DNA of 64,000 bases from Halopseudomonas laoshanensis (GTDB lineage Bacteria > Pseudomonadota > Gammaproteobacteria > Pseudomonadales > Pseudomonadaceae), in assembly GCF_008365385.1 (NCBI RefSeq), contig NZ_QOVF01000001.1, positions 372,001-436,000 on the forward strand, in the 5' to 3' direction. Below are positions 1 to 64,000 of this stretch, piece after piece (the first letter of the stretch is position 1; every line of letters starts with the position of its first letter). Both the position numbers and the translations under genes were made by a program. The notes beneath the pieces are model-generated. The model was not told where the DNA came from. It worked only from the letters and a program-made list of their open reading frames with translations, and did no database searches.

Positions 1-170
1 AAAAAATGGTAAAGGGATCCTATTGACGTCTCGGCTTCTAACGCTATGCCGTGAGTAGTCAGATTAGCGGGGCCATCTTTTATCAGGAGCCGAGCGCAGC
101 CATCGAGAATGAGTTCAGTACGGAGGTGACCACGAGACTGTTGCGCGACGCGCTGGCTTTTCTTATTCAT
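1..170 (-). CDS. TetR-family regulator, N-terminal part only (runs off the window)
   Basis: Reading the minus strand from the ATG at 168-170 gives about 56 codons with no stop before the window edge. The translation begins MNKKSQRVAQQSRGHLRTEL and continues into the typical TetR DNA-binding region: a helix with ILDGCARLL, a turn, then the recognition helix with ETSIGSLYHFF. The GSLYHFF end is the hallmark of TetR helix 3. Only the DNA-binding domain is visible, so the ligand domain and target are unknown. It points away from the oxidoreductase gene to its right, which could be a target, but this is inference. Confidence 0.75.
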   Translation of the reverse strand, partial: MNKKSQRVAQQSRGHLRTELILDGCARLLIKDGPANLTTHGIALEAETSIGSLYHF

Positions 171-307
171 GTATAGTTGTTTTTTATTTAAACGCTATAG
201 GGCAGGCTTTGAAATCTGCCCTCAGGTCTACTGAGTATCCTATATCGAATAGCAGTCCTCTGTTCCTTCATGACTTTCGTTTGAGACTTACTTAAGGTCC
301 AAAAGAA

Positions 308-329
308 GGATGTGCTTTTTCGCACATCC
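308..329 (-). terminator. Rho-independent-type terminator of the quinone oxidoreductase gene
   Basis: A perfect 8-bp stem, GGATGTGC paired with GCACATCC, has a 6-nt loop. Read on the minus strand it is followed by TTCTTTT. It lies about 40 bp after the stop of the minus-strand oxidoreductase, so it probably ends that transcript. Confidence 0.6.
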
Positions 330-371
330 CCTCCTAGCTTTACAGTAAAGGCATCAATTTTAATCTGGAAA

Positions 372-1298
372 TTAACTGATTTTCGCATAGATCTTCGCGT
401 GCGGCCCGTTCACCTGTGACTCCCACGCCTTGGTCGTCTCTGCGAAGTCGAATTCCGCATAGTCCACAGTAATATTTTCTGTTGCAGATATATCAAGCAA
501 GCGTTCCCATATCTTGCGACGATCTGCCGGGGGGCGTTGGCCGGTGCCGATGCATGACAGGGTTCGGAACAGCAGGTCAGCGATGTCCAGGTTGAGTTGC
601 CGTCCCGCTCCGGTGCCGACGGTAACAATGCGCGCACCCCATCGCGTTGCCTTCAGTGCATTGAGCATTGGTTGGCCGCAGACCAGATCAAGCACCACAT
701 CATAGCCTTCACCTGCTTCAGCTTTGAGCGCGTTTACATCTGTATCGTCGCCTTTAAGGCATACAGTAGCGTCGGCAATGCCACGTTCTTTCAGTCGCGC
801 CAGAGCTGCTTCGCTTCTACCGGCCGCTACGACCTTGCCTGCTCCCAGATAGCGCGCCAGTTGCAGGGCAATCTGCCCCAGTGTGCCGGTACCACCGAGA
901 ATTAACACGGTCTCGCCAGTCTGTATTTTTGCCGTTTCCAAAGGAATAAGCGCGCCGGTTGCGGCGATACCCATAGTAATAGCGGTGCGGTCATCGATAT
1001 GGTCTGGCACTTCCCACACCTCCTCGATGGGAACAAGCGTGCGTTCTGCCCAGGCGCCATATGGCAATACCGAGCGTTCGCCAAAATACACGCGCTTGCC
1101 CTCTGCTGTGCGGCCTACACCTTCGCCGCGGATGACGCAGGGATAGGCGATGCCAAGCCGATAGGCGCCTAGTACATCCCAGCCGCCGAGGCCGGCGGTA
1201 TCAACGTTGATCAACACTGCTCCGTCCTGAGCTTCTGGTTCCTTAAACTCTTGCATAACCGGCAGGGCGCCGCGCTCGGTAATGACAGCTGCTTGCAT
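372..1298 (-). CDS. Zinc-free MDR oxidoreductase, quinone oxidoreductase-like
   Basis: This 308-residue protein belongs to the medium-chain dehydrogenase/reductase superfamily. The N-terminal GroES-like domain includes the GLGGWDVLGAYR segment, at the point where zinc alcohol dehydrogenases carry catalytic Cys/His ligands; these are absent here. The Rossmann dinucleotide site is visible at about residues 130-147 (ILGGTGTLGQIALQLAR), and a basic residue after strand 2 (AAGRSE) suggests NADPH preference. A zinc-free protein of this length usually reduces quinones or activated alkenes. It is monocistronic, transcribed away from the molybdopterin oxidoreductase, with a hairpin terminator behind it. 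The substrate is unknown. Confidence 0.8.
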   Translation of the reverse strand: MQAAVITERGALPVMQEFKEPEAQDGAVLINVDTAGLGGWDVLGAYRLGIAYPCVIRGEGVGRTAEGKRVYFGERSVLPYGAWAERTLVPIEEVWEVPDHIDDRTAITMGIAATGALIPLETAKIQTGETVLILGGTGTLGQIALQLARYLGAGKVVAAGRSEAALARLKERGIADATVCLKGDDTDVNALKAEAGEGYDVVLDLVCGQPMLNALKATRWGARIVTVGTGAGRQLNLDIADLLFRTLSCIGTGQRPPADRRKIWERLLDISATENITVDYAEFDFAETTKAWESQVNGPHAKIYAKIS

Positions 1299-1484
1299 TG
1301 TTATCTCCTGTTGCAGTGCCTGGTCACGAACAAACTCTTGCCCAGGCGCTGGCCTCTATTGTGAGCTGTAGTCAAATAATATTCTGTAGTAAGATTGGGA
1401 TTCTGTCAAAAGAATAGAATGGTTGGCGTGATGACGGTCGATCACATCCCGCCCTGACCCTCGCGCCTAGACTATGGACAACTG
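1299..1484. promoter_or_regulatory. Divergent promoter region between the MDR and FdhF-like genes
   Basis: These 186 bp are AT-rich at 1370-1425 and separate two divergent genes, so both promoters must lie here. At 1377-1394 is TAATATTCTGTAGTAAGA, which matches 16 of 18 bases of a sequence at 43180-43197 in another divergent promoter region. A second ATTCTG follows at 1400. Whether this is an operator or chance similarity of AT-rich sequence cannot be settled by eye. Confidence 0.4.
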
Positions 1485-3821
1485 ATGAGTTGGTTACATA
1501 ACAGCAAAGTGCAGTTCAAAATTTACAAAGGTCCAGCGGCTGGCTGGGGCGCACTACTGAGTGTTACTCATGCGTGGCTTACCAGCGAGCAACCGATAAA
1601 GAATATCAGGGCGCTGCTTCGGACGAATCAGCAGGGTGGCTTTGATTGTCCCGGTTGTGCTTGGGGAGACTCCCCAGAGTCCGGTACGGTTAAATTCTGT
1701 GAAAATGGGGCCAAGGCAGTTAACTGGGAGGCGACCAGCCGGAAGGTAGACGCGGCATTTTTTGCCCGGCACAGCGTTGCTCAGTTGCGCGAGCAGAGTG
1801 ACTATTGGCTGGAGTATCAGGGGCGCCTGACTGAGCCGATGCGCTATGACGCAGAGACTGATCGCTATGTCCCTATTGATTGGGACGCCGCCTTTGCGCT
1901 CATTGCCGGTCATCTCCAGCATCTTGAGTCTCCGGATCAAGCTGAATTTTACACTTCGGGGCGAGCCAGCAATGAGGCAGCTTTTCTTTATCAGTTATTT
2001 GTTCGTGCCTACGGTACCAATAATTTCCCCGACTGCTCGAATATGTGTCATGAGGCCAGTGGGGCGGCACTTAACGCTAGTCTGGGAACCGGCAAAGGCA
2101 CAGTCACGCTTGAGGATTTTCAACACGCAGACGCTATTTTCGTTTTAGGACAGAATCCAGGCACCAATCATCCGCGAATGCTCGAGCCACTGCGGGATGC
2201 CGTCCAACGGGGGGCAGAAGTGGTGTGTTTCAATCCACTCAAAGAGCGCGGGCTGGAGCGGTTTCAACACCCGCAGAAGATGTCTGAAATGCTCACAAAT
2301 CGTTCTAAGCCAATGCATACCGAGTTCTTCCGACCTGCACTGGGGGGCGATATGGCCGTGCTGCGGGGCATGGCAAAACATTTGCTGGCGTGGGAGCGTG
2401 ATGCGCAACGCAGGGGCATAGCCGGTGGGATGGACAATGAATTCATCAATACCCAGACGGACGGCCTTATCGCCTATCTGGCCGTTCTGGATGCAACCCC
2501 CTGGACGCATATCGTTGAACAGTCAGGGCTGACATATGCTCAAATCGAGCAAGCGGCGAGACTCTACAGCGGTGCGTCCAATGTTATTTTTTGCTGGGCT
2601 ATGGGTATCACGCAGCACCATCATGGCGTGGCTACCATTCAAGAGATTGTCAATTTGCAGCTGTTGGGCGGTAACGTTGGACGCTTGGGAGCCGGGCTGT
2701 GTCCGGTCCGTGGTCATAGCAATGTTCAGGGTGACCGGACCATGGGTATTAACGAAAGGCCGACCCAGCAGTTCCTTGACCGCCTGGCGGAAACTTTCGC
2801 TTTCGAACCACCCCGGGACTCAGGTCACAACACAGTCGAAGCCATCGGGGCCATGTTGACCGGCTCCGCTCGTGTATTTGTAGCTCTGGGGGGTAATTTC
2901 GCCCAAGCCACCCCAGACAGCAAGGTGACGCATCAGGCGCTTAGCAGCTGCGATCTGACGGTACAGATCAGCACCAAGCTCAATCGAAGTCATTTAATGG
3001 TGGGTAAGGAAGCGTTGATCCTGCCGTGCCTTGGCAGGACCGATATTGATCTACAGGCAACGGGTGCTCAATGCGTCACGGTTGAAGATTCCTTCAGTAT
3101 GGTTCACGCTTCTTTTGGCCAGCTTGAGCCTTCGTCTGATCAAATGCGCTCGGAGCCCTGGATCATAGCCGGTATTGCTGAAGCCACGCTTGGGAAAAAG
3201 CCCGTTGATTGGCACGCCATGCGTGACGATTATCGGTTGATTAGAGAGGCGATCTCGCAGACTCTACCGGGGTTTGAGAGTTTCGAGCAGCGCCTTGCAG
3301 ATCGTGGTGGCTTTCATTTGCCCAACTCAGCCAGTGAGCGCAATTGGCAGACAAGTACTGGAAAAGCGCAGTTTTCTGCCAATGTGTTGCCTGTCAGCCT
3401 GATTCACGAAAAGGTGCTTGCCAGCGGGCGGGTGCATGACTTGGTCGTGCAGAGCCTGCGTTCTCATGATCAGTACAACACGACTATCTATAGTCTAAAT
3501 GATCGCTACCGGGGCGTTTCCGGGCAGCGCGAAGTATTGTTCGTGAACCAGAAGGATATCGATAGGCTGGGTTTTGAGGCGGGCCAGAAAGTAGATCTTG
3601 TTTCCCTGTGGGATGACGGTGTAGATCGCAGAGTGAAGCGTTTCACGCTGCTTCCCTACGATATTCCGCAAGGGCAGGCTGCCGCTTACTATCCAGAAAT
3701 CAATCCGCTGGTGCCACTGGATAGCTACGGGGTTGGAAGCTTTACGCCAGTGTCGAAGTTCATACCGATCAGGCTGGAACGCAGTACAAACGAGCAACGA
3801 CCGCAATGGGTCTTCAGTTAG
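1485..3821 (+). CDS. FdhF/YdeP-family molybdopterin oxidoreductase
   Basis: This 778-residue protein matches the formate-dehydrogenase-alpha-like YdeP family in length and layout. Near the N-terminus AGWGALL and FDCPGCAWGD are family signatures, and the DCSNMCHEASGAAL segment at about residue 180 contains the Cys proposed to sit near the molybdenum. Bis-MGD-binding signatures follow, including FVLGQNPGTNHPRM, QLLGGNVGRLGAGLCPVRGHSNVQGDRTMGI, and a C-terminal dinucleotide-binding-like domain with VQSLRSHDQYNTTIY. The enzyme is cytoplasmic, since no Tat signal is seen. No NAD- or quinone-linked partner subunit, nor an FdhD chaperone, lies nearby, so the electron acceptor is unknown. Members of this family have been linked to acid resistance or formate oxidation; that role is not demonstrated here. 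Confidence 0.85.
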   Translation: MSWLHNSKVQFKIYKGPAAGWGALLSVTHAWLTSEQPIKNIRALLRTNQQGGFDCPGCAWGDSPESGTVKFCENGAKAVNWEATSRKVDAAFFARHSVAQLREQSDYWLEYQGRLTEPMRYDAETDRYVPIDWDAAFALIAGHLQHLESPDQAEFYTSGRASNEAAFLYQLFVRAYGTNNFPDCSNMCHEASGAALNASLGTGKGTVTLEDFQHADAIFVLGQNPGTNHPRMLEPLRDAVQRGAEVVCFNPLKERGLERFQHPQKMSEMLTNRSKPMHTEFFRPALGGDMAVLRGMAKHLLAWERDAQRRGIAGGMDNEFINTQTDGLIAYLAVLDATPWTHIVEQSGLTYAQIEQAARLYSGASNVIFCWAMGITQHHHGVATIQEIVNLQLLGGNVGRLGAGLCPVRGHSNVQGDRTMGINERPTQQFLDRLAETFAFEPPRDSGHNTVEAIGAMLTGSARVFVALGGNFAQATPDSKVTHQALSSCDLTVQISTKLNRSHLMVGKEALILPCLGRTDIDLQATGAQCVTVEDSFSMVHASFGQLEPSSDQMRSEPWIIAGIAEATLGKKPVDWHAMRDDYRLIREAISQTLPGFESFEQRLADRGGFHLPNSASERNWQTSTGKAQFSANVLPVSLIHEKVLASGRVHDLVVQSLRSHDQYNTTIYSLNDRYRGVSGQREVLFVNQKDIDRLGFEAGQKVDLVSLWDDGVDRRVKRFTLLPYDIPQGQAAAYYPEINPLVPLDSYGVGSFTPVSKFIPIRLERSTNEQRPQWVFS

Positions 3822-3832
3822 AGATTAGATAG

Positions 3833-3867
3833 TTGTGGAAGGTGGCAACCAGCACCACCTTCCACAA
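3833..3867. terminator. Bidirectional terminator between convergent genes
   Basis: A perfect 13-bp stem, TTGTGGAAGGTGG paired with CCACCTTCCACAA, has a 9-nt loop. It sits in the 53-bp gap between the convergent FdhF-like gene and the thiolase gene. It is GC-rich and symmetrical, so it can act on both transcripts, although T-runs are poor on both sides. Confidence 0.75.
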
Positions 3868-3874
3868 AGCGTTA

Positions 3875-5056
3875 CTAGTCACGTTCCACTGCCAACGCAA
3901 CTCCCTGGCCGCCACCGATACACAGCGTCGCCAGCCCCTTCTTGGCATCGCGCCGGGCCATTTCATGGAGCAAGGTTACCAATACTCGGCAGCCGGATGC
4001 ACCGATGGGGTGCCCCAAGGCGATAGCGCCGCCGTTGACGTTGACCTTCGATAAGTCCCACTCCAGCTCTTTACCCACCGACAGGCATTGAGCGGCGAAG
4101 GCTTCATTAGCTTCGATCAGATCCAACTCAGCGATAGACCAGCCGGCTTTGGCCAGGCATTTCTTGCTGGCGGGCACCGGTCCGATACCCATGATCGCCG
4201 GATCGACCGCAGCGCTGGCATATCCCTTGATACGCGCCAGTACCGGAAGACTCAACGCCTTGGCCTTGTCCGCCGTCATAAGCATTACGGCCGCTGCGCC
4301 GTCATTCAAGGTCGAGGCGTTGCCAGCGGTGACGCTGCCGTCCTTTTTGAACGCCGGACGCAGGCCTGCCAGGCTGCCTTCAGATGTCTCGGCACGGGGT
4401 TGCTCGTCGGTATTGAAGGCAACGGGATCGCCTTTGCGCTGGGGAATCATCACTGGGGTGATTTCATTCTGAAAGCGTCCGGCATTGATCGCCGCATTGG
4501 CGCGCTGCTGGGAAAGCAGGGCATAGGCGTCCTGATCTTCGCGGCTGACCTTGTATTGGCTTGCCAGGTTTTCAGCGGTGATGCCCATGTGATAGTCGTT
4601 GAAGGCATCGATCAAGCCATCCTTCAGCAGGCTGTCCTCAATCTGGGCATGACCCATGCGCAGGCCGGTGCGCACTTTAGGCAGTACGTAGGGTGCCAGG
4701 CTCATACTTTCCATGCCGCCGGCAATGATGATCTCGGCGTCGCCACAGCGGATCGCCTGGATGGCCATGTGGACGGCCTTGAGACCGGAGCCACACAGTT
4801 TGTTCAGCGTCAGCGCGGGGGTGCTGAACGGCAGACCGGCATTGATCGCCGACTGGCGGGCCGGGTTCTGACCACAGCCAGCAGACAGCACTTGGCCAAG
4901 GATGACTTCATCAACCTGGCTGGCGTCCAGACCAGTACTGCTCATTAATGAACGGATGACGGTGGCGCCCAGTTCAACCGCTGGCACATTCGCCAGCGAG
5001 CCTTGAAAGCTGCCGATGGCGGTACGCGTTGCTGCGACAATGACGACGTCTTGCAT
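3875..5056 (-). CDS. atoB: Acetyl-CoA C-acetyltransferase (thiolase)
   Basis: This 393-residue protein is a biosynthetic-type thiolase that interconverts acetoacetyl-CoA and two acetyl-CoA in the cytoplasm. The nucleophile Cys88 sits in [11 protein letters not shown]. The second active-site set is His349 in GHPIGASG and Cys379 in CIGGGQG. I chose the ATG at 5054-5056 because GGAGAAAAG lies just upstream; a longer frame to 5101 reads through a hairpin and is unlikely to be translated. It is last in the leucine/isovalerate operon and would split the acetoacetate released by HMG-CoA lyase after CoA transfer. A strong hairpin precedes it, so its expression may be separately tuned. Confidence 0.93.
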
Positions 5057-5070
5057 GATCTTTTCTCCAA

Positions 5071-5108
5071 AAAAAACGTGGCTACCATAATGGTAAGCCA
5101 CGTAAAAA
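5071..5108 (-). terminator. Terminator or attenuator upstream of the thiolase gene
   Basis: An imperfect stem of about 13 bp joins ACGTGGCT+ACCAT (5076-5088) to ATGGT+AGCCACGT (5090-5103) with one bulged A. On the minus strand it is followed directly by a run of T (5076-5071), then by the thiolase ribosome-binding site. It therefore looks like an intrinsic terminator lying inside the operon, between the CoA-transferase and thiolase genes. Confidence 0.65.
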
Positions 5109-5182
5109 CTTCAACGGGCAGCATTTCCAGAGCAGCTTGGTTAGCTACTCCGGAAACCAGTGAGCCTACCCCGCAGGGCAGG

Positions 5183-5833
5183 CTAGTATTTGCTGTGGTA
5201 TTGCTCGGTCAGCACCGGACAGCCGGTTGCATCCTGCAATGCCTGGACGGTGATACCGGGCGCCAGTTCGAGCAGCTCCAGGCCGGCGTCAGTAATGTCG
5301 AGCACGGCGAGATCGGTAATGATCCGGGTAACCACACCCAGCCCCGTCAGCGGCAGGTCGCACTGCTTGAGAATCTTCGGGCTGCCGTCTTTGGCATTGT
5401 GCTCCATCAGCACCACGACGCGCTTGACGCCAGCGACCAGATCCATCGCGCCGCCCATGCCCTTGACCATCTTGCCGGGGATCATCCAGTTGGCCAGATC
5501 GCCTTTCTCCGATACCTGCATCGCACCCAGGATCGCCAGGTTGATATGTCCGCCACGGATCATGGCGAAGGAGTCGGCATTGTCGAAGAAGCTGCTGCCG
5601 GGCAGGCTGGTAACAGTCTGCTTGCCGGCGTTGATCAGGTCTGGATCGACCTTATCGTCCTCGGGGAAGGGGCCGATACCGAGCAGACCATTCTCGCTCT
5701 GCAACCACACATCCATGCCTTCGGGGATGTAGTTGGCCACCAGCGTAGGCAGGCCGATGCCAAGGTTTACGTAGAAGCCGTCAGACAATTCCTGAGCAGC
5801 TCGTTGCGCCATTTGTTCGCGTGTCCAGGCCAT
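5183..5833 (-). CDS. scoB: 3-oxoacid CoA-transferase, subunit B
   Basis: This 216-residue protein is the small catalytic subunit of a two-subunit 3-oxoacid CoA-transferase. The active-site Glu lies in [14 protein letters not shown] (about residue 48). [15 protein letters not shown] near the N-terminus and [23 protein letters not shown] are further family signatures. The ATG at 5831-5833 is preferred over an in-frame TTG six bases earlier. The start overlaps the end of subunit A, as expected for translational coupling of a stoichiometric complex. In this operon it most likely transfers CoA to acetoacetate made by HMG-CoA lyase, feeding the thiolase. Other short 3-oxoacids are possible substrates. 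Confidence 0.9.
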
Positions 5834-5835
5834 GA

Positions 5836-6534
5836 TCAAGCGCTCCGTGTGGTACGTTTTTCGATACGTTTTTCCGGATTGGCATTGAGCACAATCCGCT
5901 GCACATAGATTCCCGGCAGGTGAACCTGATCGGGATCGAGCGCACCGGTTTCGACGATTTCCTCCACCTCGACAATGCAGATCTTGCCGGCCGTCGCCGC
6001 CAGGGGATTGAAGTTGCGCGCGGTCTTGTTGAACACCAGATTGCCGGATTTATCAGCCTTCCATGCCTTGACCAGGGCCACATCTGCCGTTAGCGCGGTC
6101 TCCATTACATACCACTCGCCGTTAAACTGGCGGGTTTCCTTGCCTTCGGCGATCAGCGTGCCGTAGCCGGTCCGGGTATAGAAAGCCGGAATCCCGGCGC
6201 CACCGGCGCGCAGCTTTTCCGCCAGGGTGCCCTGAGGCGTGAATTCCAGCTCCAACTCGCCCGACAGATACTGGCGCTCGAACTCTTTGTTTTCGCCCAC
6301 ATAGGACGACACCATCTTGCGGATCTGGCGGGATTCGAGCAGCAGCCCTAGCCCAAAACCGTCAACGCCAGCGTTGTTGCTGATAACCGTAAGATCCTTT
6401 TTCTGCGTATCGCGCAGGGCTTCGATCAAGGCTTCAGGGATACCGCACAACCCGAATCCGCCGACCGCCAGGGTCATGCCGTCGTCGACAAGCCCGGCGA
6501 GGGCCTCCCGAGCGTCAGGATAGATTTTGTTCAT
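5836..6534 (-). CDS. scoA: 3-oxoacid CoA-transferase, subunit A
   Basis: This 232-residue partner of the downstream gene carries the glycine-rich CoA-binding segment [16 protein letters not shown] at about residues 25-40 and the [12 protein letters not shown] motif of ScoA/AtoD proteins. [24 protein letters not shown] near the C-terminus is also typical. Subunits A and B together form the active enzyme in the cytoplasm. The gene is 36 bp after the HMG-CoA lyase gene in the same orientation, so it belongs to the leucine/isovalerate operon. The name could equally be atoD or dhcA; sequence alone does not separate these. Confidence 0.9.
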
Positions 6535-6570
6535 TGTTATAGATGCTCCTCTTCCCGTTAAGGTGTGTGG

Positions 6571-7479
6571 TTATTGGTCAAGCTGGCTGCTTCTGGCCCG
6601 GGCAACGCGCGAACCGGAGGGCCGGTTCAACAGGGTGCTGATGCGGTTGCCGGCGTGAATCAGCGCGTCCAGGTCTATCCCAGTGTGGATGCCCAGGCCA
6701 TTGAGCAGGTAGAGAACGTCTTCAGTGGCGACGTTACCTGTGGCGCCCTTGGCGTAGGGGCACCCGCCGAGGCCGGCAACCGAACTGTCGAATACCTGGA
6801 TGCCTTCCAGCAGCCCGGCGTAGATATTGGCCAGCGCTTGCCCGTAGGTATCGTGAAAATGGCCGGCCAACTGATCACGTGGAATGTGCTGCGCAACGGT
6901 TTCAAACAGATTGCGCGTGGCGCCGGGCGTGCCGGTACCAATGGTGTCGCCCAGGGAAATTTCGTAGCAGCCCATGGCATGGAGTTCGCGGGCCACGCCG
7001 GCCACCTGGCTGGCGGCGATCTCGCCGTCATAGGGGCAACCCAGCACGCAGGATACATAGCCGCGCACCCGCACGCCGGCTTCGGCTGCGGCGCTCATGA
7101 CGGGTTCGAAACGCTGTATGCTTTCGCGGATCGAGCAGTTGATATTGCGCTGTGAAAAGCCTTCGGAGGCCGCGGCAAACACCGCCACCTCGTCAGCACC
7201 GGCTTGCAAAGCCAACTCAAAACCTTTCAGGTTCGGTGTGAGCGCCGCGTAGGTCGTGCCGGCGCGGCGCTGAATCCCGGCAAATACGTCCTGTGAGCCG
7301 GCCATCTGCGGGACCCACTTGGGCGAGACGAAACTGCCCACCTCGACGTAGCCCACCCCGGCGATGCTCAGGTCGTCGATCAGACGGATCTTGTCGGCGC
7401 TGCTGACTGGCTGAGCCTCGTTCTGCAGGCCGTCTCGCGCGCCTACTTCGACCAGTTTGACCGAGGCGGGCAGACTCAT
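6571..7479 (-). CDS. liuE: Hydroxymethylglutaryl-CoA lyase
   Basis: This 302-residue TIM-barrel enzyme cleaves HMG-CoA to acetyl-CoA and acetoacetate, the last step of leucine and isovalerate breakdown. The catalytic Arg is in VEVGARDGLQNE at the N-terminus. The metal-site histidines are in AGHFHDTYG, and the signature Cys is in GLGGCPYAKGATGN. YVEVGSFVSPKWVPQMA is another strong family block. Its start overlaps the stop of the upstream carboxylase alpha gene by four bases (ATGA), indicating translational coupling. Gene order matches liuE of Pseudomonas aeruginosa. Confidence 0.95.
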   Translation of the reverse strand: MSLPASVKLVEVGARDGLQNEAQPVSSADKIRLIDDLSIAGVGYVEVGSFVSPKWVPQMAGSQDVFAGIQRRAGTTYAALTPNLKGFELALQAGADEVAVFAAASEGFSQRNINCSIRESIQRFEPVMSAAAEAGVRVRGYVSCVLGCPYDGEIAASQVAGVARELHAMGCYEISLGDTIGTGTPGATRNLFETVAQHIPRDQLAGHFHDTYGQALANIYAGLLEGIQVFDSSVAGLGGCPYAKGATGNVATEDVLYLLNGLGIHTGIDLDALIHAGNRISTLLNRPSGSRVARARSSQLDQ

Positions 7480-9431
7480 TGCGGTTCCTCCATTTCCACC
7501 AGCAGGGTGCCCTCGGCGATCAGCTCGCCTTCGGCGCAGAAGATTGCCTTCACCGTGCCGGCTTCGGCGGCGCGAATGCTGTGTTCCATCTTCATCGCTT
7601 CGAGCACCAACAACACGGCGCCAGCCTCGACCTGTTGGCCTGGCTCGACCATGACGCGCACGACGCTGCCATTCATCGGTGCTTGTAAACCACCAGCGTG
7701 CTGGTGGGAATGGTCGACTTCGGCAATCGGGTCAAATCGATCGATCCGCTGCCAGCTGTCGTGCCAATGCAGATACAGCGCGCCGCTGCTGATCAGCAGG
7801 CGGTGGCGGCTGGTCTGCTGCGCCTCGGTGATCAGCAGCGTCTGGGTAGTCGGGCAATACGAGCAGCCGGTTACGTCTACGGCGGCAAAGGGCTGGTCCA
7901 GCTCGCCACAGCGCAAATGCAGGCGGGTTCGCGCCGGCAGTCCGGCGCGCCAGCTGGTCAGGTCAGTCCATGGGCTGGATTCGCCAGGGCCGGAGGCTAC
8001 CGACGAGGCGCCAGGCATTGCCAGCAACCAGGCCTTCGCCGCGACGCGCCAGAACTGCTCATCGAGCGTTTCAGGCGCGGGCAACAATTGCTCTGCATGA
8101 CGCGGAATAAAACCAGTATCCAGTTCGGCCTTGGCGAAGGCGGGGTGGGCCAGAATACGGGTCAAGAACCTCAGGTTGGTCTGCACGCCAGCCACCACGG
8201 TCTCGCGCAGCATGGCCAGCAGGGACAAGCGCGCTTCTTCCCGCGTCTCGCCCCAGGCAATCAGTTTGGCGATCATCGGATCGTAGAAAGGCGAGACGAC
8301 GTCGCCTTCGGTAACGCCGCTGTCCACGCGGCGGCCTTTGTCGGCGGTTGGCTCGCGATAAAGCTGTAGGGTGCCGCTGGCCGGGAGAAAGTCGTTATCC
8401 GTATCTTCGGCGTACAGGCGCACCTCAATGGCGTGCCCCATCAGCGGCACCTGCTCCTGCGTCAGCGGGAGCTTCTCGCCCTGGGCGACCCGCAATTGCC
8501 AGGCGACCAGATCCTGCCCGGTGATGGCTTCGGTGACTGGATGTTCGACCTGCAAGCGGGTGTTCATTTCCATAAAGAAGAATTCGCCGCGCGCGTCCAG
8601 CAGAAACTCCACCGTGCCGGCACCGACGTAGCCGATAGCCTGGGCGGCCTTCACTGCGGCATCGCCCATAGCCTTGCGCAGTTCAGGCGAAAGGCCCGGA
8701 GCAGGGGCTTCTTCAACGACCTTCTGGTGACGGCGCTGGATTGAACAGTCGCGTTCGTTTAGATAAACACCCTTGCCGTGCTGGTCGGCAAACACCTGAA
8801 TTTCCACGTGGCGGGGTTGCAATACGTACTTTTCCACCAGCATGCGCGCATCGCCAAAGGAGGACTGAGCTTCCCGCTGCGCTGATGCCAGTGCTTCAGC
8901 CATATCCGCTTCGCGCTCGACCACCTTCATGCCTTTGCCGCCACCGCCGGCGGTGGCCTTGAGCAACACCGGGTAACCGATGCGCTCAGCGGCCGTTACG
9001 AAGGTTTGCAGGTCCTGCTCGTCGCCATGGTAGCCAGGCACCAGCGGCACGCCGGCCTTTTCCATCAGCGCCTTGGCCGCTGATTTGCTGCCCATGGCAT
9101 CGATGGCCGAGGCGGGTGGCCCGACGAAGATCAGGCCCTGTTCTTCGCAGGCACGGGCAAAGCCGGCATTCTCGGATAGAAAACCGTAGCCGGGATGAAT
9201 CGCCTGGGCGCCGCTGGCGTGGGCGGCGGCGAGAATCTTGTCGACCAGCAGATAACTGTCCGCTGGTTTCGCGCCACCCAGGCCGATGGCTATATCGGCT
9301 TGTAGGACATGCTGCGCCTGACGGTCAACGTCACTGTGTACGGCGACAGTGGTAATGCCCATCTCTCTAGCGGTGCGCATGACCCGGCAGGCAATTTCGC
9401 CGCGGTTGGCGATAAGCAGGGTATTGATCAT
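7476..9431 (-). CDS. liuD: 3-methylcrotonyl-CoA carboxylase alpha subunit (biotin carboxylase and biotin carrier)
   Basis: This 651-residue protein starts MINTLLIANRGEIACRV, the standard biotin carboxylase opening. The ATP-grasp domain includes the glycine loop KATAGGGGKGMK and the FFMEMNTRLQVEHPVTE segment. A linker of about 100 residues follows, then a C-terminal biotinyl domain with the acceptor lysine in VLEAMKMEHSI. It carboxylates biotin with bicarbonate and ATP for transfer by the beta subunit. The frame runs 15 bases further upstream, but MINTLL is the conserved start. The related geranyl-CoA carboxylase has the same domains. The liu gene order favours the methylcrotonyl-CoA enzyme, though some LiuB/LiuD pairs accept both. 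Confidence 0.93.
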   Translation of the reverse strand: MINTLLIANRGEIACRVMRTAREMGITTVAVHSDVDRQAQHVLQADIAIGLGGAKPADSYLLVDKILAAAHASGAQAIHPGYGFLSENAGFARACEEQGLIFVGPPASAIDAMGSKSAAKALMEKAGVPLVPGYHGDEQDLQTFVTAAERIGYPVLLKATAGGGGKGMKVVEREADMAEALASAQREAQSSFGDARMLVEKYVLQPRHVEIQVFADQHGKGVYLNERDCSIQRRHQKVVEEAPAPGLSPELRKAMGDAAVKAAQAIGYVGAGTVEFLLDARGEFFFMEMNTRLQVEHPVTEAITGQDLVAWQLRVAQGEKLPLTQEQVPLMGHAIEVRLYAEDTDNDFLPASGTLQLYREPTADKGRRVDSGVTEGDVVSPFYDPMIAKLIAWGETREEARLSLLAMLRETVVAGVQTNLRFLTRILAHPAFAKAELDTGFIPRHAEQLLPAPETLDEQFWRVAAKAWLLAMPGASSVASGPGESSPWTDLTSWRAGLPARTRLHLRCGELDQPFAAVDVTGCSYCPTTQTLLITEAQQTSRHRLLISSGALYLHWHDSWQRIDRFDPIAEVDHSHQHAGGLQAPMNGSVVRVMVEPGQQVEAGAVLLVLEAMKMEHSIRAAEAGTVKAIFCAEGELIAEGTLLVEMEEPQ

Positions 9432-9485
9432 TTTTGTTCGTCCCACATCATGGCGAAGTTGTGTGTTGTTCTGTGTGCATTATCT

Positions 9486-10280
9486 TTAGCCTTGTTGCCA
9501 TTCCGGTTTGCGCTTTTCCAGAAAGGCGCTGAGTCCTTCCTGGCCCTCAGCGCTGACCCGGATGCCGGCAATAGCCGCTTCGGTATAACTGCGGACATCG
9601 CCGCTCGGCTCACCATGCTTGACGGTCTGCATCAGTGCCTTGGTTGCGCTCATGGCCTGGGGGCTGTTCAGCAGCAGGTTATCGACCCACTCCTGTAGCG
9701 CTACGTCCAGCTTCTCGGCCGGATAACATTCGGCAAGCAAGCCCAGTTCCCGTGCTCGCTCCCCGCTGAAACGCTCGGCGGTCAGGGCGTAGCGGCGCGC
9801 CGCACGTTGCCCGATAGCCTGCACCACGTAGGGACTGATCACGGCGGGAAGCAAGCCGATACGCACCTCGGACAGGCTATACAGGCTGTCGTTGGTCCCA
9901 ATGGCTATATCGCAGCAACTGATCAAACCCAGCGCACCACCAAAGGCTGCTCCATGTACCACGGCCAGAGTTGGCAGGCTGAGTTGCGCCAGACTAGCCA
10001 TTAGTTGTCCCAGTTCCCTGGCGTCACTCAGGTTGGCCTGGTAATCGAGCTTGGCGCACTCCTGCATCCAGGCCAGATCGGCTCCGGCAGAGAAATGCTT
10101 GCCGCGCCCGCGCAGCAGTAGAAACCGCAGCCCTTCGGTAGCCTGAAGCTCGTCCATGGCCGCCAGCAGCTCGCTGATCATCTCGGCATTGAAGGCATTG
10201 TTGCGTTCGGGCCGGTTTAGCCAAAGTGTTGCTACGCCGTTGTCGCTGTATTCGAGTTCGATTGTCTTGAAGCTGATCAT
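9486..10280 (-). CDS. liuC: 3-methylglutaconyl-CoA hydratase (enoyl-CoA hydratase family)
   Basis: This 264-residue crotonase-fold protein hydrates 3-methylglutaconyl-CoA to HMG-CoA. The oxyanion-hole segments are RGRGKHFSAGADLAWMQ and VHGAAFGGALGLISCCD. The sequence SEVRIGLLPAVISPYV holds the position of the second catalytic Glu, which appears as Glu in LSEVRIG. The chosen ATG (MISFKTIELEY) gives the usual family length; an upstream in-frame extension is Cys-rich and implausible. It lies between the two carboxylase subunit genes, the conserved liuBCD arrangement. Confidence 0.9.
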   Translation of the reverse strand: MISFKTIELEYSDNGVATLWLNRPERNNAFNAEMISELLAAMDELQATEGLRFLLLRGRGKHFSAGADLAWMQECAKLDYQANLSDARELGQLMASLAQLSLPTLAVVHGAAFGGALGLISCCDIAIGTNDSLYSLSEVRIGLLPAVISPYVVQAIGQRAARRYALTAERFSGERARELGLLAECYPAEKLDVALQEWVDNLLLNSPQAMSATKALMQTVKHGEPSGDVRSYTEAAIAGIRVSAEGQEGLSAFLEKRKPEWQQG

Positions 10281-10338
10281 GGCTTTCTCAATCCGTGTTG
10301 TGGCAATCAGCCGCCGGGTGAAGCGGCAGCCGAAGCAA

Positions 10339-11946
10339 TCACATCCTGAACACCCCAAAGCGGGTCGGTACGATAGGCGCGTTCAGCGCGGCGGATATCG
10401 CCAGCCCGAGCACGTCGCGGGTCTGCGCCGGATCAATTACCCCGTCGTCCCATAACCGAGCGCTGGAGTAGTAGGGGTGACCCTGCCGCTCGTACTGCTC
10501 GAGAATCGGTTTGCGCAGCATCTGTTCCTGCTCGGCGCTGAAGGTATCGCCGGCGCGCTCAGCCTGTTCATGCTTGACCTGCACCAGCACGCCTGCGGCC
10601 TGCTCGCCGCCCATCACAGAGATCCTTGCATTGGGCCACATCCACAGGAAACGCGGATCGTAGGCGCGGCCACACATGCCGTAGTTGCCGGCGCCGAAGC
10701 TGCCGCCGATAATTACGGTGAACTTGGGCACCTGGGCGCAGGCCACGGCCGTCACCAGTTTGGCCCCATGCTTGGCGATACCGCCGGCCTCGTATTTCTG
10801 CCCGACCATAAAGCCGGTGATGTTTTGCAGGAACAGCAGCGGAATGCCGCGCTGGCAGGCGAGTTCGATAAAGTGCGCGCCTTTTTGCGCGGACTCGGCG
10901 AATAGGATGCCATTGTTCGCCAGGATCGCGACCGGATGCCCATGCAGGTGGGCAAAGCCGCACACCAGCGTGGTGCCATACAGCGCCTTGAATTCATCGA
11001 ACTGGCTGTCGTCGACCAGGCGAGCAATCACTTCGCGCACATCAAAGGGCTGCTTGGCATCGGCCGGGATGATGCCGTACAGCTCGTCGCTGGCGTAACG
11101 CGGATTGATTGGTGCGCGGCAGTTCAGCTCACCCTGTTTGCGCCAGTTCAGATTGGCGATGCAGCGGCGGGCCAGGGCCAGGGCGTGTTCGTCGTTCTCG
11201 GCATAGTGATCGGCCACGCCTGAGGTCTTGCAGTGCACATCGGCGCCGCCCAGATCCTCGGCGCTGACCACTTCACCGGTAGCGGCTTTGACCAGCGGTG
11301 GGCCGGCAAGAAAAATGGTTGCCTGGTTGCGTACCATGATCGCTTCGTCTGCCATCGCTGGCACATAGGCGCCGCCTGCGGTACAGGAGCCCATGACCAC
11401 GGCAATCTGCGGAATGCCCTGGGCGCTCATGTTGGCCTGATTGAAGAAGATGCGGCCGAAGTGTTCGCGGTCGGGGAATACCTCATCTTGGCGTGGCAGG
11501 TTGGCGCCGCCGGAATCCACCAGATAGATGCACGGCAGGCGGTTCTGCTGGGCGACGGTCTGCGCGCGCAGGTGTTTTTTTACCGTCAGCGGGTAATATG
11601 AGCCGCCTTTGACCGTTGCGTCGTTGGCCACGATCATGCATTCGACACCTTCCACGCGCCCGATGCCAGCGATCAGGCCGGCGGCGGGAACGTCTTCACC
11701 GTAGACCTCATGTGCGGTCAGTTGGCCGATTTCCAGAAACGGCGAGCCTGGGTCGAGCAGGGCATCGATGCGTTGGCGGGGTAACAGTTTGCCGCGCGAG
11801 AGGTGGCGCTCCTGTGCCTTGGCACCGCCGCCTTCGGCAACGCGCGCCAGCAACGCGTGCAGGTCAGTCACCAGTGTCTGCATGGCCGAGCAATTAGCCG
11901 CATAATCTGGCGCATTGCGATTGATTTGACTGTTGAGAATACTCAT
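10339..11946 (-). CDS. liuB: 3-methylcrotonyl-CoA carboxylase beta subunit (carboxyltransferase)
   Basis: This 535-residue carboxyltransferase has two crotonase-like halves. The N-terminal half holds the acyl-CoA pocket ([36 protein letters not shown]). The C-terminal half holds the biotin pocket with [22 protein letters not shown] and a conserved [10 protein letters not shown]. It transfers the carboxyl group from biotin to 3-methylcrotonyl-CoA, working with the alpha subunit encoded two genes downstream. It starts 61 bp after isovaleryl-CoA dehydrogenase, in a spacer containing a tandem 20-bp duplication. Confidence 0.95.
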
Positions 11947-11974
11947 GGATCATCTCTTTTTATAAGGGCGCTTC

Positions 11975-12014
11975 TTATGAGGAGGCCTCACCGGTTATGA
12001 GGAGGCTTCACCGG
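11975..12014. repeat. Tandem 20-bp duplication at the liuA stop codon
   Basis: Two adjacent copies of TTATGAGGAGGCYTCACCGG (11975-11994 and 11995-12014) differ at one base. The right-hand copy contains the liuA stop codon (TGA at 12008-12010 on the minus strand). The extra copy looks like a recent slippage duplication that lengthened the liuA-liuB spacer by 20 bp. Confidence 0.85.
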
Positions 12015-13189
12015 GTCTCGTTGAAGAGTTCGCGCCCGATCAGCATGCGCCGTATCTCACTGGTACCTGCGCCAATCTCATACAGTTTTGCGTCGCGCCA
12101 TATGCGGCCGGTAGGGTAATCATTGATGTAACCGTTGCCGCCAAGGATCTGGATTGCTTCACCGGCCATCCACGTGGCTTTCTCGGCGGTGTAGAGGATC
12201 ACGCCCGCACAGTCCTTGCGCACCTGCCGGACATGCCCGCTGCCCATGGCGTCGAGGTATTTGCCCACGCTGTAGAGATAGGCGCGGCAGGCCTGAAGGG
12301 TGCTGTACATGTCAGCGACCTTGCCCTGAATGAGCTGGAACTCGCCGATACTCTGACCGAACTGCTTGCGGTCGTGGATATAGGGCGTGACGATGTCCAT
12401 GGACGCCTGCATCAGCCCCATCGGGCCACCGCTCAGCACGGCGCGTTCGTAATCCAGCCCGCTCATCAGCACCTTGGTGCCTTCGCCCAGGCCGCCGAGA
12501 ATGTTCTCTTCCGGGACTTCAACGTTGTTGAATACCAGCTCGCCGGTGTGCGAGCCGCGCATGCCGAGCTTGTCGAGCTTTTGCGCGACGGAAAAGCCGG
12601 GGGTGTCGGTATCCAGAATAAAGGCGGTCATGCCCTTGGCTCCAGCGGCGAGATCAGTCTTGGCGTAGACCACCAACACGTGGCAATCAGGGCCGTTGGT
12701 GATCCACATCTTGGTGCCGTTCAGCACGTAGCGGTCGCCTTTCTTGTCGGCGCGCAGTTTCATGGAGACCACGTCGGAGCCAGCATTCGGCTCGCTCATG
12801 GCCAACGCGCCGATGTGCTCGCCGGAGATCAGTTTGGGCAGGAATTTCTGTTTTTGTGCTTCGCTACCGTTGCGGTGAATCTGGTTAACGCAAAGATTCG
12901 AATGCGCACCGTAAGACAGGCCAATGCCCCCGGCCGCGCGGGAGATTTCCTCCATGGCGATCATGTGCGCCAGGTAGCCCATACCTGAGCCACCGTATTC
13001 TTCGGCGACGGTAAGGCCAAGCAGGCCCATGTCCCCGAATTTACGCCATAGGTCCATCGGAAATTCATCTGTGCGGTCGGCCTCGGCGGCGCGCGGGGCG
13101 ATTTCCTTGGCAGCAAAACCGGCGACTGAATCGCGCAGCATGTCGATGTCTTCACCAAGAAAAAAATCCAGTCCGGGTATCGTGCTCAT
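12008..13189 (-). CDS. liuA: Isovaleryl-CoA dehydrogenase
   Basis: This 393-residue FAD enzyme oxidises isovaleryl-CoA to 3-methylcrotonyl-CoA and passes electrons to ETF. The acyl-CoA dehydrogenase signatures [13 protein letters not shown] and [10 protein letters not shown] are clear. The catalytic Glu typical of isovaleryl-CoA dehydrogenases is in [19 protein letters not shown], and [20 protein letters not shown] is near the C-terminus. I chose the ATG at 13187-13189 ([14 protein letters not shown]) because AGGAG lies just upstream and the family starts here; the longer frame reads into the preceding gene. It follows the 2-oxoacid oxidoreductase gene by 25 bp in the same operon. Confidence 0.95.
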
Positions 13190-13214
13190 TTTCTTGTACT
13201 CCTGTTCTTGTGGT

Positions 13215-16200
13215 TTAGAGCTGCGTGGCCTGGATGCGCGCATCCTGGGTGGTAGCATCATGGAATTGAGCCTTTTGCTCATTGCGCCATGCGGATAACA
13301 AGCGAGCATGTTGAGCGTGGGCTTGATCAAGATAGCGTTCCTTAACCGGGCCATAGCCACGAACAATGTCAGGTAGGTTGGTCAGCTCGATAGCGATTGG
13401 CAGTTTCTCGGCGCTAAGCTTCTCAAGCACCTCGTCAAGAATGCCTTCATAGATTGCCAGCCATTCGCGTTCGACCTTGCGCTCGGCGGTATAGCCGAAG
13501 GGGTCGATGATCGAGTTGCGCAGGAATTTCAGACGCGCCAGCAGCTTGAAGCTGCGCATCATCCAAGGACCAAAGCTGCGTTTTTTTGGCTCTTCGCCAG
13601 GCTTGGCGTTGTTCATGATGGGCGGAGCCAGGTGGAAGTTGAGTTTGTAGTTGCCCTCAAACTGAGCTTCGATCTTTTTCATGAAATCGCCATTGGTGAA
13701 TAATCGAGCCACCTCGTATTCATCCTTGGTAGCCAGCACCTTGAAATAATTGCGTGCCACGCTCTCAGTCAGCTTGCCTGGTTCGCCAGCAACCCGCGTT
13801 TCAGCATCACGGAACTGCTGCACGCGAGCCAGGTACTTTTCTCCCAGTTTGGCGTTCTGGTACTCGGTGAGGGTGGCGATACGGCGTTGGATGACCTCAT
13901 CCAGGTTCTGCGACAGGTGCTGTCCGGCGGATTTACTGCTGTTGCTGTCAATCAGGCTGCGTAGGCGTGGCAGGTCGACGGCGGCACGGCGGCCCCAATC
14001 GAATGCCTTGAGGTTGAACTCGATTGCCGTCCCGTTGAGCTCAATGGCCTGTACCAGCGACTCTTGCGCGACCGGCAGCCAGCCCTTCTGATAGGCAAAG
14101 CCAAGCATAAAGGTGTTGGTGGCAATCGAGTCGCCCATCAGTACGGTGGCGATGCGGCTGGCATCAAGGAAAGTCGATTGCCCCTCGCCAACAGCATCAG
14201 CGATCTGCGCCGACATGGCCTGGGTGCGGAACTTCGGATCCGGGTGCGCTTCGAGGTTGCCGCTCTCGGCCTGCATGGCAAAGGTGCGCACGAACTCGCT
14301 GGTGATGCTTTCGTCGGAATTCACTACCGCGTGGGTTACTCCTTGACGCAGCTTTTCCAGCGTTTCGTTGTTGGCGCTGACCACCAGGTCGCAACCCAGC
14401 AACAGGCTGGTTTCGCCTGCCGCAATGCGTGGCGCATGCAGTTGCGATTGCTCGGCAGCAATGCGGATATGCGACCACACGGCGCCGCCTTTCTGCGCCA
14501 TGCCAGCCATATCCAGATTCAACACGCCTTTGCCTTCTATGTAAGCGGCCATCCCCAGCAGCGCGCCGATTGTCACCACGCCGGTGCCGCCGACGCCTGT
14601 CACTAGAATGCTATAGGGCTGATCCAGCGACGCCATGGCCGGCGTGGGCAGATGCCATTCATCTGCACCGGTGTTGCCTAGCGCCTTGGCCTTGCGCAGC
14701 GCGCCACCTTCCACAGTTACGAAACTTGGGCAAAATCCGGACAGGCAGGAGAAGTCCTTATTACACGATGATTGGTCGATGCTGCGCTTCTGGCCGAACT
14801 CGGTATCGACAGTCACCACTGACATGCAATTGGATTTGCTACTGCAATCGCCACAACCCTCGCAAACCGCCTGGTTTATGACGACCCTGCGTGCTGGATC
14901 AGGAAACTTCCCGCGTTTGCGACGGCGGCGTTTTTCGGCGGCGCAGGTCTGATCGTAGACGATGGCGGACACGCCCTCGAACTCACGCAACTCTTTTTGC
15001 AGCTTTTCCATATCATCGCGGTGCAGCACTGGCACGCCCTCAGCCAGGTCCATCACTGATGCGTATTTTTCCGGCTCATCTGTCACTACAGCAATGCGTT
15101 TGACGCCCTCGGCCGCCAGTTGCTGAGTGATCTGTGGCACCGTGAGGATGCCATCCACCGGCTGTCCACCGGTCATGGCAACAGCATCGTTGTACAGGAT
15201 CTTGTAGGTCATCTGGACCTTGGCAGCGACCGCGGCACGGATTGCCAGGATGCCGGAATGGAAATAGGTACCGTCACCAAGGTTGGCGAATACGTGCTTG
15301 GTAGTGGTGAATGGCGCCTGACCGATCCAGGCCACGCCTTCGCCACCCATCTGACTGAACGTCTGGGTCTGCGGATAAATCCAAGCGGCCATGTAATGAC
15401 AGCCGATGCCCGCTAACGCGCGGCTGCCTTGTGGAACTTTGGTGGAAATATTGTGCGGGCAACCCGAGCAGTAATGCGGCACGCGATCCATCAATGCGCC
15501 TAGTACGTTTTTGGTGGTGAGCTGTGCCTCGAGCTGTTGTAACCGCAGTTGCAGTCGTTCGTCGGGGTGTAAGCGCAGAATTCGCTTGGCCAGAGCGCGG
15601 GCGATGTGTGCCGGAGTCAGTTCACTGATGGCCGGAAGCAGCCAATCGGTGTGGGGCATGCTCCACTCACCCTTGTCGTCGAACTTACCAACGATGCGGG
15701 GCCTTACGTCTTCACGCCAGTTGTACAGCTCTTCTTTCATTTGGTATTCGATCATGTGGCGCTTTTCTTCCACCACGATGATTTCTTCTAGACCCTCAGC
15801 AAAATGGCGCACGCCTTCGGCTTCCAGAGGCCAGACCATGCCCACTTTGTAAACACGCAGGCCCATCTGCTGCACCTGTTCTGCATCAATGCCGAGCATC
15901 TCCAGCGCCTGGCACACGTCCAGATAGGATTTGCCTGCGGTGATGATGCCGATTCGCGCATTAGGCGAGTCCATTACCACGCGGTCGATACGGTTGGCCC
16001 GGGCGTAGGCCAATGCCGCATAAAGCTTATGTTCGAGCAGGCGTTGTTCCTGAGCCAACGGTGGGTCGGGCCAGCGGATGTTCAGGCCGCCTTCGGGGAT
16101 CTGGAAGTCAGGAATGATCGATTCGACGCGGAACGGATCGATATCGACAATTGCAGCGCTCTCAACAGTATCGGCGACGGCCTTCAGCGCCACCCAGCAA

Positions 16201-16778
16201 CCGGAGTAACGCGACATCGCCCAGCCATGAATACCGTAATCCAGGTATTCCTGCACACCAGAAGGCGCCAGCACCGGCATCATCACGGCTTTAAAGATAT
16301 GCTCAGTCTGGTGAGGCAGTGAAGAGGAGCGGGCGCCATGGTCGTCACCGGCGACGGCCAGGACACCGCCAAATTTCGATGTGCCGGCGGCATTGGCATG
16401 GCGGAATACGTCTCCGGAGCGGTCAACGCCCGGGCCTTTGCCGTACCACATACCGAACACACCGTCATAGGTTGCGCCTTCAAAGATGTTGACCTGCTGG
16501 GTCCCCCAGATGGAGGTGGCCGCAAGCTCTTCGTTGACGCCTGGCTGGAACTGGGTGTGGCTCTCTTTTAGGTAGTCCCGAGCACGCCACAGGTGCTGAT
16601 CAAAGCCACCGAGGGGCGAGCCCCGATAGCCGGAGATAAATCCTGCGGTATTCAGCCCAGCTGCCAGGTCGCGCTGGCGCTGCATGATCGGCAGGCGCAC
16701 CAGCGCCTGAACGCCGGTCATCAGTTGATAGCCGCTTTTCTGGGTATACTTGTCATCAAGCGAGAGGGACGTTCCCAT
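13215..16778 (-). CDS. Fused indolepyruvate/2-oxoacid ferredoxin oxidoreductase
   Basis: This 1187-residue single-chain enzyme decarboxylates a 2-oxo acid to its acyl-CoA using thiamine diphosphate and reduces a ferredoxin-type acceptor. The N-terminal pyrimidine-binding domain has [16 protein letters not shown]. The thiamine-diphosphate domain (about residues 430-560) has HYCSGCPHN and GDGTYFHSG, followed by [14 protein letters not shown]. An Fe-S motif, [14 protein letters not shown], lies near residue 638. The C-terminal gamma-type domain starts near 726 with [17 protein letters not shown] and [17 protein letters not shown]. It heads the leucine operon, so a branched 2-oxo acid such as 2-oxoisocaproate is an attractive substrate. 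The name indolepyruvate only reflects the family. Confidence 0.88.
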
Positions 16779-16909
16779 GGCTGCTCATTACCTGTTTTAT
16801 TCTGTTTTATGGCTACTGCTGTTCACGGTAGGGCGAGATTGCTGGAGTATATGAAGGGGTGCTGGTATCGTAAATTTATAAAAACTAGATACAGGTATCT
16901 GAAAAACAA
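16779..16909. promoter_or_regulatory. Divergent promoter region, LysR gene and leucine operon
   Basis: This 131-bp AT-rich gap separates the LysR gene from the operon head. It contains ATACAGGTATCT at 16890-16901, a partial dyad of the T-N-A type bound by LysR proteins, immediately before the LysR start. No convincing -35/-10 pair could be assigned by eye. Divergent placement makes control of the operon by this LysR protein likely. Confidence 0.45.
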
Positions 16910-17818
16910 ATGTCAAATCATGATATCTCCATGCGCCAGCTGCGCTATTTCGTTGCCGCTGCGGAGACCGGTCAATTTTCTCAAGCAGCGAGCAAAGTGC
17001 ATGTCTCGCAGTCCGCAATCACCACTGCAGTGATGCAGCTAGAAGAGCGCTTAGGTGTGAAGCTGTTCGAGCGGATGCCTTACGGGGTCAGCCTGACGGC
17101 GGAGGGCAACAAGTTTCTCCAGCATGCAAGCCACATCCTCGACACATTGCAGGATGCGCTTAGTGAGCCGTTCTTTCTCAGCCATGCAATAAACGGGGTG
17201 GTAAGGGTAGGGGCGTCGTATACGGTGCTGGGCTATTTCCTGCCTAATTTGCTGGCGCGGTTCAAGCGCAGTTATCCCGATGTAGAAATCGATCTGATCG
17301 ATATGGACCGTGGGAGTATTGAAGCGGCAGTCAAATCGGGTGATTTGGACGTCGGCTTGATTGTGACCTCCAATGCCAGCGACCTCGGAGGCTTGGAGCA
17401 CAGCGTGCTGATCAGGTCGCGCAGACAACTGTGGCTGTCGTCCAGCCATCCCTTGATGCAGTCGGCATCTATCACCTTGAAGGACATAGCCGGATACGCT
17501 TACATCATGCCCACGGTGGATGAAGGTGAGCCATCGGCGCTGCGCTATTGGCATAGCCAGAACCTGGAGCCGCAGGTGGCTTTTCGTACCTCTTCGATGG
17601 AATCGCTACGCGGGCTGGTGGCCCACGGTTTTGGCGTGACAATCTTGTCAGACATGCTCTATCGCGCCTGGTCGCTGGAAGGCAAAAGGATTGAAATCCG
17701 CCCGCTGACCGATGCTGTGCCGCCGATGGAGCTAGGCTTGATCTGGCGCGAAGGCGTCAGCCTGAACGAGGCTGCCAGTGCCTTTCAGCAGTTTCTCATT
17801 CATGCTTGCGGCTCTTGA
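16910..17818 (+). CDS. LysR-family transcriptional regulator
   Basis: This 302-residue protein has the LysR layout. The N-terminal winged helix includes RQLRYFVAAAETGQFSQAA, SQSAITTAVMQLEERLGVKLFER and LTAEGNKFLQHA. A two-lobed co-inducer domain from about residue 90 begins VRVGASYTVLGYFLPNLLARF. It is divergent from the 2-oxoacid oxidoreductase-liu operon, so it is probably its regulator. In Pseudomonas aeruginosa the liu genes are controlled by the MerR-type LiuR, which is not seen here. The start could also be the ATG at 16931 (MRQLRYF), since neither has a strong ribosome-binding site. Confidence 0.88.
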   Translation: MSNHDISMRQLRYFVAAAETGQFSQAASKVHVSQSAITTAVMQLEERLGVKLFERMPYGVSLTAEGNKFLQHASHILDTLQDALSEPFFLSHAINGVVRVGASYTVLGYFLPNLLARFKRSYPDVEIDLIDMDRGSIEAAVKSGDLDVGLIVTSNASDLGGLEHSVLIRSRRQLWLSSSHPLMQSASITLKDIAGYAYIMPTVDEGEPSALRYWHSQNLEPQVAFRTSSMESLRGLVAHGFGVTILSDMLYRAWSLEGKRIEIRPLTDAVPPMELGLIWREGVSLNEAASAFQQFLIHACGS

Positions 17819-17830
17819 GGAGCTGTTGCT

Positions 17831-17849
17831 GGCCAGTCAGGCGCTGGCC
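17831..17849. terminator. Weak hairpin between convergent LysR and SDR genes
   Basis: GGCCAG and CTGGCC form a 6-bp GC-rich stem around a 7-nt loop in the 38-bp gap between two convergent genes. There is no T-run on either side, so terminator function is uncertain. Confidence 0.3.
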
Positions 17850-17856
17850 GTATTCC

Positions 17857-18708
17857 TCAACCCTTAGCCGCATTTTCTCTGCGCTGCCTGATTGACTCGG
17901 CGAAGTCGCGCTTTAACGTGGGGAAATACGCTATCTGCCCGCCCATGCCGCCGGCAATATCGATAGACGCACCGCTGATGAAGTTCGCGTAGTCACTGGC
18001 AAGGAACAGTGCCATGCCAGCCACGTCCTCGGGGCGGCCGTAGCGCCCAAGTGGTACTACCTTCATGACCATTTCATCAAATTCTTCGCGGGTTACGCCT
18101 GGCCCCATTTCCTTGAAGTGCCGATCCCACTGGCCGGTATCGATCCAGCCCATGTTCAACGAGTTGACCAGAATGTTGTCCTTAGGTAGCGACATGCCGA
18201 GCGATTTTGACAGGGCCACACAGGAGGCGCGGTTGATCACGGACGGGATACCCTCTGGGGTTGGGACTACCCCTGCAAGCGCGTTGATTTCAATAATCCT
18301 GCCCCAGCGCTGCTTTCGCATAAAAGGCACTACGGCCTGTACAAAGCGAAAGTGACCCATTTGCAGTATGTTGGCGTGCGCAAGGATGTCTTCAGGAGTG
18401 AGGGTGTCCAGATTCCCGCCCTTGCCCTGGCCCGCGTTATTCACCAGTACATCCACACCGCCCCAGGTTTCGGCCACCTCTGCAACGAATGCTTGCACTG
18501 CCGCGGTATCAGTCACATCGACAGATCGAGCGATGACTGCTGCCCCACTGCTTCCTAACGCCTTGCCGGTATCTGAAATTACCTGAAGGTCACGCGCACA
18601 GATAGCTACTTTTGCGCCGTCCTCGGCAAAGGCTTTGGCTATTGCCCGGCCAATACCTCGGGAGGCACCTGTAATAATTACGCGCTTACCCTTTAAATCA
18701 ATATTCAT
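17857..18708 (-). CDS. SDR-family protein lacking the catalytic Tyr-Lys pair
   Basis: This 283-residue short-chain dehydrogenase-fold protein has a normal cofactor site (VIITGASRGIGRAIAKAF, near the N-terminus) and the structural NNAGQGKGGN motif. However, the region after INALAGVV reads IPSVINRASCVALSKSLG, where a YxxxK pair is expected; neither the Tyr nor the Lys is in place. SAM-like C-terminal features such as ISGASIDIAGGMGG are intact, so the fold is kept. It may be a pseudo-enzyme or use other residues. It starts after AAGGAGAATGT and is divergent from the DUF1302 operon, convergent with the LysR gene. Confidence 0.8.
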   Translation of the reverse strand: MNIDLKGKRVIITGASRGIGRAIAKAFAEDGAKVAICARDLQVISDTGKALGSSGAAVIARSVDVTDTAAVQAFVAEVAETWGGVDVLVNNAGQGKGGNLDTLTPEDILAHANILQMGHFRFVQAVVPFMRKQRWGRIIEINALAGVVPTPEGIPSVINRASCVALSKSLGMSLPKDNILVNSLNMGWIDTGQWDRHFKEMGPGVTREEFDEMVMKVVPLGRYGRPEDVAGMALFLASDYANFISGASIDIAGGMGGQIAYFPTLKRDFAESIRQRRENAAKG

Positions 18709-19152
18709 ACATTCTCCTTGATGATAAAAGGCGCACTTTTGGCCCGCCAGTTATGCCCAGAGGGGCCTAAATAGGCGCGTCGTGGGCCAGGAATAGGTGC
18801 GTGACACGTTGGACACTAGAGAAAAATAGAAACACAAATTGAACAAAAGATAAATTTATGTTTAATTTATTGGGTGGATTGATGATTTAAAAAGGGTGGC
18901 CGCCCGGTTTCTCGCCCTTTGCGGCAGATTCAATAACGGCTACGCACACTCGGTTTGTGGGTTGTTTGATTAATCTGAATGCAGAATGTAAATCTTGATA
19001 TGGAATTATGTTATTTGTTCAGCTAGGATGGCTACACGCTGAACTGAGCGCGACAGGCTAAGCCCACCGGGGCTGTGGTTGAAAGGCGCTTGTGGCCTTG
19101 CAGCGATACGCGATGTTTCATTAGCCACTGAAAATAAAAACAAGGAACACAG
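18709..19152. promoter_or_regulatory. 444-bp divergent intergenic region upstream of the first DUF1302 gene
   Basis: No coding sequence is visible. The right two thirds are AT-rich and must hold the promoter of the long plus-strand uptake operon. TGGGTTGTTTGAT at 18958-18970 and GATTAATCTGAATG at 18968-18981 recur, slightly changed, upstream of the AraC gene (31305-31317 and 31328-31341). The sequence GATTAATCTGAATGCAGAAT (18968-18987) also resembles 52363-52383 before another DUF1329 gene. An AAGGAACAC ribosome-binding site precedes the gene. Confidence 0.45.
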
Positions 19153-20823
19153 ATGAACACTAAAATCAAATTTGGTCATATCGGCTTGGCTCGCAGTGCG
19201 CTGGCTCTCGCAGTTATTGCGGCTACAGGTAGCGTTTCAGCCAAGCAGATTGATATAGGCAACCCGGATATACGCCTGCGCTGGGATAATACGGTTCGCT
19301 ACAACCTCGGCATCCGCACGGATGATCAGGACAGCGCAATTATGAATAATCCCAACTTTGACGAGTCAAACGGCAAGTTTGATAAGGGCGATATCGTCAC
19401 CAATCGTATCGACCTCTTGACCGAAGTTGACCTGGCGTATAAATGGCATTACGGCGCTCGTGTCAGTGCTGCTGGGTGGTATGACGATGCCTACAATGAT
19501 CGCTCCGTTGAAAGCAATGTGCCGGGTTATTCGACAAGCTATAACAACGACCGCTACAGCTCTGAGGTCGAGCGTTACGTCTACGGCCCCTCTGGCGAAA
19601 TTCTTGACGCGTTTGTCTGGGCCAACTTTGATCTGGGCAACACGCCAGTAAACGTTAAAGTCGGGCAACACACGCAGTATTGGGGTGAGGGCCTGTTGTT
19701 TGGAGCTCACGCCATATCTTATTCCCAGGCTCCTCTGGATGCGGTTAAAGCTGTAACCAGCCCAGGCATTGAAACCAAGGAGGTATTTTTACCGATCGGT
19801 CAGATTTCAGCTAAGGCGCAGGTAACCAATAACCTGTCTATCTCCGGTCAGTATTTCTACGAATGGGATCACACCCGCTTTCCGTTTGGTGGTACTTACT
19901 TTGGCGCGGCAGATCCTTTCTTTGAAGGCCCAGACCGTCTGCCTGCGGCCCCAGGATTTAACCTTCAGAGGGCGGATTCCAAGTTTGGGCGTGATGACGC
20001 CAACTGGGGTGTAATGGCGCGTTACGATATTCAAAGCCTTGGTGCAACTGTGGGTATCTATCATCGTCAATTTGACGACTACCAGGCGTGGCTGTCCCCT
20101 CAGATTGACCTGGCTGCCGGTCAATACCGGTTGGTGTACCCACGTAACGTGAAGCTGACCGGTGTTAGCTACGCGGGCAACATCGGTTCGGCGTCTATCG
20201 GCGCGGAACTGTCGTATCGCCAGGATGGAGCCCTAAACGCCACCGGCATCAGTTCGGTAAACAATGAAGGCCCCCGCGGTGATACTTACCATGCTGTGGT
20301 AAACGCTGTTTATGGGGTACCGCGCAACTGGCTGGCGAACAACTCGGTGCTGGTAGCCGAGCTGGCGTTCAGTCATCTGGATAAGGTCACCAAGAACGAT
20401 CAGTTTTACAAGGGGGAGGGTAACGCTGGCTGCACCGACCTTCGCACGCCAGGCATTCCAGGCTCCGGCAGCAAAGAAGATGGCTGCTCGACGCGCAACT
20501 ACGCAGCCGTCGCTGTGAACTATACCCCGCAATACTTGGCCATCTTGCCTTCCTGGGACCTGTCCATTCCTTTGACCGTCAACTATGGATTGCATGGTAA
20601 CGCCGCCACTGCTGGTGGTGGTTCCGAAGGCGCGCTGGCCTGGTCTGTGGGTGCATTAATGACTTATCGTCAGCGTCACGACTTTACCTTGCGCTATGCG
20701 GATACTGCTGCTCAAGAGAAGAACACCCTCAATGCCAACGGCGCCGAGATGGTTAACGGCAACGGCGCAGTAGGTGGTACCGACCGTGGTTGGGTTTCGC
20801 TGACCTACAAGACGTCCTTTTAA
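19153..20823 (+). CDS. DUF1302 outer-membrane beta-barrel-like protein, copy 1
   Basis: This 556-residue protein has a signal peptide (hydrophobic segment ALALAVIAATGSVSA, cleaved near residue 31) and then the DUF1302 hallmark start, IGNPDIRLRWDNTVRYNLG. Alternating polar/hydrophobic strands run throughout and the chain ends WVSLTYKTSF, with a terminal Phe as in outer-membrane barrels. GQHTQYWGEGLLFGAHAISYSQAPLD is a conserved DUF1302 block. DUF1302 proteins occur beside DUF1329 and RND genes in gene sets for use of hydrophobic compounds. An outer-membrane entry role is inference. It leads an operon with DUF1329, YCF48-like and RND genes. Confidence 0.9.
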   Translation: MNTKIKFGHIGLARSALALAVIAATGSVSAKQIDIGNPDIRLRWDNTVRYNLGIRTDDQDSAIMNNPNFDESNGKFDKGDIVTNRIDLLTEVDLAYKWHYGARVSAAGWYDDAYNDRSVESNVPGYSTSYNNDRYSSEVERYVYGPSGEILDAFVWANFDLGNTPVNVKVGQHTQYWGEGLLFGAHAISYSQAPLDAVKAVTSPGIETKEVFLPIGQISAKAQVTNNLSISGQYFYEWDHTRFPFGGTYFGAADPFFEGPDRLPAAPGFNLQRADSKFGRDDANWGVMARYDIQSLGATVGIYHRQFDDYQAWLSPQIDLAAGQYRLVYPRNVKLTGVSYAGNIGSASIGAELSYRQDGALNATGISSVNNEGPRGDTYHAVVNAVYGVPRNWLANNSVLVAELAFSHLDKVTKNDQFYKGEGNAGCTDLRTPGIPGSGSKEDGCSTRNYAAVAVNYTPQYLAILPSWDLSIPLTVNYGLHGNAATAGGGSEGALAWSVGALMTYRQRHDFTLRYADTAAQEKNTLNANGAEMVNGNGAVGGTDRGWVSLTYKTSF

Positions 20824-20846
20824 TAAACATAATATCGGAGCACGTT

Positions 20847-22214
20847 ATGAAACTTCATTTTGCCTTAAGCATCGCCTTGACAGGGATTTCGGCGTATTCA
20901 TTGGCCGCAGTGCCTGCGCAGGAAGCTGCCAAACTCGGCGAGTCTCTTACGCGTATCGGGGCGATTCAAGCAGGCAATGAAGCCGGTACTATCCCCCCTT
21001 TTGAAGGGGGGCTTCGTGAGGCTCCTCCGGGTTTCAAACCGGGCAGCGGTTACTGGACTGATCCCTTCAAGGATGAGGAGCCGCTGTTCCGCATTGATGC
21101 CAGCAACGTTGAGCAGTACGCGGATCAGTTGAGTGCAGGGCAAATTGAATTGCTTAAACGCAATCCAGATACCTATTACATGGACATCTATCCGACCCAC
21201 CGCACCGCAGCTCATCCGGAGGATATTCTCGAAGCCACCGTGCGCAATGCCACAAGCTGTGAGACGTTGAAAGACGGGCTTGCGCTTGAGCCGGAATGTC
21301 GCGGCGGAATACCTTTCCCGATTCCCCAGACCGGTCATGAGCTGATCTGGAATCAACAAACGCGTTACAACGATGGCAAGTATGGCACTACCACACGCTC
21401 CTCCAACAGTTGGATCGTGGCCTCCAGTGGTACCGTTACAAAAGCCTCCGAACAGTCAACCTTTGTAGAGCGGCCTTACTACCAATCAGATGTAGAGGGT
21501 CGTGATCCGCAGATGTACACCCGCGTTTACTCCGTCACCAAAGCACCAGCGCGTCGTGCGGGTGAGCTGACCGGTTATATGGACTTTCTTGATCCAACCC
21601 AGCAACCACGTCGCGCCTGGAGCTACACCCCAGGTCAGCGTCGGGTCAAACTTGCGCCTGAGTTTGCTTACGATACCCCAGTTGCGAGTATGGGTGGGCT
21701 GGAGCTATTTGATGAACTGTTCATGTTTTCGGGTATGCAGGATCGCTTCGAATACGACCTGGTCGGTAGAAAGGAGATGTACATTCCTTACAACAACTAC
21801 AAGCTGTACTTTGACTGCGATGCTGACACTCAGTTGATGGAATCCCACGTCAACCCCGAATGCGAACGTTGGGAGCTACACCGTGTGTGGGAAGTCGAGG
21901 CAACACTGAAGGAAGGCAACCGTCACGTCTACAGCAAGCGGACTTATTACTTGGACGAGGACACCTATGGTGCAGGGCTATACGACGCCTGGGACCAGGG
22001 TGGTCGGCTATACCGCTCCATGATGTTGGGGGGCGTACAACTTTATGATCACGACATCCCTTACATCGTCAAACACTCGATCTATGACTTCAACAAGGGC
22101 ATGTATGGTTTGATCAATGACGCGCTCAATGGTGGCTATCAGGTCCTTGAAGAGCCACGCTCGGAACGCGAGCTGAACCCTGAAGCTGTCGTTAGCCGAG
22201 AGAGCGTTCGCTAA
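20847..22214 (+). CDS. DUF1329 secreted protein, copy 1
   Basis: This 455-residue exported protein has a signal peptide (MKLHFALSIALTGISAYSLA). Conserved DUF1329 blocks include IYPTHRTAAHPEDI, CRGGIPFPIPQTGHELIWN, PRRAWSYTPGQRRVKLAPEF and ERWELHRVWEVEATL, ending in YYLDEDTYGAGLYDAWDQGG. The family is thought to have a LolB-like fold that binds lipids or other hydrophobic ligands. I start at the ATG at 20847 after CGGAG, 23 bp behind the DUF1302 stop. It is paired with the DUF1302 barrel and is probably its periplasmic partner. Three further copies lie in this window. Confidence 0.92.
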   Translation: MKLHFALSIALTGISAYSLAAVPAQEAAKLGESLTRIGAIQAGNEAGTIPPFEGGLREAPPGFKPGSGYWTDPFKDEEPLFRIDASNVEQYADQLSAGQIELLKRNPDTYYMDIYPTHRTAAHPEDILEATVRNATSCETLKDGLALEPECRGGIPFPIPQTGHELIWNQQTRYNDGKYGTTTRSSNSWIVASSGTVTKASEQSTFVERPYYQSDVEGRDPQMYTRVYSVTKAPARRAGELTGYMDFLDPTQQPRRAWSYTPGQRRVKLAPEFAYDTPVASMGGLELFDELFMFSGMQDRFEYDLVGRKEMYIPYNNYKLYFDCDADTQLMESHVNPECERWELHRVWEVEATLKEGNRHVYSKRTYYLDEDTYGAGLYDAWDQGGRLYRSMMLGGVQLYDHDIPYIVKHSIYDFNKGMYGLINDALNGGYQVLEEPRSERELNPEAVVSRESVR

Positions 22215-22239
22215 CTGCAATTCGATCAAGGCAGCGTTA

Positions 22240-22258
22240 TTTATCCAGGACGGATAAA
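22240..22258 (+). other. Hairpin between DUF1329 and YCF48-like genes
   Basis: TTTATCC and GGATAAA form a 7-bp stem with a 5-nt loop, and flanking GGCA/TTGCC can extend it imperfectly. There is no T-run after it, so it may be an mRNA-processing or partial attenuation element inside the operon. Confidence 0.35.
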
Positions 22259-22334
22259 GCGTTGCCGATCTTACCGGTTGACCAGGTGTGCCTTGGTAAA
22301 TAAGGTGCTCCCGGGATTACTGAGGATAAAAATA

Positions 22335-23495
22335 ATGAAAGCATCCCACCTGTTCAGTTGCTCTGGCTCTAAATATTCTTCAACCGTGCTGGCCCTTCTC
22401 GCAGGAGCTTGCTGCGTCGGGTTGGCGCTTCAGGTGTCCCCTGTATTGGCGTCCGCACAAGCGGAGCAGGCGTCCTCGAGTTTTCATGATCCGTTGCAGC
22501 AGTCGGCGCTGACTCAGCTCGGAGCCGCCTCTGAGCCAGCGTTGGCGGTGACTCGCGCTGGCGAAAGTCTTGTCAGCGTCGGCTTGCGCGGTTTGATCAT
22601 GATTTCAAATGACGATGGCGAAACCTGGACCCAATCTCCGAGTCCCGTGGCGGTCGATCTGGTGCAGGTGTATTTCCAGAACGAGCTTAATGGCTGGGCC
22701 GTCGGGCATGATTCCGTTCTGCTGAGCACCACCGATGGCGGGCTTTCATGGGTAGTTCAACTGGATGGGCGCAGTCTCGTTACGCTGCTGAAAAAGCATT
22801 ACGCGAACGCTTCTGATCTTGATGAGTTTGAAGCGGAAAGCATGCTTAGGGAGGTCGATTTAGCCACCAGCACGTCCTCTGATCCTGACATTATGGCAAC
22901 GCCTTTTCTCGATGTATTTGTAGACGAACAAGGCGAAGGATATGTGCTGGGCGCTTTTGGTATGCTGCTGCGCACCACCGACAACGGCGCTAGCTGGGAG
23001 CCGTGGACGGAACATACCGATAACGACCGGCGTATGCACCTGTACAGCATCGATATGCAGGGCGATGAGGTTTATCTCAGCGGCGAGCAGGGTTTGCTGA
23101 TGCGCCTGGACCGCGAAGCGCAACGTTTCGTCCAGATCGAAACACCCTATACCGGCACTTTTTTTGGTGTGCGTGTCAGTGACGGCGTGTTGATTGCCTA
23201 TGGCTTGAGAGGCAATCTTTATGTCAGCCGCGATAGCGGCGATAACTGGCAGCAAGTGAACACGCAGCAGCAAGCCACACTCGTTGACGCGGTCAGCGAC
23301 GGTGCTGGGCATATCCTGTTGGTGAGTGAGCGGGGCGAACTGATTAGGCTCAACACCGAGACACTGGAAACCGATCTGATTGCAGTGCCCTATTCCGGGC
23401 AGGTTTATTCGTCAGCCAAACCAGAAAAGCCCGGAGCACTTATAGTGGCGCAGTTCTCCGGGCCCAGAAAGATAGATATCAGTCAGTTCCAATAA
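22335..23495 (+). CDS. YCF48-like beta-propeller protein, exported
   Basis: This 386-residue protein has a signal peptide (LALLAGACCVGLALQVSPVLASA). Repeating BNR/YCF48-type motifs follow: ISNDDGETWTQSP, LSTTDGGLSWVVQLDG, LRTTDNGASWEPWTEH and VSRDSGDNWQQVN. These predict a periplasmic seven-bladed propeller related to the photosystem II assembly factor HCF136/Ycf48. In non-photosynthetic bacteria such genes lie beside RND transporters and DUF1302/DUF1329 genes, as here. It probably acts as a periplasmic accessory or scaffold for the RND transporter encoded next. The start at 22335 is chosen because the upstream extension lacks a signal sequence. Confidence 0.87.
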   Translation: MKASHLFSCSGSKYSSTVLALLAGACCVGLALQVSPVLASAQAEQASSSFHDPLQQSALTQLGAASEPALAVTRAGESLVSVGLRGLIMISNDDGETWTQSPSPVAVDLVQVYFQNELNGWAVGHDSVLLSTTDGGLSWVVQLDGRSLVTLLKKHYANASDLDEFEAESMLREVDLATSTSSDPDIMATPFLDVFVDEQGEGYVLGAFGMLLRTTDNGASWEPWTEHTDNDRRMHLYSIDMQGDEVYLSGEQGLLMRLDREAQRFVQIETPYTGTFFGVRVSDGVLIAYGLRGNLYVSRDSGDNWQQVNTQQQATLVDAVSDGAGHILLVSERGELIRLNTETLETDLIAVPYSGQVYSSAKPEKPGALIVAQFSGPRKIDISQFQ

Positions 23496-23539
23496 CCTTA
23501 TATATCGCACTTTTGTTCACCTCGTTGGAGGTCTGAGTA

Positions 23540-23779
23540 ATGGTCGCTGAATATAGAAAAACCAGAGATAAAGTAGCGAACTGCAAGCGCAACATGGGCC
23601 ATGCCAGTAGGCATGCACTCTCCCGATACCTGCTGATGTTGAGCATATTGGTGCCGGTGCTGGTAGCTCCGGCAAATATTGCGATGCAGTTTGAGAACGG
23701 TGCTGTGGCGCTGGACGTCAGCCATAGTGGAATGTCCGCTGGTCTAAACGATGTTATGTCCGGGTTGCACTGGCGCTAA
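23540..23779 (+). CDS. Small membrane-anchored hypothetical protein
   Basis: This 79-residue frame lies between the YCF48-like and RND genes, in the same direction, with TTGGAGG ending 7 bases before the ATG. A basic N-terminus (RKTRDKVANCKRNMGHASRH) precedes one hydrophobic segment, YLLMLSILVPVLVAPANIAM, followed by about 30 polar residues. That suggests a signal anchor or uncleaved signal peptide with a short periplasmic tail. I do not recognise the family. The good ribosome-binding site and operon position support translation. It could be a small accessory subunit of the RND transporter. Confidence 0.55.
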   Translation: MVAEYRKTRDKVANCKRNMGHASRHALSRYLLMLSILVPVLVAPANIAMQFENGAVALDVSHSGMSAGLNDVMSGLHWR

Positions 23780-23815
23780 TACCGCCGCCCTGCAGCCTGA
23801 TATGTGGAGAAAGTG

Positions 23816-26326
23816 ATGGTCGACCTAAAAAGCAATACCGGGATGCCAGTCGTACGTGACGTCAATGATTTCGATAAGCGTTCTGGTGGACTGTTTGAGC
23901 GGATTATATTCAGCCACCGAATATTGGTGCTGATAAGCTGTCTTCTGGTCACTGTCGCACTCGGATTTTTTGCTACCAAACTGGACGTCAACGCCAGTTT
24001 TGAGCGGATGATTCCGGTCAACAATCCCTACATCCAGAACTATCTAGATAATAAGAGCGAGTTGCCTGGGCTCGGCAATAACATCCGGGTCGTGGTTGCC
24101 AATAAACAGGGCAATATCTACGATCCTGACTACCTGCAAGCGTTGCAGGAAGTCAATGACACGCTCTATCTGATTCCAGGCATAGATAGATCCTGGATGC
24201 GTTCATTGTGGATGCCTATTGTGCGCTGGCGTGAAGTCACCGAAGCCGGAATAAGCGGTGGGGCAGTAATGCCGTCCGACTATGACGGCAGTGAGGCCAG
24301 CATCACAGCGTTGCGTCGCAACGTTACTCGCGCTGGCCTGACAGGCAGCCTGGTGGCCAATGACACTGCATCGAGCATGATTGTTGCGCCCTTGCTGGAG
24401 ACCCATCCGCAAACCGGAGAGCCGCTTGATTACAGCGAGTTTTCCGACCAGCTTGAAGAAAAGATCAGATCCCTGGAAAGCGACCAGATCGATATCCATA
24501 TTGTTGGTTTCAGCAAGCTGGTCGGCGATCTGATCGACGGGCTGCAGGTGGTGATGCTGTTCTTCGCCATCTCCGTGGCGATTGCTGCGCTGTTTGTGTA
24601 TCTGTACACGCATTGCATTCGCAGCACGTTGCTGCTGGTGGGCATCGCCATTACCGGCGTGGTCTGGCTGCTGGGTCTGATGCAGATTCTGGGCTATGAC
24701 CTGGACCCCTATTCCATCCTCGTGCCTTTTCTGATTTTTGCCATAGGCTTGTCTCACGGCACGCAGAAGATGAATGGCATTCTCCAGGACATCGGACGCG
24801 GCACGCATAAATATGTTGCCGCACGCTACACCTTCAGACGGCTGTTCTTGACCGGCTTGACGGCGCTGCTGACCAATGTGGTCGGCTTTGCGGTCCTGGC
24901 GATCATTGATATACCCGTTATTCGTGACCTTGCGTTGACCACCAGTATCGGCGTGACCGTACTGATCTTCACCAAGTTGATTCTGATTCCTGTGGCGTTG
25001 TCCTATATCGGCGTAAGCAAGAAAGCGGCGAGATTGGCAATTGAGAAAGATGCAGCCGAGCAGCAGAACAAAAGCTGGCAGGGCAAGATCTGGCAGGGTC
25101 TGGATCTGTTTACCCAGCGTAAATGGGCTACTGTTGCCATCGCCGTTTCGGTTCTGCTCACCGGCGTCAGCGCAGTGGTAATGATGGATCTCAAAATCGG
25201 CGATCTTGACCCTGGCGCGCCCGAGTTGCGTGCCGATTCGCGATACAACCGTGATAACGCATTCATATCTTCCCACTACGGTCTTTCTAGTGATCAGTTT
25301 GCGGTCATTATGAAAACCGAAGTCGATGGTTGCCGCTTTTATGGCCCGTTGCAAACCATGGACAAGCTGGCGTGGCGTCTGCGTCAGACCGAAGGCGTGC
25401 AGATCACCAGCTCCCTGGCAGATTCAGTGCGGTTCGTTACGTCGGGAATGGCTGAAGGGAGCGGCAAGTGGTTGACTATCAGCCGTGATCAGGCCATTAC
25501 CAATGCGTCGGTTGACGCCGCGATGATCTCCTCGCCTGGCATTACCAATCAGAACTGTTCGGTTACGCCGCTGATTGCCTATCTCACCGACCACAAGGCA
25601 GAAACCCTCACCCGGGTACTGAACGTGGTGGAGGATTTCAATGAAGAGCACGGTACTGGGCCCGACGATGAACAACCGGTGCAGTTCCTTTTGGCCGCAG
25701 GTAACGCCGGCATTGAAGCGGCGACCAATATTGAAGTGCGCAAGGGCATCATCATCATGTACTTCGCGGTCTACGGCGCGACCGCGCTGTTGTGCCTGAT
25801 CACCTTCCGCAGTATTCGTGCCACGCTGGTTGCGCTTATCCCGTTGATCATGACCACCATTATTGCCAAAGCGCTGATGGTCTGGCTGGGCATTGGTCTA
25901 AAGGTCGCCACGTTGCCGGTCATGGCAGTAGGTGTCGGAGTCGGGGTTGATTACGCACTCTATCTGCTTAGCGTGCAATTGGCCGTTCAGGCCCGCGGAG
26001 AGTCCTTGGCAGTGGCCTATAGGCGCTCGCTTGATTTCACTGGTCGGGTAGTGGCACTGATTGGTTTGACCATGGCGGCAGGCGTCATTACCTGGGCCTG
26101 GTCGCCGATCAAGTTTCAGGCCGACATGGGGATTCTGCTGACCTTCATGTTTCTCTGGAACATGTTGGGTGCGCTGATCTTGATTCCTGCCCTGTCGCAT
26201 TTTCTGCTCAGAGACGTTGGCGCAGGAAACAATAGCGGAGCGGTCTCTTCACCCGCTGAGGCTCCGGCACCTGTTGCACCACAGCCTGTTCAAACTAAAA
26301 GACAGGCAATGGTCGACACCCATTGA
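23816..26326 (+). CDS. RND/MMPL-family transporter
   Basis: This 836-residue inner-membrane protein has the duplicated RND layout. One N-terminal TM helix (VLISCLLVTVALGFFATKL) is followed by a large periplasmic loop, then five TM helices at about residues 240-400. The same pattern repeats, with the second set near 640-800. DPYSILVPFLIFAIGLSHGTQ and VMAVGVGVGVDYALYLL are sterol-sensing/MMPL-type core helices with charged residues for proton coupling. I start at 23816, after TGTGGAGAAAG. No membrane-fusion protein gene is nearby. With DUF1302, DUF1329 and YCF48-like partners it probably moves a hydrophobic compound across the envelope; direction is not known. Confidence 0.9.
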   Translation: MVDLKSNTGMPVVRDVNDFDKRSGGLFERIIFSHRILVLISCLLVTVALGFFATKLDVNASFERMIPVNNPYIQNYLDNKSELPGLGNNIRVVVANKQGNIYDPDYLQALQEVNDTLYLIPGIDRSWMRSLWMPIVRWREVTEAGISGGAVMPSDYDGSEASITALRRNVTRAGLTGSLVANDTASSMIVAPLLETHPQTGEPLDYSEFSDQLEEKIRSLESDQIDIHIVGFSKLVGDLIDGLQVVMLFFAISVAIAALFVYLYTHCIRSTLLLVGIAITGVVWLLGLMQILGYDLDPYSILVPFLIFAIGLSHGTQKMNGILQDIGRGTHKYVAARYTFRRLFLTGLTALLTNVVGFAVLAIIDIPVIRDLALTTSIGVTVLIFTKLILIPVALSYIGVSKKAARLAIEKDAAEQQNKSWQGKIWQGLDLFTQRKWATVAIAVSVLLTGVSAVVMMDLKIGDLDPGAPELRADSRYNRDNAFISSHYGLSSDQFAVIMKTEVDGCRFYGPLQTMDKLAWRLRQTEGVQITSSLADSVRFVTSGMAEGSGKWLTISRDQAITNASVDAAMISSPGITNQNCSVTPLIAYLTDHKAETLTRVLNVVEDFNEEHGTGPDDEQPVQFLLAAGNAGIEAATNIEVRKGIIIMYFAVYGATALLCLITFRSIRATLVALIPLIMTTIIAKALMVWLGIGLKVATLPVMAVGVGVGVDYALYLLSVQLAVQARGESLAVAYRRSLDFTGRVVALIGLTMAAGVITWAWSPIKFQADMGILLTFMFLWNMLGALILIPALSHFLLRDVGAGNNSGAVSSPAEAPAPVAPQPVQTKRQAMVDTH

Positions 26327-26348
26327 AGCGCTACCTGAGGTAGCGCTT
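26326..26348 (+). terminator. Hairpin after the RND gene
   Basis: A perfect 10-bp stem, AAGCGCTACC with GGTAGCGCTT, has a TGA loop and begins at the RND stop codon. A run of seven T follows about 13 bp later (26362-26368). It may partly terminate the uptake-gene transcript before the enzyme genes. Confidence 0.55.
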
Positions 26349-26396
26349 GCCAAACACCCGGTTTTTTTCGCTCCCCTGTAAGAAATGGAGATAAAG

Positions 26397-27362
26397 ATGT
26401 TCGAATTGTTGATGAGCGCCGACATGATGGTGCCAGACCCGGATGGGATGACCGAATTGCTGGTGGACAAGCTGGGCATCCACAAGCACGAGCGCTGGCG
26501 CCAGGCTTTTGATGACCATCCCTATATCGCCCATTTCCTGCGGGTACATAAATCATTAGCGGTGTCGCCGACCCGAGTCGAGCCGCAGTGGCATCTGGAT
26601 CGCCCCAACCCGGGCGATCCGATGTTCCATGACTTTCTGGAAAGCTTGAAGGAGTACCAGGGTCGCCACCGTCCGATGCTGACTCATTCCATCGTACTGG
26701 CGCTGCACGGCGACAAGTTCGATGCTCTGGTCGCAAAACTGATGCGTCGGCGGCTTCCGTTCCGGATGGCGCAACGTACTCCAGACATGCCTTTCGACCG
26801 TCTGTGGTTGGGTGCGTCGCCAGAAAAGCCAGTTTATGATCCCATCGTGGATGGCGGATTGTGTATTGAAGTCATGCCCATGGAACCGCTGCAAATGCCG
26901 GCCGATACGTTCTCGGTACCTGCGCCACAGCCGCGCGATTCCAAGCCCGGCGATATGGTGCGGGTTTCTGCGCGCGGCTATCTGGTGCGCGACCTGAACG
27001 AGACACTTCGCCGCTGCTCGGCCAATCTTGACTGGGAGCCTTCAGGCCCGGTTGAGCTGATCGAGGGCGAAGGCTATCGCCGTGCGCGCATGGGCTTTAG
27101 CCTGGCCAATAGCGCCACGCTGGACATCATCGAAGCGACCCGCTGGAACAGTGAAGCCGGTCTGTATCTCAACAGCTGGGGCCCTGGCCCTTATTACATC
27201 CGCATTGCGGTAAATGATTTGGCTGCGAAGGCTGAAGACCTGCGGGCGCGGGGTACGGCCTTCAGCTGGATCGAGTCCAGCGATGCGGTGGGCGGCAAGG
27301 CGCTGATCAGGATCGATCCGTCTGAGCTCAGAGGCCAGTTGTTCGAGTTCGAGGAGTGCTGA
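26397..27362 (+). CDS. VOC-superfamily protein (glyoxalase/extradiol dioxygenase fold)
   Basis: This 321-residue protein shows paired beta-alpha-beta-beta-beta modules of the vicinal oxygen chelate fold. The second module is the clearer one (GPYYIRIAVNDLAAKAEDLRARG, and IRIDPSELRGQLFEFEE at the C-terminus, where a metal-binding Glu often lies). No complete His/His/Glu set can be read with confidence. I start at 26397 because GGAG sits 8 bases upstream. It is 2 bp from the enoyl-CoA hydratase gene and precedes an SDR, so an enzymatic step in the degradation pathway is likely. The reaction is unknown. Confidence 0.7.
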   Translation: MFELLMSADMMVPDPDGMTELLVDKLGIHKHERWRQAFDDHPYIAHFLRVHKSLAVSPTRVEPQWHLDRPNPGDPMFHDFLESLKEYQGRHRPMLTHSIVLALHGDKFDALVAKLMRRRLPFRMAQRTPDMPFDRLWLGASPEKPVYDPIVDGGLCIEVMPMEPLQMPADTFSVPAPQPRDSKPGDMVRVSARGYLVRDLNETLRRCSANLDWEPSGPVELIEGEGYRRARMGFSLANSATLDIIEATRWNSEAGLYLNSWGPGPYYIRIAVNDLAAKAEDLRARGTAFSWIESSDAVGGKALIRIDPSELRGQLFEFEEC

Positions 27363-27363
27363 T

Positions 27364-28176
27364 ATGAGCACGGAGCAAAGTCAGCCTGAAGTAATCAACG
27401 ACGCAGTGCAGATGCACTGTGACGGGGCCGTGGGATGGGTGGTGCTCACCCGTCCTGGCCAAATCAACGCCATCAACGATGCCATCCGCGTTGGTGTTCC
27501 AGCGGCCCTCAAGCGTCTGGAGAGCAACGATAGGATTCACGTTATAGTGATTCGCGGTGAGGGCGAACGCGGGTTTTGCGCCGGGGCAGACATCAAAGAA
27601 AAACGCGGGCCCGAGACCTCCATTCAGGTGCGCAAACGGATGGAAGGCGCCCGCTGGATAGAGGCTATCGATGCGGTCAGCAAACCGGTCATTGTCGCCA
27701 TTCACGGGTACTGCATGGGCGGCGGTCTGGAGCTGGCGCTAGCCTGTGATATCCGCTTTGCTTCGCCCAATGCTGTGTTGGCATTGCCGGAAACCGGTCT
27801 AGGACTGATTCCTGGCGGAGGCGGTACGCAGCGCTTGTGCCGAGTGGTAGCGCCAGGTCATGCGCTTGATCTGCTGCTTACTGGTGAACGTTTGGATGCC
27901 GAAAGGGCGCGCCAGATCGGCCTGGTATCGCGGGTGGCGAAAAGCGCCGACACCTTGCTGGATGAAGTGATGGCGCTGGCGTTGCAAATTGCTGGTAAAT
28001 CACCAATGGCCTCCGTATATGCAAAACGAGCCGCGCGCGCGGCCTCGGAAGTCGACCTGAAAAAGGGCCTGGATCTGGAACTGGACCTGTTTTCGTTGCT
28101 GGCCACCACCAAGGATGCCAAGGAGGCTGCTCTGGCCTTTGCCGAGCGTCGCGCGCCGCAGTTCACCGGTGAGTGA
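27364..28176 (+). CDS. Enoyl-CoA hydratase/isomerase family protein
   Basis: This 270-residue crotonase-fold protein has the oxyanion-hole segments RGFCAGADIKE and HGYCMGGGLELALACD. Both acid/base glutamates seem present: one in GGLELALACD and one in ALPETGLGLIPGGGGTQRL. Its length is normal for a trimer- or hexamer-forming hydratase. It shows that this operon handles CoA thioesters, though no acyl-CoA ligase is seen in the window. It nearly touches the preceding VOC gene and is 37 bp before an SDR gene, so they are co-expressed. The substrate is not inferable. Confidence 0.9.
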   Translation: MSTEQSQPEVINDAVQMHCDGAVGWVVLTRPGQINAINDAIRVGVPAALKRLESNDRIHVIVIRGEGERGFCAGADIKEKRGPETSIQVRKRMEGARWIEAIDAVSKPVIVAIHGYCMGGGLELALACDIRFASPNAVLALPETGLGLIPGGGGTQRLCRVVAPGHALDLLLTGERLDAERARQIGLVSRVAKSADTLLDEVMALALQIAGKSPMASVYAKRAARAASEVDLKKGLDLELDLFSLLATTKDAKEAALAFAERRAPQFTGE

Positions 28177-28213
28177 AGCTGGGCATCTCCTATCAACTTC
28201 AGAGAAGCATAAA

Positions 28214-29044
28214 ATGACAACAGACAAGCTCAAGGATCGTGTAGCCATTATCACTGGCGCTGGTAGCGGCCTGGGTGCCGAGTGTGCGCGGGTATTGGCT
28301 TCGCATGGCGCTGCCATTGCAATCGTCGATATCAATCAGGATGCGGCAGCCAGTGTGGCGGCAGAGATTGACTCGGCCGGTGGCAAAGCCATGGCGATAC
28401 GCACTGATGTATCCAGCGAAGATGAGGTCAGGGCGATGGTCGAGCAGGTGATGAACCGGTTCGGCCGTATTGACGTGCTGCACAATAATGCTGCCGTGCT
28501 GGATGTGAATCAGCGCCAAAAAGATCGTGATATCTGTAACCTGGACATGGATGCCTTTGATCGCGCCATCGCGGTGAACCTGCGCGGCGCCGTACTGTGC
28601 TCCAAGTATGTCATTCCGGTGATGCTGAAGCAGGGCAAAGGCTCGGTGATTTTTGCCACCTCCGGACTGGGTGCCCAGGGTGATCTGTCCCTGACCGGCT
28701 ATGCGACAACCAAAGCGGCACTGAACATGCTGCCCAAGCTGGTAGCCGCGCAATACGGCAAACTGGGGGTGCGCGGCAATGCGGTGCAGATTGGGCTGGC
28801 GCCTGCGGAAAATGCTCACAGTTCAATGCCGCCAGAGCTGTTGAATATCTTGCGTGATAATCACCTGACGCCTGAGTTGGGCACTCCACGGCAAATTGCT
28901 GACGTGGTGGCCTTTCTCGCTTGCGACGAGTCATCTTTCGTAACGGGCACCACTCTGGTGGCGGACGGTGGTTTTGGCAGTCACACGCCATCGCTGGTAG
29001 CGATGCGTGCGTTTTTCGAGCAGTCAGGCCGCGGCAGCATGTGA
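28214..29044 (+). CDS. SDR-family NAD(P)-dependent oxidoreductase
   Basis: This 276-residue classical SDR has the cofactor loop IITGAGSGLGAECARVL at the N-terminus and an acidic residue after strand 2 (AIVDIN), favouring NAD. HNNAAVLD is the structural motif, and Ser plus YATTK form the catalytic triad (ATSGLGAQ ... GYATTKAALN). It probably oxidises a secondary alcohol or a 3-hydroxyacyl-CoA made by the neighbouring hydratase. The ATG at 28214 after AGAGAAGCATAAA is chosen; the longer frame overlaps the hydratase gene. Confidence 0.88.
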   Translation: MTTDKLKDRVAIITGAGSGLGAECARVLASHGAAIAIVDINQDAAASVAAEIDSAGGKAMAIRTDVSSEDEVRAMVEQVMNRFGRIDVLHNNAAVLDVNQRQKDRDICNLDMDAFDRAIAVNLRGAVLCSKYVIPVMLKQGKGSVIFATSGLGAQGDLSLTGYATTKAALNMLPKLVAAQYGKLGVRGNAVQIGLAPAENAHSSMPPELLNILRDNHLTPELGTPRQIADVVAFLACDESSFVTGTTLVADGGFGSHTPSLVAMRAFFEQSGRGSM

Positions 29045-29097
29045 CAGCAGTTGGATAGGGCCGGAGGTGCCGCTAGCCAGGGAGTTTTAGGCCCGGG

Positions 29098-29733
29098 CTA
29101 TTTTCTGATGCTGTTGAGAATGAAATTGGCCGAATGTTCACGCCAGATGCGCATGCCTTCTTTGGAGGTAGTGTCAAAGCCGACGAGAACAGACATGGTG
29201 TAATGGTTGGTAAATCCACCAGACATCAGCAGTGCCGAGCTGGCCAGGAACAAACGAGCGTCTATATCCGGTTTGAAAACGCCGGCTTTGATGCCGCGTT
29301 GGAGCACTGACGAGAATTTGATGGCTAACGCCGGAGATTGACTGGCGAAGCTGTTGGGCCTGGTGTCTGCTGCCTCGTGATAGCGAAGGCCCTCCAGGGC
29401 CAGCGCGCCCAGTAGCGGATCTTCCATATATTGGTCAAAGCAGCAATTGAGCAGTGTTCGCAGTGCTTGTTCCGGCGCCAGATGATCTATTTCCAACGCG
29501 ATCAGCTCTTGCATTATCTGTTGCGAGGCGTCATCCAGAACGGTTGAAAACAGCACTTCCTTAGAACCGTAGTAGTGATAAACCAGTTGCTTGGTCACGC
29601 CGGCTTCTCGCGCAATATCTTCTACCCGTGCGCCGGCCAGGCCTTTCTGGGCAAAGATTTGTCTGGCGGCAGCAAGCAGACGGTTCATGGTATCGCGCTT
29701 GTTCGGCTCTGCACGGTTTGACGGGTTATTCAT
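29098..29733 (-). CDS. TetR-family transcriptional regulator
   Basis: This 211-residue protein has an N-terminal helix-turn-helix: AARQIFAQKGLAGARVEDIAREAGVTKQLVYHYYGSKEVLF. A helical ligand domain follows with a C-terminal segment typical of the TetR_C family (ALALEGLRYHE). It is convergent with the uptake/hydratase/SDR operon and divergent from the atypical SDR gene at 29888. It is one of the candidate binders of the palindromes at 43251 and 52545, but nothing in the sequence proves this. Confidence 0.88.
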   Translation of the reverse strand: MNNPSNRAEPNKRDTMNRLLAAARQIFAQKGLAGARVEDIAREAGVTKQLVYHYYGSKEVLFSTVLDDASQQIMQELIALEIDHLAPEQALRTLLNCCFDQYMEDPLLGALALEGLRYHEAADTRPNSFASQSPALAIKFSSVLQRGIKAGVFKPDIDARLFLASSALLMSGGFTNHYTMSVLVGFDTTSKEGMRIWREHSANFILNSIRK

Positions 29734-29887
29734 ATTATTCCGTCTCTGGATTGGGTGGAAATATATACAGGGCGTCGGTAACTTCGGTCGGTGCCTTCCA
29801 TAGCTTCAGCATATAGCCACAGCATAAAGTATTCCGACAGCGCTGTAATAAATCTGTGGCGTGGGCAAGCAGGCAATTGGAGTAGAT

Positions 29888-30667
29888 ATGGATCTTAATA
29901 TTACCGATCGTAAGGCTATTGTCTGCGCTTCCTCTCGCGGCCTTGGCAGAGCCTGCGCACTGGCACTTGCCGCAGAAGGATGTGAGGTATTTATCAATGG
30001 CCGTGACCCTGCCAGCTTAAACCAGGCGGCCGTGGCAATACGTGACAGCACCGGCGTTGAAGTAGTGCAAGTAGTCGCCGACCTCAATAGCGGCGCCGGA
30101 CGAGCCGCGCTGCTTGCGGCTTGTCCCGCCCCGGACATTCTGGTCACCAATAACGGAGGGCCTCCGCCCGGACGCTACCAGGATTGGGATCTTGGTACCT
30201 GGCAGCAGGCTCTGGAAGCCAATATGCTCAGCGCCATTCTGCTGATTCAGGCCGTGGTGGGCGGGATGCGCGCCCGGCAATTTGGCCGGATCGTCAACAT
30301 CACCTCGGCAATGGTCAAGTCGCCGCGCTTGCCGATGGGCCTCTCAACGGCGGCCAGGGCCGGCCTTACGGCGTTTTCCAAGGCGCTTTCGCTAGAGGTG
30401 GTGCGCGATAACGTCACCATCAACAATGTTCTACCCGAGCGTATCGCTACGGACCGGCTTACCTACATGACAGGCCAACTGGCCAAGCACAAGAATATAA
30501 GCCTGGAGCAGGCCCGAGCGGAGATGTTGGCACCGGTGCCAGCGGGGCGTTTCGGCACGCCCGAGGAATTCGCCGCCGCCTGCCTTTTCCTATGCTCCAG
30601 TCAATCGGGATATATCACCGGGCAGAATCTGCAGCTGGACGGTGGTGCCTACAGCGGCCTGATCTGA
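29888..30667 (+). CDS. SDR-fold protein with altered catalytic residues
   Basis: This 259-residue SDR has the cofactor loop CASSRGLGRACALALA and the motif VTNNGGPPPG in place of NNAG. The Ser region INITSAMVKSPRL is present. The usual YxxxK is replaced by GLSTAARAGLTAFSKAL, so Tyr is missing and Lys is replaced by Arg. This pattern is shared by a known divergent group of 3-oxoacyl-ACP-reductase-like proteins of uncertain activity. The ATG at 29888 follows TTGGAG. It stands alone between two minus-strand genes and diverges from the TetR gene, which may regulate it. Confidence 0.82.
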   Translation: MDLNITDRKAIVCASSRGLGRACALALAAEGCEVFINGRDPASLNQAAVAIRDSTGVEVVQVVADLNSGAGRAALLAACPAPDILVTNNGGPPPGRYQDWDLGTWQQALEANMLSAILLIQAVVGGMRARQFGRIVNITSAMVKSPRLPMGLSTAARAGLTAFSKALSLEVVRDNVTINNVLPERIATDRLTYMTGQLAKHKNISLEQARAEMLAPVPAGRFGTPEEFAAACLFLCSSQSGYITGQNLQLDGGAYSGLI

Positions 30668-30669
30668 GC

Positions 30670-31077
30670 TCAGCCCTTGCTTCTGGTCTTCCAGTCGGCC
30701 GGGGCTTGTTCTTCGGCGGCAAAATCAAGTTCAACGTCCACATCATTGGGGTCTTTGAAGAATACCTGCCAGGTTCGAACATCGCCCGGGGCGCGGATAA
30801 TCCGATAGTCAATGGCGTGCTGATCTAGCTGGTCCAGCGTTTCCTCCAAGCCCTGCGCAAAGAACGCCATATGGTCGAGCACACCCCGGCGAGGGTTGGG
30901 CATATGATCGACGGCAATCACGTGAAGCACCGGATGGCCTTCGGCATAAAGCCACAGTCCCGGCACTGGAAAGGGCGGTCTTGGTCCGCATTCAAGCCCC
31001 AACAGGTTTTCATAGAAGTGTTGCGTCTGCTCGAGCTGGTCGGTAACGATAGTGAAGTGGTCCATTCTAAGAATCAT
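30670..31077 (-). CDS. Small VOC-family protein (glyoxalase-like)
   Basis: This 135-residue single-subunit VOC protein has the metal-site pattern expected for glyoxalase-like enzymes: His in RMDHFTIVT, His in VLDHMAFF, and an acidic residue in VDVELDF near the C-terminus. Proteins this size work as dimers and act as lyases, isomerases or dioxygenases. The stop codon is 2 bp from the stop of the convergent SDR gene. The start could also be the Met four codons on (31065). Function is not inferable beyond the fold. Confidence 0.8.
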   Translation of the reverse strand: MILRMDHFTIVTDQLEQTQHFYENLLGLECGPRPPFPVPGLWLYAEGHPVLHVIAVDHMPNPRRGVLDHMAFFAQGLEETLDQLDQHAIDYRIIRAPGDVRTWQVFFKDPNDVDVELDFAAEEQAPADWKTRSKG

Positions 31078-31387
31078 GCTGTGCCTGTCGTAATCAGAAA
31101 GGGGTTTAGCGGTCTGCCCAGAGGGTGGCTTAAACCGTCAAAAAAACATGGCTGGCCTTGGCCTCATCTTGTGTTCGCGAGCTGCTTGGTGTGATAGGAA
31201 GTTTGGGTTCGTTCGTTGTAAAGGGCAAGTATTCCAGTACTCCGATTAAGCCCTGATAGGGCAAATTGAATATTGGTTTTTCCAATACCTTAAATCATTA
31301 TTTATGGGTTGTTTAATGAGGATGATTGGTTAGTCTGAAAGTTGAATAAAGCGGTTCCCAATAAAAATAATCGCTGAGAGTAAATCC
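31078..31387. promoter_or_regulatory. Intergenic region upstream of the AraC gene
   Basis: These 310 bp hold no gene I can support. TATTGGTTTTTCCAATA at 31271-31287 is a perfect 7-bp inverted repeat around a TTT centre and could be an operator. TGGGTTGTTTAAT (31305-31317) and GGTTAGTCTGAAAG (31328-31341) echo sequences upstream of the first DUF1302 gene. The AraC protein could bind here and there. Confidence 0.4.
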
Positions 31388-32284
31388 ATGTATTCAGTAA
31401 ATTATGATGAATATGATCCGGCGGCTGCCGGGGAGTTTCTGACAGAGTCTCGATTGGTGGATGCCGGTTTTGATATTCATATCCAGCATGCTCATTGGTC
31501 GAACTCTGGCACCGCGGTGATTCAGGCAAAGGAAAGTTGCCTGCTGCGTTTGGTCCTGCCGACACCCGCTAGACGCTGGTCACCTTTTTCGGATAACAAG
31601 GGGCGCTTTCCCGCACTCAATTGTGACTTCCAATCGCTTGGGCAAGTGCTGTTTTTGCCACGCGATACAGAGTTTCAGTTTCGTCACGGGGTGTCGGAAT
31701 ACAAGGCCATGATCTGTCTGTTCGACCCAAGTATCATGGGGCCGCTGGCCGGCATCCAATGGCAATGGGACGGCTGCTTGAGCGACAGCATGCTGAATCT
31801 GGAAAATCCCTTTCTGCAAATGTCGCTGCAGCGTCTGGCGCAAGAGGTTGCCGCCCCTGGTTTTGCCAGTGAGCTGCATACCGAGTGCCTGTTGACCAGC
31901 ATCGCACTTGATTTGCATCGGCAGTTTTTGAGTTCGCAGGTCGGCACCGATTCAGGAAAGCTGAGCTCGCAACAGCTGAAAACCTTGCGTGAACTGGTCG
32001 AGTCGGTACCCGAGCAAAGCAATTCCCTAAAACAGCTTGCGGATGTACTGGATATGCCCGCCAGGCGCCTGTCAGAGCAGTTCAAAAGCACCACTGGCCT
32101 GACGCTACGCCAGTATGTAGCGCAGGCCCGCATCCGCCGGGCAAAGTCGCTATTGCTGGATCGCAGCATGTTGATCAAGCAAATCTCCTACCATACCGGG
32201 TTCCTCAGCCCGGCCTCCTTTACGGCAGCTTTCCGTAAAGAGGTCGGTATGACGCCTGAAGCATTCCGCCAGGTGCACCAATAA
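31388..32284 (+). CDS. AraC-family transcriptional regulator
   Basis: This 298-residue protein has an N-terminal cupin-like sensing domain and a C-terminal AraC double helix-turn-helix at about residues 195-297. The DNA-binding domain reads LKQLADVLDMPARRLSEQFKSTTG followed by LIKQISYHTGFLSPASFTAAFRKEVGMTPEAFRQ. The second helix-turn-helix with GF..PASFTAAFRK is the AraC signature. It is convergent with the MFS gene of the next operon. It probably activates one or more of the degradation operons in response to a substrate. Confidence 0.9.
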   Translation: MYSVNYDEYDPAAAGEFLTESRLVDAGFDIHIQHAHWSNSGTAVIQAKESCLLRLVLPTPARRWSPFSDNKGRFPALNCDFQSLGQVLFLPRDTEFQFRHGVSEYKAMICLFDPSIMGPLAGIQWQWDGCLSDSMLNLENPFLQMSLQRLAQEVAAPGFASELHTECLLTSIALDLHRQFLSSQVGTDSGKLSSQQLKTLRELVESVPEQSNSLKQLADVLDMPARRLSEQFKSTTGLTLRQYVAQARIRRAKSLLLDRSMLIKQISYHTGFLSPASFTAAFRKEVGMTPEAFRQVHQ

Positions 32285-32292
32285 ACTGCTGC

Positions 32293-33552
32293 TTAAAAAG
32301 CAGGCGCGGCGTCGGTGTCTGTCTGCCGAAAAACAGGGTAGCTTCCGAGCAACAGCAGCATCAATGGGCCGACAACAAAGCAAACCGTGCTGAAGATGAG
32401 CAGGCCTGAATAGTCGCCCGTCATGCTGTAAAGCGCGCCGAACAGCAGCGGTGCGGCGGCGGCCCCTGCGGTAATCAATCCTAGATGGATGCCGAATAGG
32501 CGACCGTAATCGCGCATGCCGAAATACTTGGCTATAAGAAAGGCGGCGATATCAAACTCCGCTCCGGCGCCAATACCCACTAGCATCGTCGCCAGAACAT
32601 AAAGCGCCGTATTGCCGCTGCTTAGCGCGAAAATAAGACAGGCAACAGCGGGCATGAGTAGCGCTATAGAAGCTACGCCTGGCGCCCACAGGCGGTCAAT
32701 CAGATAGCCTACGACCAGGCGTCCGAAGATCAGCGAGATACCAAAGGCGCTAAAGATCTGCCCGGCCTCGACGGCGCTAAGACCACGGTCCTGGAGCAGC
32801 GGGATAATATTGGTCACCAGTCCGACTACGCAGGCCACTACCAGAGTCATAGACAGATTGCACAACCAAAAACGCCAGGATCTTAGTGCCTCTGCTAACA
32901 ACATGCCGCCTGCGGCGTTCTGGGATATGGGCTGCTTAGCGGTTACCGTGCCACTTTCAACTCTAACCGGCAGCAACCACAGTAAGGTCAATGGCAGTGC
33001 AATCAGCACCGGCAGCAGCGACAGCGCGATGAATCCGGCTTGCCAGTTCCAGGTTGAAACCGACCAGGTAATCAGCAGCGGTAATCCGGCTGCGGCGAGC
33101 CCTGAGCCGCTGAGAATGATGGCCAGCGCCAGCCCGCGATTTTCCACAAACCAGAGATTCACCAGGTGGGACCAGGTAATCTGCAAGGTGCCTAAACCCG
33201 CTAGCGGGACCAGGAAATACCCCAGATACAGGCTCCATATCGTGGTTTTTACCTGGGTGAGTAACACCAGGCTGATTGACAGCGCGATCAATGAAAGGAT
33301 GGTGACAATACGTAGGCCAAACTTCAGGTTGAGCCAGCCCGCCAACTGAGCGGCGACTATGGTGCCGAGCGACAGAGCAGTGATGGCGGCCTGTAATTCA
33401 CTTCTGCCCCAGCCCAGTGCCTGCTCTAGCGGGATCATCATTGAGCTGAAGCTGTATAGCAACAGCGAGCTGGAGCTGGTCGCGACGCCTACCACGGCAA
33501 GAATGAGGATCTTCCAGCCGATCTTGAATTCTCTGTTATCGAACTGTTTCAT
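32293..33552 (-). CDS. MFS transporter, paralogue 1
   Basis: This 419-residue protein has about 12 hydrophobic helices in the major facilitator pattern. The loop after helix 2 (GWLNLKFGLRIVT) is the degenerate MFS motif A. It shares long identical blocks with the proteins at 47622 and 55594, for example LQDRGLSAVEAGQIFSAFG and GAEFDIAAFLIAKYFGM. An acidic residue in GAEFD within helix 10 is notable and may bind proton or substrate. It is the last gene of the DUF1302-DUF1329-SDR-epoxide hydrolase-like-phosphotransferase-SDR operon. It may import an organic acid or release a product. Confidence 0.88.
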   Translation of the reverse strand: MKQFDNREFKIGWKILILAVVGVATSSSSLLLYSFSSMMIPLEQALGWGRSELQAAITALSLGTIVAAQLAGWLNLKFGLRIVTILSLIALSISLVLLTQVKTTIWSLYLGYFLVPLAGLGTLQITWSHLVNLWFVENRGLALAIILSGSGLAAAGLPLLITWSVSTWNWQAGFIALSLLPVLIALPLTLLWLLPVRVESGTVTAKQPISQNAAGGMLLAEALRSWRFWLCNLSMTLVVACVVGLVTNIIPLLQDRGLSAVEAGQIFSAFGISLIFGRLVVGYLIDRLWAPGVASIALLMPAVACLIFALSSGNTALYVLATMLVGIGAGAEFDIAAFLIAKYFGMRDYGRLFGIHLGLITAGAAAAPLLFGALYSMTGDYSGLLIFSTVCFVVGPLMLLLLGSYPVFRQTDTDAAPAF

Positions 33553-33596
33553 GGTCTATGCCCGTTCAGGATAATGTCAGATGAGGCGGTACTGCG

Positions 33597-34475
33597 TCAG
33601 TCGTTGCCAATAAACTGAGCCGCCTCGGTACTTTTGCTTATCACGTGATCTCGCCTCAGGCTGCCGGGTGACGCTTCGCCCGCCGGAACTGCAAGATCTT
33701 CAGGATGAATGAGCGTCGGCCCGTTCCGCAGTTGCTGCAGAGCCAGGCAGACGATGTCGTCCGCCTGCGGCAATGGCATGGTCATGGCATTGGGAATATT
33801 CAATCGCTGCATGGTTTCTCGCATCGTTGGCGTATCCACGGTGCTGACCAGTAGATTGAGCACGTCAACGCCCTGGTCCTTCCACTCAGCCCACAGCGAT
33901 TCACCCAGATTCAGCGAAAAGGCCTTCGTTGCGGAGTACATACCCAGCTTGCGCACACCACCGAGAGCGGCATGTGAACCCACTAGCAGCAACCCGCCGC
34001 GGCCCCGCTCTATCATCCGGCCGCCAAATGCGTGGCTGATGTCCATGACTGTCTGCGTGTTCATCCTGAGCAGCTTCATCCACTGCTCGGCATCGGTGTT
34101 TAGAAACTGGCTGATAAAGGGGTCACCGCCGGCGTTGTATATCACCAGGCCGACCTGACGGGTGCCGGTGGCTTCCAGCAGCCTCGCGGTAGCATCCGTT
34201 GCCGACAGGTCCTGTTTCACGCATAGCGCCTGAACACCGTGTTGCGCTTCAATCTCGGCTTTCAGTGACTCAAGCGCTGTCTCGTTTCGGGCAACGAGAA
34301 TGCAATTCAGGCCCTGCGCTGCGAGCTGGCGCGCGAAGGCTGCACCGATGCCATGGGATGCCCCCGCGATAAGCGCCCAGTTACCATATCGCAGTTGAAA
34401 TGTGGGCTTATCGTCCAGTCGGTTGATCCGCCTTACCGGAATACCCGCTCTGAAACGCTCTTTGTGCAGGCTCAT
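33597..34475 (-). CDS. SDR-family oxidoreductase
   Basis: This 292-residue SDR has about 28 extra residues at the N-terminus before the cofactor loop ALIAGASHGIGAAFARQL. IYNAGGDPF replaces NNAG, and the catalytic Ser (VGSHAALG) and MYSATKAFSLN supply the triad. It resembles the group of SDRs that act on large hydrophobic ketones or long-chain acyl groups, but that is only a loose match. Its start overlaps the stop of the phosphotransferase gene by four bases, so the two are translationally coupled. Confidence 0.85.
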   Translation of the reverse strand: MSLHKERFRAGIPVRRINRLDDKPTFQLRYGNWALIAGASHGIGAAFARQLAAQGLNCILVARNETALESLKAEIEAQHGVQALCVKQDLSATDATARLLEATGTRQVGLVIYNAGGDPFISQFLNTDAEQWMKLLRMNTQTVMDISHAFGGRMIERGRGGLLLVGSHAALGGVRKLGMYSATKAFSLNLGESLWAEWKDQGVDVLNLLVSTVDTPTMRETMQRLNIPNAMTMPLPQADDIVCLALQQLRNGPTLIHPEDLAVPAGEASPGSLRRDHVISKSTEAAQFIGND

Positions 34476-35842
34476 AGCGGAGGAAGATCAATATGACTGG
34501 CTGAGGCGCCAATAGCCGTGCTGCCGAACACCTGAACGCGTCGTTCAATCTGCGAAGCAAAAAGTGTTAACAGGGGTAGGTCATGCTCGGCCCCCGCTGT
34601 GGTAACGAAGCTCTCCAGTGCAGCCTCCATTTTCTGATGATCTTCAAAGCGCTGGCCGAGCAGTGCTTGGGCTTCACGCATATCCTGGGCCTGCAGCTCC
34701 AGCATCATGGCGTCGGCCTTGCCTAGATATTCAACGATCTTGCGCACGGCGTTCAGCTTGGTGCTCTGGAATGGATCAGTCACTTCGACCTGTTCAACCG
34801 CATCGCGGAGCATGCTCAGCAGTTCGGCGTTGGGTCCGGTTGGTTTGATCGAGCTTGCTGGCGTCTCGATTGCCACGCCCATTGATTCCGCCAGGGCATG
34901 GACCACTACGCGGCGCAGGGCAATGTCGAATTCAATATAAGTATCGTGGGGGTCTCCCGGTTTTGGCGTCGCGACCGTCGAGGAGAACTGCATGGTGCTG
35001 ACGGTGGAGAACAATGTGGTATGAAAGCGCACCACGTCGGGTTCGGGCGGTTCGCCGCTGACCTGCTGATAATATTCGTAGAGCTGCTTGAAAGGCGCTC
35101 CGAGCGGTTCGTAGTTGTCCCGCATGCGCGCGGATGCCAGATCGGCCAAGGGATCGCCGATCATCGCGAATTCGAAATCATAGAGGGTGGTCAGCTTGCC
35201 GTTCTCGAACAGATACTGCCCCGAGTCGTACTGCACCAGGCTCGGTTTGCTGCGATGCTGCGGGACGTTGCGGCGCAGCCAGTTGAGGGCAAATTCCAGC
35301 AGCGGCTGCGGTCGGGTTTTATTGCGCGCGTAAAGCGGGTAATAGGCATCTAGCCCGGCCAGCGAAATGGCTTCGGCGCCCTCGGGTAGCGCGATGCCCT
35401 TGGCCACAAAGTCATCCAGTGGCAGCTGGTGCATGGCGACCATGGCGTCTATGTATTGTTTGGCCAGGCTCAGACGCTCAGCGTCGTCGCTGGCGGCGGA
35501 AACGTCTCGGGTGCCGGGTACAGCTTGCATGACGATGGCTAGCGGGTCCTCGCAGAAGCCATAGATATGCGGTACTGGAACGCCCTGCTGACCGAGCAGC
35601 GCGAGAGTATCCGCTTCGCGGCGCAGATCATCCGGAAACGGGCTGACATCGCCGCCGCGGTCGCCACGGATGTGTAATTTGAGTATTTCATTGCCCCGCT
35701 GCAGTTCCATGTTCCAGGCAGGGCGCCAGCGCGGTAGCCGGTCTGTGCTGACCACCGTCCCGCCCAGCAGCGTTTCGATGAAATCCCGTATTTTCTGCTC
35801 GACCAACTGCTCGCTACCGGCATTGTCTAAGGCCATGTTCAT
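34472..35842 (-). CDS. Phosphotransferase (aminoglycoside phosphotransferase/kinase fold)
   Basis: This 456-residue protein has the APH/choline-kinase fold. The N-terminal lobe has KLHIRGDRGGDVSPF and MQAVPGTRD hinge segments. The catalytic loop reads LVQYDSGQYLFENGKL, where the usual HGD is QYD, keeping the catalytic Asp but not the His. The metal-binding DFE is in LYDFEFAMIGDPLADLAS. A helical C-terminal extension of about 120 residues is unusual. Such APH-like genes are often found in acyl-CoA and steroid or terpenoid gene sets and may phosphorylate an alcohol to allow elimination. The ATG at 35842 follows GGAGTAAAA. Confidence 0.8.
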   Translation of the reverse strand: MNMALDNAGSEQLVEQKIRDFIETLLGGTVVSTDRLPRWRPAWNMELQRGNEILKLHIRGDRGGDVSPFPDDLRREADTLALLGQQGVPVPHIYGFCEDPLAIVMQAVPGTRDVSAASDDAERLSLAKQYIDAMVAMHQLPLDDFVAKGIALPEGAEAISLAGLDAYYPLYARNKTRPQPLLEFALNWLRRNVPQHRSKPSLVQYDSGQYLFENGKLTTLYDFEFAMIGDPLADLASARMRDNYEPLGAPFKQLYEYYQQVSGEPPEPDVVRFHTTLFSTVSTMQFSSTVATPKPGDPHDTYIEFDIALRRVVVHALAESMGVAIETPASSIKPTGPNAELLSMLRDAVEQVEVTDPFQSTKLNAVRKIVEYLGKADAMMLELQAQDMREAQALLGQRFEDHQKMEAALESFVTTAGAEHDLPLLTLFASQIERRVQVFGSTAIGASASHIDLPPL

Positions 35843-35907
35843 TTTTACTCCACGAATAAGCGTCTTCGGCCTAGCAGCGCCAGGCCGTGTAAATAAATAA
35901 AGTGTGC

Positions 35908-36354
35908 TCAGGTCTTTGCGGTAGCCAGTTCCGGTCCGCCAACCTGATCCAGCGATACGCCCTTTTTCTTCGCCAGGTCGGCGGTGTCGAGGTATTCGCG
36001 CCATGCCGTGATTTTGCCTTCAGCATTTAGCTCGTAAACCGCGACCATGGAATGCGGCATCGCTTTGCCGCTGGAGACGGCGTAGTCATCGCGTTCGGTC
36101 ATGACGATGCTGTCCGAGGACACGATGTTGCGGATAACGCAGTGGTTGTGGGTGACGTAGCTCATTTGCCGCTGGATCTCGTCGCGCAACGCAGCGCGGC
36201 CGCGAATTACTGGCCCGCCGGGCACCCAAAGCTGCCAGACGGCGTCCTCGCTCATCATGTTCAAAATAATGTCCAGCTGCGGTCGCGATTTAGCGGTGCC
36301 GTCGCCCCAAGTGGCGCAGAATTCCCTGATGATCTGTTCTTGTCGTAAGCCCAT
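35908..36354 (-). CDS. Limonene-1,2-epoxide-hydrolase-like NTF2-fold protein
   Basis: This 148-residue protein has the NTF2/SnoaL fold. It carries the spaced Arg-x-Asp of limonene epoxide hydrolase in MTERDDY (Arg88, Asp90) and the third acid in AWREYLD (Asp123), which correspond to Arg99/Asp101/Asp132. The Tyr and Asn that hold the water in the limonene enzyme appear replaced (around QLWVPGG). It may therefore hydrolyse an epoxide with altered chemistry, or be a related isomerase or dehydratase. It lies between an SDR and the phosphotransferase in one operon. The P450 about 8 kb away could make an epoxide. Confidence 0.7.
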   Translation of the reverse strand: MGLRQEQIIREFCATWGDGTAKSRPQLDIILNMMSEDAVWQLWVPGGPVIRGRAALRDEIQRQMSYVTHNHCVIRNIVSSDSIVMTERDDYAVSSGKAMPHSMVAVYELNAEGKITAWREYLDTADLAKKKGVSLDQVGGPELATAKT

Positions 36355-36390
36355 GGCATAAGTCTCGTCGGAGTAGGTTGAGGTTCGTGC

Positions 36391-37188
36391 TCAGAGGTAG
36401 GCGCGGACGACCGGGACCATGGGCGTTCCGCAACTCATGCCGCCGTCGACACGCATCAGGGCGCCGTTCACATAGCGCGCCTCGTCGGAGGCGAGGAACA
36501 GCGCCATATTGGCGATATCTTCCGGCTCACCCAGCTGTGGCACGTTCTGCAAGTCGAGGAAGGCGCGGGTCATCTCTTCATTGGCCCAGCCTTCAAGCGC
36601 AGCGGTACGGATCACGCCGGGCAGGATCGCGTTGCAGCGAACCCCCTGCTTGCCGAAGGTGGCGGCGATGGTTTGCACATACCAGTTGAGTGCCGCTTTG
36701 GAAGCGCCGTAACTGAACTGGGCGACTTCCCCGGCAATCGAACTGGTGGACGAGGTGAAGATGATCGAGCCAGAGGCTTGCTTCAGCATGTGGGGCAGGG
36801 CGTGCTTGCAGGCAAGCACGCCACCCAGCACGTTGACGCGCATGTTGGCGTGGAACAGCTCTTCATTGAAGTTGATGAAGTCCACATCCCGCGCTGTGTC
36901 TGGATTCTTGTTGACCGCGTTGTTGAAGAGGATGTCGATGCGGCCGTAGGTCTCGATGGTGGCGGCTATCATCTGCTTGAGATCGGACTCCTGACCAACG
37001 TCAACCTTGAGCGCCGTCGCTTCGTTGCCCGCCGCCGTGATGCTGTGCACGACGCGCTCCGCAGCGTCGGCGTAGAGGTCGGTCACTACAACCTTGGCGC
37101 CCTGAGCGGCAAATGTGATGGCGCTGGCGCGGCCAATACCGCTCCCGGCGCCGGTGATCACGGCTACTTTCCCTGCAAGTCTGTTCAT
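36391..37188 (-). CDS. SDR-family NAD(P)-dependent oxidoreductase
   Basis: This 265-residue classical SDR has the cofactor loop VITGAGSGIGRASAITF, an acidic residue after strand 2 (VVTDLY) indicating NAD, FNNAVNKN, and the catalytic SSTSSIAGEV...SYGASKAALN with Ser, Tyr and Lys in place. It follows the second DUF1329 gene by 30 bp and precedes the epoxide-hydrolase-like gene. An alcohol or diol oxidation in the same pathway is likely. The exact substrate is unknown. Confidence 0.88.
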   Translation of the reverse strand: MNRLAGKVAVITGAGSGIGRASAITFAAQGAKVVVTDLYADAAERVVHSITAAGNEATALKVDVGQESDLKQMIAATIETYGRIDILFNNAVNKNPDTARDVDFINFNEELFHANMRVNVLGGVLACKHALPHMLKQASGSIIFTSSTSSIAGEVAQFSYGASKAALNWYVQTIAATFGKQGVRCNAILPGVIRTAALEGWANEEMTRAFLDLQNVPQLGEPEDIANMALFLASDEARYVNGALMRVDGGMSCGTPMVPVVRAYL

Positions 37189-37218
37189 GGAAGTCTCCAG
37201 TCTGGAATCAGCACAGCG

Positions 37219-38568
37219 TTAACGGCTTTGGCCAGCGGCGATGGTTTGCGGATTGGCTTCGCGCTCCATAATCGGCGCCTCGCGGTAGCGCGTTGGGCCG
37301 TTGCCGAACATGCCGTACTGGCTGCGGGTAAAGTCGTACAGCGAGTAGGAATCCTGCTGCGGATTATTCGGGATGCCATAGGCCTGAATGTTGTATTGCG
37401 CGCCCGAGCGGAACATCTCGCCGCTGTCATCCCAGGCGTCGTACAAGGCTGCGCCGAAGGTATCTTCGTCAATGTAGTAACGGCGGGATTTCTGTGCGTG
37501 CCGCACACCTTCCTTGCGCTCAGCTGAAACAACCCAGGCGCGGTGCAATTCCCAACGCTCGCAAGCTGGGTTGATGTGGTTTTCCATCAGTTTGGTGTCC
37601 ATGTCGCAACCCCATTTCAACTGGTAGTTGCTGTAGGGCAGAAACATTTCCTTTTTGCCTTCCAGCGTCCAGTTGAAGCGGTCCATTTTGCCGGAGAACA
37701 GAAAGATTTCGTCGTAGAAGGACACACTGCCGAACGCGGCATTGGGCGTATCGTAGGAAAACTCCGGTGCCTTGCGGATGCGCCGCTGCCCAGTCGAATA
37801 GCTCCAGGCGTAGCGATCATTTTCCACTGGATCAAGGTGATCCCAATAACCGGAGGCGGTGCCCGCCGTACGAGCCGGAGCGACGATGCGCGACCAGATC
37901 CGGCTCGCGATCTTCGGGTCACGTCCTTCCACATCCAGTTGATAAAATGGTTTTTCACCGGTGGAGCGGTTGGTGTTGGTCAGGGTCACGCGCCCCTTAT
38001 TGACCACATAGGCGCTATGATTCCAGTTCCAACCGTTGACGCCCTGATAGTTGAGCAGGTAGTTCCACATGGCCTGCTCGCCGCTCTGCGGAATCGGAAA
38101 GGGCAGCCCGCCACGGCAGGCTTCACTGACGGATAAACCGTCGTGCAGCGATTTACACTCCGGGTTGCCCGCGTTATTCACGGTCGCCGCTAGAAAGGAC
38201 TCGGGGAACGCCGCCGTGCGGTGGGTCGGATAGATGTCCATGTAATAGGTATCCGGATACTGCTTGAGCAGCTTCATTTGCCCGGCAGAGAGCTGGTCGG
38301 CAAATTCGTCGGCGTTCTCGGCACTGATGCGAAAAAGTGGTTCTTCATCGGCGAAGGGATTTGGCCAGGATCCGTCGGCTGGCTTCAGGCTGGCGGGCAC
38401 CTCCAGGCCGCCGGTGTAAGCGGGAATGGTACCGGCCTCATTACCAGAGGCTATCGCACCAAAGCGGGTAAGGTCCTGGCCCAGGTCATCGGCGGTCCAT
38501 GTCTCGTTACCCAGCGCCGAGGTAGCTATGACCGCGAGCAAGCTGATTGCAATCTGATTCATCTTCAT
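37219..38568 (-). CDS. DUF1329 secreted protein, copy 2
   Basis: This 449-residue exported protein has a signal peptide (IAISLLAVIATSALG). It carries the family blocks YPTHRTAAFPESFL, CRGGLPFPIPQSGEQAMWN, YAWSYSTGQRRIRKAPEFSYD and YYIDEDTFGAALYDAWDD. It differs more from the other three copies, for example an S for P in SYSTGQRR. It follows its own DUF1302 gene by 42 bp and is followed by SDR and epoxide-hydrolase-like genes. Its partner and its sequence make it the separate lineage of the four. Confidence 0.92.
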   Translation of the reverse strand: MKMNQIAISLLAVIATSALGNETWTADDLGQDLTRFGAIASGNEAGTIPAYTGGLEVPASLKPADGSWPNPFADEEPLFRISAENADEFADQLSAGQMKLLKQYPDTYYMDIYPTHRTAAFPESFLAATVNNAGNPECKSLHDGLSVSEACRGGLPFPIPQSGEQAMWNYLLNYQGVNGWNWNHSAYVVNKGRVTLTNTNRSTGEKPFYQLDVEGRDPKIASRIWSRIVAPARTAGTASGYWDHLDPVENDRYAWSYSTGQRRIRKAPEFSYDTPNAAFGSVSFYDEIFLFSGKMDRFNWTLEGKKEMFLPYSNYQLKWGCDMDTKLMENHINPACERWELHRAWVVSAERKEGVRHAQKSRRYYIDEDTFGAALYDAWDDSGEMFRSGAQYNIQAYGIPNNPQQDSYSLYDFTRSQYGMFGNGPTRYREAPIMEREANPQTIAAGQSR

Positions 38569-38610
38569 GGAGTACTCCCAATTTTATTGTTATGTCTGAT
38601 GGTCGTTGGC

Positions 38611-40272
38611 CTAGAACGCAGTGCTCAGGGTCAACGATACCCAGTCACGATCGGAGAGGCCGATGCTGCCGTTACCCCCTACCACGGTGTTTCCAACGCC
38701 TGGAACATTGCGGGTGATGGTGTCGGAGCCATAGCCGATGTAAGACAGGCTGATGTCATAGCGCTCGTCCAGCACGCCTTTGATGCCCACCTTGAAGTTG
38801 TAATCGCCCTCGTTGCCACCGCCGGTGGCAGCATTGCCGGAAAGACCGTAGTTGAGGCTCATAGGCGCGGAGATATTCCAGCCGGGCAGAGCGCCCAGCC
38901 ACTGCGGGGTAAAGTTGATCGCCAGCCCGGCATAGTTGCGGGTAGCACAGCCCCAGTCCTTATCCTGGTTGACACAGCCGCCATAACCTTCGCCGCGGAA
39001 CTGATCGGCATTCTCGGTGACTTTGTCCAGATGGCTATAGGCGACCTCGGTAATCAGCGAGCCGGTGTCCCAAAGCGGTGTTGAAGGCAGCAGCCAGAGC
39101 GCGTTGGCGACCATGTGCCAGGTGTCGCCTCGCGCGCCTTGGTTGTCTGCCAGATCAAATCGGCTGGATATCAGCGAAGCGTTTTCACGATAAGACAGGT
39201 CAACACCCACCGACGCACCGCCGAGTACCGGCCCCGCTGACCAGCTCAAGCCGTAGAGCTTGATGTCTTCGGCGTAAATATAACGGGCAGAGCTGGGCCC
39301 GGTTTGCAGGCCCCAGGGGGTGTAGTCATCAAACTCGCGGTAGAACGCGCTGATATCCGATTGCATGAAATCGAGGCTGTAACGCGCCATGACGCCCCAG
39401 TTGCCGCGGTTGTCGGGTTCTAGCGGGTCTTCAATGGGAAAGGCAAAGCCGGGGGCAACGGGCAAGCGGTCCGGGCCTTGCAGAGCCACGTCGGCAGAGG
39501 CCAGGTAGGTTCCGCCTTCAGGTGCGCGCGTTGAATCCCATTCAAGGAAATACTGTGCCGCGAGGGAGAGCCGATCAGTGACCTGGGCCTGGCCTGAGAT
39601 TTGTGCCAGCGGCAGGAATACCTCGCGGGTTTCAGTGCCGGGATTTGCCTGAGCCTTGCGGCCATCCAGAGGGGCTTGCGAATAGGAAACAGCGTGCCCG
39701 GGGATCAGCAGACCGTTGCCCCAATAGAGAGTGTGACGTCCCGCACGCAGGCTGACCGGCGCATCGCCGAGATAAAACCGGGTGAACAAAAACGCATCGA
39801 GCAGCTCACCGTTCAAACCCTGGTGGTAGCGCTTGGTGTGGGATGAGTAGCGATCACCGATATAGCTGCTGGTACTGGGTCCGGCAGGCGCACCTGGATA
39901 GTAGATGTTGCCCGGATTGGTCTCGATATCGGTATCGGCGTAGGCCTGATCGTACCAGGCCGCACCACTGATGCGCAGGCCATGGGTTCTCTTGTAAGCC
40001 AGCTCCAACTCGCTCATCACATCCAGACGGTTGGTTACCACGTCACCGCGATCAAACTTGTAGTTTGATTCGTCATAGGTAGCGTTGTTGCCCAGTGCGT
40101 TGTCGCGGCCTTCGGCGCGCACGCCCAGGTTGTAACGAATGGTATTGTCCCAGCGGCCGCTCAGGTCGGGATTGCCGGTATCGAATTCTGCTGCCTGAAT
40201 ACTGCTGACACAGGCAAGCGAGACTGAGAGTCCTACAGCCTTGCTGAGTAATGAAAACTCTGGCTTGAACAT
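38611..40272 (-). CDS. DUF1302 outer-membrane beta-barrel-like protein, copy 2
   Basis: This 553-residue protein has a signal peptide ending near SIQAAE and the DUF1302 opening FDTGNPDLSGRWDNTIRYNLG. The conserved block AGRHTLYWGNGLLIPGHAVSYSQAPLDG corresponds to that of copy 1, and the chain ends WVSLTLSTAF with the terminal Phe of outer-membrane barrels. It heads the seven-gene operon that ends with the first MFS gene. It starts after CGGAGAAGCTCA. A substrate-entry role at the outer membrane is inferred from the family's gene context. Confidence 0.9.
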   Translation of the reverse strand: MFKPEFSLLSKAVGLSVSLACVSSIQAAEFDTGNPDLSGRWDNTIRYNLGVRAEGRDNALGNNATYDESNYKFDRGDVVTNRLDVMSELELAYKRTHGLRISGAAWYDQAYADTDIETNPGNIYYPGAPAGPSTSSYIGDRYSSHTKRYHQGLNGELLDAFLFTRFYLGDAPVSLRAGRHTLYWGNGLLIPGHAVSYSQAPLDGRKAQANPGTETREVFLPLAQISGQAQVTDRLSLAAQYFLEWDSTRAPEGGTYLASADVALQGPDRLPVAPGFAFPIEDPLEPDNRGNWGVMARYSLDFMQSDISAFYREFDDYTPWGLQTGPSSARYIYAEDIKLYGLSWSAGPVLGGASVGVDLSYRENASLISSRFDLADNQGARGDTWHMVANALWLLPSTPLWDTGSLITEVAYSHLDKVTENADQFRGEGYGGCVNQDKDWGCATRNYAGLAINFTPQWLGALPGWNISAPMSLNYGLSGNAATGGGNEGDYNFKVGIKGVLDERYDISLSYIGYGSDTITRNVPGVGNTVVGGNGSIGLSDRDWVSLTLSTAF

Positions 40273-40471
40273 TGAGCTTCTCCGTTGATCTTGTTTTTAT
40301 AATCTGACCGTTGTCAGTAAACGTCACGGGGGCGGAGGGGACAACGCGTAGGGCTATCGCTGAACTGTCTGTACCTATCGATGAACTGCGTTCGGCGCTG
40401 AACCCGGCCAAGTTGCTGGGCGAAGCGAGGTCAGTAAGAGCAACCCGGCCTCGCCTTTTCAATAGCCCGCC

Positions 40472-41380
40472 TCAGCTCTCCTGTAGCCAAGTATCCATGG
40501 CCTGCCAGACCTGCAGCCTTGATGAAGCCATGTTGTGCATATGGGCGGCGCAGCCGATGAGAGTGACCGTGCTGTGAGAGGCGAGAGGATAGAATGCTGC
40601 TTCGCGCTGCGGGTCAGGGCTGACATCGACTTCGCCGTACAGCAGCATGACCGGGCAACCAATGGCCGCGGCTTCGCGCGTCACGGCACCAGGGGTAAGT
40701 GCAGCCAATGCGAGGGTTACAGGCGTCAGGCCGGCGTGCTGATTATCACGTTCGATCAGCTGCTCCGGGACATCAGGCAGGTGAAAAAAGCCGCGCATGG
40801 GTTGCCGGTCAGTTGCGATGTAACCGCCCGCAGCAAGACTTGCTTGCACGCTGGCTACGTCAGTGTCGCCCAGCTCCAGAGGCAGGTTGCTCCAGCCCGC
40901 TACAATCAGCCGCTCAAAGGTTTGAAAGCATCCCTGTTGGTAAACTGCCAGCATTCCGCCCATGGAATGGCCCAGCCCGGATAGTCGCAACGTGCAATGC
41001 GGCGGTAGCTGCAGCCATTCGCCTTCCAACAGTCCAGCGGCGGTTTGCCGTGTGGCAAAGTCGCTGGCAGCGGCAATCATTTCCAACGTTAGTTGGTTCT
41101 CGGGTTGCGGCATACTGCTGGCGCCCATACCGAGGGTGTCGATGGCCAACACCAGATAACCGCGCCCGGTCATGTATCTGGCAAAGCTATAAGAAGGATC
41201 CAGATAATCAGGATGATAATAATCACTGGAACAACTGCCACCATGTAGGCACACCAGTAGGTCTACCGTGCCGTTGTTAGCAGTCAGATCATCTGCAGCG
41301 AAAAGTTGGCCAGACAGGGTGACGGGCGTGGAGTAGGGTGTGAGATGGCTGATGTTCCACGTCAGTTTGATTTTCTGCAT
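40472..41380 (-). CDS. Alpha/beta-hydrolase fold enzyme
   Basis: This 302-residue protein has the alpha/beta-hydrolase layout. LVCLHGGSCSSDYY holds the oxyanion HGG, GLGHSMGGMLA is the nucleophile elbow with Ser, LYGEVDVS holds the acid, and CAAHMHN the catalytic His. No signal peptide is present, so it is cytoplasmic. It may cleave an ester, lactone or C-C bond in the pathway. A terminator lies between it and the DUF1329 gene upstream, so it probably has its own promoter. An AAAGGACC ribosome-binding site precedes the start. Confidence 0.87.
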   Translation of the reverse strand: MQKIKLTWNISHLTPYSTPVTLSGQLFAADDLTANNGTVDLLVCLHGGSCSSDYYHPDYLDPSYSFARYMTGRGYLVLAIDTLGMGASSMPQPENQLTLEMIAAASDFATRQTAAGLLEGEWLQLPPHCTLRLSGLGHSMGGMLAVYQQGCFQTFERLIVAGWSNLPLELGDTDVASVQASLAAGGYIATDRQPMRGFFHLPDVPEQLIERDNQHAGLTPVTLALAALTPGAVTREAAAIGCPVMLLYGEVDVSPDPQREAAFYPLASHSTVTLIGCAAHMHNMASSRLQVWQAMDTWLQES

Positions 41381-41401
41381 GGTGGGGTCCTTTCAGGAAA
41401 C

Positions 41402-41440
41402 AAAAAAAAGCCCTTCAGCGGCGTGGGCAACTGAAGGGCT
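41402..41440 (-). terminator. Strong intrinsic terminator after DUF1329 copy 3
   Basis: A perfect 10-bp stem, AGCCCTTCAG with CTGAAGGGCT, has a 12-nt loop. On the minus strand it is followed by eight T (41409-41402). It lies 15 bp after the third DUF1329 stop and must end that transcript before the hydrolase gene. Confidence 0.88.
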
Positions 41441-41455
41441 CAGAGGGGCGATCAA

Positions 41456-42814
41456 TTAACGCTGAGATTCACGCGATACGATCGCTTCGGGGTTGAGCTC
41501 GCGCTCGCTTCTGGCTTCGCTCAACACGCGATAACCACCGGTCATGCCGTCGTTGATAATGCCGTACATGCCTTTGTTGAAATCAAATATGGTGTGTTTG
41601 ACGATATAGGGAATGTCGTGATCATAGAACTGCACGCCACCCATCATCATTGAACGGTACAGCTCGCCGTTCTGATCCCAGGCATCGTAGAGGCCAGCGC
41701 CGAAGGTATCTTCATCAAGGTAGTAGGTGCGCTTGCTGTATACGTGGCGCATACCAGGCTTGAGCGTTGCCTCCACTTCCCAGACGCGGTGCTTTTCCCA
41801 GCGCTCGCATTCCGGATTGGCGTGCGCTGTCCGGAACTGGTCATCACAGTTGAAGTAGAACTTGTATTGGTTGTATGGGATCAGCATTTCCTTGCGGCCA
41901 ACCAATTTGAAATCAAACCGGTCCTGCACGCCGGAGAACATGAACAGTTCATCAAACAGTTCCAGACCGCCCATACTGCCAACTGGCGTGTCGTAGTTGA
42001 ATTCCGGGGCAAGCTTCACGCGACGTTGACCGGGTGTATAACTCCATGCTCGCCGTGGCTGAGCGGTAGGGTTGAGGAAGTCCATCAATCCTGTCAGTTC
42101 GCCGGCCTTGCGCGCTGGCGCTTTGGTCACCGAATAAACGCGGTAGAACAACTCAGGATCGCGGCCGGGGATGTCAGTCTGGTAATAAGGCCGCTCGACA
42201 AAGGTTGCCTGGTTGGCTGTACGAGTAACAGAGCCGTTACGATCGACTACCCAGGTATCGGATGAGGAGGTAGTAGTACCAAACTTGCCGTCGTTATAGC
42301 GCACCAGCAGGTTCCACATCATTTCATTGCCGTTTTGTGCTATGGGAAAGGGAATTCCGCCGCGGCAATCGGCTTCGAGCGCCAAACCTTCATTGGAGGT
42401 ATTACAGGTGGTGGCATTCCGGATACTTGCCTCTTCCACTTCCTTTGGATAGGCCGCTGTGCGGTGGGAAGGATAGATATCCATATAATATTCGGGATTG
42501 CGCTGCAGTACTTCCTTCTGACCGGCGCTCAGCAGATCAGCGTGCTCAGCCATGTTCTCTGAGGTAATGCGATATAGCGGCTGCTCGTCCTTGAACGGGT
42601 TGACCCAGAAGCCGCTGTCAGGCTGGAAGCCTTCCGGAGCGTCGCGCAGCCCGCCTTCATAGGGAGGAATTGAACCGTCCGCATTGCCTGCTTGAATGGC
42701 TCCCACCGCTGTCAGGCTTTGCCCTAACTTCTCTGCCTCTTCGGGGCTCACAGCCGCAAAGGAGGCGGCAGATAGTCCGCCCAGTAACAAACCGATAGCA
42801 ATATTCAGTTTCAT
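41456..42814 (-). CDS. DUF1329 secreted protein, copy 3
   Basis: This 452-residue exported protein (signal peptide IAIGLLLGGLSAASFA) is very like copies 1 and 4. Shared blocks are IYPSHRTAAYPKEV, CRGGIPFPIAQNGNEMMWN, PRRAWSYTPGQRRVKLAPEFNYDTPVGSMG and YYLDEDTFGAGLYDAWDQNG. No intact DUF1302 gene precedes it; only a remnant does. The spacer before the ATG (CGGAGAACGTTC) closely matches the DUF1302-DUF1329 spacer of copy 1, showing common descent. It is divergent from the P450 operon and separated from the following hydrolase by a terminator. Confidence 0.92.
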   Translation of the reverse strand: MKLNIAIGLLLGGLSAASFAAVSPEEAEKLGQSLTAVGAIQAGNADGSIPPYEGGLRDAPEGFQPDSGFWVNPFKDEQPLYRITSENMAEHADLLSAGQKEVLQRNPEYYMDIYPSHRTAAYPKEVEEASIRNATTCNTSNEGLALEADCRGGIPFPIAQNGNEMMWNLLVRYNDGKFGTTTSSSDTWVVDRNGSVTRTANQATFVERPYYQTDIPGRDPELFYRVYSVTKAPARKAGELTGLMDFLNPTAQPRRAWSYTPGQRRVKLAPEFNYDTPVGSMGGLELFDELFMFSGVQDRFDFKLVGRKEMLIPYNQYKFYFNCDDQFRTAHANPECERWEKHRVWEVEATLKPGMRHVYSKRTYYLDEDTFGAGLYDAWDQNGELYRSMMMGGVQFYDHDIPYIVKHTIFDFNKGMYGIINDGMTGGYRVLSEARSERELNPEAIVSRESQR

Positions 42815-43041
42815 GAACGTTCTCCGTTATTGATGTTGTTAGAACGAGATTTGCTGGAGCAAAGCCGGCCATAGGTGGCGCTGGGCTGACCCAGAGCTCC
42901 GCGACCATCGCAAGTGTTCCATGATTGATTGGGGGTAGTGATGGGAAAGCGTGGGCTGCACTGGCCGAGCAGCGTCTGAAAAGACACTGTTAAACGTGCT
43001 GACCATGACAAGCGTCCGGAATGATCCAGATCTGTGCTCAT
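42811..43041 (-). pseudogene. Possible decayed DUF1302 gene (or small unrecognised ORF)
   Basis: A 76-codon frame starts at 43041 behind a good AAAGGACAG site and overlaps the DUF1329 start by four bases, but its product matches nothing I know. In a shifted frame, 42839-42874 encodes LWPALLQQISF followed by TAA. This mirrors the DUF1302 C-terminus (WVSLTYKTSF then TAA) in spacing from Trp to the final Ser-Phe. The stop-to-ATG spacer is also nearly the same as that behind DUF1302 copy 1. I read this as the 3' stub of a lost DUF1302 gene. The 76-codon frame may be coincidental. Confidence 0.45.
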
Positions 43042-43339
43042 TTTTCTGTCCTTTTATTTTTATTTTTTAGCGGCTAATGCTTTTAACGCAGCGTAGAAGG
43101 ACGTCGGAAAGTCATTCGAACTGTCAGCAATGCCTGAGTAAACCGTAGCAGAGATCCTTTTTTAATTCCATATGCAGATTAATATTCTGCAATAAGAATT
43201 GTAAGTGCTATGGTAAAAACACACCTGTTGGCGAAATCGGTGAGCAGTGCCAATCGTTTTACTCAGGGTAAAACGGTTGCGCAGCACCTGGGCAAGCTTT
43301 GTTATAGGGTGCTCACCAGCTTGAAAAAGGGATACAACC
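43042..43339. promoter_or_regulatory. Divergent promoter region between DUF1329 copy 3 and the P450 operon
   Basis: These 298 bp contain no gene. They hold AT-rich stretches suited to a minus-strand promoter, a TAATATTCTGCAATAAGA element at 43180-43197 like that at 1377, and the palindrome listed separately. A possible -35 TTGCGC (43277) and -10 TTATAG (43302) with 19-bp spacing would place the plus-strand promoter so that the palindrome overlaps its -35 box. AAAAAGGG is the ribosome-binding site for the flavoprotein gene. Confidence 0.45.
43251..43279. promoter_or_regulatory. Palindromic operator, site 1
   Basis: The core GTTTTACTCAGGGTAAAAC (43256-43274) is a 19-bp inverted repeat with one mismatch, and the arms extend imperfectly to 12 bp (CAATCGTTTTAC / GTAAAACGGTTG). 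The same palindrome occurs at 52545-52563. It is 60 bp before the flavoprotein start and overlaps a possible -35 box, as expected for a repressor of the TetR or similar class. Confidence 0.72.
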
Positions 43340-44929
43340 ATGAATAACAACAAGACAGATTTCGACGTAATTATCGTAGGTGGCGGCACCAACGGCCTGT
43401 CGGCGGGCTGCTATCTCGGCCTGGAAGGGAAAAGGACGCTGGTGCTGGAGGCGCTCGACAAAGTGGGCGGCATGGCATCGTCGGGGTATCTGATCCCTGA
43501 AGCCCCCGAGCATCTGGTACACCCCTGCGCTCTGGACATGATGTCGATGCGTGTTCATTCCCACATTCCCCAGGAACTGGACCTTGAGCGCCACGGATTC
43601 AAGTCCATCGAGCTGGCGCCAGGGTACGTTTATCTGCACCCGGATGGGAGCTCGCTGGTGTTCTGGCGAGATCGGCTGAAAACCGCTGCGGAGATCAGGC
43701 GCTACAGCAACAATGACGCTCAGGCGTTTCTGGAGTTCATGAACGTTATCGACATGTTCCTGGAAATTGCTCTCCCAATGATGCGCGTTGATCCGGCGAA
43801 ATTGAACTTCGGGGCCAAGCTGAAAGTGATAGGCAGCGCCCTGAAAAATCGTAAGCTCAAGCCTGAATTGATGGGTCTGCTGACCGGCTCCGCGCATCAG
43901 GCAGCACGTGAACGCTTCGAGCACCCGGTCACCATTTCCGCGATGTGCGCCCTGACTGGATTGGCCGGAGATATCACCGCTGATGGCGGCGGTATCTACT
44001 ATGCCTTGCTGGGCTTTCTTCACCGCTTTGGTGTTGGTCGGGTGCTCGGCGGGATGCAGCAACTGAGCAATGCCATGCGCTCCAGGCTCGAAGAATTGGG
44101 CGGGCAGGTCATTACCTCTGCAACCGTGACGGAAATCGTCTCCAGCCAAGGAACGGTGAAAGGCGTCAAGCTGGCCGATGGACGCGAGTTCACGGCCCGC
44201 TCGGTCATCGCCGGCTGCCATCCTAAAGTGGCTTTGGAAATGGTGACGGCTGGCGAAATGCCCAGGCACCTGCTCACCCGTATCGCCATGGCGCCAGCCA
44301 ATGCCAAGGGCTCAGGGCCGCTCAAGGTGGATGTGGCGCTGGACGGTCAGATTTCCGTGCCGCGCTTCGAACAAGCCCGGGGCGACGGCGTCGACCTGCG
44401 CAAGACCTGCCTGCTGATCGGTACCGAGGAAGCCGTGCTGGAAAGCTTTAGCGCCTGCGCCCGGGGTGAAGTACCTACGCTACCGTATATCACCATGGCC
44501 ACTCCAAGCGCTGCGGATCCTTCCCAGGCTCCGGCCGGCCAGGACGTGGTCTACATCTACCCGCCGGTCATGCCGGTCAACCCGAAAGCGGGCTGGGATA
44601 ACATCAGGGAAGCTGTTGCAGATCAGGTCATCGATCAGCTCTCGGCCTATGTAGAAGGCATCAAGGGGCATGTCATAGGTCGGCGGATCGAAGCCGCGCC
44701 GGATTTTACCGCACGTCTGAACACGGTGAATGGATGTGTCGTGCATATCGACACCACCTCTATGCGCTCCAGCACCATGCGCCCGGCTCACGGGCTGGGC
44801 GGCGATACCCTGCCGGTCGCAGGCTTGTATCTGGGCAGTGCCGGCATTCATCCCGGTGGCGGCGTGAATGGCATGGCTGGCCGTCTGGCAGCCAAGCGCG
44901 TGGCCAGTTATCTGGCGAAGAACCCCTAA
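43340..44929 (+). CDS. Phytoene-desaturase-like FAD-dependent oxidoreductase
   Basis: This 529-residue flavoprotein starts with the FAD loop VIIVGGGTNGLSAGCYL and E-rich strand end LVLEALDKVGGMASS. The C-terminus GLYLGSAGIHPGGGVNGMAG is the closing FAD-binding motif of the phytoene desaturase/PYROXD2-like family. It has no signal peptide and is probably soluble or peripheral. Such enzymes oxidise or isomerise C-C bonds of hydrophobic molecules. It leads the operon with the P450 44 bp downstream, so it likely acts on the same substrate or its product. The start has AAAGGG at a good distance. Confidence 0.85.
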   Translation: MNNNKTDFDVIIVGGGTNGLSAGCYLGLEGKRTLVLEALDKVGGMASSGYLIPEAPEHLVHPCALDMMSMRVHSHIPQELDLERHGFKSIELAPGYVYLHPDGSSLVFWRDRLKTAAEIRRYSNNDAQAFLEFMNVIDMFLEIALPMMRVDPAKLNFGAKLKVIGSALKNRKLKPELMGLLTGSAHQAARERFEHPVTISAMCALTGLAGDITADGGGIYYALLGFLHRFGVGRVLGGMQQLSNAMRSRLEELGGQVITSATVTEIVSSQGTVKGVKLADGREFTARSVIAGCHPKVALEMVTAGEMPRHLLTRIAMAPANAKGSGPLKVDVALDGQISVPRFEQARGDGVDLRKTCLLIGTEEAVLESFSACARGEVPTLPYITMATPSAADPSQAPAGQDVVYIYPPVMPVNPKAGWDNIREAVADQVIDQLSAYVEGIKGHVIGRRIEAAPDFTARLNTVNGCVVHIDTTSMRSSTMRPAHGLGGDTLPVAGLYLGSAGIHPGGGVNGMAGRLAAKRVASYLAKNP

Positions 44930-44972
44930 CGATCAAATAACAAAAATTACATTCTTAACAGGAGGACACCCT

Positions 44973-46250
44973 ATGTCACTCGCAGCCCAGGAACTTGACA
45001 TCGAAGCCGCCTACCATGCGGTCTCGGACACCTATCTTGGTTCGGACGTCGATATCCATGGCCTATGTCGGGACAAGCGTCACAACGAACCGGTAATGCA
45101 AGGCGACTTTGTTGACACCTACCTCAAGGTGCCGACCAATGCTGGCGCCAAGGCGGCCAAGTGTGCAGTCACGTTGTTCAAGTACAAGGACATAATGGCG
45201 GTTCTGCGTGACGCCGACACCTTCACCAGCGGTTTCATCGCCGAAGGACTGGGTGCGTTTTTTGATGGACTGATCATCCTGGCGATGGATGGCGAGCAGC
45301 ACCGGCGCACCCGCGCACTGCTGCAGCCGGTGTTCATGCCGCAGACCGTGAACGAATGGCGACCCGAGATTGATCGGGTCATCCGCGAAGAGTTCCTGTT
45401 GCCCATGGTGGCAGACAAGAAAGCCAATCTAATGGACTTTGGTCTTTATTTTCCAATTCGCGCCATGTATGCGCTGATGGGTTTTCCTGCCGATGATCCG
45501 GAAAAGTTCAAAAAGTACGCGAGCTGGGCGTTGGCATTGGTGGCGGCTAACCAGATTGATCCGGAAAAGGCCAAGATCTATGGGCCTCTGGCTGGCCAGG
45601 CGGTAAAGAGCCTTTATGATGCGATCAAAGAGGTGGTCGTTAGCAAGCGCGCCGAGGGCACTCAAGGGAATGATCTGATCAGCCGCCTGATCAATGCCGA
45701 ATACGAGGGCCGGGCATTGGATGATCATGAGGTGACCACCTTTGTCCGCTCGTTATTACCGGCCGCAGGGGAAACTACCACCCGGACCTTTAGTTCGGTG
45801 ATGACGCTGCTGCTGGAGCGCCCCGAGTTGTTGGAGCGAGTGCGCAATGATCGCAGTCTGATCGGCAAACTGATCGATGAAGCCGTGCGTTATGAACCGG
45901 TAGCAACTTTCAAGATTCGCCAAGCCTCAAAGGATGTCGAGATCGGTGGCGTTATGTTGCCCAAAGGGGCAATGGTTCAATGCATGGTGATTTCTGCCAA
46001 TCGTGATGAGGACGCCTTCGACAATCCAGACGCCTTTGATCTGGACCGCAAGTCGCGACCTTCGCTGGGGTTTGGGTTTGGTCCGCATATGTGCATTGGG
46101 CAGTTTGTTGCGAAGGTAGAGCTCAACAGCGCGATTAACGGCATTCTCGATCTGTTCCCCAATATCCGTCTTGATCCAGACATGCCCGCGCCGAAGATTG
46201 CCGGAGCGCAACTGCGTGGCGCAAAGTTCATTCATGCCGTCTGGGATTGA
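44973..46250 (+). CDS. Cytochrome P450, class I bacterial type
   Basis: This 425-residue soluble P450 has all diagnostic parts. The C-helix is HRRTR (110-114), the I-helix oxygen-activating motif AAGETT is at 264-269, the K-helix ExxR is Glu303-Arg306, and the haem loop FGFGPHMCIG has the Cys374 ligand. It has no membrane anchor, so it should take electrons from a ferredoxin. The putidaredoxin-type ferredoxin and reductase at 53998-55570 are the only such pair in the window. A perfect AGGAGG precedes the start. It would hydroxylate or epoxidise the hydrophobic substrate. The CYP subfamily cannot be assigned without a database search. Confidence 0.95.
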   Translation: MSLAAQELDIEAAYHAVSDTYLGSDVDIHGLCRDKRHNEPVMQGDFVDTYLKVPTNAGAKAAKCAVTLFKYKDIMAVLRDADTFTSGFIAEGLGAFFDGLIILAMDGEQHRRTRALLQPVFMPQTVNEWRPEIDRVIREEFLLPMVADKKANLMDFGLYFPIRAMYALMGFPADDPEKFKKYASWALALVAANQIDPEKAKIYGPLAGQAVKSLYDAIKEVVVSKRAEGTQGNDLISRLINAEYEGRALDDHEVTTFVRSLLPAAGETTTRTFSSVMTLLLERPELLERVRNDRSLIGKLIDEAVRYEPVATFKIRQASKDVEIGGVMLPKGAMVQCMVISANRDEDAFDNPDAFDLDRKSRPSLGFGFGPHMCIGQFVAKVELNSAINGILDLFPNIRLDPDMPAPKIAGAQLRGAKFIHAVWD

Positions 46251-46286
46251 AACTCACGCCAGCCCGGCCTTGAGAGGTGAAGACCA

Positions 46287-46640
46287 ATGAATAATGTTGA
46301 TAACGTAGAGATCAAAAACTTCCTGCATGGGCAGCTCAAATGCTGGAATGCCGGCGATCGGGATGGCTTCTTTGAGCACTACCGAAAAATATCTCCCAAC
46401 GGGCTGGATATCGAGTATCTGGGCCGGCCGGTGATGGAGGGTTTCGCAGTGCTGGAAGGCATGTGGGACCAGCAGAACAGCAAATTCAGCGTGGAGGTTG
46501 CGTTGTCGATCATTGCCGCCAATGAGGCGGCTTGCCACCACAGAAATGTGATGCGCGATGGTGGCGGTGTTATCGAAACCATTGAGTTGTACAAGTTTGA
46601 GGAGGGCAGGACGCTGGTACGCTACTTCATCAAGCAGTGA
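46287..46640 (+). CDS. NTF2/SnoaL-fold protein
   Basis: This 117-residue protein fits the cone-shaped NTF2 fold: an N-terminal helix with FLHGQLKCWNAGDRDGFFEHY, then LDIEYLGRPVMEGFAVLEGMWDQQ, then a curved sheet ending TIELYKFEEGRTLVRYFIKQ. The Arg/Asp/Asp set of limonene epoxide hydrolase is not present. Relatives include isomerases, cyclases and dehydratases, or ring-hydroxylase small subunits. It is the third gene of the P450 operon, 36 bp after the P450. Function is unknown; rearrangement of the P450 product is a guess. Confidence 0.75.
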   Translation: MNNVDNVEIKNFLHGQLKCWNAGDRDGFFEHYRKISPNGLDIEYLGRPVMEGFAVLEGMWDQQNSKFSVEVALSIIAANEAACHHRNVMRDGGGVIETIELYKFEEGRTLVRYFIKQ

Positions 46641-46664
46641 CGGGCCGACAGCTTGCCGCCAAGC

Positions 46665-46685
46665 AACCGCAGTAACGCTGCGGTT
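46665..46685 (+). terminator. Hairpin after the P450 operon
   Basis: AACCGCAG and CTGCGGTT form a perfect 8-bp stem with a 5-nt loop, followed by TCTCC. It lies 25 bp after the NTF2-fold gene. The T-run is short, so read-through into the methyltransferase gene is possible. Confidence 0.55.
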
Positions 46686-46821
46686 TCTCCGTGTCTGGTG
46701 CCATGTGGCGCGCGATTCCTGCGCGCAAATGCACAGCTCAGGCCTGCTATGATCACCGCGGGCGTTCTTATTCGAGCCAATCCCGATCCAGGCCGAGCAA
46801 TTCCCATCCAGGATAGTCCCT

Positions 46822-47640
46822 ATGAACAAACAACTCTTGGAGAGCTGGCGCATTGAAGCGCGTCGGCAACTTGTCTCACAGCGCGGCTTGAACGTCTGGC
46901 CGCACGATGAACCAGATGATCTGGAGCAAATCCAGCAGATCCGTGAATGGCTCGACAGCCTGCCGGAGCCCGTGGTGCTGCAGCACCCGCTGCACCCCCT
47001 GAAAATACGGGTGGCCAGGGGTTTCAGCCCGCGCATGGCTTACTACTTTGCCCTGGGTGATTACGAGGAAGCGGATCTCGAGTTGATCGAGAAGATGATC
47101 AGGCCGGGGGACAGGGTGCTGGAGTGTGGCGGCGGTGCGGGCATCACCGGTTCGCTGGCGGCTCGCTGTTCGGGTAATCCGGTCACCATCGTCGAGCCCA
47201 ACGAGGTCATGCATGGAATCATCCGCCAGAACGTCCAGCTTAACGGGCAGGAATGCCGACTGATTACGGCGGCGGTAGTGGCCGACGCCTATGCAGGCGA
47301 TACGCTGACCCTTCGCGTGCAGGATGAATACTGGTGGAGTTCGGTGCTGGATCATGGTTCGGGCACGCCGGTGCAGACTGCGGTCGCGAGGATTTCCGAT
47401 TTACTGGAAAGCATCTGCCCCAGCGTTCTGGTGTTGGATATCGAGGGCGCGGAAGTAGGACTGTTGCCTGCAAAGTTGCCCGATGATCTGCGCTTGATCA
47501 TGGTCGAGTTACATACACCTGATATAGGCGATGAGGCCACCGTCAGCGTGGTCAATACGATAATGGGCCAGGGTTTCCGTCTCTGCCATGTCAGGTCCCA
47601 GACCTGGGTGTTCGAGCGATCTCAAGCCATTTCTGGTTGA
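46822..47640 (+). CDS. FkbM-family methyltransferase
   Basis: This 272-residue protein has the SAM-binding motif VLECGGGAGITGSLAA at about residues 97-112, followed by TIVEPNEVMHGIIRQNV. The FkbM signature VLVLDIEGAEVGLL lies near residue 205. FkbM proteins usually O-methylate sugars or polyketides. In a degradation island this is unusual and may modify a surface glycan or a toxic intermediate. It begins 181 bp after the P450 operon, behind a hairpin, and its 3' end overlaps the convergent MFS gene by 19 bp. Confidence 0.83.
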   Translation: MNKQLLESWRIEARRQLVSQRGLNVWPHDEPDDLEQIQQIREWLDSLPEPVVLQHPLHPLKIRVARGFSPRMAYYFALGDYEEADLELIEKMIRPGDRVLECGGGAGITGSLAARCSGNPVTIVEPNEVMHGIIRQNVQLNGQECRLITAAVVADAYAGDTLTLRVQDEYWWSSVLDHGSGTPVQTAVARISDLLESICPSVLVLDIEGAEVGLLPAKLPDDLRLIMVELHTPDIGDEATVSVVNTIMGQGFRLCHVRSQTWVFERSQAISG

Positions 47641-48905
47641 GAGGGCCGGGATTGGAATGCGCTTGCCGAGCGCAGCGTCAACAGGGTCAGGGATGCCACT
47701 ATTGCCGCGACCAGCGAATACATGATGACCGGGTCGTAGTTTCCGTACTGGGTATGGATGTAGCCGAAAAAAGCCGGAGACATACCCGCCACGATAGTGA
47801 CCAGACCCAGATGTAACCCAAAAATGCGCGCATAGTCTTTCATGCCGAAATAGCGAGCCATGAGAAAGGCGGCTATATCAAACTCCGCACCTGCGCTTAA
47901 ACCTATGCAGACCGTAGCCAGTACCAGCAGGGCGGTAGACTCTGGCCCCGTCACCAGCAAGATAAGACAACCTATGGCCGGGGTGAACAGCGCAGCGGCG
48001 GAAATGACGATGGGCGAGTAATGGTCAAGCAGGTAGCCAACCAGCAGCCGTCCGGCAATGATTGATGCGCCGAAGGCACTGAAGATCTGGCTGGCAGTAA
48101 GTGCAGGTACGCCTTTGTCCTGCAGGTAAGGCACCATCACCGTGACCATGGCAACGATAAGCGATACGGACAGGATGAGTGATAGGTTGCATATCCAGAA
48201 GGTCCGGGATTTGCGCGCTTCGACAAAGGTGAATCCGGTCGCCGCCAGCGGGGCTGTGCGAGCTTTTCCTTGAGCGCTTTGGGGCTCGGCTGCCGGGAGT
48301 TGCAACCACAGCAGCGCCATCGGCAGCGTGGTCACCAGGGGCATCACCGCCAGCAACAAAAAGCCTGCCTGCCAGCCCCAGCGTTCCATGCACCAGGCCA
48401 GCAAGGGCGGAACGATCAACGCCGCCACACCGGTCCCGCTCAGGATGATCGCCAGCGCCAGCCCACGGTTGCGCTCGTACCACAGGCTTATGAGTTGGGT
48501 CCAGGTGATGGCAATAGTTCCCAGGCAAAGCAGCGGCATGGCGAAAAACGCGAAATACAGCCAGGCGATATGGCCATTGAGCTGGGTCAGGGCGGCATAA
48601 CACAGAACCTGCAGAATGACCGAGACAATGGCCACACGGCGCAAACCGAAACGCGAATACAGCCATCCGAGCAACTGCGAGGCGACCGCCACGCCGGCGA
48701 AAAGAAAGGTAATGGAAGCCTGAAGTTCGCCACGGCTCCAGCCAAAGGCTTCCTGAAGCGGGATGACCATAGTGCCGAAACCGTAGAGCAGGGCCGCACT
48801 CATACTGGTAACAACGCCAAATACGCCGAGAATCAGAAGTCGCCAGCCCAGGCGGAATTCGGTGAGATCAAGCCTTGGTTGACTTGACAGGTTGTGGTCG
48901 GACAT
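47622..48905 (-). CDS. MFS transporter, paralogue 2
   Basis: This 427-residue protein has about 12 hydrophobic helices. It shares diagnostic blocks with the copies at 32293 and 55594: PYLQDKGVPALTASQIFSAFG, GAEFDIAAFLMARYFGM and ARIFGLHLGLV. It is last in the DUF1329-unknown-SDR-MFS operon headed by the gene at 52263. An inner-membrane carrier for a pathway metabolite is the likely role. Its 3' end overlaps that of the methyltransferase by 19 bp on the opposite strand. Confidence 0.88.
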   Translation of the reverse strand: MSDHNLSSQPRLDLTEFRLGWRLLILGVFGVVTSMSAALLYGFGTMVIPLQEAFGWSRGELQASITFLFAGVAVASQLLGWLYSRFGLRRVAIVSVILQVLCYAALTQLNGHIAWLYFAFFAMPLLCLGTIAITWTQLISLWYERNRGLALAIILSGTGVAALIVPPLLAWCMERWGWQAGFLLLAVMPLVTTLPMALLWLQLPAAEPQSAQGKARTAPLAATGFTFVEARKSRTFWICNLSLILSVSLIVAMVTVMVPYLQDKGVPALTASQIFSAFGASIIAGRLLVGYLLDHYSPIVISAAALFTPAIGCLILLVTGPESTALLVLATVCIGLSAGAEFDIAAFLMARYFGMKDYARIFGLHLGLVTIVAGMSPAFFGYIHTQYGNYDPVIMYSLVAAIVASLTLLTLRSASAFQSRPSQPEMA

Positions 48906-48975
48906 TTTGCAACTCCTACGGCACCTGCGCCTGCATCAAGCCGGCGCGCGATCAGCATTATTTTTATGGTTATCT

Positions 48976-49764
48976 TTATGACTTTTTAAGTAATTCTTCG
49001 ATCTTGGGTAAAGCGACCATGGTGGCTCCGCCATCCACCAGCAGCGAGGTACCGGTGATGTAACTTGCCTCGTTTGAGGTAAGGAACAACACTGCTGAAG
49101 CGATATCAGCCGATTGCCCCAATCGGGGAACCGGAAAATGTTCCGCCAGCAGGTGGGGTAGCTCCTCGCCCAGGGTGCTCATCATGTGGTCCGTGCCGAT
49201 CAGGCCCGGCTCCACCACGTTGACCAGAATATTCAGTGCACCGAATTCGACGGCTAGCCCGCGGGCAAAGGCATTCATGAAGGCTTTGCTTGAGCCGTAG
49301 GGGATCAGCGTGGGGGTGTACTTGCGATTGGCCTCGCCGGAGGAAATGAAGATGATGCGTCCCTTGCTCTCCGCTTTGGTGAGGTGCGGCGCGGCATCCT
49401 TGGCTAGCCAGAACAGGGACTGGATATTGCTGCGTACCAGATGATCGAAGGTCTCGTCCGGCATCTCGGTGATCAGCCCGTGGGCGGTATCCGCTGCGCA
49501 ATGGACCACAATATCCAGCTGGCCGAAGTGATCAATGGCACCTTCTACCATGGACTTTATCGCTGCCCGGTCGGCTATATCGCCGCCGACCAGGGTCGCT
49601 TCACAGTTCAGCGCTTTTATCTGCTCGACCGTCTCATTACCGTATTTCGGTGTTCTTGCTGAGACCACAAGCTTGGCGCCTTCCGCAGCGTAGGCCAACG
49701 CGATGGCTTTGCCCATGCCGCGCCCGGCGCCTGTCACCAGAACAACCTTGTCTTTGAATCTCAT
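48976..49764 (-). CDS. SDR-family oxidoreductase
   Basis: This 262-residue classical SDR has the cofactor loop LVTGAGRGMGKAIALAY, a basic position after strand 2 (VVSARTPKYG) that favours NADP, and the catalytic SSGEANRKY...PYGSSKAFMN with Ser, Tyr and Lys. VHCAADTAHG replaces NNAG. I start at 49764 (MRFKDKVVLVTG) behind CGGGAGCAACAC; the upstream extension crosses a hairpin and is unlikely. It follows the unrecognised gene and precedes the MFS gene by 70 bp. Confidence 0.88.
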   Translation of the reverse strand: MRFKDKVVLVTGAGRGMGKAIALAYAAEGAKLVVSARTPKYGNETVEQIKALNCEATLVGGDIADRAAIKSMVEGAIDHFGQLDIVVHCAADTAHGLITEMPDETFDHLVRSNIQSLFWLAKDAAPHLTKAESKGRIIFISSGEANRKYTPTLIPYGSSKAFMNAFARGLAVEFGALNILVNVVEPGLIGTDHMMSTLGEELPHLLAEHFPVPRLGQSADIASAVLFLTSNEASYITGTSLLVDGGATMVALPKIEELLKKS

Positions 49765-49792
49765 GTGTTGCTCCCGCAGTGTCGAATCGAGT

Positions 49793-49817
49793 TGCCTGCC
49801 TGCAAAGCAGGCAGGCA
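49793..49817 (-). other. Intra-operon hairpin between unknown gene and SDR gene
   Basis: A perfect 11-bp stem, TGCCTGCCTGC with GCAGGCAGGCA, has an AAA loop. It lies between the unknown gene's stop and the SDR start with no T-run after it. Such hairpins often protect the upstream mRNA end, which would give the DUF1329 and unknown proteins in excess over the SDR and MFS. Confidence 0.6.
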
Positions 49818-49827
49818 TGAAGCCGCG

Positions 49828-50859
49828 CTACAGATCAGCGCCCCGCACATTACGGGCTGTGCCGTTGCGACGGTCGGACTCACCCCAGGCCAGCCAGCGG
49901 TCTGGTTCGCGCTCATCGCCCACTCGACGCCAGCGTCCTTCTTGCTGGGCGGTGATCGGAAAGCCGCCGACGAAATCGATCATTTCGCCCTTAGGTGCAG
50001 GAAGGAATTCCCATTCTTCCTCACCGTCCAGGATGATGCGTGCCGAATCGAGGAAGTAACTACCGTCCTTGTGCATCGCCAACCCTTCAATATCGGTCGT
50101 GGTGCGTATTTCGCCTTTTTCATTCATGAAAATGGCATAGCCAAGGTGTTCATGACCGACCATGAAGGAGCCCGAGTCCCAGGTGCCGTCCTTGTAGATG
50201 GTCACGAATGACCACCAGATCACGTGCATCTTGTTGTTTACCACCAGGTCCTTCTTGAAGTGAATGGCGCCGCCCTCGGCCATGTAGAACTGGTCCAGCG
50301 CCATCGCGCCCTTCACTGGGCGGCCTTCACAGGTTCCCGAAATATCCCAGAGCTGGGAGACGTAGAAGGTGCCCCATTCAACGCCAGGCAAGTACCACTG
50401 CAGGCCAGGCCCAAGTAATTTGCCTTCCAGCTCAAACAGGCCGTCCTCCTTCCAGGTAAGCTTTTCACTCGACGCGGTGATCTTCCATGAATTGCCCGGC
50501 TCGTCAGGCTGGTTGGTCCAGGTGACAGTGTCGCCTTCCAGCGTCTGCAGCGGAATAGGCGTGGGCGCTTGGGCGGCCATGCGCTCTTGATCCATGCGCA
50601 AATGCTGACCATCGATATGGTTGGTTTGATAGATGAACTTGGTCGGATTGGGCGTGCCGTTGGGCGCGAGCAGTGAGCGAACGAAAGAATAGATGTTGCC
50701 CTCTTCGTCGCGCACCGAGCCAAATGGAGAGCTCTTGCTTAACTGCAGGCCGAAGAAACCACGCTCACCGGCCATCGCTGGCCCGGTTACCTTGTGGGGG
50801 CCAACCAGTTGCTGGTAACCAAAATCGCCGCGTTCAGGAATCGTTGTAAAAGTTCGCAT
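49828..50859 (-). CDS. Unrecognised beta-rich protein in the DUF1329 operon
   Basis: This 343-residue protein has no signal peptide and no membrane segment. It is rich in Trp, Gly and Asp and alternates in a way that suggests antiparallel beta-sheet, with blocks such as WGTFYVSQLWDISGTCEGRP, HVIWWSFVTIYKDG and DSGSFMVGHEHLGYAIFMN. A calycin or CrtC/AttH (hydroxyneurosporene-hydratase-like) double-lipocalin fold is a possible match, but only by general appearance. It lies 39 bp after the fourth DUF1329 gene, so it probably binds or converts the same hydrophobic ligand in the cytoplasm. I give no function. Confidence 0.75.
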   Translation of the reverse strand: MRTFTTIPERGDFGYQQLVGPHKVTGPAMAGERGFFGLQLSKSSPFGSVRDEEGNIYSFVRSLLAPNGTPNPTKFIYQTNHIDGQHLRMDQERMAAQAPTPIPLQTLEGDTVTWTNQPDEPGNSWKITASSEKLTWKEDGLFELEGKLLGPGLQWYLPGVEWGTFYVSQLWDISGTCEGRPVKGAMALDQFYMAEGGAIHFKKDLVVNNKMHVIWWSFVTIYKDGTWDSGSFMVGHEHLGYAIFMNEKGEIRTTTDIEGLAMHKDGSYFLDSARIILDGEEEWEFLPAPKGEMIDFVGGFPITAQQEGRWRRVGDEREPDRWLAWGESDRRNGTARNVRGADL

Positions 50860-50898
50860 AGCATTCTCATTGTTTTTGGATGACTTAGGGGGGTTAGG

Positions 50899-52263
50899 TT
50901 ATCGCTGGCTGTAACGCGAGACGATTGACTCGGGGGCCATATTCCTCTCGGGTAGAGGTGTGGGATCAAACTGATAACCGCCTTTCAACCCATCGTTGAT
51001 CACGCCATACATTCCCTTGTTGAAGTCATAGATCACGTTTTTAACGTTATAGGGGATGTCCAGATCGTAGAGTTGCACGCCGCTGAGGAACATAGAGCGG
51101 TAGAGGCTGCCTTGCTGGTCCCAGGCGTCATACAAACCAACGCCAAAGGTGTCTTCGTCCAGGTAGTAGGTACGCTTGGCATACACGTGTCTGCTGCCTG
51201 ATTTGAGGGTCGCTTCTACGACCCATACACGATGCAGTTCCCAACGCTCACATTCAGGGTTCGCATGCTTCTCGAGCATCTGTTCCTCCTGACCACAATC
51301 GAAATAGAACTCGTAGGCGTTATAGGGAATAAACATCTCCTTGCGGCCGACCAGTTTGTAGTCAAACCGCTCCTGGCTGCCGGAGAACATCTGTAGTTCA
51401 TCGAACAGCGTGACGCCGCCCTGACTGGCGACGGGCGTGTCGAAAGCGAACTCCGGTGCCAGTTTGATGCGGCGCTGCCCAGGGGAGTAACTCCAGGCCC
51501 TGCGGGGCTGATCAATGGGATCGAGAAAGTCGGCCAGGACGGTTACTTCGCCTGCACGGCGGGCTGGGTATCGGTTAAGAGAGAACACCCGGGCGTACAT
51601 TTCGGGATTGCGGTCGTCCTGGTCCACCTGGTAGTAGGGCATTTCTTCAAAGGTTTGCTGTTCGGCAGCCTTGGTCACACTGCCGTTGGAATCGATAATC
51701 CAGCTGTTGGATGAAGCAGTAGTCGAATACCCAGAGCCAATCTTGTAACGCAGTTGCTGGTTCCATAGCACTTCGTTGCCCGACTGGGGAATGGGAAAGG
51801 GCAGGCCGCCACGGCACGCGGCATCCACAGCCAGCCCGTCTTTCTCGGTATTGCACTCGGTGGCATTGCGAATGGTTGCTTCGACGACTTTCTCTGGATA
51901 AGCAGCAGTGCGGTGGCTGGGAAAAATATCGAGGTAATAGTCCGGATTGGTTTGCAGCAGATGTTTCTGTCCGGCGCTTAAATTGTCGGCGTATTGGTCC
52001 ATATTGCTGGCGTCGATACGAAACAGCGGTTCCTCGTCTTTGTAGGGATCAACCCAGAATCCCGAATCAGGCTCAAAGCCTTCAGGCGCTGTGCGCAGCC
52101 CTCCGGTATACGCCGGAATGGTGCCTTCACTATTGCCTTCCTTGATGGCTCCCCAGGGCGTCAGGCTGTCTCCGAGTTTGGCTGCTTCTTCGGGGCTGAC
52201 CGCTGCCAGGGAAAATGTCGAGATGCCACTCAGGGCGATACACATCATCAGTCGGTTTTTCAT
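50899..52263 (-). CDS. DUF1329 secreted protein, copy 4
   Basis: This 454-residue exported protein (signal peptide with ALSGISTFSLA) belongs to the same close group as copies 1 and 3. It has FPSHRTAAYPEKVV, CRGGLPFPIPQSGNEVLWN, PRRAWSYSPGQRRIKLAPEFAFDTPVA and YYLDEDTFGVGLYDAWDQQG. It heads an operon with no DUF1302 gene and continues with the unrecognised protein, an SDR and an MFS carrier. The palindrome at 52545 lies about 280 bp upstream. It may share the outer-membrane barrel of another DUF1302 copy. Confidence 0.92.
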   Translation of the reverse strand: MKNRLMMCIALSGISTFSLAAVSPEEAAKLGDSLTPWGAIKEGNSEGTIPAYTGGLRTAPEGFEPDSGFWVDPYKDEEPLFRIDASNMDQYADNLSAGQKHLLQTNPDYYLDIFPSHRTAAYPEKVVEATIRNATECNTEKDGLAVDAACRGGLPFPIPQSGNEVLWNQQLRYKIGSGYSTTASSNSWIIDSNGSVTKAAEQQTFEEMPYYQVDQDDRNPEMYARVFSLNRYPARRAGEVTVLADFLDPIDQPRRAWSYSPGQRRIKLAPEFAFDTPVASQGGVTLFDELQMFSGSQERFDYKLVGRKEMFIPYNAYEFYFDCGQEEQMLEKHANPECERWELHRVWVVEATLKSGSRHVYAKRTYYLDEDTFGVGLYDAWDQQGSLYRSMFLSGVQLYDLDIPYNVKNVIYDFNKGMYGVINDGLKGGYQFDPTPLPERNMAPESIVSRYSQR

Positions 52264-52654
52264 TACGGCTCTCCAGCTTTTTATTTTTGTGCATGTTCAG
52301 TGCTCTGCCGCCATTTCTTTCCGTGAGTTTGTGCGGTGAATTCAACCTAGCAGAGCCATATCGATTAATCCACAATACAGAATTCCATTCTTTTGGAAGA
52401 ATTTTGATATTGACGTAATTGAAGGTTTGAGAGGTTTTTGCTGGAGCTTTGATGTTTTGCTGTAGCCCAATGCTGCTGCGGCTCGCAGAGGGCAGCGGCG
52501 CTCTCTCAAGGTTTGTGAATCGATTGAAGAGAGGGCTATAAATCGTTTTACCCTGGGTAAAACAAAACCATACCGAGAGGTTTTGGTGAACGCGCGGATA
52601 AGAGCGTTGCCAGAGTAAGAATCATGATCCTTCGGGGGGAAGGGGTGGAGACAT
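52264..52654. promoter_or_regulatory. 391-bp intergenic region upstream of DUF1329 copy 4
   Basis: No gene is visible. The region carries a ribosome-binding site (TGGAGAG) for the DUF1329 gene, an AT-rich stretch at 52360-52430 suitable for its promoter, and GATTAATCCACAATACAGAA at 52363-52382, which resembles 18968-18987. The 19-bp palindrome at 52545 is listed separately. The end of the Bcr-type MFS gene lies at its right edge. Confidence 0.45.
52545..52563. promoter_or_regulatory. Palindromic operator, site 2
   Basis: GTTTTACCCTGGGTAAAAC is a perfect 19-bp palindrome around a central T. It matches the site at 43256-43274 at 17 of 19 positions; the left-arm mismatch and the central base differ. 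It lies about 280 bp before DUF1329 copy 4, with no other start codon nearby, so that operon is the likely target. Confidence 0.72.
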
Positions 52655-53875
52655 CTAGATATCCGAGCCCTGAGAAATCAGCAAATTCTGCCGGTTTGCC
52701 AGTATGTGAATCAACAGGCCGCTACCCGACAGCAGCAACATGACGCCGGTCAATGGAACCGCGCTGGGCATGCTCCAGATACTCACCGCCGCCGCTCCAC
52801 AGGTACCCAGCAGAAACTGAATACACCCCATGATGGCAGAAGCAGAGCCCGCCCGATGGCCTTCGTTGGCCATGGCAAGGGCAACCGCGTTGGGGCTGAG
52901 CAGCCCCATTGAAGTCATGTAGATAAAAAAGCAGACCATAAGCAAGGGCAGGGAGGCGACGCCCGTCAAGGTAGCGACCAGCCCTACCAGCGATGCTGCG
53001 GCAGGGACTATGATCACGTATTTCAGCATGGTCGCGGGGCCGAAGCGGGCGACCAGCCGTGCATTGAACTGCGAGCCGCCGATCATGCCAAATGCATTGA
53101 TTCCGAAAAACCAGCCGAAGTGCTCTGCGGGTACGCCATACAGTTCGATGATGACGTAAGGCGAGCCTGCCACATATGCAAACATGCCACCAAAAGGTAG
53201 GGAGCCTATCAGTACATAGGTCATGAACTGGCCGTTACCCAGCAGGTTCGCGTAGCGGCGGAAGTTACCGACAATACCCAAACGTTCGGCTGTGTGCCGT
53301 GACAGTGTCTCACGCATGCTGAAATGCATGCTTATCAGCAGGATCAGGCCGGCACCGGCGAGTACTGCAAAGATCCCTCTCCAATCCATTACCATCAAGA
53401 GCAGCCCGCCGATGATGGGAGCCAGAATGGGTGCCAGACCGAGTGCCAGCATCAACATCGAGAACGCCCACGCGGCCTGTGCTGTGGTCGTACGGTCACG
53501 AATAACGGCCCGGCAGATAACTACCCCAGCGCTGCCGCCGAGCGCCTGAAAAAAGCGTGACGCGGTGAGGGTGGTCAGGTCATTTGCCAGCATGCAGCCG
53601 ATAGATGCAGCAATATAAAGTACGAGCCCGAAATACAACGGCGGCTTGCGTCCATAGCGGTCGCTCAGGGGGCCGTACAGTAGTTGCCCTAGTGACATGC
53701 CGAGCAGAAAAATCGCCAGTGTAATCTGTACCTCTGCGGACTCGACATCCAGGCTGCGCGCGATTGATGGAAAGGCGGGCAGGTACAAGTCAACCGACAG
53801 CGGCGAGAGAGCCGTCAACATCGCAAGCAGAAATAACCAGCCTGGGAAGAATGGCGCTTTTTCACTCTTACTCAT
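52655..53875 (-). CDS. Bcr/CflA-type MFS drug efflux protein
   Basis: This 406-residue 12-helix carrier differs from the other three MFS genes. Its motif A, GQLLYGPLSDRYGRKPPLYFG, follows helix 2, and LYLPAFPSIARSLDVESAEVQ near the N-terminus is the Bcr/CflA signature. Bcr-type pumps export bicyclomycin, chloramphenicol or sulfonamides by proton antiport. Here it follows the ferredoxin reductase by 122 bp and may export toxic intermediates. I chose the ATG at 53875 behind TTGGAG. Confidence 0.9.
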   Translation of the reverse strand: MSKSEKAPFFPGWLFLLAMLTALSPLSVDLYLPAFPSIARSLDVESAEVQITLAIFLLGMSLGQLLYGPLSDRYGRKPPLYFGLVLYIAASIGCMLANDLTTLTASRFFQALGGSAGVVICRAVIRDRTTTAQAAWAFSMLMLALGLAPILAPIIGGLLLMVMDWRGIFAVLAGAGLILLISMHFSMRETLSRHTAERLGIVGNFRRYANLLGNGQFMTYVLIGSLPFGGMFAYVAGSPYVIIELYGVPAEHFGWFFGINAFGMIGGSQFNARLVARFGPATMLKYVIIVPAAASLVGLVATLTGVASLPLLMVCFFIYMTSMGLLSPNAVALAMANEGHRAGSASAIMGCIQFLLGTCGAAAVSIWSMPSAVPLTGVMLLLSGSGLLIHILANRQNLLISQGSDI

Positions 53876-53997
53876 GGATGGTGACTCCAACGCAGCGATT
53901 CAGAGGGGCATGCAGGGCGAGCGGGCTCGAAATACTGCGATAGCGACGGTAAACCCCTTCAACTTTGCAGGTATCAAGGGTCACCAAGATCAAGCGA

Positions 53998-55233
53998 TTA
54001 ACTGCGGTGAGCGACTTCCCAGGCTTTCAAGTCAAAATCAGGTTTCCTGGCTTCGCGCGGGGTCAGTTCTGGCGGACGAGACAAGAGTTTTTTGCCGGCA
54101 AGATGATCCCCCGGGCGGTTGCATGACTCGACTGCCACCAGTTGATCCCTACGGAAGCACAGCACGGAGAACTGGTCCGTCTCCATTGAGCCCAATGTCA
54201 CCGTGCTGTCGTAACCGGTAGATAGACCGACAATCTGCAGTTTCAGATTGCCTTGGTCGGTCCAGAACCAAGGCGTAGAGATAAACGGCGCGGCTTTACC
54301 CAGCAGCCTGGCCGATACCGATCTTGCTTGGTCCATCGCGTTGGGAACAGATTCTATGCGGGTATGCTCGCCCTGATTGTGTATGCAAGGGAAACAGGCA
54401 ACATCGCCAATCGCGGAAATATGCGGATCATTGGTTAAAAGGTGGGCGTCGACCTTGATGCCATTTTCGATTTCCAGGCCAGCTTCAGTCGCCAGAGTAA
54501 TGTTCGGAATAACGCCGATGCCATAAACGACTAGATCGGCGGGAAGCACTTCGCCGTCGGCCTTTTCCACTCCGGTTACCTTGCCGTTTTCTCCGATGAT
54601 CTGATCCACTGCCTGGCTGAAGTGGAATTTAACGCCCCAGGACTCGTGTGCCTTGAGGAAAAGCTCGGACATCTGCGGCGAGATCGCTCTGGCCATGAGC
54701 CGCTCACCCCGATCAATCACCTGCACACTGGCTTCCTGCGCGGCAGCTACCGCTGCGAATTCCAGACCGATAAAACCGCAGCCAATCACAACCACATTCC
54801 TGGCTGCCTTGGCCCTCGGCGCCAGCGCATCAGCATCAGCCAGCGTTTTGATGCCATATACCCCTTCAAGGTGTTCGCCTGGAATCGACAGTGCGCGATT
54901 GTGGGCACCTGTCGCAAGTACCAGGTGGTCATATTCCAATGCTTTTTCGCTCTCAAGCACCACACGCTGGTTCTGCCGATCAATCAATACTGCTTTATCT
55001 TGGATCAGGTCGATCTGCTGTTCATCAAAAAAAGTGACGGGTCGAAAAAGCAGATTCTCTGCCTTGATTTTCCCCAGCAGATAAGCTTTGGACAGTGGCG
55101 GACGCTGGTACGGCAGCCCAGGTTCATCGCCCACCAACGAGATTTTTCCGGCGAATCCGCCTTGGCGCAGTGACGCGGCGACTTGAAAGCCTGCCTGGCC
55201 GGCACCGATTATTACAACTGACGTAAGCGTCAT
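53998..55233 (-). CDS. Putidaredoxin-reductase-like FAD/NAD ferredoxin reductase
   Basis: This 411-residue flavoprotein has the FAD loop VVIIGAGQAGFQVAASLR at the N-terminus, YQRPPLSKAYL, the NAD loop VVVIGCGFIGLEFAAVAA near residue 147, and SAIGDVACFP for the flavin ribityl end. It matches the class I P450 reductases such as CamA in length and motif order. It would pass electrons from NADH to the ferredoxin encoded 16 bp upstream and from there to the P450. It is third in an operon behind the MFS and ferredoxin genes. Confidence 0.92.
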   Translation of the reverse strand: MTLTSVVIIGAGQAGFQVAASLRQGGFAGKISLVGDEPGLPYQRPPLSKAYLLGKIKAENLLFRPVTFFDEQQIDLIQDKAVLIDRQNQRVVLESEKALEYDHLVLATGAHNRALSIPGEHLEGVYGIKTLADADALAPRAKAARNVVVIGCGFIGLEFAAVAAAQEASVQVIDRGERLMARAISPQMSELFLKAHESWGVKFHFSQAVDQIIGENGKVTGVEKADGEVLPADLVVYGIGVIPNITLATEAGLEIENGIKVDAHLLTNDPHISAIGDVACFPCIHNQGEHTRIESVPNAMDQARSVSARLLGKAAPFISTPWFWTDQGNLKLQIVGLSTGYDSTVTLGSMETDQFSVLCFRRDQLVAVESCNRPGDHLAGKKLLSRPPELTPREARKPDFDLKAWEVAHRS

Positions 55234-55249
55234 ATCTGCTCCTGTGCAA

Positions 55250-55570
55250 TCAGTACTGGGACTCGGGCAAACGCAGTACCATACCGTCCATATTGTCCTG
55301 AATAGTCAGTTGGCAAGTAAGGCGGCTGTTTTCCTTGCGTTCGTTGGCGAATTCCAGCATATCCAGCTCGGAGCCCTCGGCTGCGGGCACGGCACCCATC
55401 CAGTTATCTTCTAGAAACGCATGACAGGTGGCGCAACTGCAGGCGCCGCCGCAATCGGCCTGGATACCAGGCACCATAGCGTTCAAGGCAGCTTGCATTA
55501 TGGATTGCCCGACCTCTGCGGTCACCGCGTGTGGGGTACCGTTGTGTTCTATGAACGTAATTGTTGGCAT
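55250..55570 (-). CDS. Putidaredoxin/adrenodoxin-type [2Fe-2S] ferredoxin
   Basis: This 106-residue protein has the four cluster cysteines at 40, 46, 49 and 86 with the spacing of putidaredoxin (C-x5-C-x2-C ... C), seen in ADCGGACSCATCHAF and RLTCQLT. An additional Cys44 is present. It is the probable electron donor to the P450 at 44973, and its reductase follows immediately. The start lies behind TGGAGAATATCG. Confidence 0.94.
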   Translation of the reverse strand: MPTITFIEHNGTPHAVTAEVGQSIMQAALNAMVPGIQADCGGACSCATCHAFLEDNWMGAVPAAEGSELDMLEFANERKENSRLTCQLTIQDNMDGMVLRLPESQY

Positions 55571-55593
55571 CGATATTCTCCAGTGAATCAGTG

Positions 55594-56871
55594 TCAGGCT
55601 GCTACAGGATTGGCTACGTGCGATTTTTCAAACTGCGGTGCCCGGCCTAATGTCAAAAGCATCAGAGGCCCTATAACCGAACAGGCCAGACAGTAAATGA
55701 GCATCAAGTTATAAGATCCGGTCTGGCTAAGAAACGCTGCAAACAGCAAGGGCGCTGCAGCCGACGTGGCGGTCAAAAGGCCAATGTGAAAGCCAAACAG
55801 ACGGCCATATTCCTTCAGTCCAAAATATCTGGCGATAAGAAAGGCGGCGATATCAAGTTCAGCACCGGCCCCAAAACCAATTGAAATAGCAGCCAGCAAT
55901 AGCAGAGTAAAGTCCGTGGTACCGCTTAGCAAAATGATGCAGCCGAATGCAGGCATGGCCAGGCTCAAGGCAGAAATGCCTGGGGGCCAGACCCTGTCCA
56001 GCAGATACCCTACCAATACTCTGCCGAATACCAGCGACAGACCAAAGCCACTGAATATAAGGCCAGCTTCCTCAGCGGAGAGGCCCAAGTCACGCAGGAT
56101 TGGCACAGTGTTGGTAACCATGCCGATAACCACTGAAATGACCAGTGCCAGCGCGATATTGCAGATCCAGAACTTTTTCGAGGTGAAACCTTCTTTGAAG
56201 GTCATGCCGGTAATGCTGCGTTGAGCCGCCAGCTTGTCTGCTTCACTCTCGTGAGCCTTTGGCTGGGGCACTGAAAACCAACAGAGTGTCAGCGGCAACA
56301 GCAGCAGCAGATTGATCAGCGCGAGAATAATAAACGCCGCGCGCCAATCCCAAGTACTGATGCCCCAGGAGAGCAGGGGGGGAATCGTCGCTGCCGCCAA
56401 CCCGGTGCCGGATAATCCGATAGCGAGCGCCAAGCCCCGGTTTTTTTCAAACCACATATTAAGCAACTGCGTCCAACTGACTGCTAGGCAGCCGATACTC
56501 AGAATAGGGATAAGCACAAACACCAGATAAAGGGTCCAGATAGACCCACCAATCTGAGTAGCGGCGAGATAGCCCAGCACCGTCAGCGACATTGAGACGC
56601 TGGTGACCTTCTTCAGGCCATAACGCAGGTTAAGCCAACCGACGACCTGCAACGCAATTACGGCGCCGACGAACAGGAAAGTAATCGCTATCTGCAATGC
56701 ACTCCGGCTCCAGCCGAAAGTTTCCTCAAGCGGAACCACGAGCGTCCCAAAACCATAGAGCAGCGATGAGTTGATGCTGATGCCGATGCCAAGCATCGCC
56801 AGAATCAATATCCGCCAACTGGTGCGAAATTCACTTGTATCAATGGCAGCGCTGTTGCCGGAAGTGTTCAT
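55594..56871 (-). CDS. MFS transporter, paralogue 3
   Basis: This 425-residue 12-helix protein is the third member of the group at 32293 and 47622. It shares PILRDLGLSAEEAGLIFSGFG, GAELDIAAFLIARYFGLKEYGRLFGFHIGLL and GWLNLRYGLKKVT. The acidic residue in helix 10 (GAELD) is conserved in all three. It heads the electron-transfer operon with the ferredoxin and reductase, which ties uptake of some metabolite to the P450 step. Confidence 0.88.
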   Translation of the reverse strand: MNTSGNSAAIDTSEFRTSWRILILAMLGIGISINSSLLYGFGTLVVPLEETFGWSRSALQIAITFLFVGAVIALQVVGWLNLRYGLKKVTSVSMSLTVLGYLAATQIGGSIWTLYLVFVLIPILSIGCLAVSWTQLLNMWFEKNRGLALAIGLSGTGLAAATIPPLLSWGISTWDWRAAFIILALINLLLLLPLTLCWFSVPQPKAHESEADKLAAQRSITGMTFKEGFTSKKFWICNIALALVISVVIGMVTNTVPILRDLGLSAEEAGLIFSGFGLSLVFGRVLVGYLLDRVWPPGISALSLAMPAFGCIILLSGTTDFTLLLLAAISIGFGAGAELDIAAFLIARYFGLKEYGRLFGFHIGLLTATSAAAPLLFAAFLSQTGSYNLMLIYCLACSVIGPLMLLTLGRAPQFEKSHVANPVAA

Positions 56872-57067
56872 GTTTGCCGTCCTTCATTGTTTTTATGTCC
56901 CAGTTGGAGTGCTGTAGCCGCGCCTATGCGAGGAGCGTTTTTCACATAGCTTCCAATTTCTGGATATAGAACTATATACTGACATCAGAATATTGCATGA
57001 GCGTGATGATGTCCATACCGATTATCCGCTTCATGCCTACAACAAAAATAGTGATAAGGAATGCTCA

Positions 57068-58717
57068 ATGCTATTGCTCAGCCGCCTGTCCATGGGCGTA
57101 AAACTGATTCTTGCCCCAGCTCTGATTGTGTTACTACTTGTTGCGATTTCTGCGGTTGCGTACGACGGGCTTAACCGTCAACAACGAGTTTTACAGCAAA
57201 TTGAACAAGTGCGTTTCAGTCAGTATCAACTTGCCCTGGATATTTCTGCGGCGTCTCAGGCGGCGATGGTCGGTTCGTACGCGGCAGTGGTGCAGTTGAT
57301 TCAGGCACAGGGCAACGTCTCGCAGGAAGAAATGCAGTTCTATGTCGAAGATATGCAGGCCAGCGTATCTGATATGCGCACGAGCATTCGTCTTGGTCTC
57401 GAGGGTACGGCAGCGTTAAGCGAAGAGGAGCATGCTTCATTCACCACCCTCAGCGAACAGTCGGAGGCGTTTGCCGTAGGCGTCGGTGAGCTGGCGGAGG
57501 CAGTCCTGGAAAACCCCTATCAAGCTCCTTCGCAGCTGGGTTACGTGCGTGCAGACTACAACCGCATGTTGGGTTTGTTGAATATTTTCATGGAGGACCA
57601 AAAGGCGCTCTCCAGCCTGTCCTTCAATGATGCGAACGAAACGGCTAACGCGGTGACACGAGCTTTGGTTATTGCAGTAGTGACTGCGATGGCAATAGCG
57701 CTGTTGGTCGGTTTGCTAATGCGTCATCAAGTGCTGAAATCCATTCGCGGCATTGAGCGCGCCGCAGTCAAATTGCGTGATGGTGATTTAACCCATCGTG
57801 TTGCGGTGATAGGCAAGGATGAGATTGCACAGACGGCCATTGCTTTCAATGCGCTAATAGACAGCTTGCAGTCCGCCGTCCGGCAGGTGACACGTGTTGC
57901 TGGCTCGGTGGGTACGTCTGCTGATGAGTTGGTTGCAACATCTAATCAGGTGGCGCAAGGGGCTAACGAGCAAGCCAGTGCCGCCACGCAAACGTCATCT
58001 ACCGTTGAGCAGATGAGCATTGGGCTGGCGTCAATTTCATCACATGCGGCCAGCCTGCATACCTCGGCACAGAATAGTCTGCGTGGTGCTGAAGCAGGTC
58101 GTGCAGCCCTGAGCCGTTTGCTGGACGAAATCGAGCGGGTGCGTCGAGCCTTTGCTGCAATTACCTTGTCAGTCGGTGATTTTGTTTCCAGTACCACCGC
58201 GATCACCGATAGCATCAATCGGGTCAAGGAGTTGTCTGCGCAAACCAACCTGTTGGCACTGAACGCAGCGATAGAGGCGGCGCGCGCGGGTGAGAGCGGC
58301 AGAGGCTTCAGCGTTGTAGCTGACGAGGTACGAAACCTGGCTCAACGCTCGGCAGTGGCAGCCAATGCGATCAATGAACTGACTGACGCGTTGGAAAGTC
58401 AGTCAGGCAATGTTCAGAGGGTACTGGATGAGGGGGCTGCCGCGCTGGACAGTAGTCAGGCTCATTTGGATTCGTTGGAGAGCGTGCTGTTGGAGGCTTC
58501 CAGCTTGGTGGGTGCCTCAACTCTGGGCGTAAGCGAAATCGCCTCAGCGGTGCAGGTGCAGAATGAGGGTGGAAAGGAAATCAGTTTCGGTATTGAGCGA
58601 ATTGCAAAAATGGCCGAAGCAGGAGACCTGATCTCCCACCAGGTTACCGCCGCGGTGGCTTCTTTGAAGGAACTGGCTGAAGAGCTGGAGTTGTCCGTCG
58701 GACACTTTCGCACTTGA
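57068..58717 (+). CDS. Methyl-accepting chemotaxis protein
   Basis: This 549-residue chemoreceptor has two TM helices ([20 protein letters not shown] near residue 20 and [18 protein letters not shown] near 210) framing a periplasmic helical sensing domain of about 170 residues. A HAMP domain follows and then the signalling hairpin tip, [20 protein letters not shown] followed by [14 protein letters not shown]. The start at 57068 has AAGGA upstream. It probably steers the cell toward a compound linked to the degradation operons, because a secreted protein of unknown function follows 30 bp downstream. Confidence 0.94.
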
Positions 58718-58747
58718 ATGATCTGCACAACCATAAGGACAATTCTC

Positions 58748-59512
58748 ATGTCGCTGCGCCAGTTGCTCTTTGTTTCAGTTTTCTGTCTGGTAGTTACTTC
58801 CCCTGTTCAGGCTGATCAGGGCATCAATGATAGGTTGCTGATCCACGAGATGCGCTCACTGGCTTCCTCGATATGTGCCAACGTGCTGGTATTTTATAAC
58901 CAGAATGGCAGTCCCTTTGTCGAGCAGAATCGGCAAAGCTATCAGCAGAGTCTGGTAAAGCTGGAGGGGCTCTCCTCCCAGCTCAACCGTCCGATAATTA
59001 CCGAGCATGTGCGCACGTTGGTTGCCAGCGTTGACGATACCTCAGAGCTCCCCCAGTCGGGGGCAGCGTTAAGGGCCACTGCGCCCGGATTTACTCTTTG
59101 GTTGTTGCCCGTTGTCGAATCGCACTATCAGTTGCAGTCTGATCTGGATGCGCTATATAAAGCCACCGAACCTAATGCGGACGGAAAAGCTGACGTAGGG
59201 TTACATACCCTCAGTCAGCGCCTGAGCGAGCTTATGGTCGGCTATCAGGTGGCTGCGTTCAGTCGACTGGGTGCAGAACAGTGGGTGATGACGGAGGAGG
59301 CAGTGATTGAACACGATCAAGAGGTTTTGGCGTTGTTTGAGCGTCTCACCGTAGACCATCTAGATATATCGCCAGCCGTTGAACGCTCCCATAGATACTA
59401 CACCTTCACCAGGCCGCTGTTATTGAACCAGACAGGCAACTGGGCTCCGAATGCAGTGGAGCGTTTTCTTGCTCTTGCGTTGGGTGAGCTGAATCACTTG
59501 TCTGTCGAGTAG
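58748..59512 (+). CDS. Secreted protein of unknown function, partner of the chemoreceptor
   Basis: This 254-residue protein has a clear signal peptide (LLFVSVFCLVVTSPVQA) and no other membrane segment. The mature part looks mostly alpha-helical, with LRSLASSICANVLVFY-like helices and heptad-type Leu spacing. Its helical look resembles periplasmic sensing domains of chemoreceptors or type IV pilus receptors, but I do not recognise the family. Start chosen at 58748 behind AAGGAC. It lies 30 bp after the chemoreceptor in the same operon and could be a periplasmic ligand-binding partner. Confidence 0.72.
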   Translation: MSLRQLLFVSVFCLVVTSPVQADQGINDRLLIHEMRSLASSICANVLVFYNQNGSPFVEQNRQSYQQSLVKLEGLSSQLNRPIITEHVRTLVASVDDTSELPQSGAALRATAPGFTLWLLPVVESHYQLQSDLDALYKATEPNADGKADVGLHTLSQRLSELMVGYQVAAFSRLGAEQWVMTEEAVIEHDQEVLALFERLTVDHLDISPAVERSHRYYTFTRPLLLNQTGNWAPNAVERFLALALGELNHLSVE

Positions 59513-59521
59513 GAGGCCAGT

Positions 59522-60151
59522 CTATTGCCGCGCAGGTTGATTGGCCGGCCATACGCCATTGTTTAACAGCGCATCAAAAGCCGTGCTCATCTCTGCGGCG
59601 TTGTGCGGGTAGTCATGTCGAACCCACCAGAGCCAGAGCCCCAGCAGAGCTCCGACAAAGCAGCGTACGGTGGCTTCGCGGCTTAACTCTTCTGCAATGC
59701 CAATCTGATAGCGGCAATAGTGTTCGCGCACCTGAACAATCAATATATTTTCCAGGTGAGCCAGGATGATTGCTTGGGAAGGACTGTTGAAAAAAGCAGT
59801 AGTCAGTGACGCATGTTGCTCCGTGGCTGTAAATAACCAGTTAGCGACATCCAGGACCGCAACGGGTGCTCCCGACACCATGACTGTGCGAGTTGTTGGA
59901 AGGCCGATGCTTTCGTAGCCAGCCACTAGCAGATCTTCCTTGTCACGAAAGTGCGCGTAGAACGTGGACCGAGCTATCCCAGCGGTATCCAGCAGTTCCT
60001 GAACCGTAATATCGCGAAAGTCCTTTTCCAGTGCGAGCCTGTACATAGTGCCGAGCAGCCGGTCGCGAGTGTGCTGGATTCTGAGTTTGTGGCGATCCTC
60101 CGGCGCATTCGGCGGGTCACCATTGGGGCGGTCTGGATGGCGCTTGCTCAT
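59522..60151 (-). CDS. TetR-family transcriptional regulator
   Basis: This 209-residue protein has a helix-turn-helix in the N-terminal third: MYRLALEKDFRDITVQELLDTAGIARSTFYAHFRDKEDLL. The following region is helical with several Trp residues (LLGLWLWWVRHDYP), typical of a hydrophobic ligand pocket. It is divergent from the GMC oxidoreductase-aldehyde dehydrogenase operon 300 bp away and probably represses it. It is another candidate for the palindromes, although no copy lies in its own promoter region. Confidence 0.88.
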   Translation of the reverse strand: MSKRHPDRPNGDPPNAPEDRHKLRIQHTRDRLLGTMYRLALEKDFRDITVQELLDTAGIARSTFYAHFRDKEDLLVAGYESIGLPTTRTVMVSGAPVAVLDVANWLFTATEQHASLTTAFFNSPSQAIILAHLENILIVQVREHYCRYQIGIAEELSREATVRCFVGALLGLWLWWVRHDYPHNAAEMSTAFDALLNNGVWPANQPARQ

Positions 60152-60340
60152 ACCTTTTTCCACGGGAACGATGAATTGTTATGCCCGTGAGACTGCCACA
60201 GCCGGTTTGGCCTGGGCAAGATAAAGCCTGATTGGCATTCTCTGGTGTACACCGAACGGATATCAAATTCTGTCCGTTGTAGCTCGGTTGCGTGCAGACC
60301 TACACTCCCAGCTTCAGCAAAAGAACAACGGATAAAAACA
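60152..60340. promoter_or_regulatory. Divergent promoter region, TetR and GMC operon
   Basis: This region should hold the promoters for the TetR gene and the GMC/ALDH operon. ACCGAACGGATATCAAATTCTGTCCGTTGTAGC (60250-60282) contains ACGGA and TCCGT in inverted orientation about 15 bp apart, a possible TetR operator. No strong -35/-10 match was found by eye. Confidence 0.4.
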
Positions 60341-60457
60341 ATGAATACCGACCATATTGCCGCTAACCATGGAACGGGCTGCAGGGTGCCTGCGTTTGTT
60401 CCCGCCGCCCAGATATCACAGCCCGATTTTTGGACTGATAAAGCACGGGAACAGTGA
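60341..60457 (+). CDS. Possible leader peptide upstream of the GMC gene
   Basis: A 38-codon frame starts at ATG 60341 and ends at TGA 60455-60457, two bases before the GMC ATG. It is polar and has no signal peptide or known motif. Only a weak ACGGAT lies upstream. Its close coupling to the next start could serve translational control, but it may be a chance frame. Confidence 0.3.
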   Translation: MNTDHIAANHGTGCRVPAFVPAAQISQPDFWTDKAREQ

Positions 60458-60459
60458 TC

Positions 60460-62082
60460 ATGAATGAAAGCTACGACTACATCATTGTTGGAGCGGGTTC
60501 GGCCGGCTGCGTGATGGCGAACCGACTCTCGGCCAACCCTAGTATTTCGGTACTGCTGATCGAAAGCGGTCCGGAGCACACCAGCCTTTTAATCGCGATG
60601 CCGCGAGGCATAGGCAAGTTGTTGATGCCGGGCAACCCGCACGTTTGGGATTATCAGGCGTCGCGGGGAGAAGGCATGGCCACGGAGCTGTGGCTCAAGG
60701 GTAAGGCTATTGGCGGTTCCAGCTCGGTGAATGGGATGGTTTACGTGCGTGGCGCACCTGCCGATTATGACGCCTGGGAGGCGCAGGGATGTACCGGTTG
60801 GGGTTGGCGGGATATGGGCCGACAGTTTGTCGCGATGGAAGATCACCAGCTTGGCAGCTCCGAGTGGCGGGGTGTGGGCGGACCACTGAAGGTAACTGTG
60901 CACCCCTCGGGCGATGAGTTGTGCGATGCGATTATCGACGCTGCCGCCCACATCGGTACGGCGACCGTTGCGGATACCAATCATGTGGACTCGGTGACGC
61001 AAGGCGGGTTCGGCTATCAGCCGCAAACTACCTGGAAGGGGCAACGCTTCAGCGCGGCGAAGGCGTTTCTTGATCCAGTGCGTGCAAGGCCCAATCTGAC
61101 GGTGCTGACGGGCACCCATGTACAACGCATACATTTTGAGGGACGCCGTGCCGTCGCGGTGCAGGTGCAAGAGAAAGACGGCGAGCGCCGCATCCGCTGC
61201 CAGCGTGAAGTGCTGTTATGCGCTGGCGCTATCGAGTCTCCAAAGCTATTGCAGCTATCTGGCATAGGGCCTGCTCAGCTACTGCATTCTCTGGGCATTC
61301 CGCTCATTGAAGATGCGCCGGATGTCGGACGTAATCTGCGTGAGCATGTTTATATCGCCGCGCAGTTCCGAGTCACCCGGGGCAGCTTCAACCATTGCTT
61401 CGCCGGACTGGGGCTGGCTCGCTCGGTGCTAAGTTATTTTCTGCGCAAGAAAGGCCCCATGACCCACGCTGCCCATGAAGCAGGCGGCTTCGTAAAAACC
61501 CGGCCTGGGCTGGAGCGCCCCGATGCGCAGATCGGGGTAAGCCTGTTTTCAATGGATGGCGACGGCAAGACCGTGGCTATTGATAAACAGCCGGGGATCA
61601 CCCTCGGCGGGTACTTCATGCACCCGCAAAGCCAGGGTGAGTTACGCATTGAGTCGGCCGACCCGGCGGTGCCGCCAAGAATCCTCGCCAATTACCTCAG
61701 TGCCGAAGCGGACCAGACGGCGGCAATATCGCTGCTGAAGTGGATCCGCAAGCTCGCGGCGCAACCGTCGCTCAAGCCTTTCCTGGTTGAAGAACTGACT
61801 CCCGGCCCGCAGGTGCAAAGTGACGAAGAAATGCTTGCTGCCTTTCGCCGCTTTGGTCAGACCGCCTATCACGTAGCCGGAACCTGCCGCATGGGCAGTG
61901 ACGAGCACGCCGTGCTGGATCCTGAGCTCAAAGTGCGCGGGGTTGAAGGTTTGCGCGTGATTGATACATCGGTCATGCCCACGCTGGTATCAGGCAACAC
62001 CAACGCGCCGGCCATGGCCATCGCCATGCGCGCGGCAGAAATCATCGCTGGTGCGAATCAGCCAGGAGCGAACGCAGCATGA
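60460..62082 (+). CDS. GMC-family FAD-dependent alcohol dehydrogenase/oxidase
   Basis: This 540-residue glucose-methanol-choline oxidoreductase has the FAD loop YIIVGAGSAGCVMANRL, the GMC signature KAIGGSSSVNGMVYVRG, and the C-terminal active-site part AYHVAGTCRMG with His plus SGNTNAPAMAIA with Asn. It oxidises a primary alcohol to an aldehyde. The aldehyde dehydrogenase gene overlaps its stop by four bases, so alcohol to aldehyde to acid is a coupled pair. It differs from choline dehydrogenase BetA in the region after PRGIGK. An in-frame GTG lies six bases upstream of the chosen ATG. Confidence 0.93.
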   Translation: MNESYDYIIVGAGSAGCVMANRLSANPSISVLLIESGPEHTSLLIAMPRGIGKLLMPGNPHVWDYQASRGEGMATELWLKGKAIGGSSSVNGMVYVRGAPADYDAWEAQGCTGWGWRDMGRQFVAMEDHQLGSSEWRGVGGPLKVTVHPSGDELCDAIIDAAAHIGTATVADTNHVDSVTQGGFGYQPQTTWKGQRFSAAKAFLDPVRARPNLTVLTGTHVQRIHFEGRRAVAVQVQEKDGERRIRCQREVLLCAGAIESPKLLQLSGIGPAQLLHSLGIPLIEDAPDVGRNLREHVYIAAQFRVTRGSFNHCFAGLGLARSVLSYFLRKKGPMTHAAHEAGGFVKTRPGLERPDAQIGVSLFSMDGDGKTVAIDKQPGITLGGYFMHPQSQGELRIESADPAVPPRILANYLSAEADQTAAISLLKWIRKLAAQPSLKPFLVEELTPGPQVQSDEEMLAAFRRFGQTAYHVAGTCRMGSDEHAVLDPELKVRGVEGLRVIDTSVMPTLVSGNTNAPAMAIAMRAAEIIAGANQPGANAA

Positions 62083-63569
62083 TTATTCCTTTTACCCACC
62101 TGAACAAACTCTACATAAACGGCCGCTGGGAAGAGGTTAGTGAAGGCGCTGAAGCGATCATTAACCCAGCCACCGAAGAGGTGATTGGCCATGCGCCGGT
62201 GGGTGGCGTGGCCGCTGCCGAGGCGGCAATTGCTGCCGCCCGCGAGGCGTTTGATCAGGGCCCGTGGCCCTGGCTGAGCATGGCCGAGCGGGCGGATTAC
62301 ATGCGGCGTATGCACGCTGCACTGGTAAGTCGGCGGGAACAGATTGCTGCGCTTATCGTGGCAGAGGTCGGCTGTTCGCAAATGGTCACTCAGGCCATGC
62401 AAGTGGATATGCCGCTGGGGCATGTTCTGAAGGCCATCGACCGATCCCTGGTGACCGAAGCCCGGCAGATTCCGGTCGAAGCAGTACCCAATCCGATGAA
62501 CCCCGGCGGGCCAATGATCCTGGGAAGCGGCAGCATCGAACGCGAACCCGTGGGCGTGGTGTCGGGTATCACTGGCTACAACTTTCCCTTCCTGCTGAAC
62601 CTGGCCAAGGTCTTTCCGGCGCTGCTGGCAGGCAACACCCTGGTGCTCAAGCCGTCACCCTTTACGCCGTACTCGGCCTTGCTGTTCGGCGAGATTGCCG
62701 AGGAAATCGGTTTGCCCAAAGGCGTATTGAATATCGTCACCGGTGGTGTCGAGGTGGGCAGCCTGCTGAGCAGTGATCCGCGGGTGGACCTGGTCTCGTT
62801 TACCGGCTCGGAGGCGGTCGGCATCAGCATCATGACCCAGGCAGCTGCCACCTTGAAGCGGGTACACCTGGAGCTGGGCGGCAAGTCTGCGCTGATCGTG
62901 CGCGCCGATGCCGACATTCAGGCGGCCGCCATGGGCGCCGTTGCCGGACTGATGATCAATGCCGGGCAAGGTTGTGCGCTACTGACGCGTTTCGTAGTGC
63001 ACAACTCGGTCCGCGAGCAGTTTGTGCAGTACGCAAAAGCCACTGCCGGTCAATTCAAGGTGGGGGATCCGTCGGATCCGAGCGTGATGATGGGGCCGCT
63101 CATTCGCGAATCGCAGCGGGCCAAAGTCGAAGGCTTGATCGCCAGCGGACTTGAGCAAGGCGCCAAGCTGGTATGCGGTGGCGGTCGTCCGGCCGGCCAG
63201 GAGAAGGGTTTTTTTGTCGACATCACTCTGTTTGATGACGTCACCAATGACATGACCATCGCCCAGGAAGAGGTCTTTGGTCCGGTTGGGGTAGTGATCG
63301 GTTTCGACACCGACGAAGAGGCTATCGCCATTGCCAATGATTCACGCTTTGGGCTCAACGGCGGCGTAATGACCGCCGATGCTGCCGTTGCGTACAAGAT
63401 GGCCAAACGTATCCGTGCCGGCAGTGTTTACCTCAACGGGGGTGGCGGAACCATGCCCTACGCGCCTATTGGCGGCTTCAAGCGCTCGGGTATAGGTCGT
63501 GAGTTCGGACCTGATTGGCTCAATGAATTCACCGAAGAAAAGTCCATTATCTATCCCATCGGGCGCTGA
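62079..63569 (+). CDS. NAD(P)-dependent aldehyde dehydrogenase
   Basis: This 496-residue protein is a classical aldehyde dehydrogenase. It has the transition-state Asn in SGITGYNFPFL, the NAD site KPSPFTPYSALL and FTGSEAVG, the general-base Glu in HLELGGKSAL, and the nucleophile Cys in NAGQGCALLTRF. It oxidises the aldehyde made by the GMC enzyme upstream. The start overlaps the GMC stop by four bases (ATGA). The final acid would then be activated to a CoA thioester by an enzyme not seen here. Confidence 0.95.
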   Translation: MIIPFTHLNKLYINGRWEEVSEGAEAIINPATEEVIGHAPVGGVAAAEAAIAAAREAFDQGPWPWLSMAERADYMRRMHAALVSRREQIAALIVAEVGCSQMVTQAMQVDMPLGHVLKAIDRSLVTEARQIPVEAVPNPMNPGGPMILGSGSIEREPVGVVSGITGYNFPFLLNLAKVFPALLAGNTLVLKPSPFTPYSALLFGEIAEEIGLPKGVLNIVTGGVEVGSLLSSDPRVDLVSFTGSEAVGISIMTQAAATLKRVHLELGGKSALIVRADADIQAAAMGAVAGLMINAGQGCALLTRFVVHNSVREQFVQYAKATAGQFKVGDPSDPSVMMGPLIRESQRAKVEGLIASGLEQGAKLVCGGGRPAGQEKGFFVDITLFDDVTNDMTIAQEEVFGPVGVVIGFDTDEEAIAIANDSRFGLNGGVMTADAAVAYKMAKRIRAGSVYLNGGGGTMPYAPIGGFKRSGIGREFGPDWLNEFTEEKSIIYPIGR

Positions 63570-63668
63570 ACACTTGACGAGCCCTGGCGCGGCGAGAGTC
63601 GACCGACCGAGTCAGGGCAGGCTGTGTACATACAAACAATAAATACAACAAAGTTCGTAGGAGACACC

Positions 63669-64000
63669 ATGCATAAAGCATTCGGCGCAGGTCTGCTCGC
63701 TGCCACCCTGGCTTTGGTTGGCTGCAACAATGACGACAACAGTGACAGCAAGGACGACGATCTTCGCGCGGAAGTGCCGCGTATCGAAGCCGCTGCCGGC
63801 GGTGCGGGGGAGGCGGCCCTGGCCGCAGACCTGCAGTTTGCGATGGACAGTGTCGGCTACAGTGAAAAGGAATTCATCCTTTCTGGGACTGCTGTTTCTT
63901 ACCTGCCAAAGGGCGGGCAGTCGCTCGGTACGGATGGGCAGTGGGACGTCGAAGAGAATGACAGCGCCGCTTACGTCACGCGGGCGGTTGTCTACCAGCC
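63669..64000 (+). CDS. Lipoprotein, start of an Abhydrolase_10-like hydrolase (truncated by window end)
   Basis: About 110 codons are visible. A lipoprotein signal peptide with lipobox LVGC (residues 16-19) is followed by an Asp/Asn-rich tether (NNDDNSDSKDDD). The mature start, QFAMDSVGYSEKEFILSGTA and then WDVEENDSAAYVTRAVVYQ, matches the opening of the alpha/beta-hydrolase-domain (Abhydrolase_10) proteins. The catalytic part lies beyond the window. Such an enzyme on the outer membrane or cell surface could release the hydrophobic substrate from an ester. It follows the ALDH gene by 99 bp behind TAGGAGACACC. Confidence 0.72.
   Translation, partial: MHKAFGAGLLAATLALVGCNNDDNSDSKDDDLRAEVPRIEAAAGGAGEAALAADLQFAMDSVGYSEKEFILSGTAVSYLPKGGQSLGTDGQWDVEENDSAAYVTRAVVYQ

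Follow-up and report, generated by a model that had tools for sequence, protein, structure and literature searches.

The paradigm of the TetR family, as described in the available text of PMC3511530, is the TetR-tetA pair, in which a dimeric protein of this family recognises a palindrome located between the divergent genes of the regulator and its target. In Pseudomonas, the TetR-family protein PsrA is presented in the accessible portion of PMC13104628 as activating rpoS while repressing its own gene, with GAAAC-N4-GTTTC or C/GAAAC-N2-4-GTTTG/C as its site. For AtuR and RdmA, the recognised DNA is a pair of 13-bp repeats, AGCAAGCGCTTGG and CCAAGCGCTTGCT, according to an excerpt of PMC9973270. 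DUF1302 and DUF1329 proteins have been tied to monoterpene metabolism through AmeABCD of Castellaniella defragrans (DUF1302/DUF1329/RND; PMC6394551, in its available part). Both families are also present in the gene region studied here, which lies in a 64-kb stretch of Halopseudomonas DNA (the window), whereas the P450, the flavoprotein and the operator discussed below are not mentioned in the passages of that source used here. The P450 degradation gene set of the window is little-studied, and in literature searches for the cluster, the operator or the operator sequence, no title among the matches listed names the operator or the TetR-family protein encoded at 29098-29733.

A preliminary description of the window had pointed to two intergenic 19-bp palindromes that differ at two positions, and both were located by sequence search. 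Site 1 (GTTTTACTCAGGGTAAAAC, 43256..43274, forward strand) has one mismatched pair and lies between DUF1329 copy 3 (41456..42814, reverse strand) and a divergent gene for a CrtO/CrtI-like FAD oxidoreductase (the flavoprotein, 43340..44929, forward strand). Site 2 (52545..52563) is a perfect palindrome about its central base; it reads GTTTTACCCTGGGTAAAAC on the forward strand and GTTTTACCCAGGGTAAAAC on the reverse strand, towards DUF1329 copy 4 (50899..52263, reverse strand), and is bordered on its other side by the end of an MFS gene (52655-53890, reverse strand). With up to three mismatches allowed, only these two sites match in the window and in the whole genome of 4,106,373 bases, where the reversed-pattern control gave no match at the same tolerance. 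Dinucleotide shuffles of the window yielded a mean of 0.02 matches, and none of 100 reached four. The two palindromes look like real switch sites.

Comparison of 37 genomes of the genus showed that GTTTTAC-N5-GTAAAAC is kept upstream of the orthologous flavoprotein gene in all 14 genomes having that gene, 13 times exactly and once with one mismatch, although such a 1-mismatch site alone says little, since the reversed-pattern control matched 9 of the 37 genomes at that tolerance. In the footprint alignment of these same-genus genomes, TTTTAC and GTAAAACGG are invariant (14/14). The flavoprotein gene is the first after site 1 and is followed by a cytochrome P450 gene (44973..46250, forward strand; start inferred from 425-aa orthologues, the listed ORF beginning at 44868). 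A putative -10-like hexamer, TAGGGT (43305..43310, forward strand; a consensus match only), begins 31 bp after the last base of the operator, and its spacing is conserved. Because of this distance, the 19 bp of site 1 would sit just upstream of a would-be -35 position, and not at a possible -35 box as had been proposed. DUF1329 copy 3 possesses an additional conserved promoter block, which makes its control by site 1 uncertain.

In the window, some 280 bp separate site 2 from the start codon of the first gene after it, DUF1329 copy 4, and three more genes follow in the same direction (all on the reverse strand): one for a protein without a Pfam family (49828..50859), a short-chain dehydrogenase (48976..49818) and an MFS transporter (47622..48905). 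Counterparts of site 2 were found in nine relatives' loci, eight of which were aligned, and the 49828-50859 homologue comes after the site in all nine. In four of them (L024, L025, L026 and L035) no DUF1329 copy 4 follows, and thus the earlier statement that site 2 precedes this gene holds for the window but not for these relatives, where the 49828 homologue takes its place. No -10-like hexamer was found 31-32 bp from site 2 in the window. The predicted fold of 49828-50859 resembles AttH, kievitone hydratase and 25-phosphosteroid lyase, although the model is weak (mean pLDDT 68, residues 1-39 poorly modelled) and its TM-scores against AttH and kievitone hydratase are 0.42-0.55. A Pfam search gave weak matches only and a PDB search by sequence gave none, and we take the modelled likeness to AttH and kievitone hydratase as a lead only.

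The best candidate for binding both sites is the TetR-family protein encoded at 29098..29733 on the reverse strand, and on comparative grounds it is very probably the regulator of both palindromes. In a Pfam search covering 30 window ORFs, it matched TetR_N (PF00440, E 7.1e-16, residues 19-63) and TetR_C_29, a C-terminal ligand/dimer domain (PF17938, E 2.1e-15). Within the genus, orthologues of this TetR and of the flavoprotein (62% or more, with second copies of 54-55% in two genomes) are confined to the same 14 of the 37 genomes. Among 298 Pseudomonadaceae genomes, the TetR occurs in 25 and the flavoprotein in the same 25, and the exact motif GTTTKAC-N5-GTMAAAC is found in 31, including all of these 25 and six of the other 273 (Fisher p 4.5e-31, kinship ignored, with 14 of the 25 positive genomes belonging to one genus). 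Around the six extra sites, no homologue of 45 compared window proteins was found within 1.5 kb. In 12 of the 25 genomes an exact site and the TetR match are 40-90 bp apart, and in the other 13 the site is 83-207 bp before the flavoprotein start; one genome (G221) has an additional exact site on a different contig. Genome-wide rarity, conservation before orthologous genes and this co-occurrence all bear out the earlier idea of a candidate regulon with its own operator.

The palindromic operator is also seen when relatives are approached from the regulator. Similarity to the TetR was the only criterion for fetching 80 named loci; 43 of them contain the exact motif, and each of 20 scrambled half-site controls gave no match in these loci. 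In 42 of the 80 loci, a site with at most one mismatch is located upstream of the TetR match at a distance of up to 300 bp, compared with 88 of 4000 random windows. Fifteen loci lack a site at this tolerance; in eight of them (L070-L077) the site is beyond the fetched flank, and the remaining seven (L113, L116, L118, L121, L137, L139 and L141) have no such excuse, five of them having 2-mismatch sites. When up to two mismatches are allowed, 143 sites are counted in 96 loci, with some genomes represented twice, and 116 of these lie no more than 420 bp upstream of the estimated start of the TetR, P450, flavoprotein, 49828 protein or DUF1329 gene, the starts for these and for the -10 counts below being extrapolated from tblastn matches. 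Divergent TetR and P450 starts enclose 47 of the 116 classified sites, and the operator is between these two genes in Pseudomonas, Stutzerimonas, Massilia and others. Outside the genus, half-site position 5 is mostly G instead of T. In an Azospirillum genome with a siteless TetR locus, the sole genomic motif (at most one mismatch) precedes the 49828-50859 homologue. Thus, the operator is near the TetR gene or the target genes in relatives, and at target genes only in the window.

In the mechanism that we propose, a dimer of TetR 29098-29733 would bind GTTTKAC-N5-GTMAAAC, each subunit contacting one half-site, and would make the flavoprotein-P450 genes (site 1) and the 49828-50859 operon (site 2) respond together to a small-molecule signal, which is probably the pathway substrate or an intermediate; a guess from gene content is that signal and substrate are terpenoid- or steroid-like compounds. 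In many relatives, where the TetR and P450 genes are divergent, the operator lies inside the promoter common to both. In the window and 12 other genomes, no match to GTTTTAC-N5-GTAAAAC with fewer than four mismatches was found within 1.5 kb of the TetR gene, so there is no autoregulation through this operator in these genomes; since the gene is also 13.5 kb from site 1, the protein would control two remote operators in the window lineage. The system would be of a known type, with a TetR regulator, an operator and a small local regulon.

Whether the TetR would activate or repress was considered from promoter spacing. The distance from the operator to the start of a TANNNT hexamer is 31 or 32 bp in 12 of 16 P450 and 8 of 17 flavoprotein sequence clusters (less than 65% identity over 60 bp, with related sequences remaining among clusters), against a shuffle maximum of three for either gene and 0 of 28 in the TetR direction. 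A match to TATAAT of at least 4/6 at 31/32 bp was seen for the P450 in 11/16, the flavoprotein in 8/17, the TetR side in 3/28, the 49828 gene in 3/5 and DUF1329 copy 4 in 0/5; by either criterion, the respective counts are 13/16, 14/17, 3/28, 3/5 and 3/5. Spacing across species is the sole basis of the -10 reading, since a sigma-70 promoter scan found nothing in the site 1 or site 2 region. No -35 element above chance was found at the P450 and flavoprotein promoters, and this, together with a putative -10 at a fixed distance, tentatively suggests activation rather than blocking. Activation by the TetR from a fixed place upstream of a -35-less promoter is our first choice, with about an even chance of being correct on these sequence patterns. 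A blocking site needs no such -10 spacing, and usually overlaps the -35 or -10. Ranked second, at a probability somewhat short of even, is a classical ligand-released repressor, with the same TetR and operators, that would block these promoters. It would suit the 47 sites enclosed by divergent TetR and P450 starts, and the streptomycete-centred study of Ahn et al. (2012; PMC3511530, available text) reports that most TetR regulators with a divergent neighbour closer than 200 bp are repressors; the fixed 31/32-bp hexamer spacing and the lack of a -35 above chance at the P450 and flavoprotein promoters speak against it. A more far-reaching reading, tentative and a little below even, is that a distinct TetR subfamily acts as an activator at -35-less promoters of P450 and CrtO-like flavoprotein genes, with the operator centre about 53 bp before the transcription start, that its members occur across gamma- and betaproteobacteria and in at least one alphaproteobacterium (Azospirillum), and that in Halopseudomonas the regulator gene has become separated from the genes it controls and has lost autoregulation.

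Other proteins of the window fit the sites less well. It is improbable that they belong to the LysR-type regulator 16910-17818; this gene occupies the same 14 same-genus genomes as the TetR and the flavoprotein, so co-occurrence alone cannot choose between the two regulators, but in the window no site with up to three mismatches is near it. Moreover, only one of 11 selected outgroup loci (L142) shows a homologue of the LysR in the 20 kb fetched, whereas the operator is beside the TetR, P450 or flavoprotein gene in 10 of the same 11, and a full 7+7 palindrome fits a TetR dimer. Two further regulators of the same gene region, TetR 59522-60163 and AraC 31388-32284, had been named as candidate binders alongside TetR 29098-29733, and comparison favours only the last. 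Within the genus both are confined to site-bearing genomes, yet TetR 59522-60163 is broken or not found in six of these 14 (no copy was found in G001 or in G024, a genome only 75% complete; the G017 and G031 copies have internal stops, and those of G003 and G033 are split into fragments) and AraC 31388-32284 is not found in three (G001, G017 and G018). Both were rejected for this reason, and binding by either is less probable still. Although palindromes are able to form hairpins, chance repeats or a transcript hairpin or terminator can practically be dismissed, given the shuffles, the genome-wide rarity, the empty scrambled half-site controls in the TetR loci, arms conserved while central bases vary, the co-occurrence of the motif with the TetR and flavoprotein, and the lack of any terminator-like site in the site 1 or site 2 region.

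With TetR 29098-29733 as the probable regulator, an uncharacterised catabolic gene region gains a candidate regulator, a precisely defined operator sequence and a short target list that are traceable across dozens of species. The substrate becomes testable as well, because a compound that alters binding by this TetR would probably be the substrate or an intermediate. Should the fixed -10 spacing reflect activation, the protein would add a conserved and widespread activator to a family known chiefly for its repressors.

As a TetR-type regulator with a palindromic operator, TetR 29098-29733 is like PsrA as partly documented in its source, but the GAAAC-N4-GTTTC operator given there differs from GTTTKAC-N5-GTMAAAC, and the protein reaches 32 bits against the NCBIfam PsrA model NF053516, below the cut-off of 300. 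AtuR and RdmA (acyclic terpene and DSF catabolism) are TetR regulators of a Pseudomonas catabolic cluster for isoprenoid-like compounds, a role that TetR 29098-29733 may resemble; however, the 13-bp repeats quoted in that excerpt show no resemblance to the motif here. Compared with TetR-tetA, the window differs in that 13.5 kb lie between the nearer operator and the regulator gene, with no site found near that gene, whereas the Pseudomonas loci have the same divergent layout as is outlined for that paradigm.

Both 19-bp palindromes reported in the preliminary description, site 1 at 43256–43274 and site 2 at 52545–52563, were confirmed in the window sequence, and a search of the whole genome (16 contigs, 4,106,373 bases, with the window at 372001–436000 of contig 1) with up to three mismatches found no third place. 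Site 1 is followed by a CrtO/CrtI-like flavoprotein gene (43340–44929, +) and then a cytochrome P450 gene (44973–46250, +), with DUF1329 copy 3 (41456–42814, −) on its opposite side. The flavoprotein matches the NCBIfam CrtO model at 2e-66 but scores 225 bits where the cut-off is 1000, and its PDB match is the phytoene dehydrogenase 4dgk. Downstream of site 2 lie DUF1329 copy 4 (50899–52263, −), the 49828 gene (49828–50859, −), a short-chain dehydrogenase and an MFS transporter. The 49828 protein is strongly conserved (14 homologues, 60–89% identity) but belongs to no Pfam family, and a sequence search of the PDB gave it no relative. Its fold model, a weak one, resembles AttH and the hydratase/lyase proteins kievitone hydratase and 25-phosphosteroid lyase. 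Taken together, the gene content around both sites suggests that a terpenoid- or steroid-like compound is degraded.

The genus is most likely Halopseudomonas. The flavoprotein is present in 14 of the 37 same-genus genomes, and the motif GTTTTAC-N5-GTAAAAC is found exactly in 13 and with up to one mismatch in 15, namely the 14 flavoprotein genomes and G012, where it is located within a 6045-codon reading frame. Since the reversed pattern also matched 9 of the 37 genomes at the same tolerance (up to one mismatch), lone one-mismatch sites would carry little meaning. As the operator proposal had implied, the site is conserved upstream of the orthologous flavoprotein gene, in 14/14 genomes (13 exact). 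In the site 1 alignment TTTTAC and GTAAAACGG are invariant and variation is confined to the five bases at the centre, as would be expected of a protein-bound dyad.

Site 2 is present in 9 of 16 stretches fetched from relatives. Its described place before DUF1329 copy 4 holds in the window, but not in four of these nine loci (L024, L025, L026 and L035), where the 49828 homologue comes after the site and copy 4 is missing; thus, the 49828 gene and not DUF1329 is the constant partner of site 2. In L037 the two genes are divergent with site 2 between them, and the P. abyssi group (L023, L031, L032) has the 49828 gene after the P450 gene and retains a single exact site.

Among the 30 window ORFs submitted to Pfam, from which regulator candidates were drawn, four are transcription regulators. 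Of the binders suggested at the outset, two TetR proteins and an AraC protein, TetR 29098 (29098–29733, −) is the one favoured. TetR 59522 (59522–60163, −) is broken or not found in 6 of the 14 site-bearing genomes (G017 and G031 have copies with internal stops, G003 and G033 carry split fragments, and no copy was found in G001 or the incomplete G024) and is decaying in relatives, while AraC 31388 (31388–32284) was not found in three of the 14. Co-occurrence therefore leaves TetR 29098, whose orthologues occupy exactly the 14 flavoprotein genomes of the genus (one more match, of 30% identity, is in G009), and LysR 16910 (16910–17818), also present in those 14.

Across 298 Pseudomonadaceae genomes, the TetR 29098 homologue (E 1e-50) and the flavoprotein (E 1e-150) occur in the identical 25, all of which are included in the 31 with an exact motif (Fisher value 4.5e-31, uncorrected for kinship); the reversed pattern occurs in 16. 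Twelve of the 25, including all 11 outside the genus, have an exact site 40–90 bp from the TetR match; in the other 13 the site is 83–207 bp before the flavoprotein start. The six extra exact sites had no homologue of the 45 compared window proteins within 1.5 kb.

The outgroups favour TetR 29098 over LysR 16910 as the binder. In loci picked solely by TetR similarity (best 80 of 100), GTTTKAC-N5-GTMAAAC was found exactly in 43/80 and with up to one mismatch in 65/80, while 20 scrambled half-sites gave no exact match and one-mismatch matches in at most 10 loci. The 300 bp preceding the TetR match hold a site with zero, up to one and up to two mismatches in 31, 42 and 55 of the 80 loci, respectively; of 4000 stretches of 300 bp drawn at random from these loci, 88 held a one-mismatch site. 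Fifteen loci lack a one-mismatch site. Eight of them (L070–L077) are Halopseudomonas-type and Marinobacter, with the site farther away from TetR: it was recovered by whole-genome search for L070, L071, L073 and L077, and L072, L074, L075 and L076 correspond to the site-bearing genomes G035, G005, G033 and G003. The remaining seven have no one-mismatch site within the fetched stretch; five have two-mismatch sites, and L113 and L116 have none there either. In Azospirillum (L113), the genome's only motif at up to one mismatch lies ~170 bp before a 49828 homologue. In many outgroup loci the operator stands between divergent TetR and P450 genes, an arrangement seen at 47 of the 116 sites that were classified.

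The window and most same-genus sites have T at half-site position 5; in the wider set the base is mostly G (40 G, 13 T and 2 C among 55 distinct sites). Since both forms occur within single genomes (for example, L081 and L142) and the stretch TKQLVYHYYGSKE, taken for the recognition helix, is shared unchanged by 14 of 15 aligned TetRs (TKQLIFHYYGSKE in the 55% homologue), a single TetR probably accepts both. The window TetR and 12 orthologues have no T-type motif with fewer than four mismatches within 1.5 kb of the gene; the 54–62% homologues have two- or three-mismatch T-type sites within that distance.

Downstream of the operator, a TANNNT hexamer starts at a distance of 31 or 32 bp in 12/16 P450 and 8/17 flavoprotein clusters (shuffles averaged 0.41 and 0.49 and reached at most 3), and in 0/28 clusters towards TetR. 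The hexamers vary (TACCAT, TAAGCT, TACACT, TAGGGT and TACGTT, among others), so copied sequence does not by itself account for the spacing. The best −35 matches at operator promoters were no better than in shuffles. Activators use a fixed-place operator adjoining an absent −35 element, and the TetR may act as an activator from an operator upstream of such a promoter. That it represses instead is slightly less favoured: TetR proteins with nearby divergent neighbours are mostly repressors, according to PMC3511530, but the fixed spacing and the lack of a −35 element above shuffles at the P450 and flavoprotein promoters lead us to lean slightly towards activation. Activation by a TetR-family protein has a precedent in Pseudomonas, where PsrA activates one gene and represses its own (PMC13104628).

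Site 2 in the window has no hexamer at 31 or 32 bp, and DUF1329 copies 3 and 4 have a separate common promoter block (43142–43191, −, conserved before copy 3; a weaker form at 52344–52369, −, before copy 4); site 2 may therefore work differently from site 1. The block also precedes the DUF1302 gene at 19153 (18980–19029, +). It reads TGCAGAAT.T.AATCT..ATATGGAATTA, then, after 10 bp, a TCWGCTA-type hexamer, is unrelated to the palindrome, and may serve a different regulator, such as LysR 16910 or AraC 31388, as its operator.

In H. formosensis a third operator (L165 1501–1519, G005:C13:46851) separates a DUF1302 homologue from an MFS gene; this species also has a second TetR (54%), truncated close to the contig end, with GTTTGACCTGGAGTCAAAT upstream (L069 1296–1314). 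In Paraburkholderia dinghuensis an exact motif (L151 1501–1519) adjoins a 77% homologue of the short-chain dehydrogenase at 17857–18708, hinting at a wider regulon there. Literature searches, with most subscription journals outside their reach, turned up no paper on this regulator, operator or regulon; a TetR regulator with a palindrome and catabolic genes is an already known kind of system.
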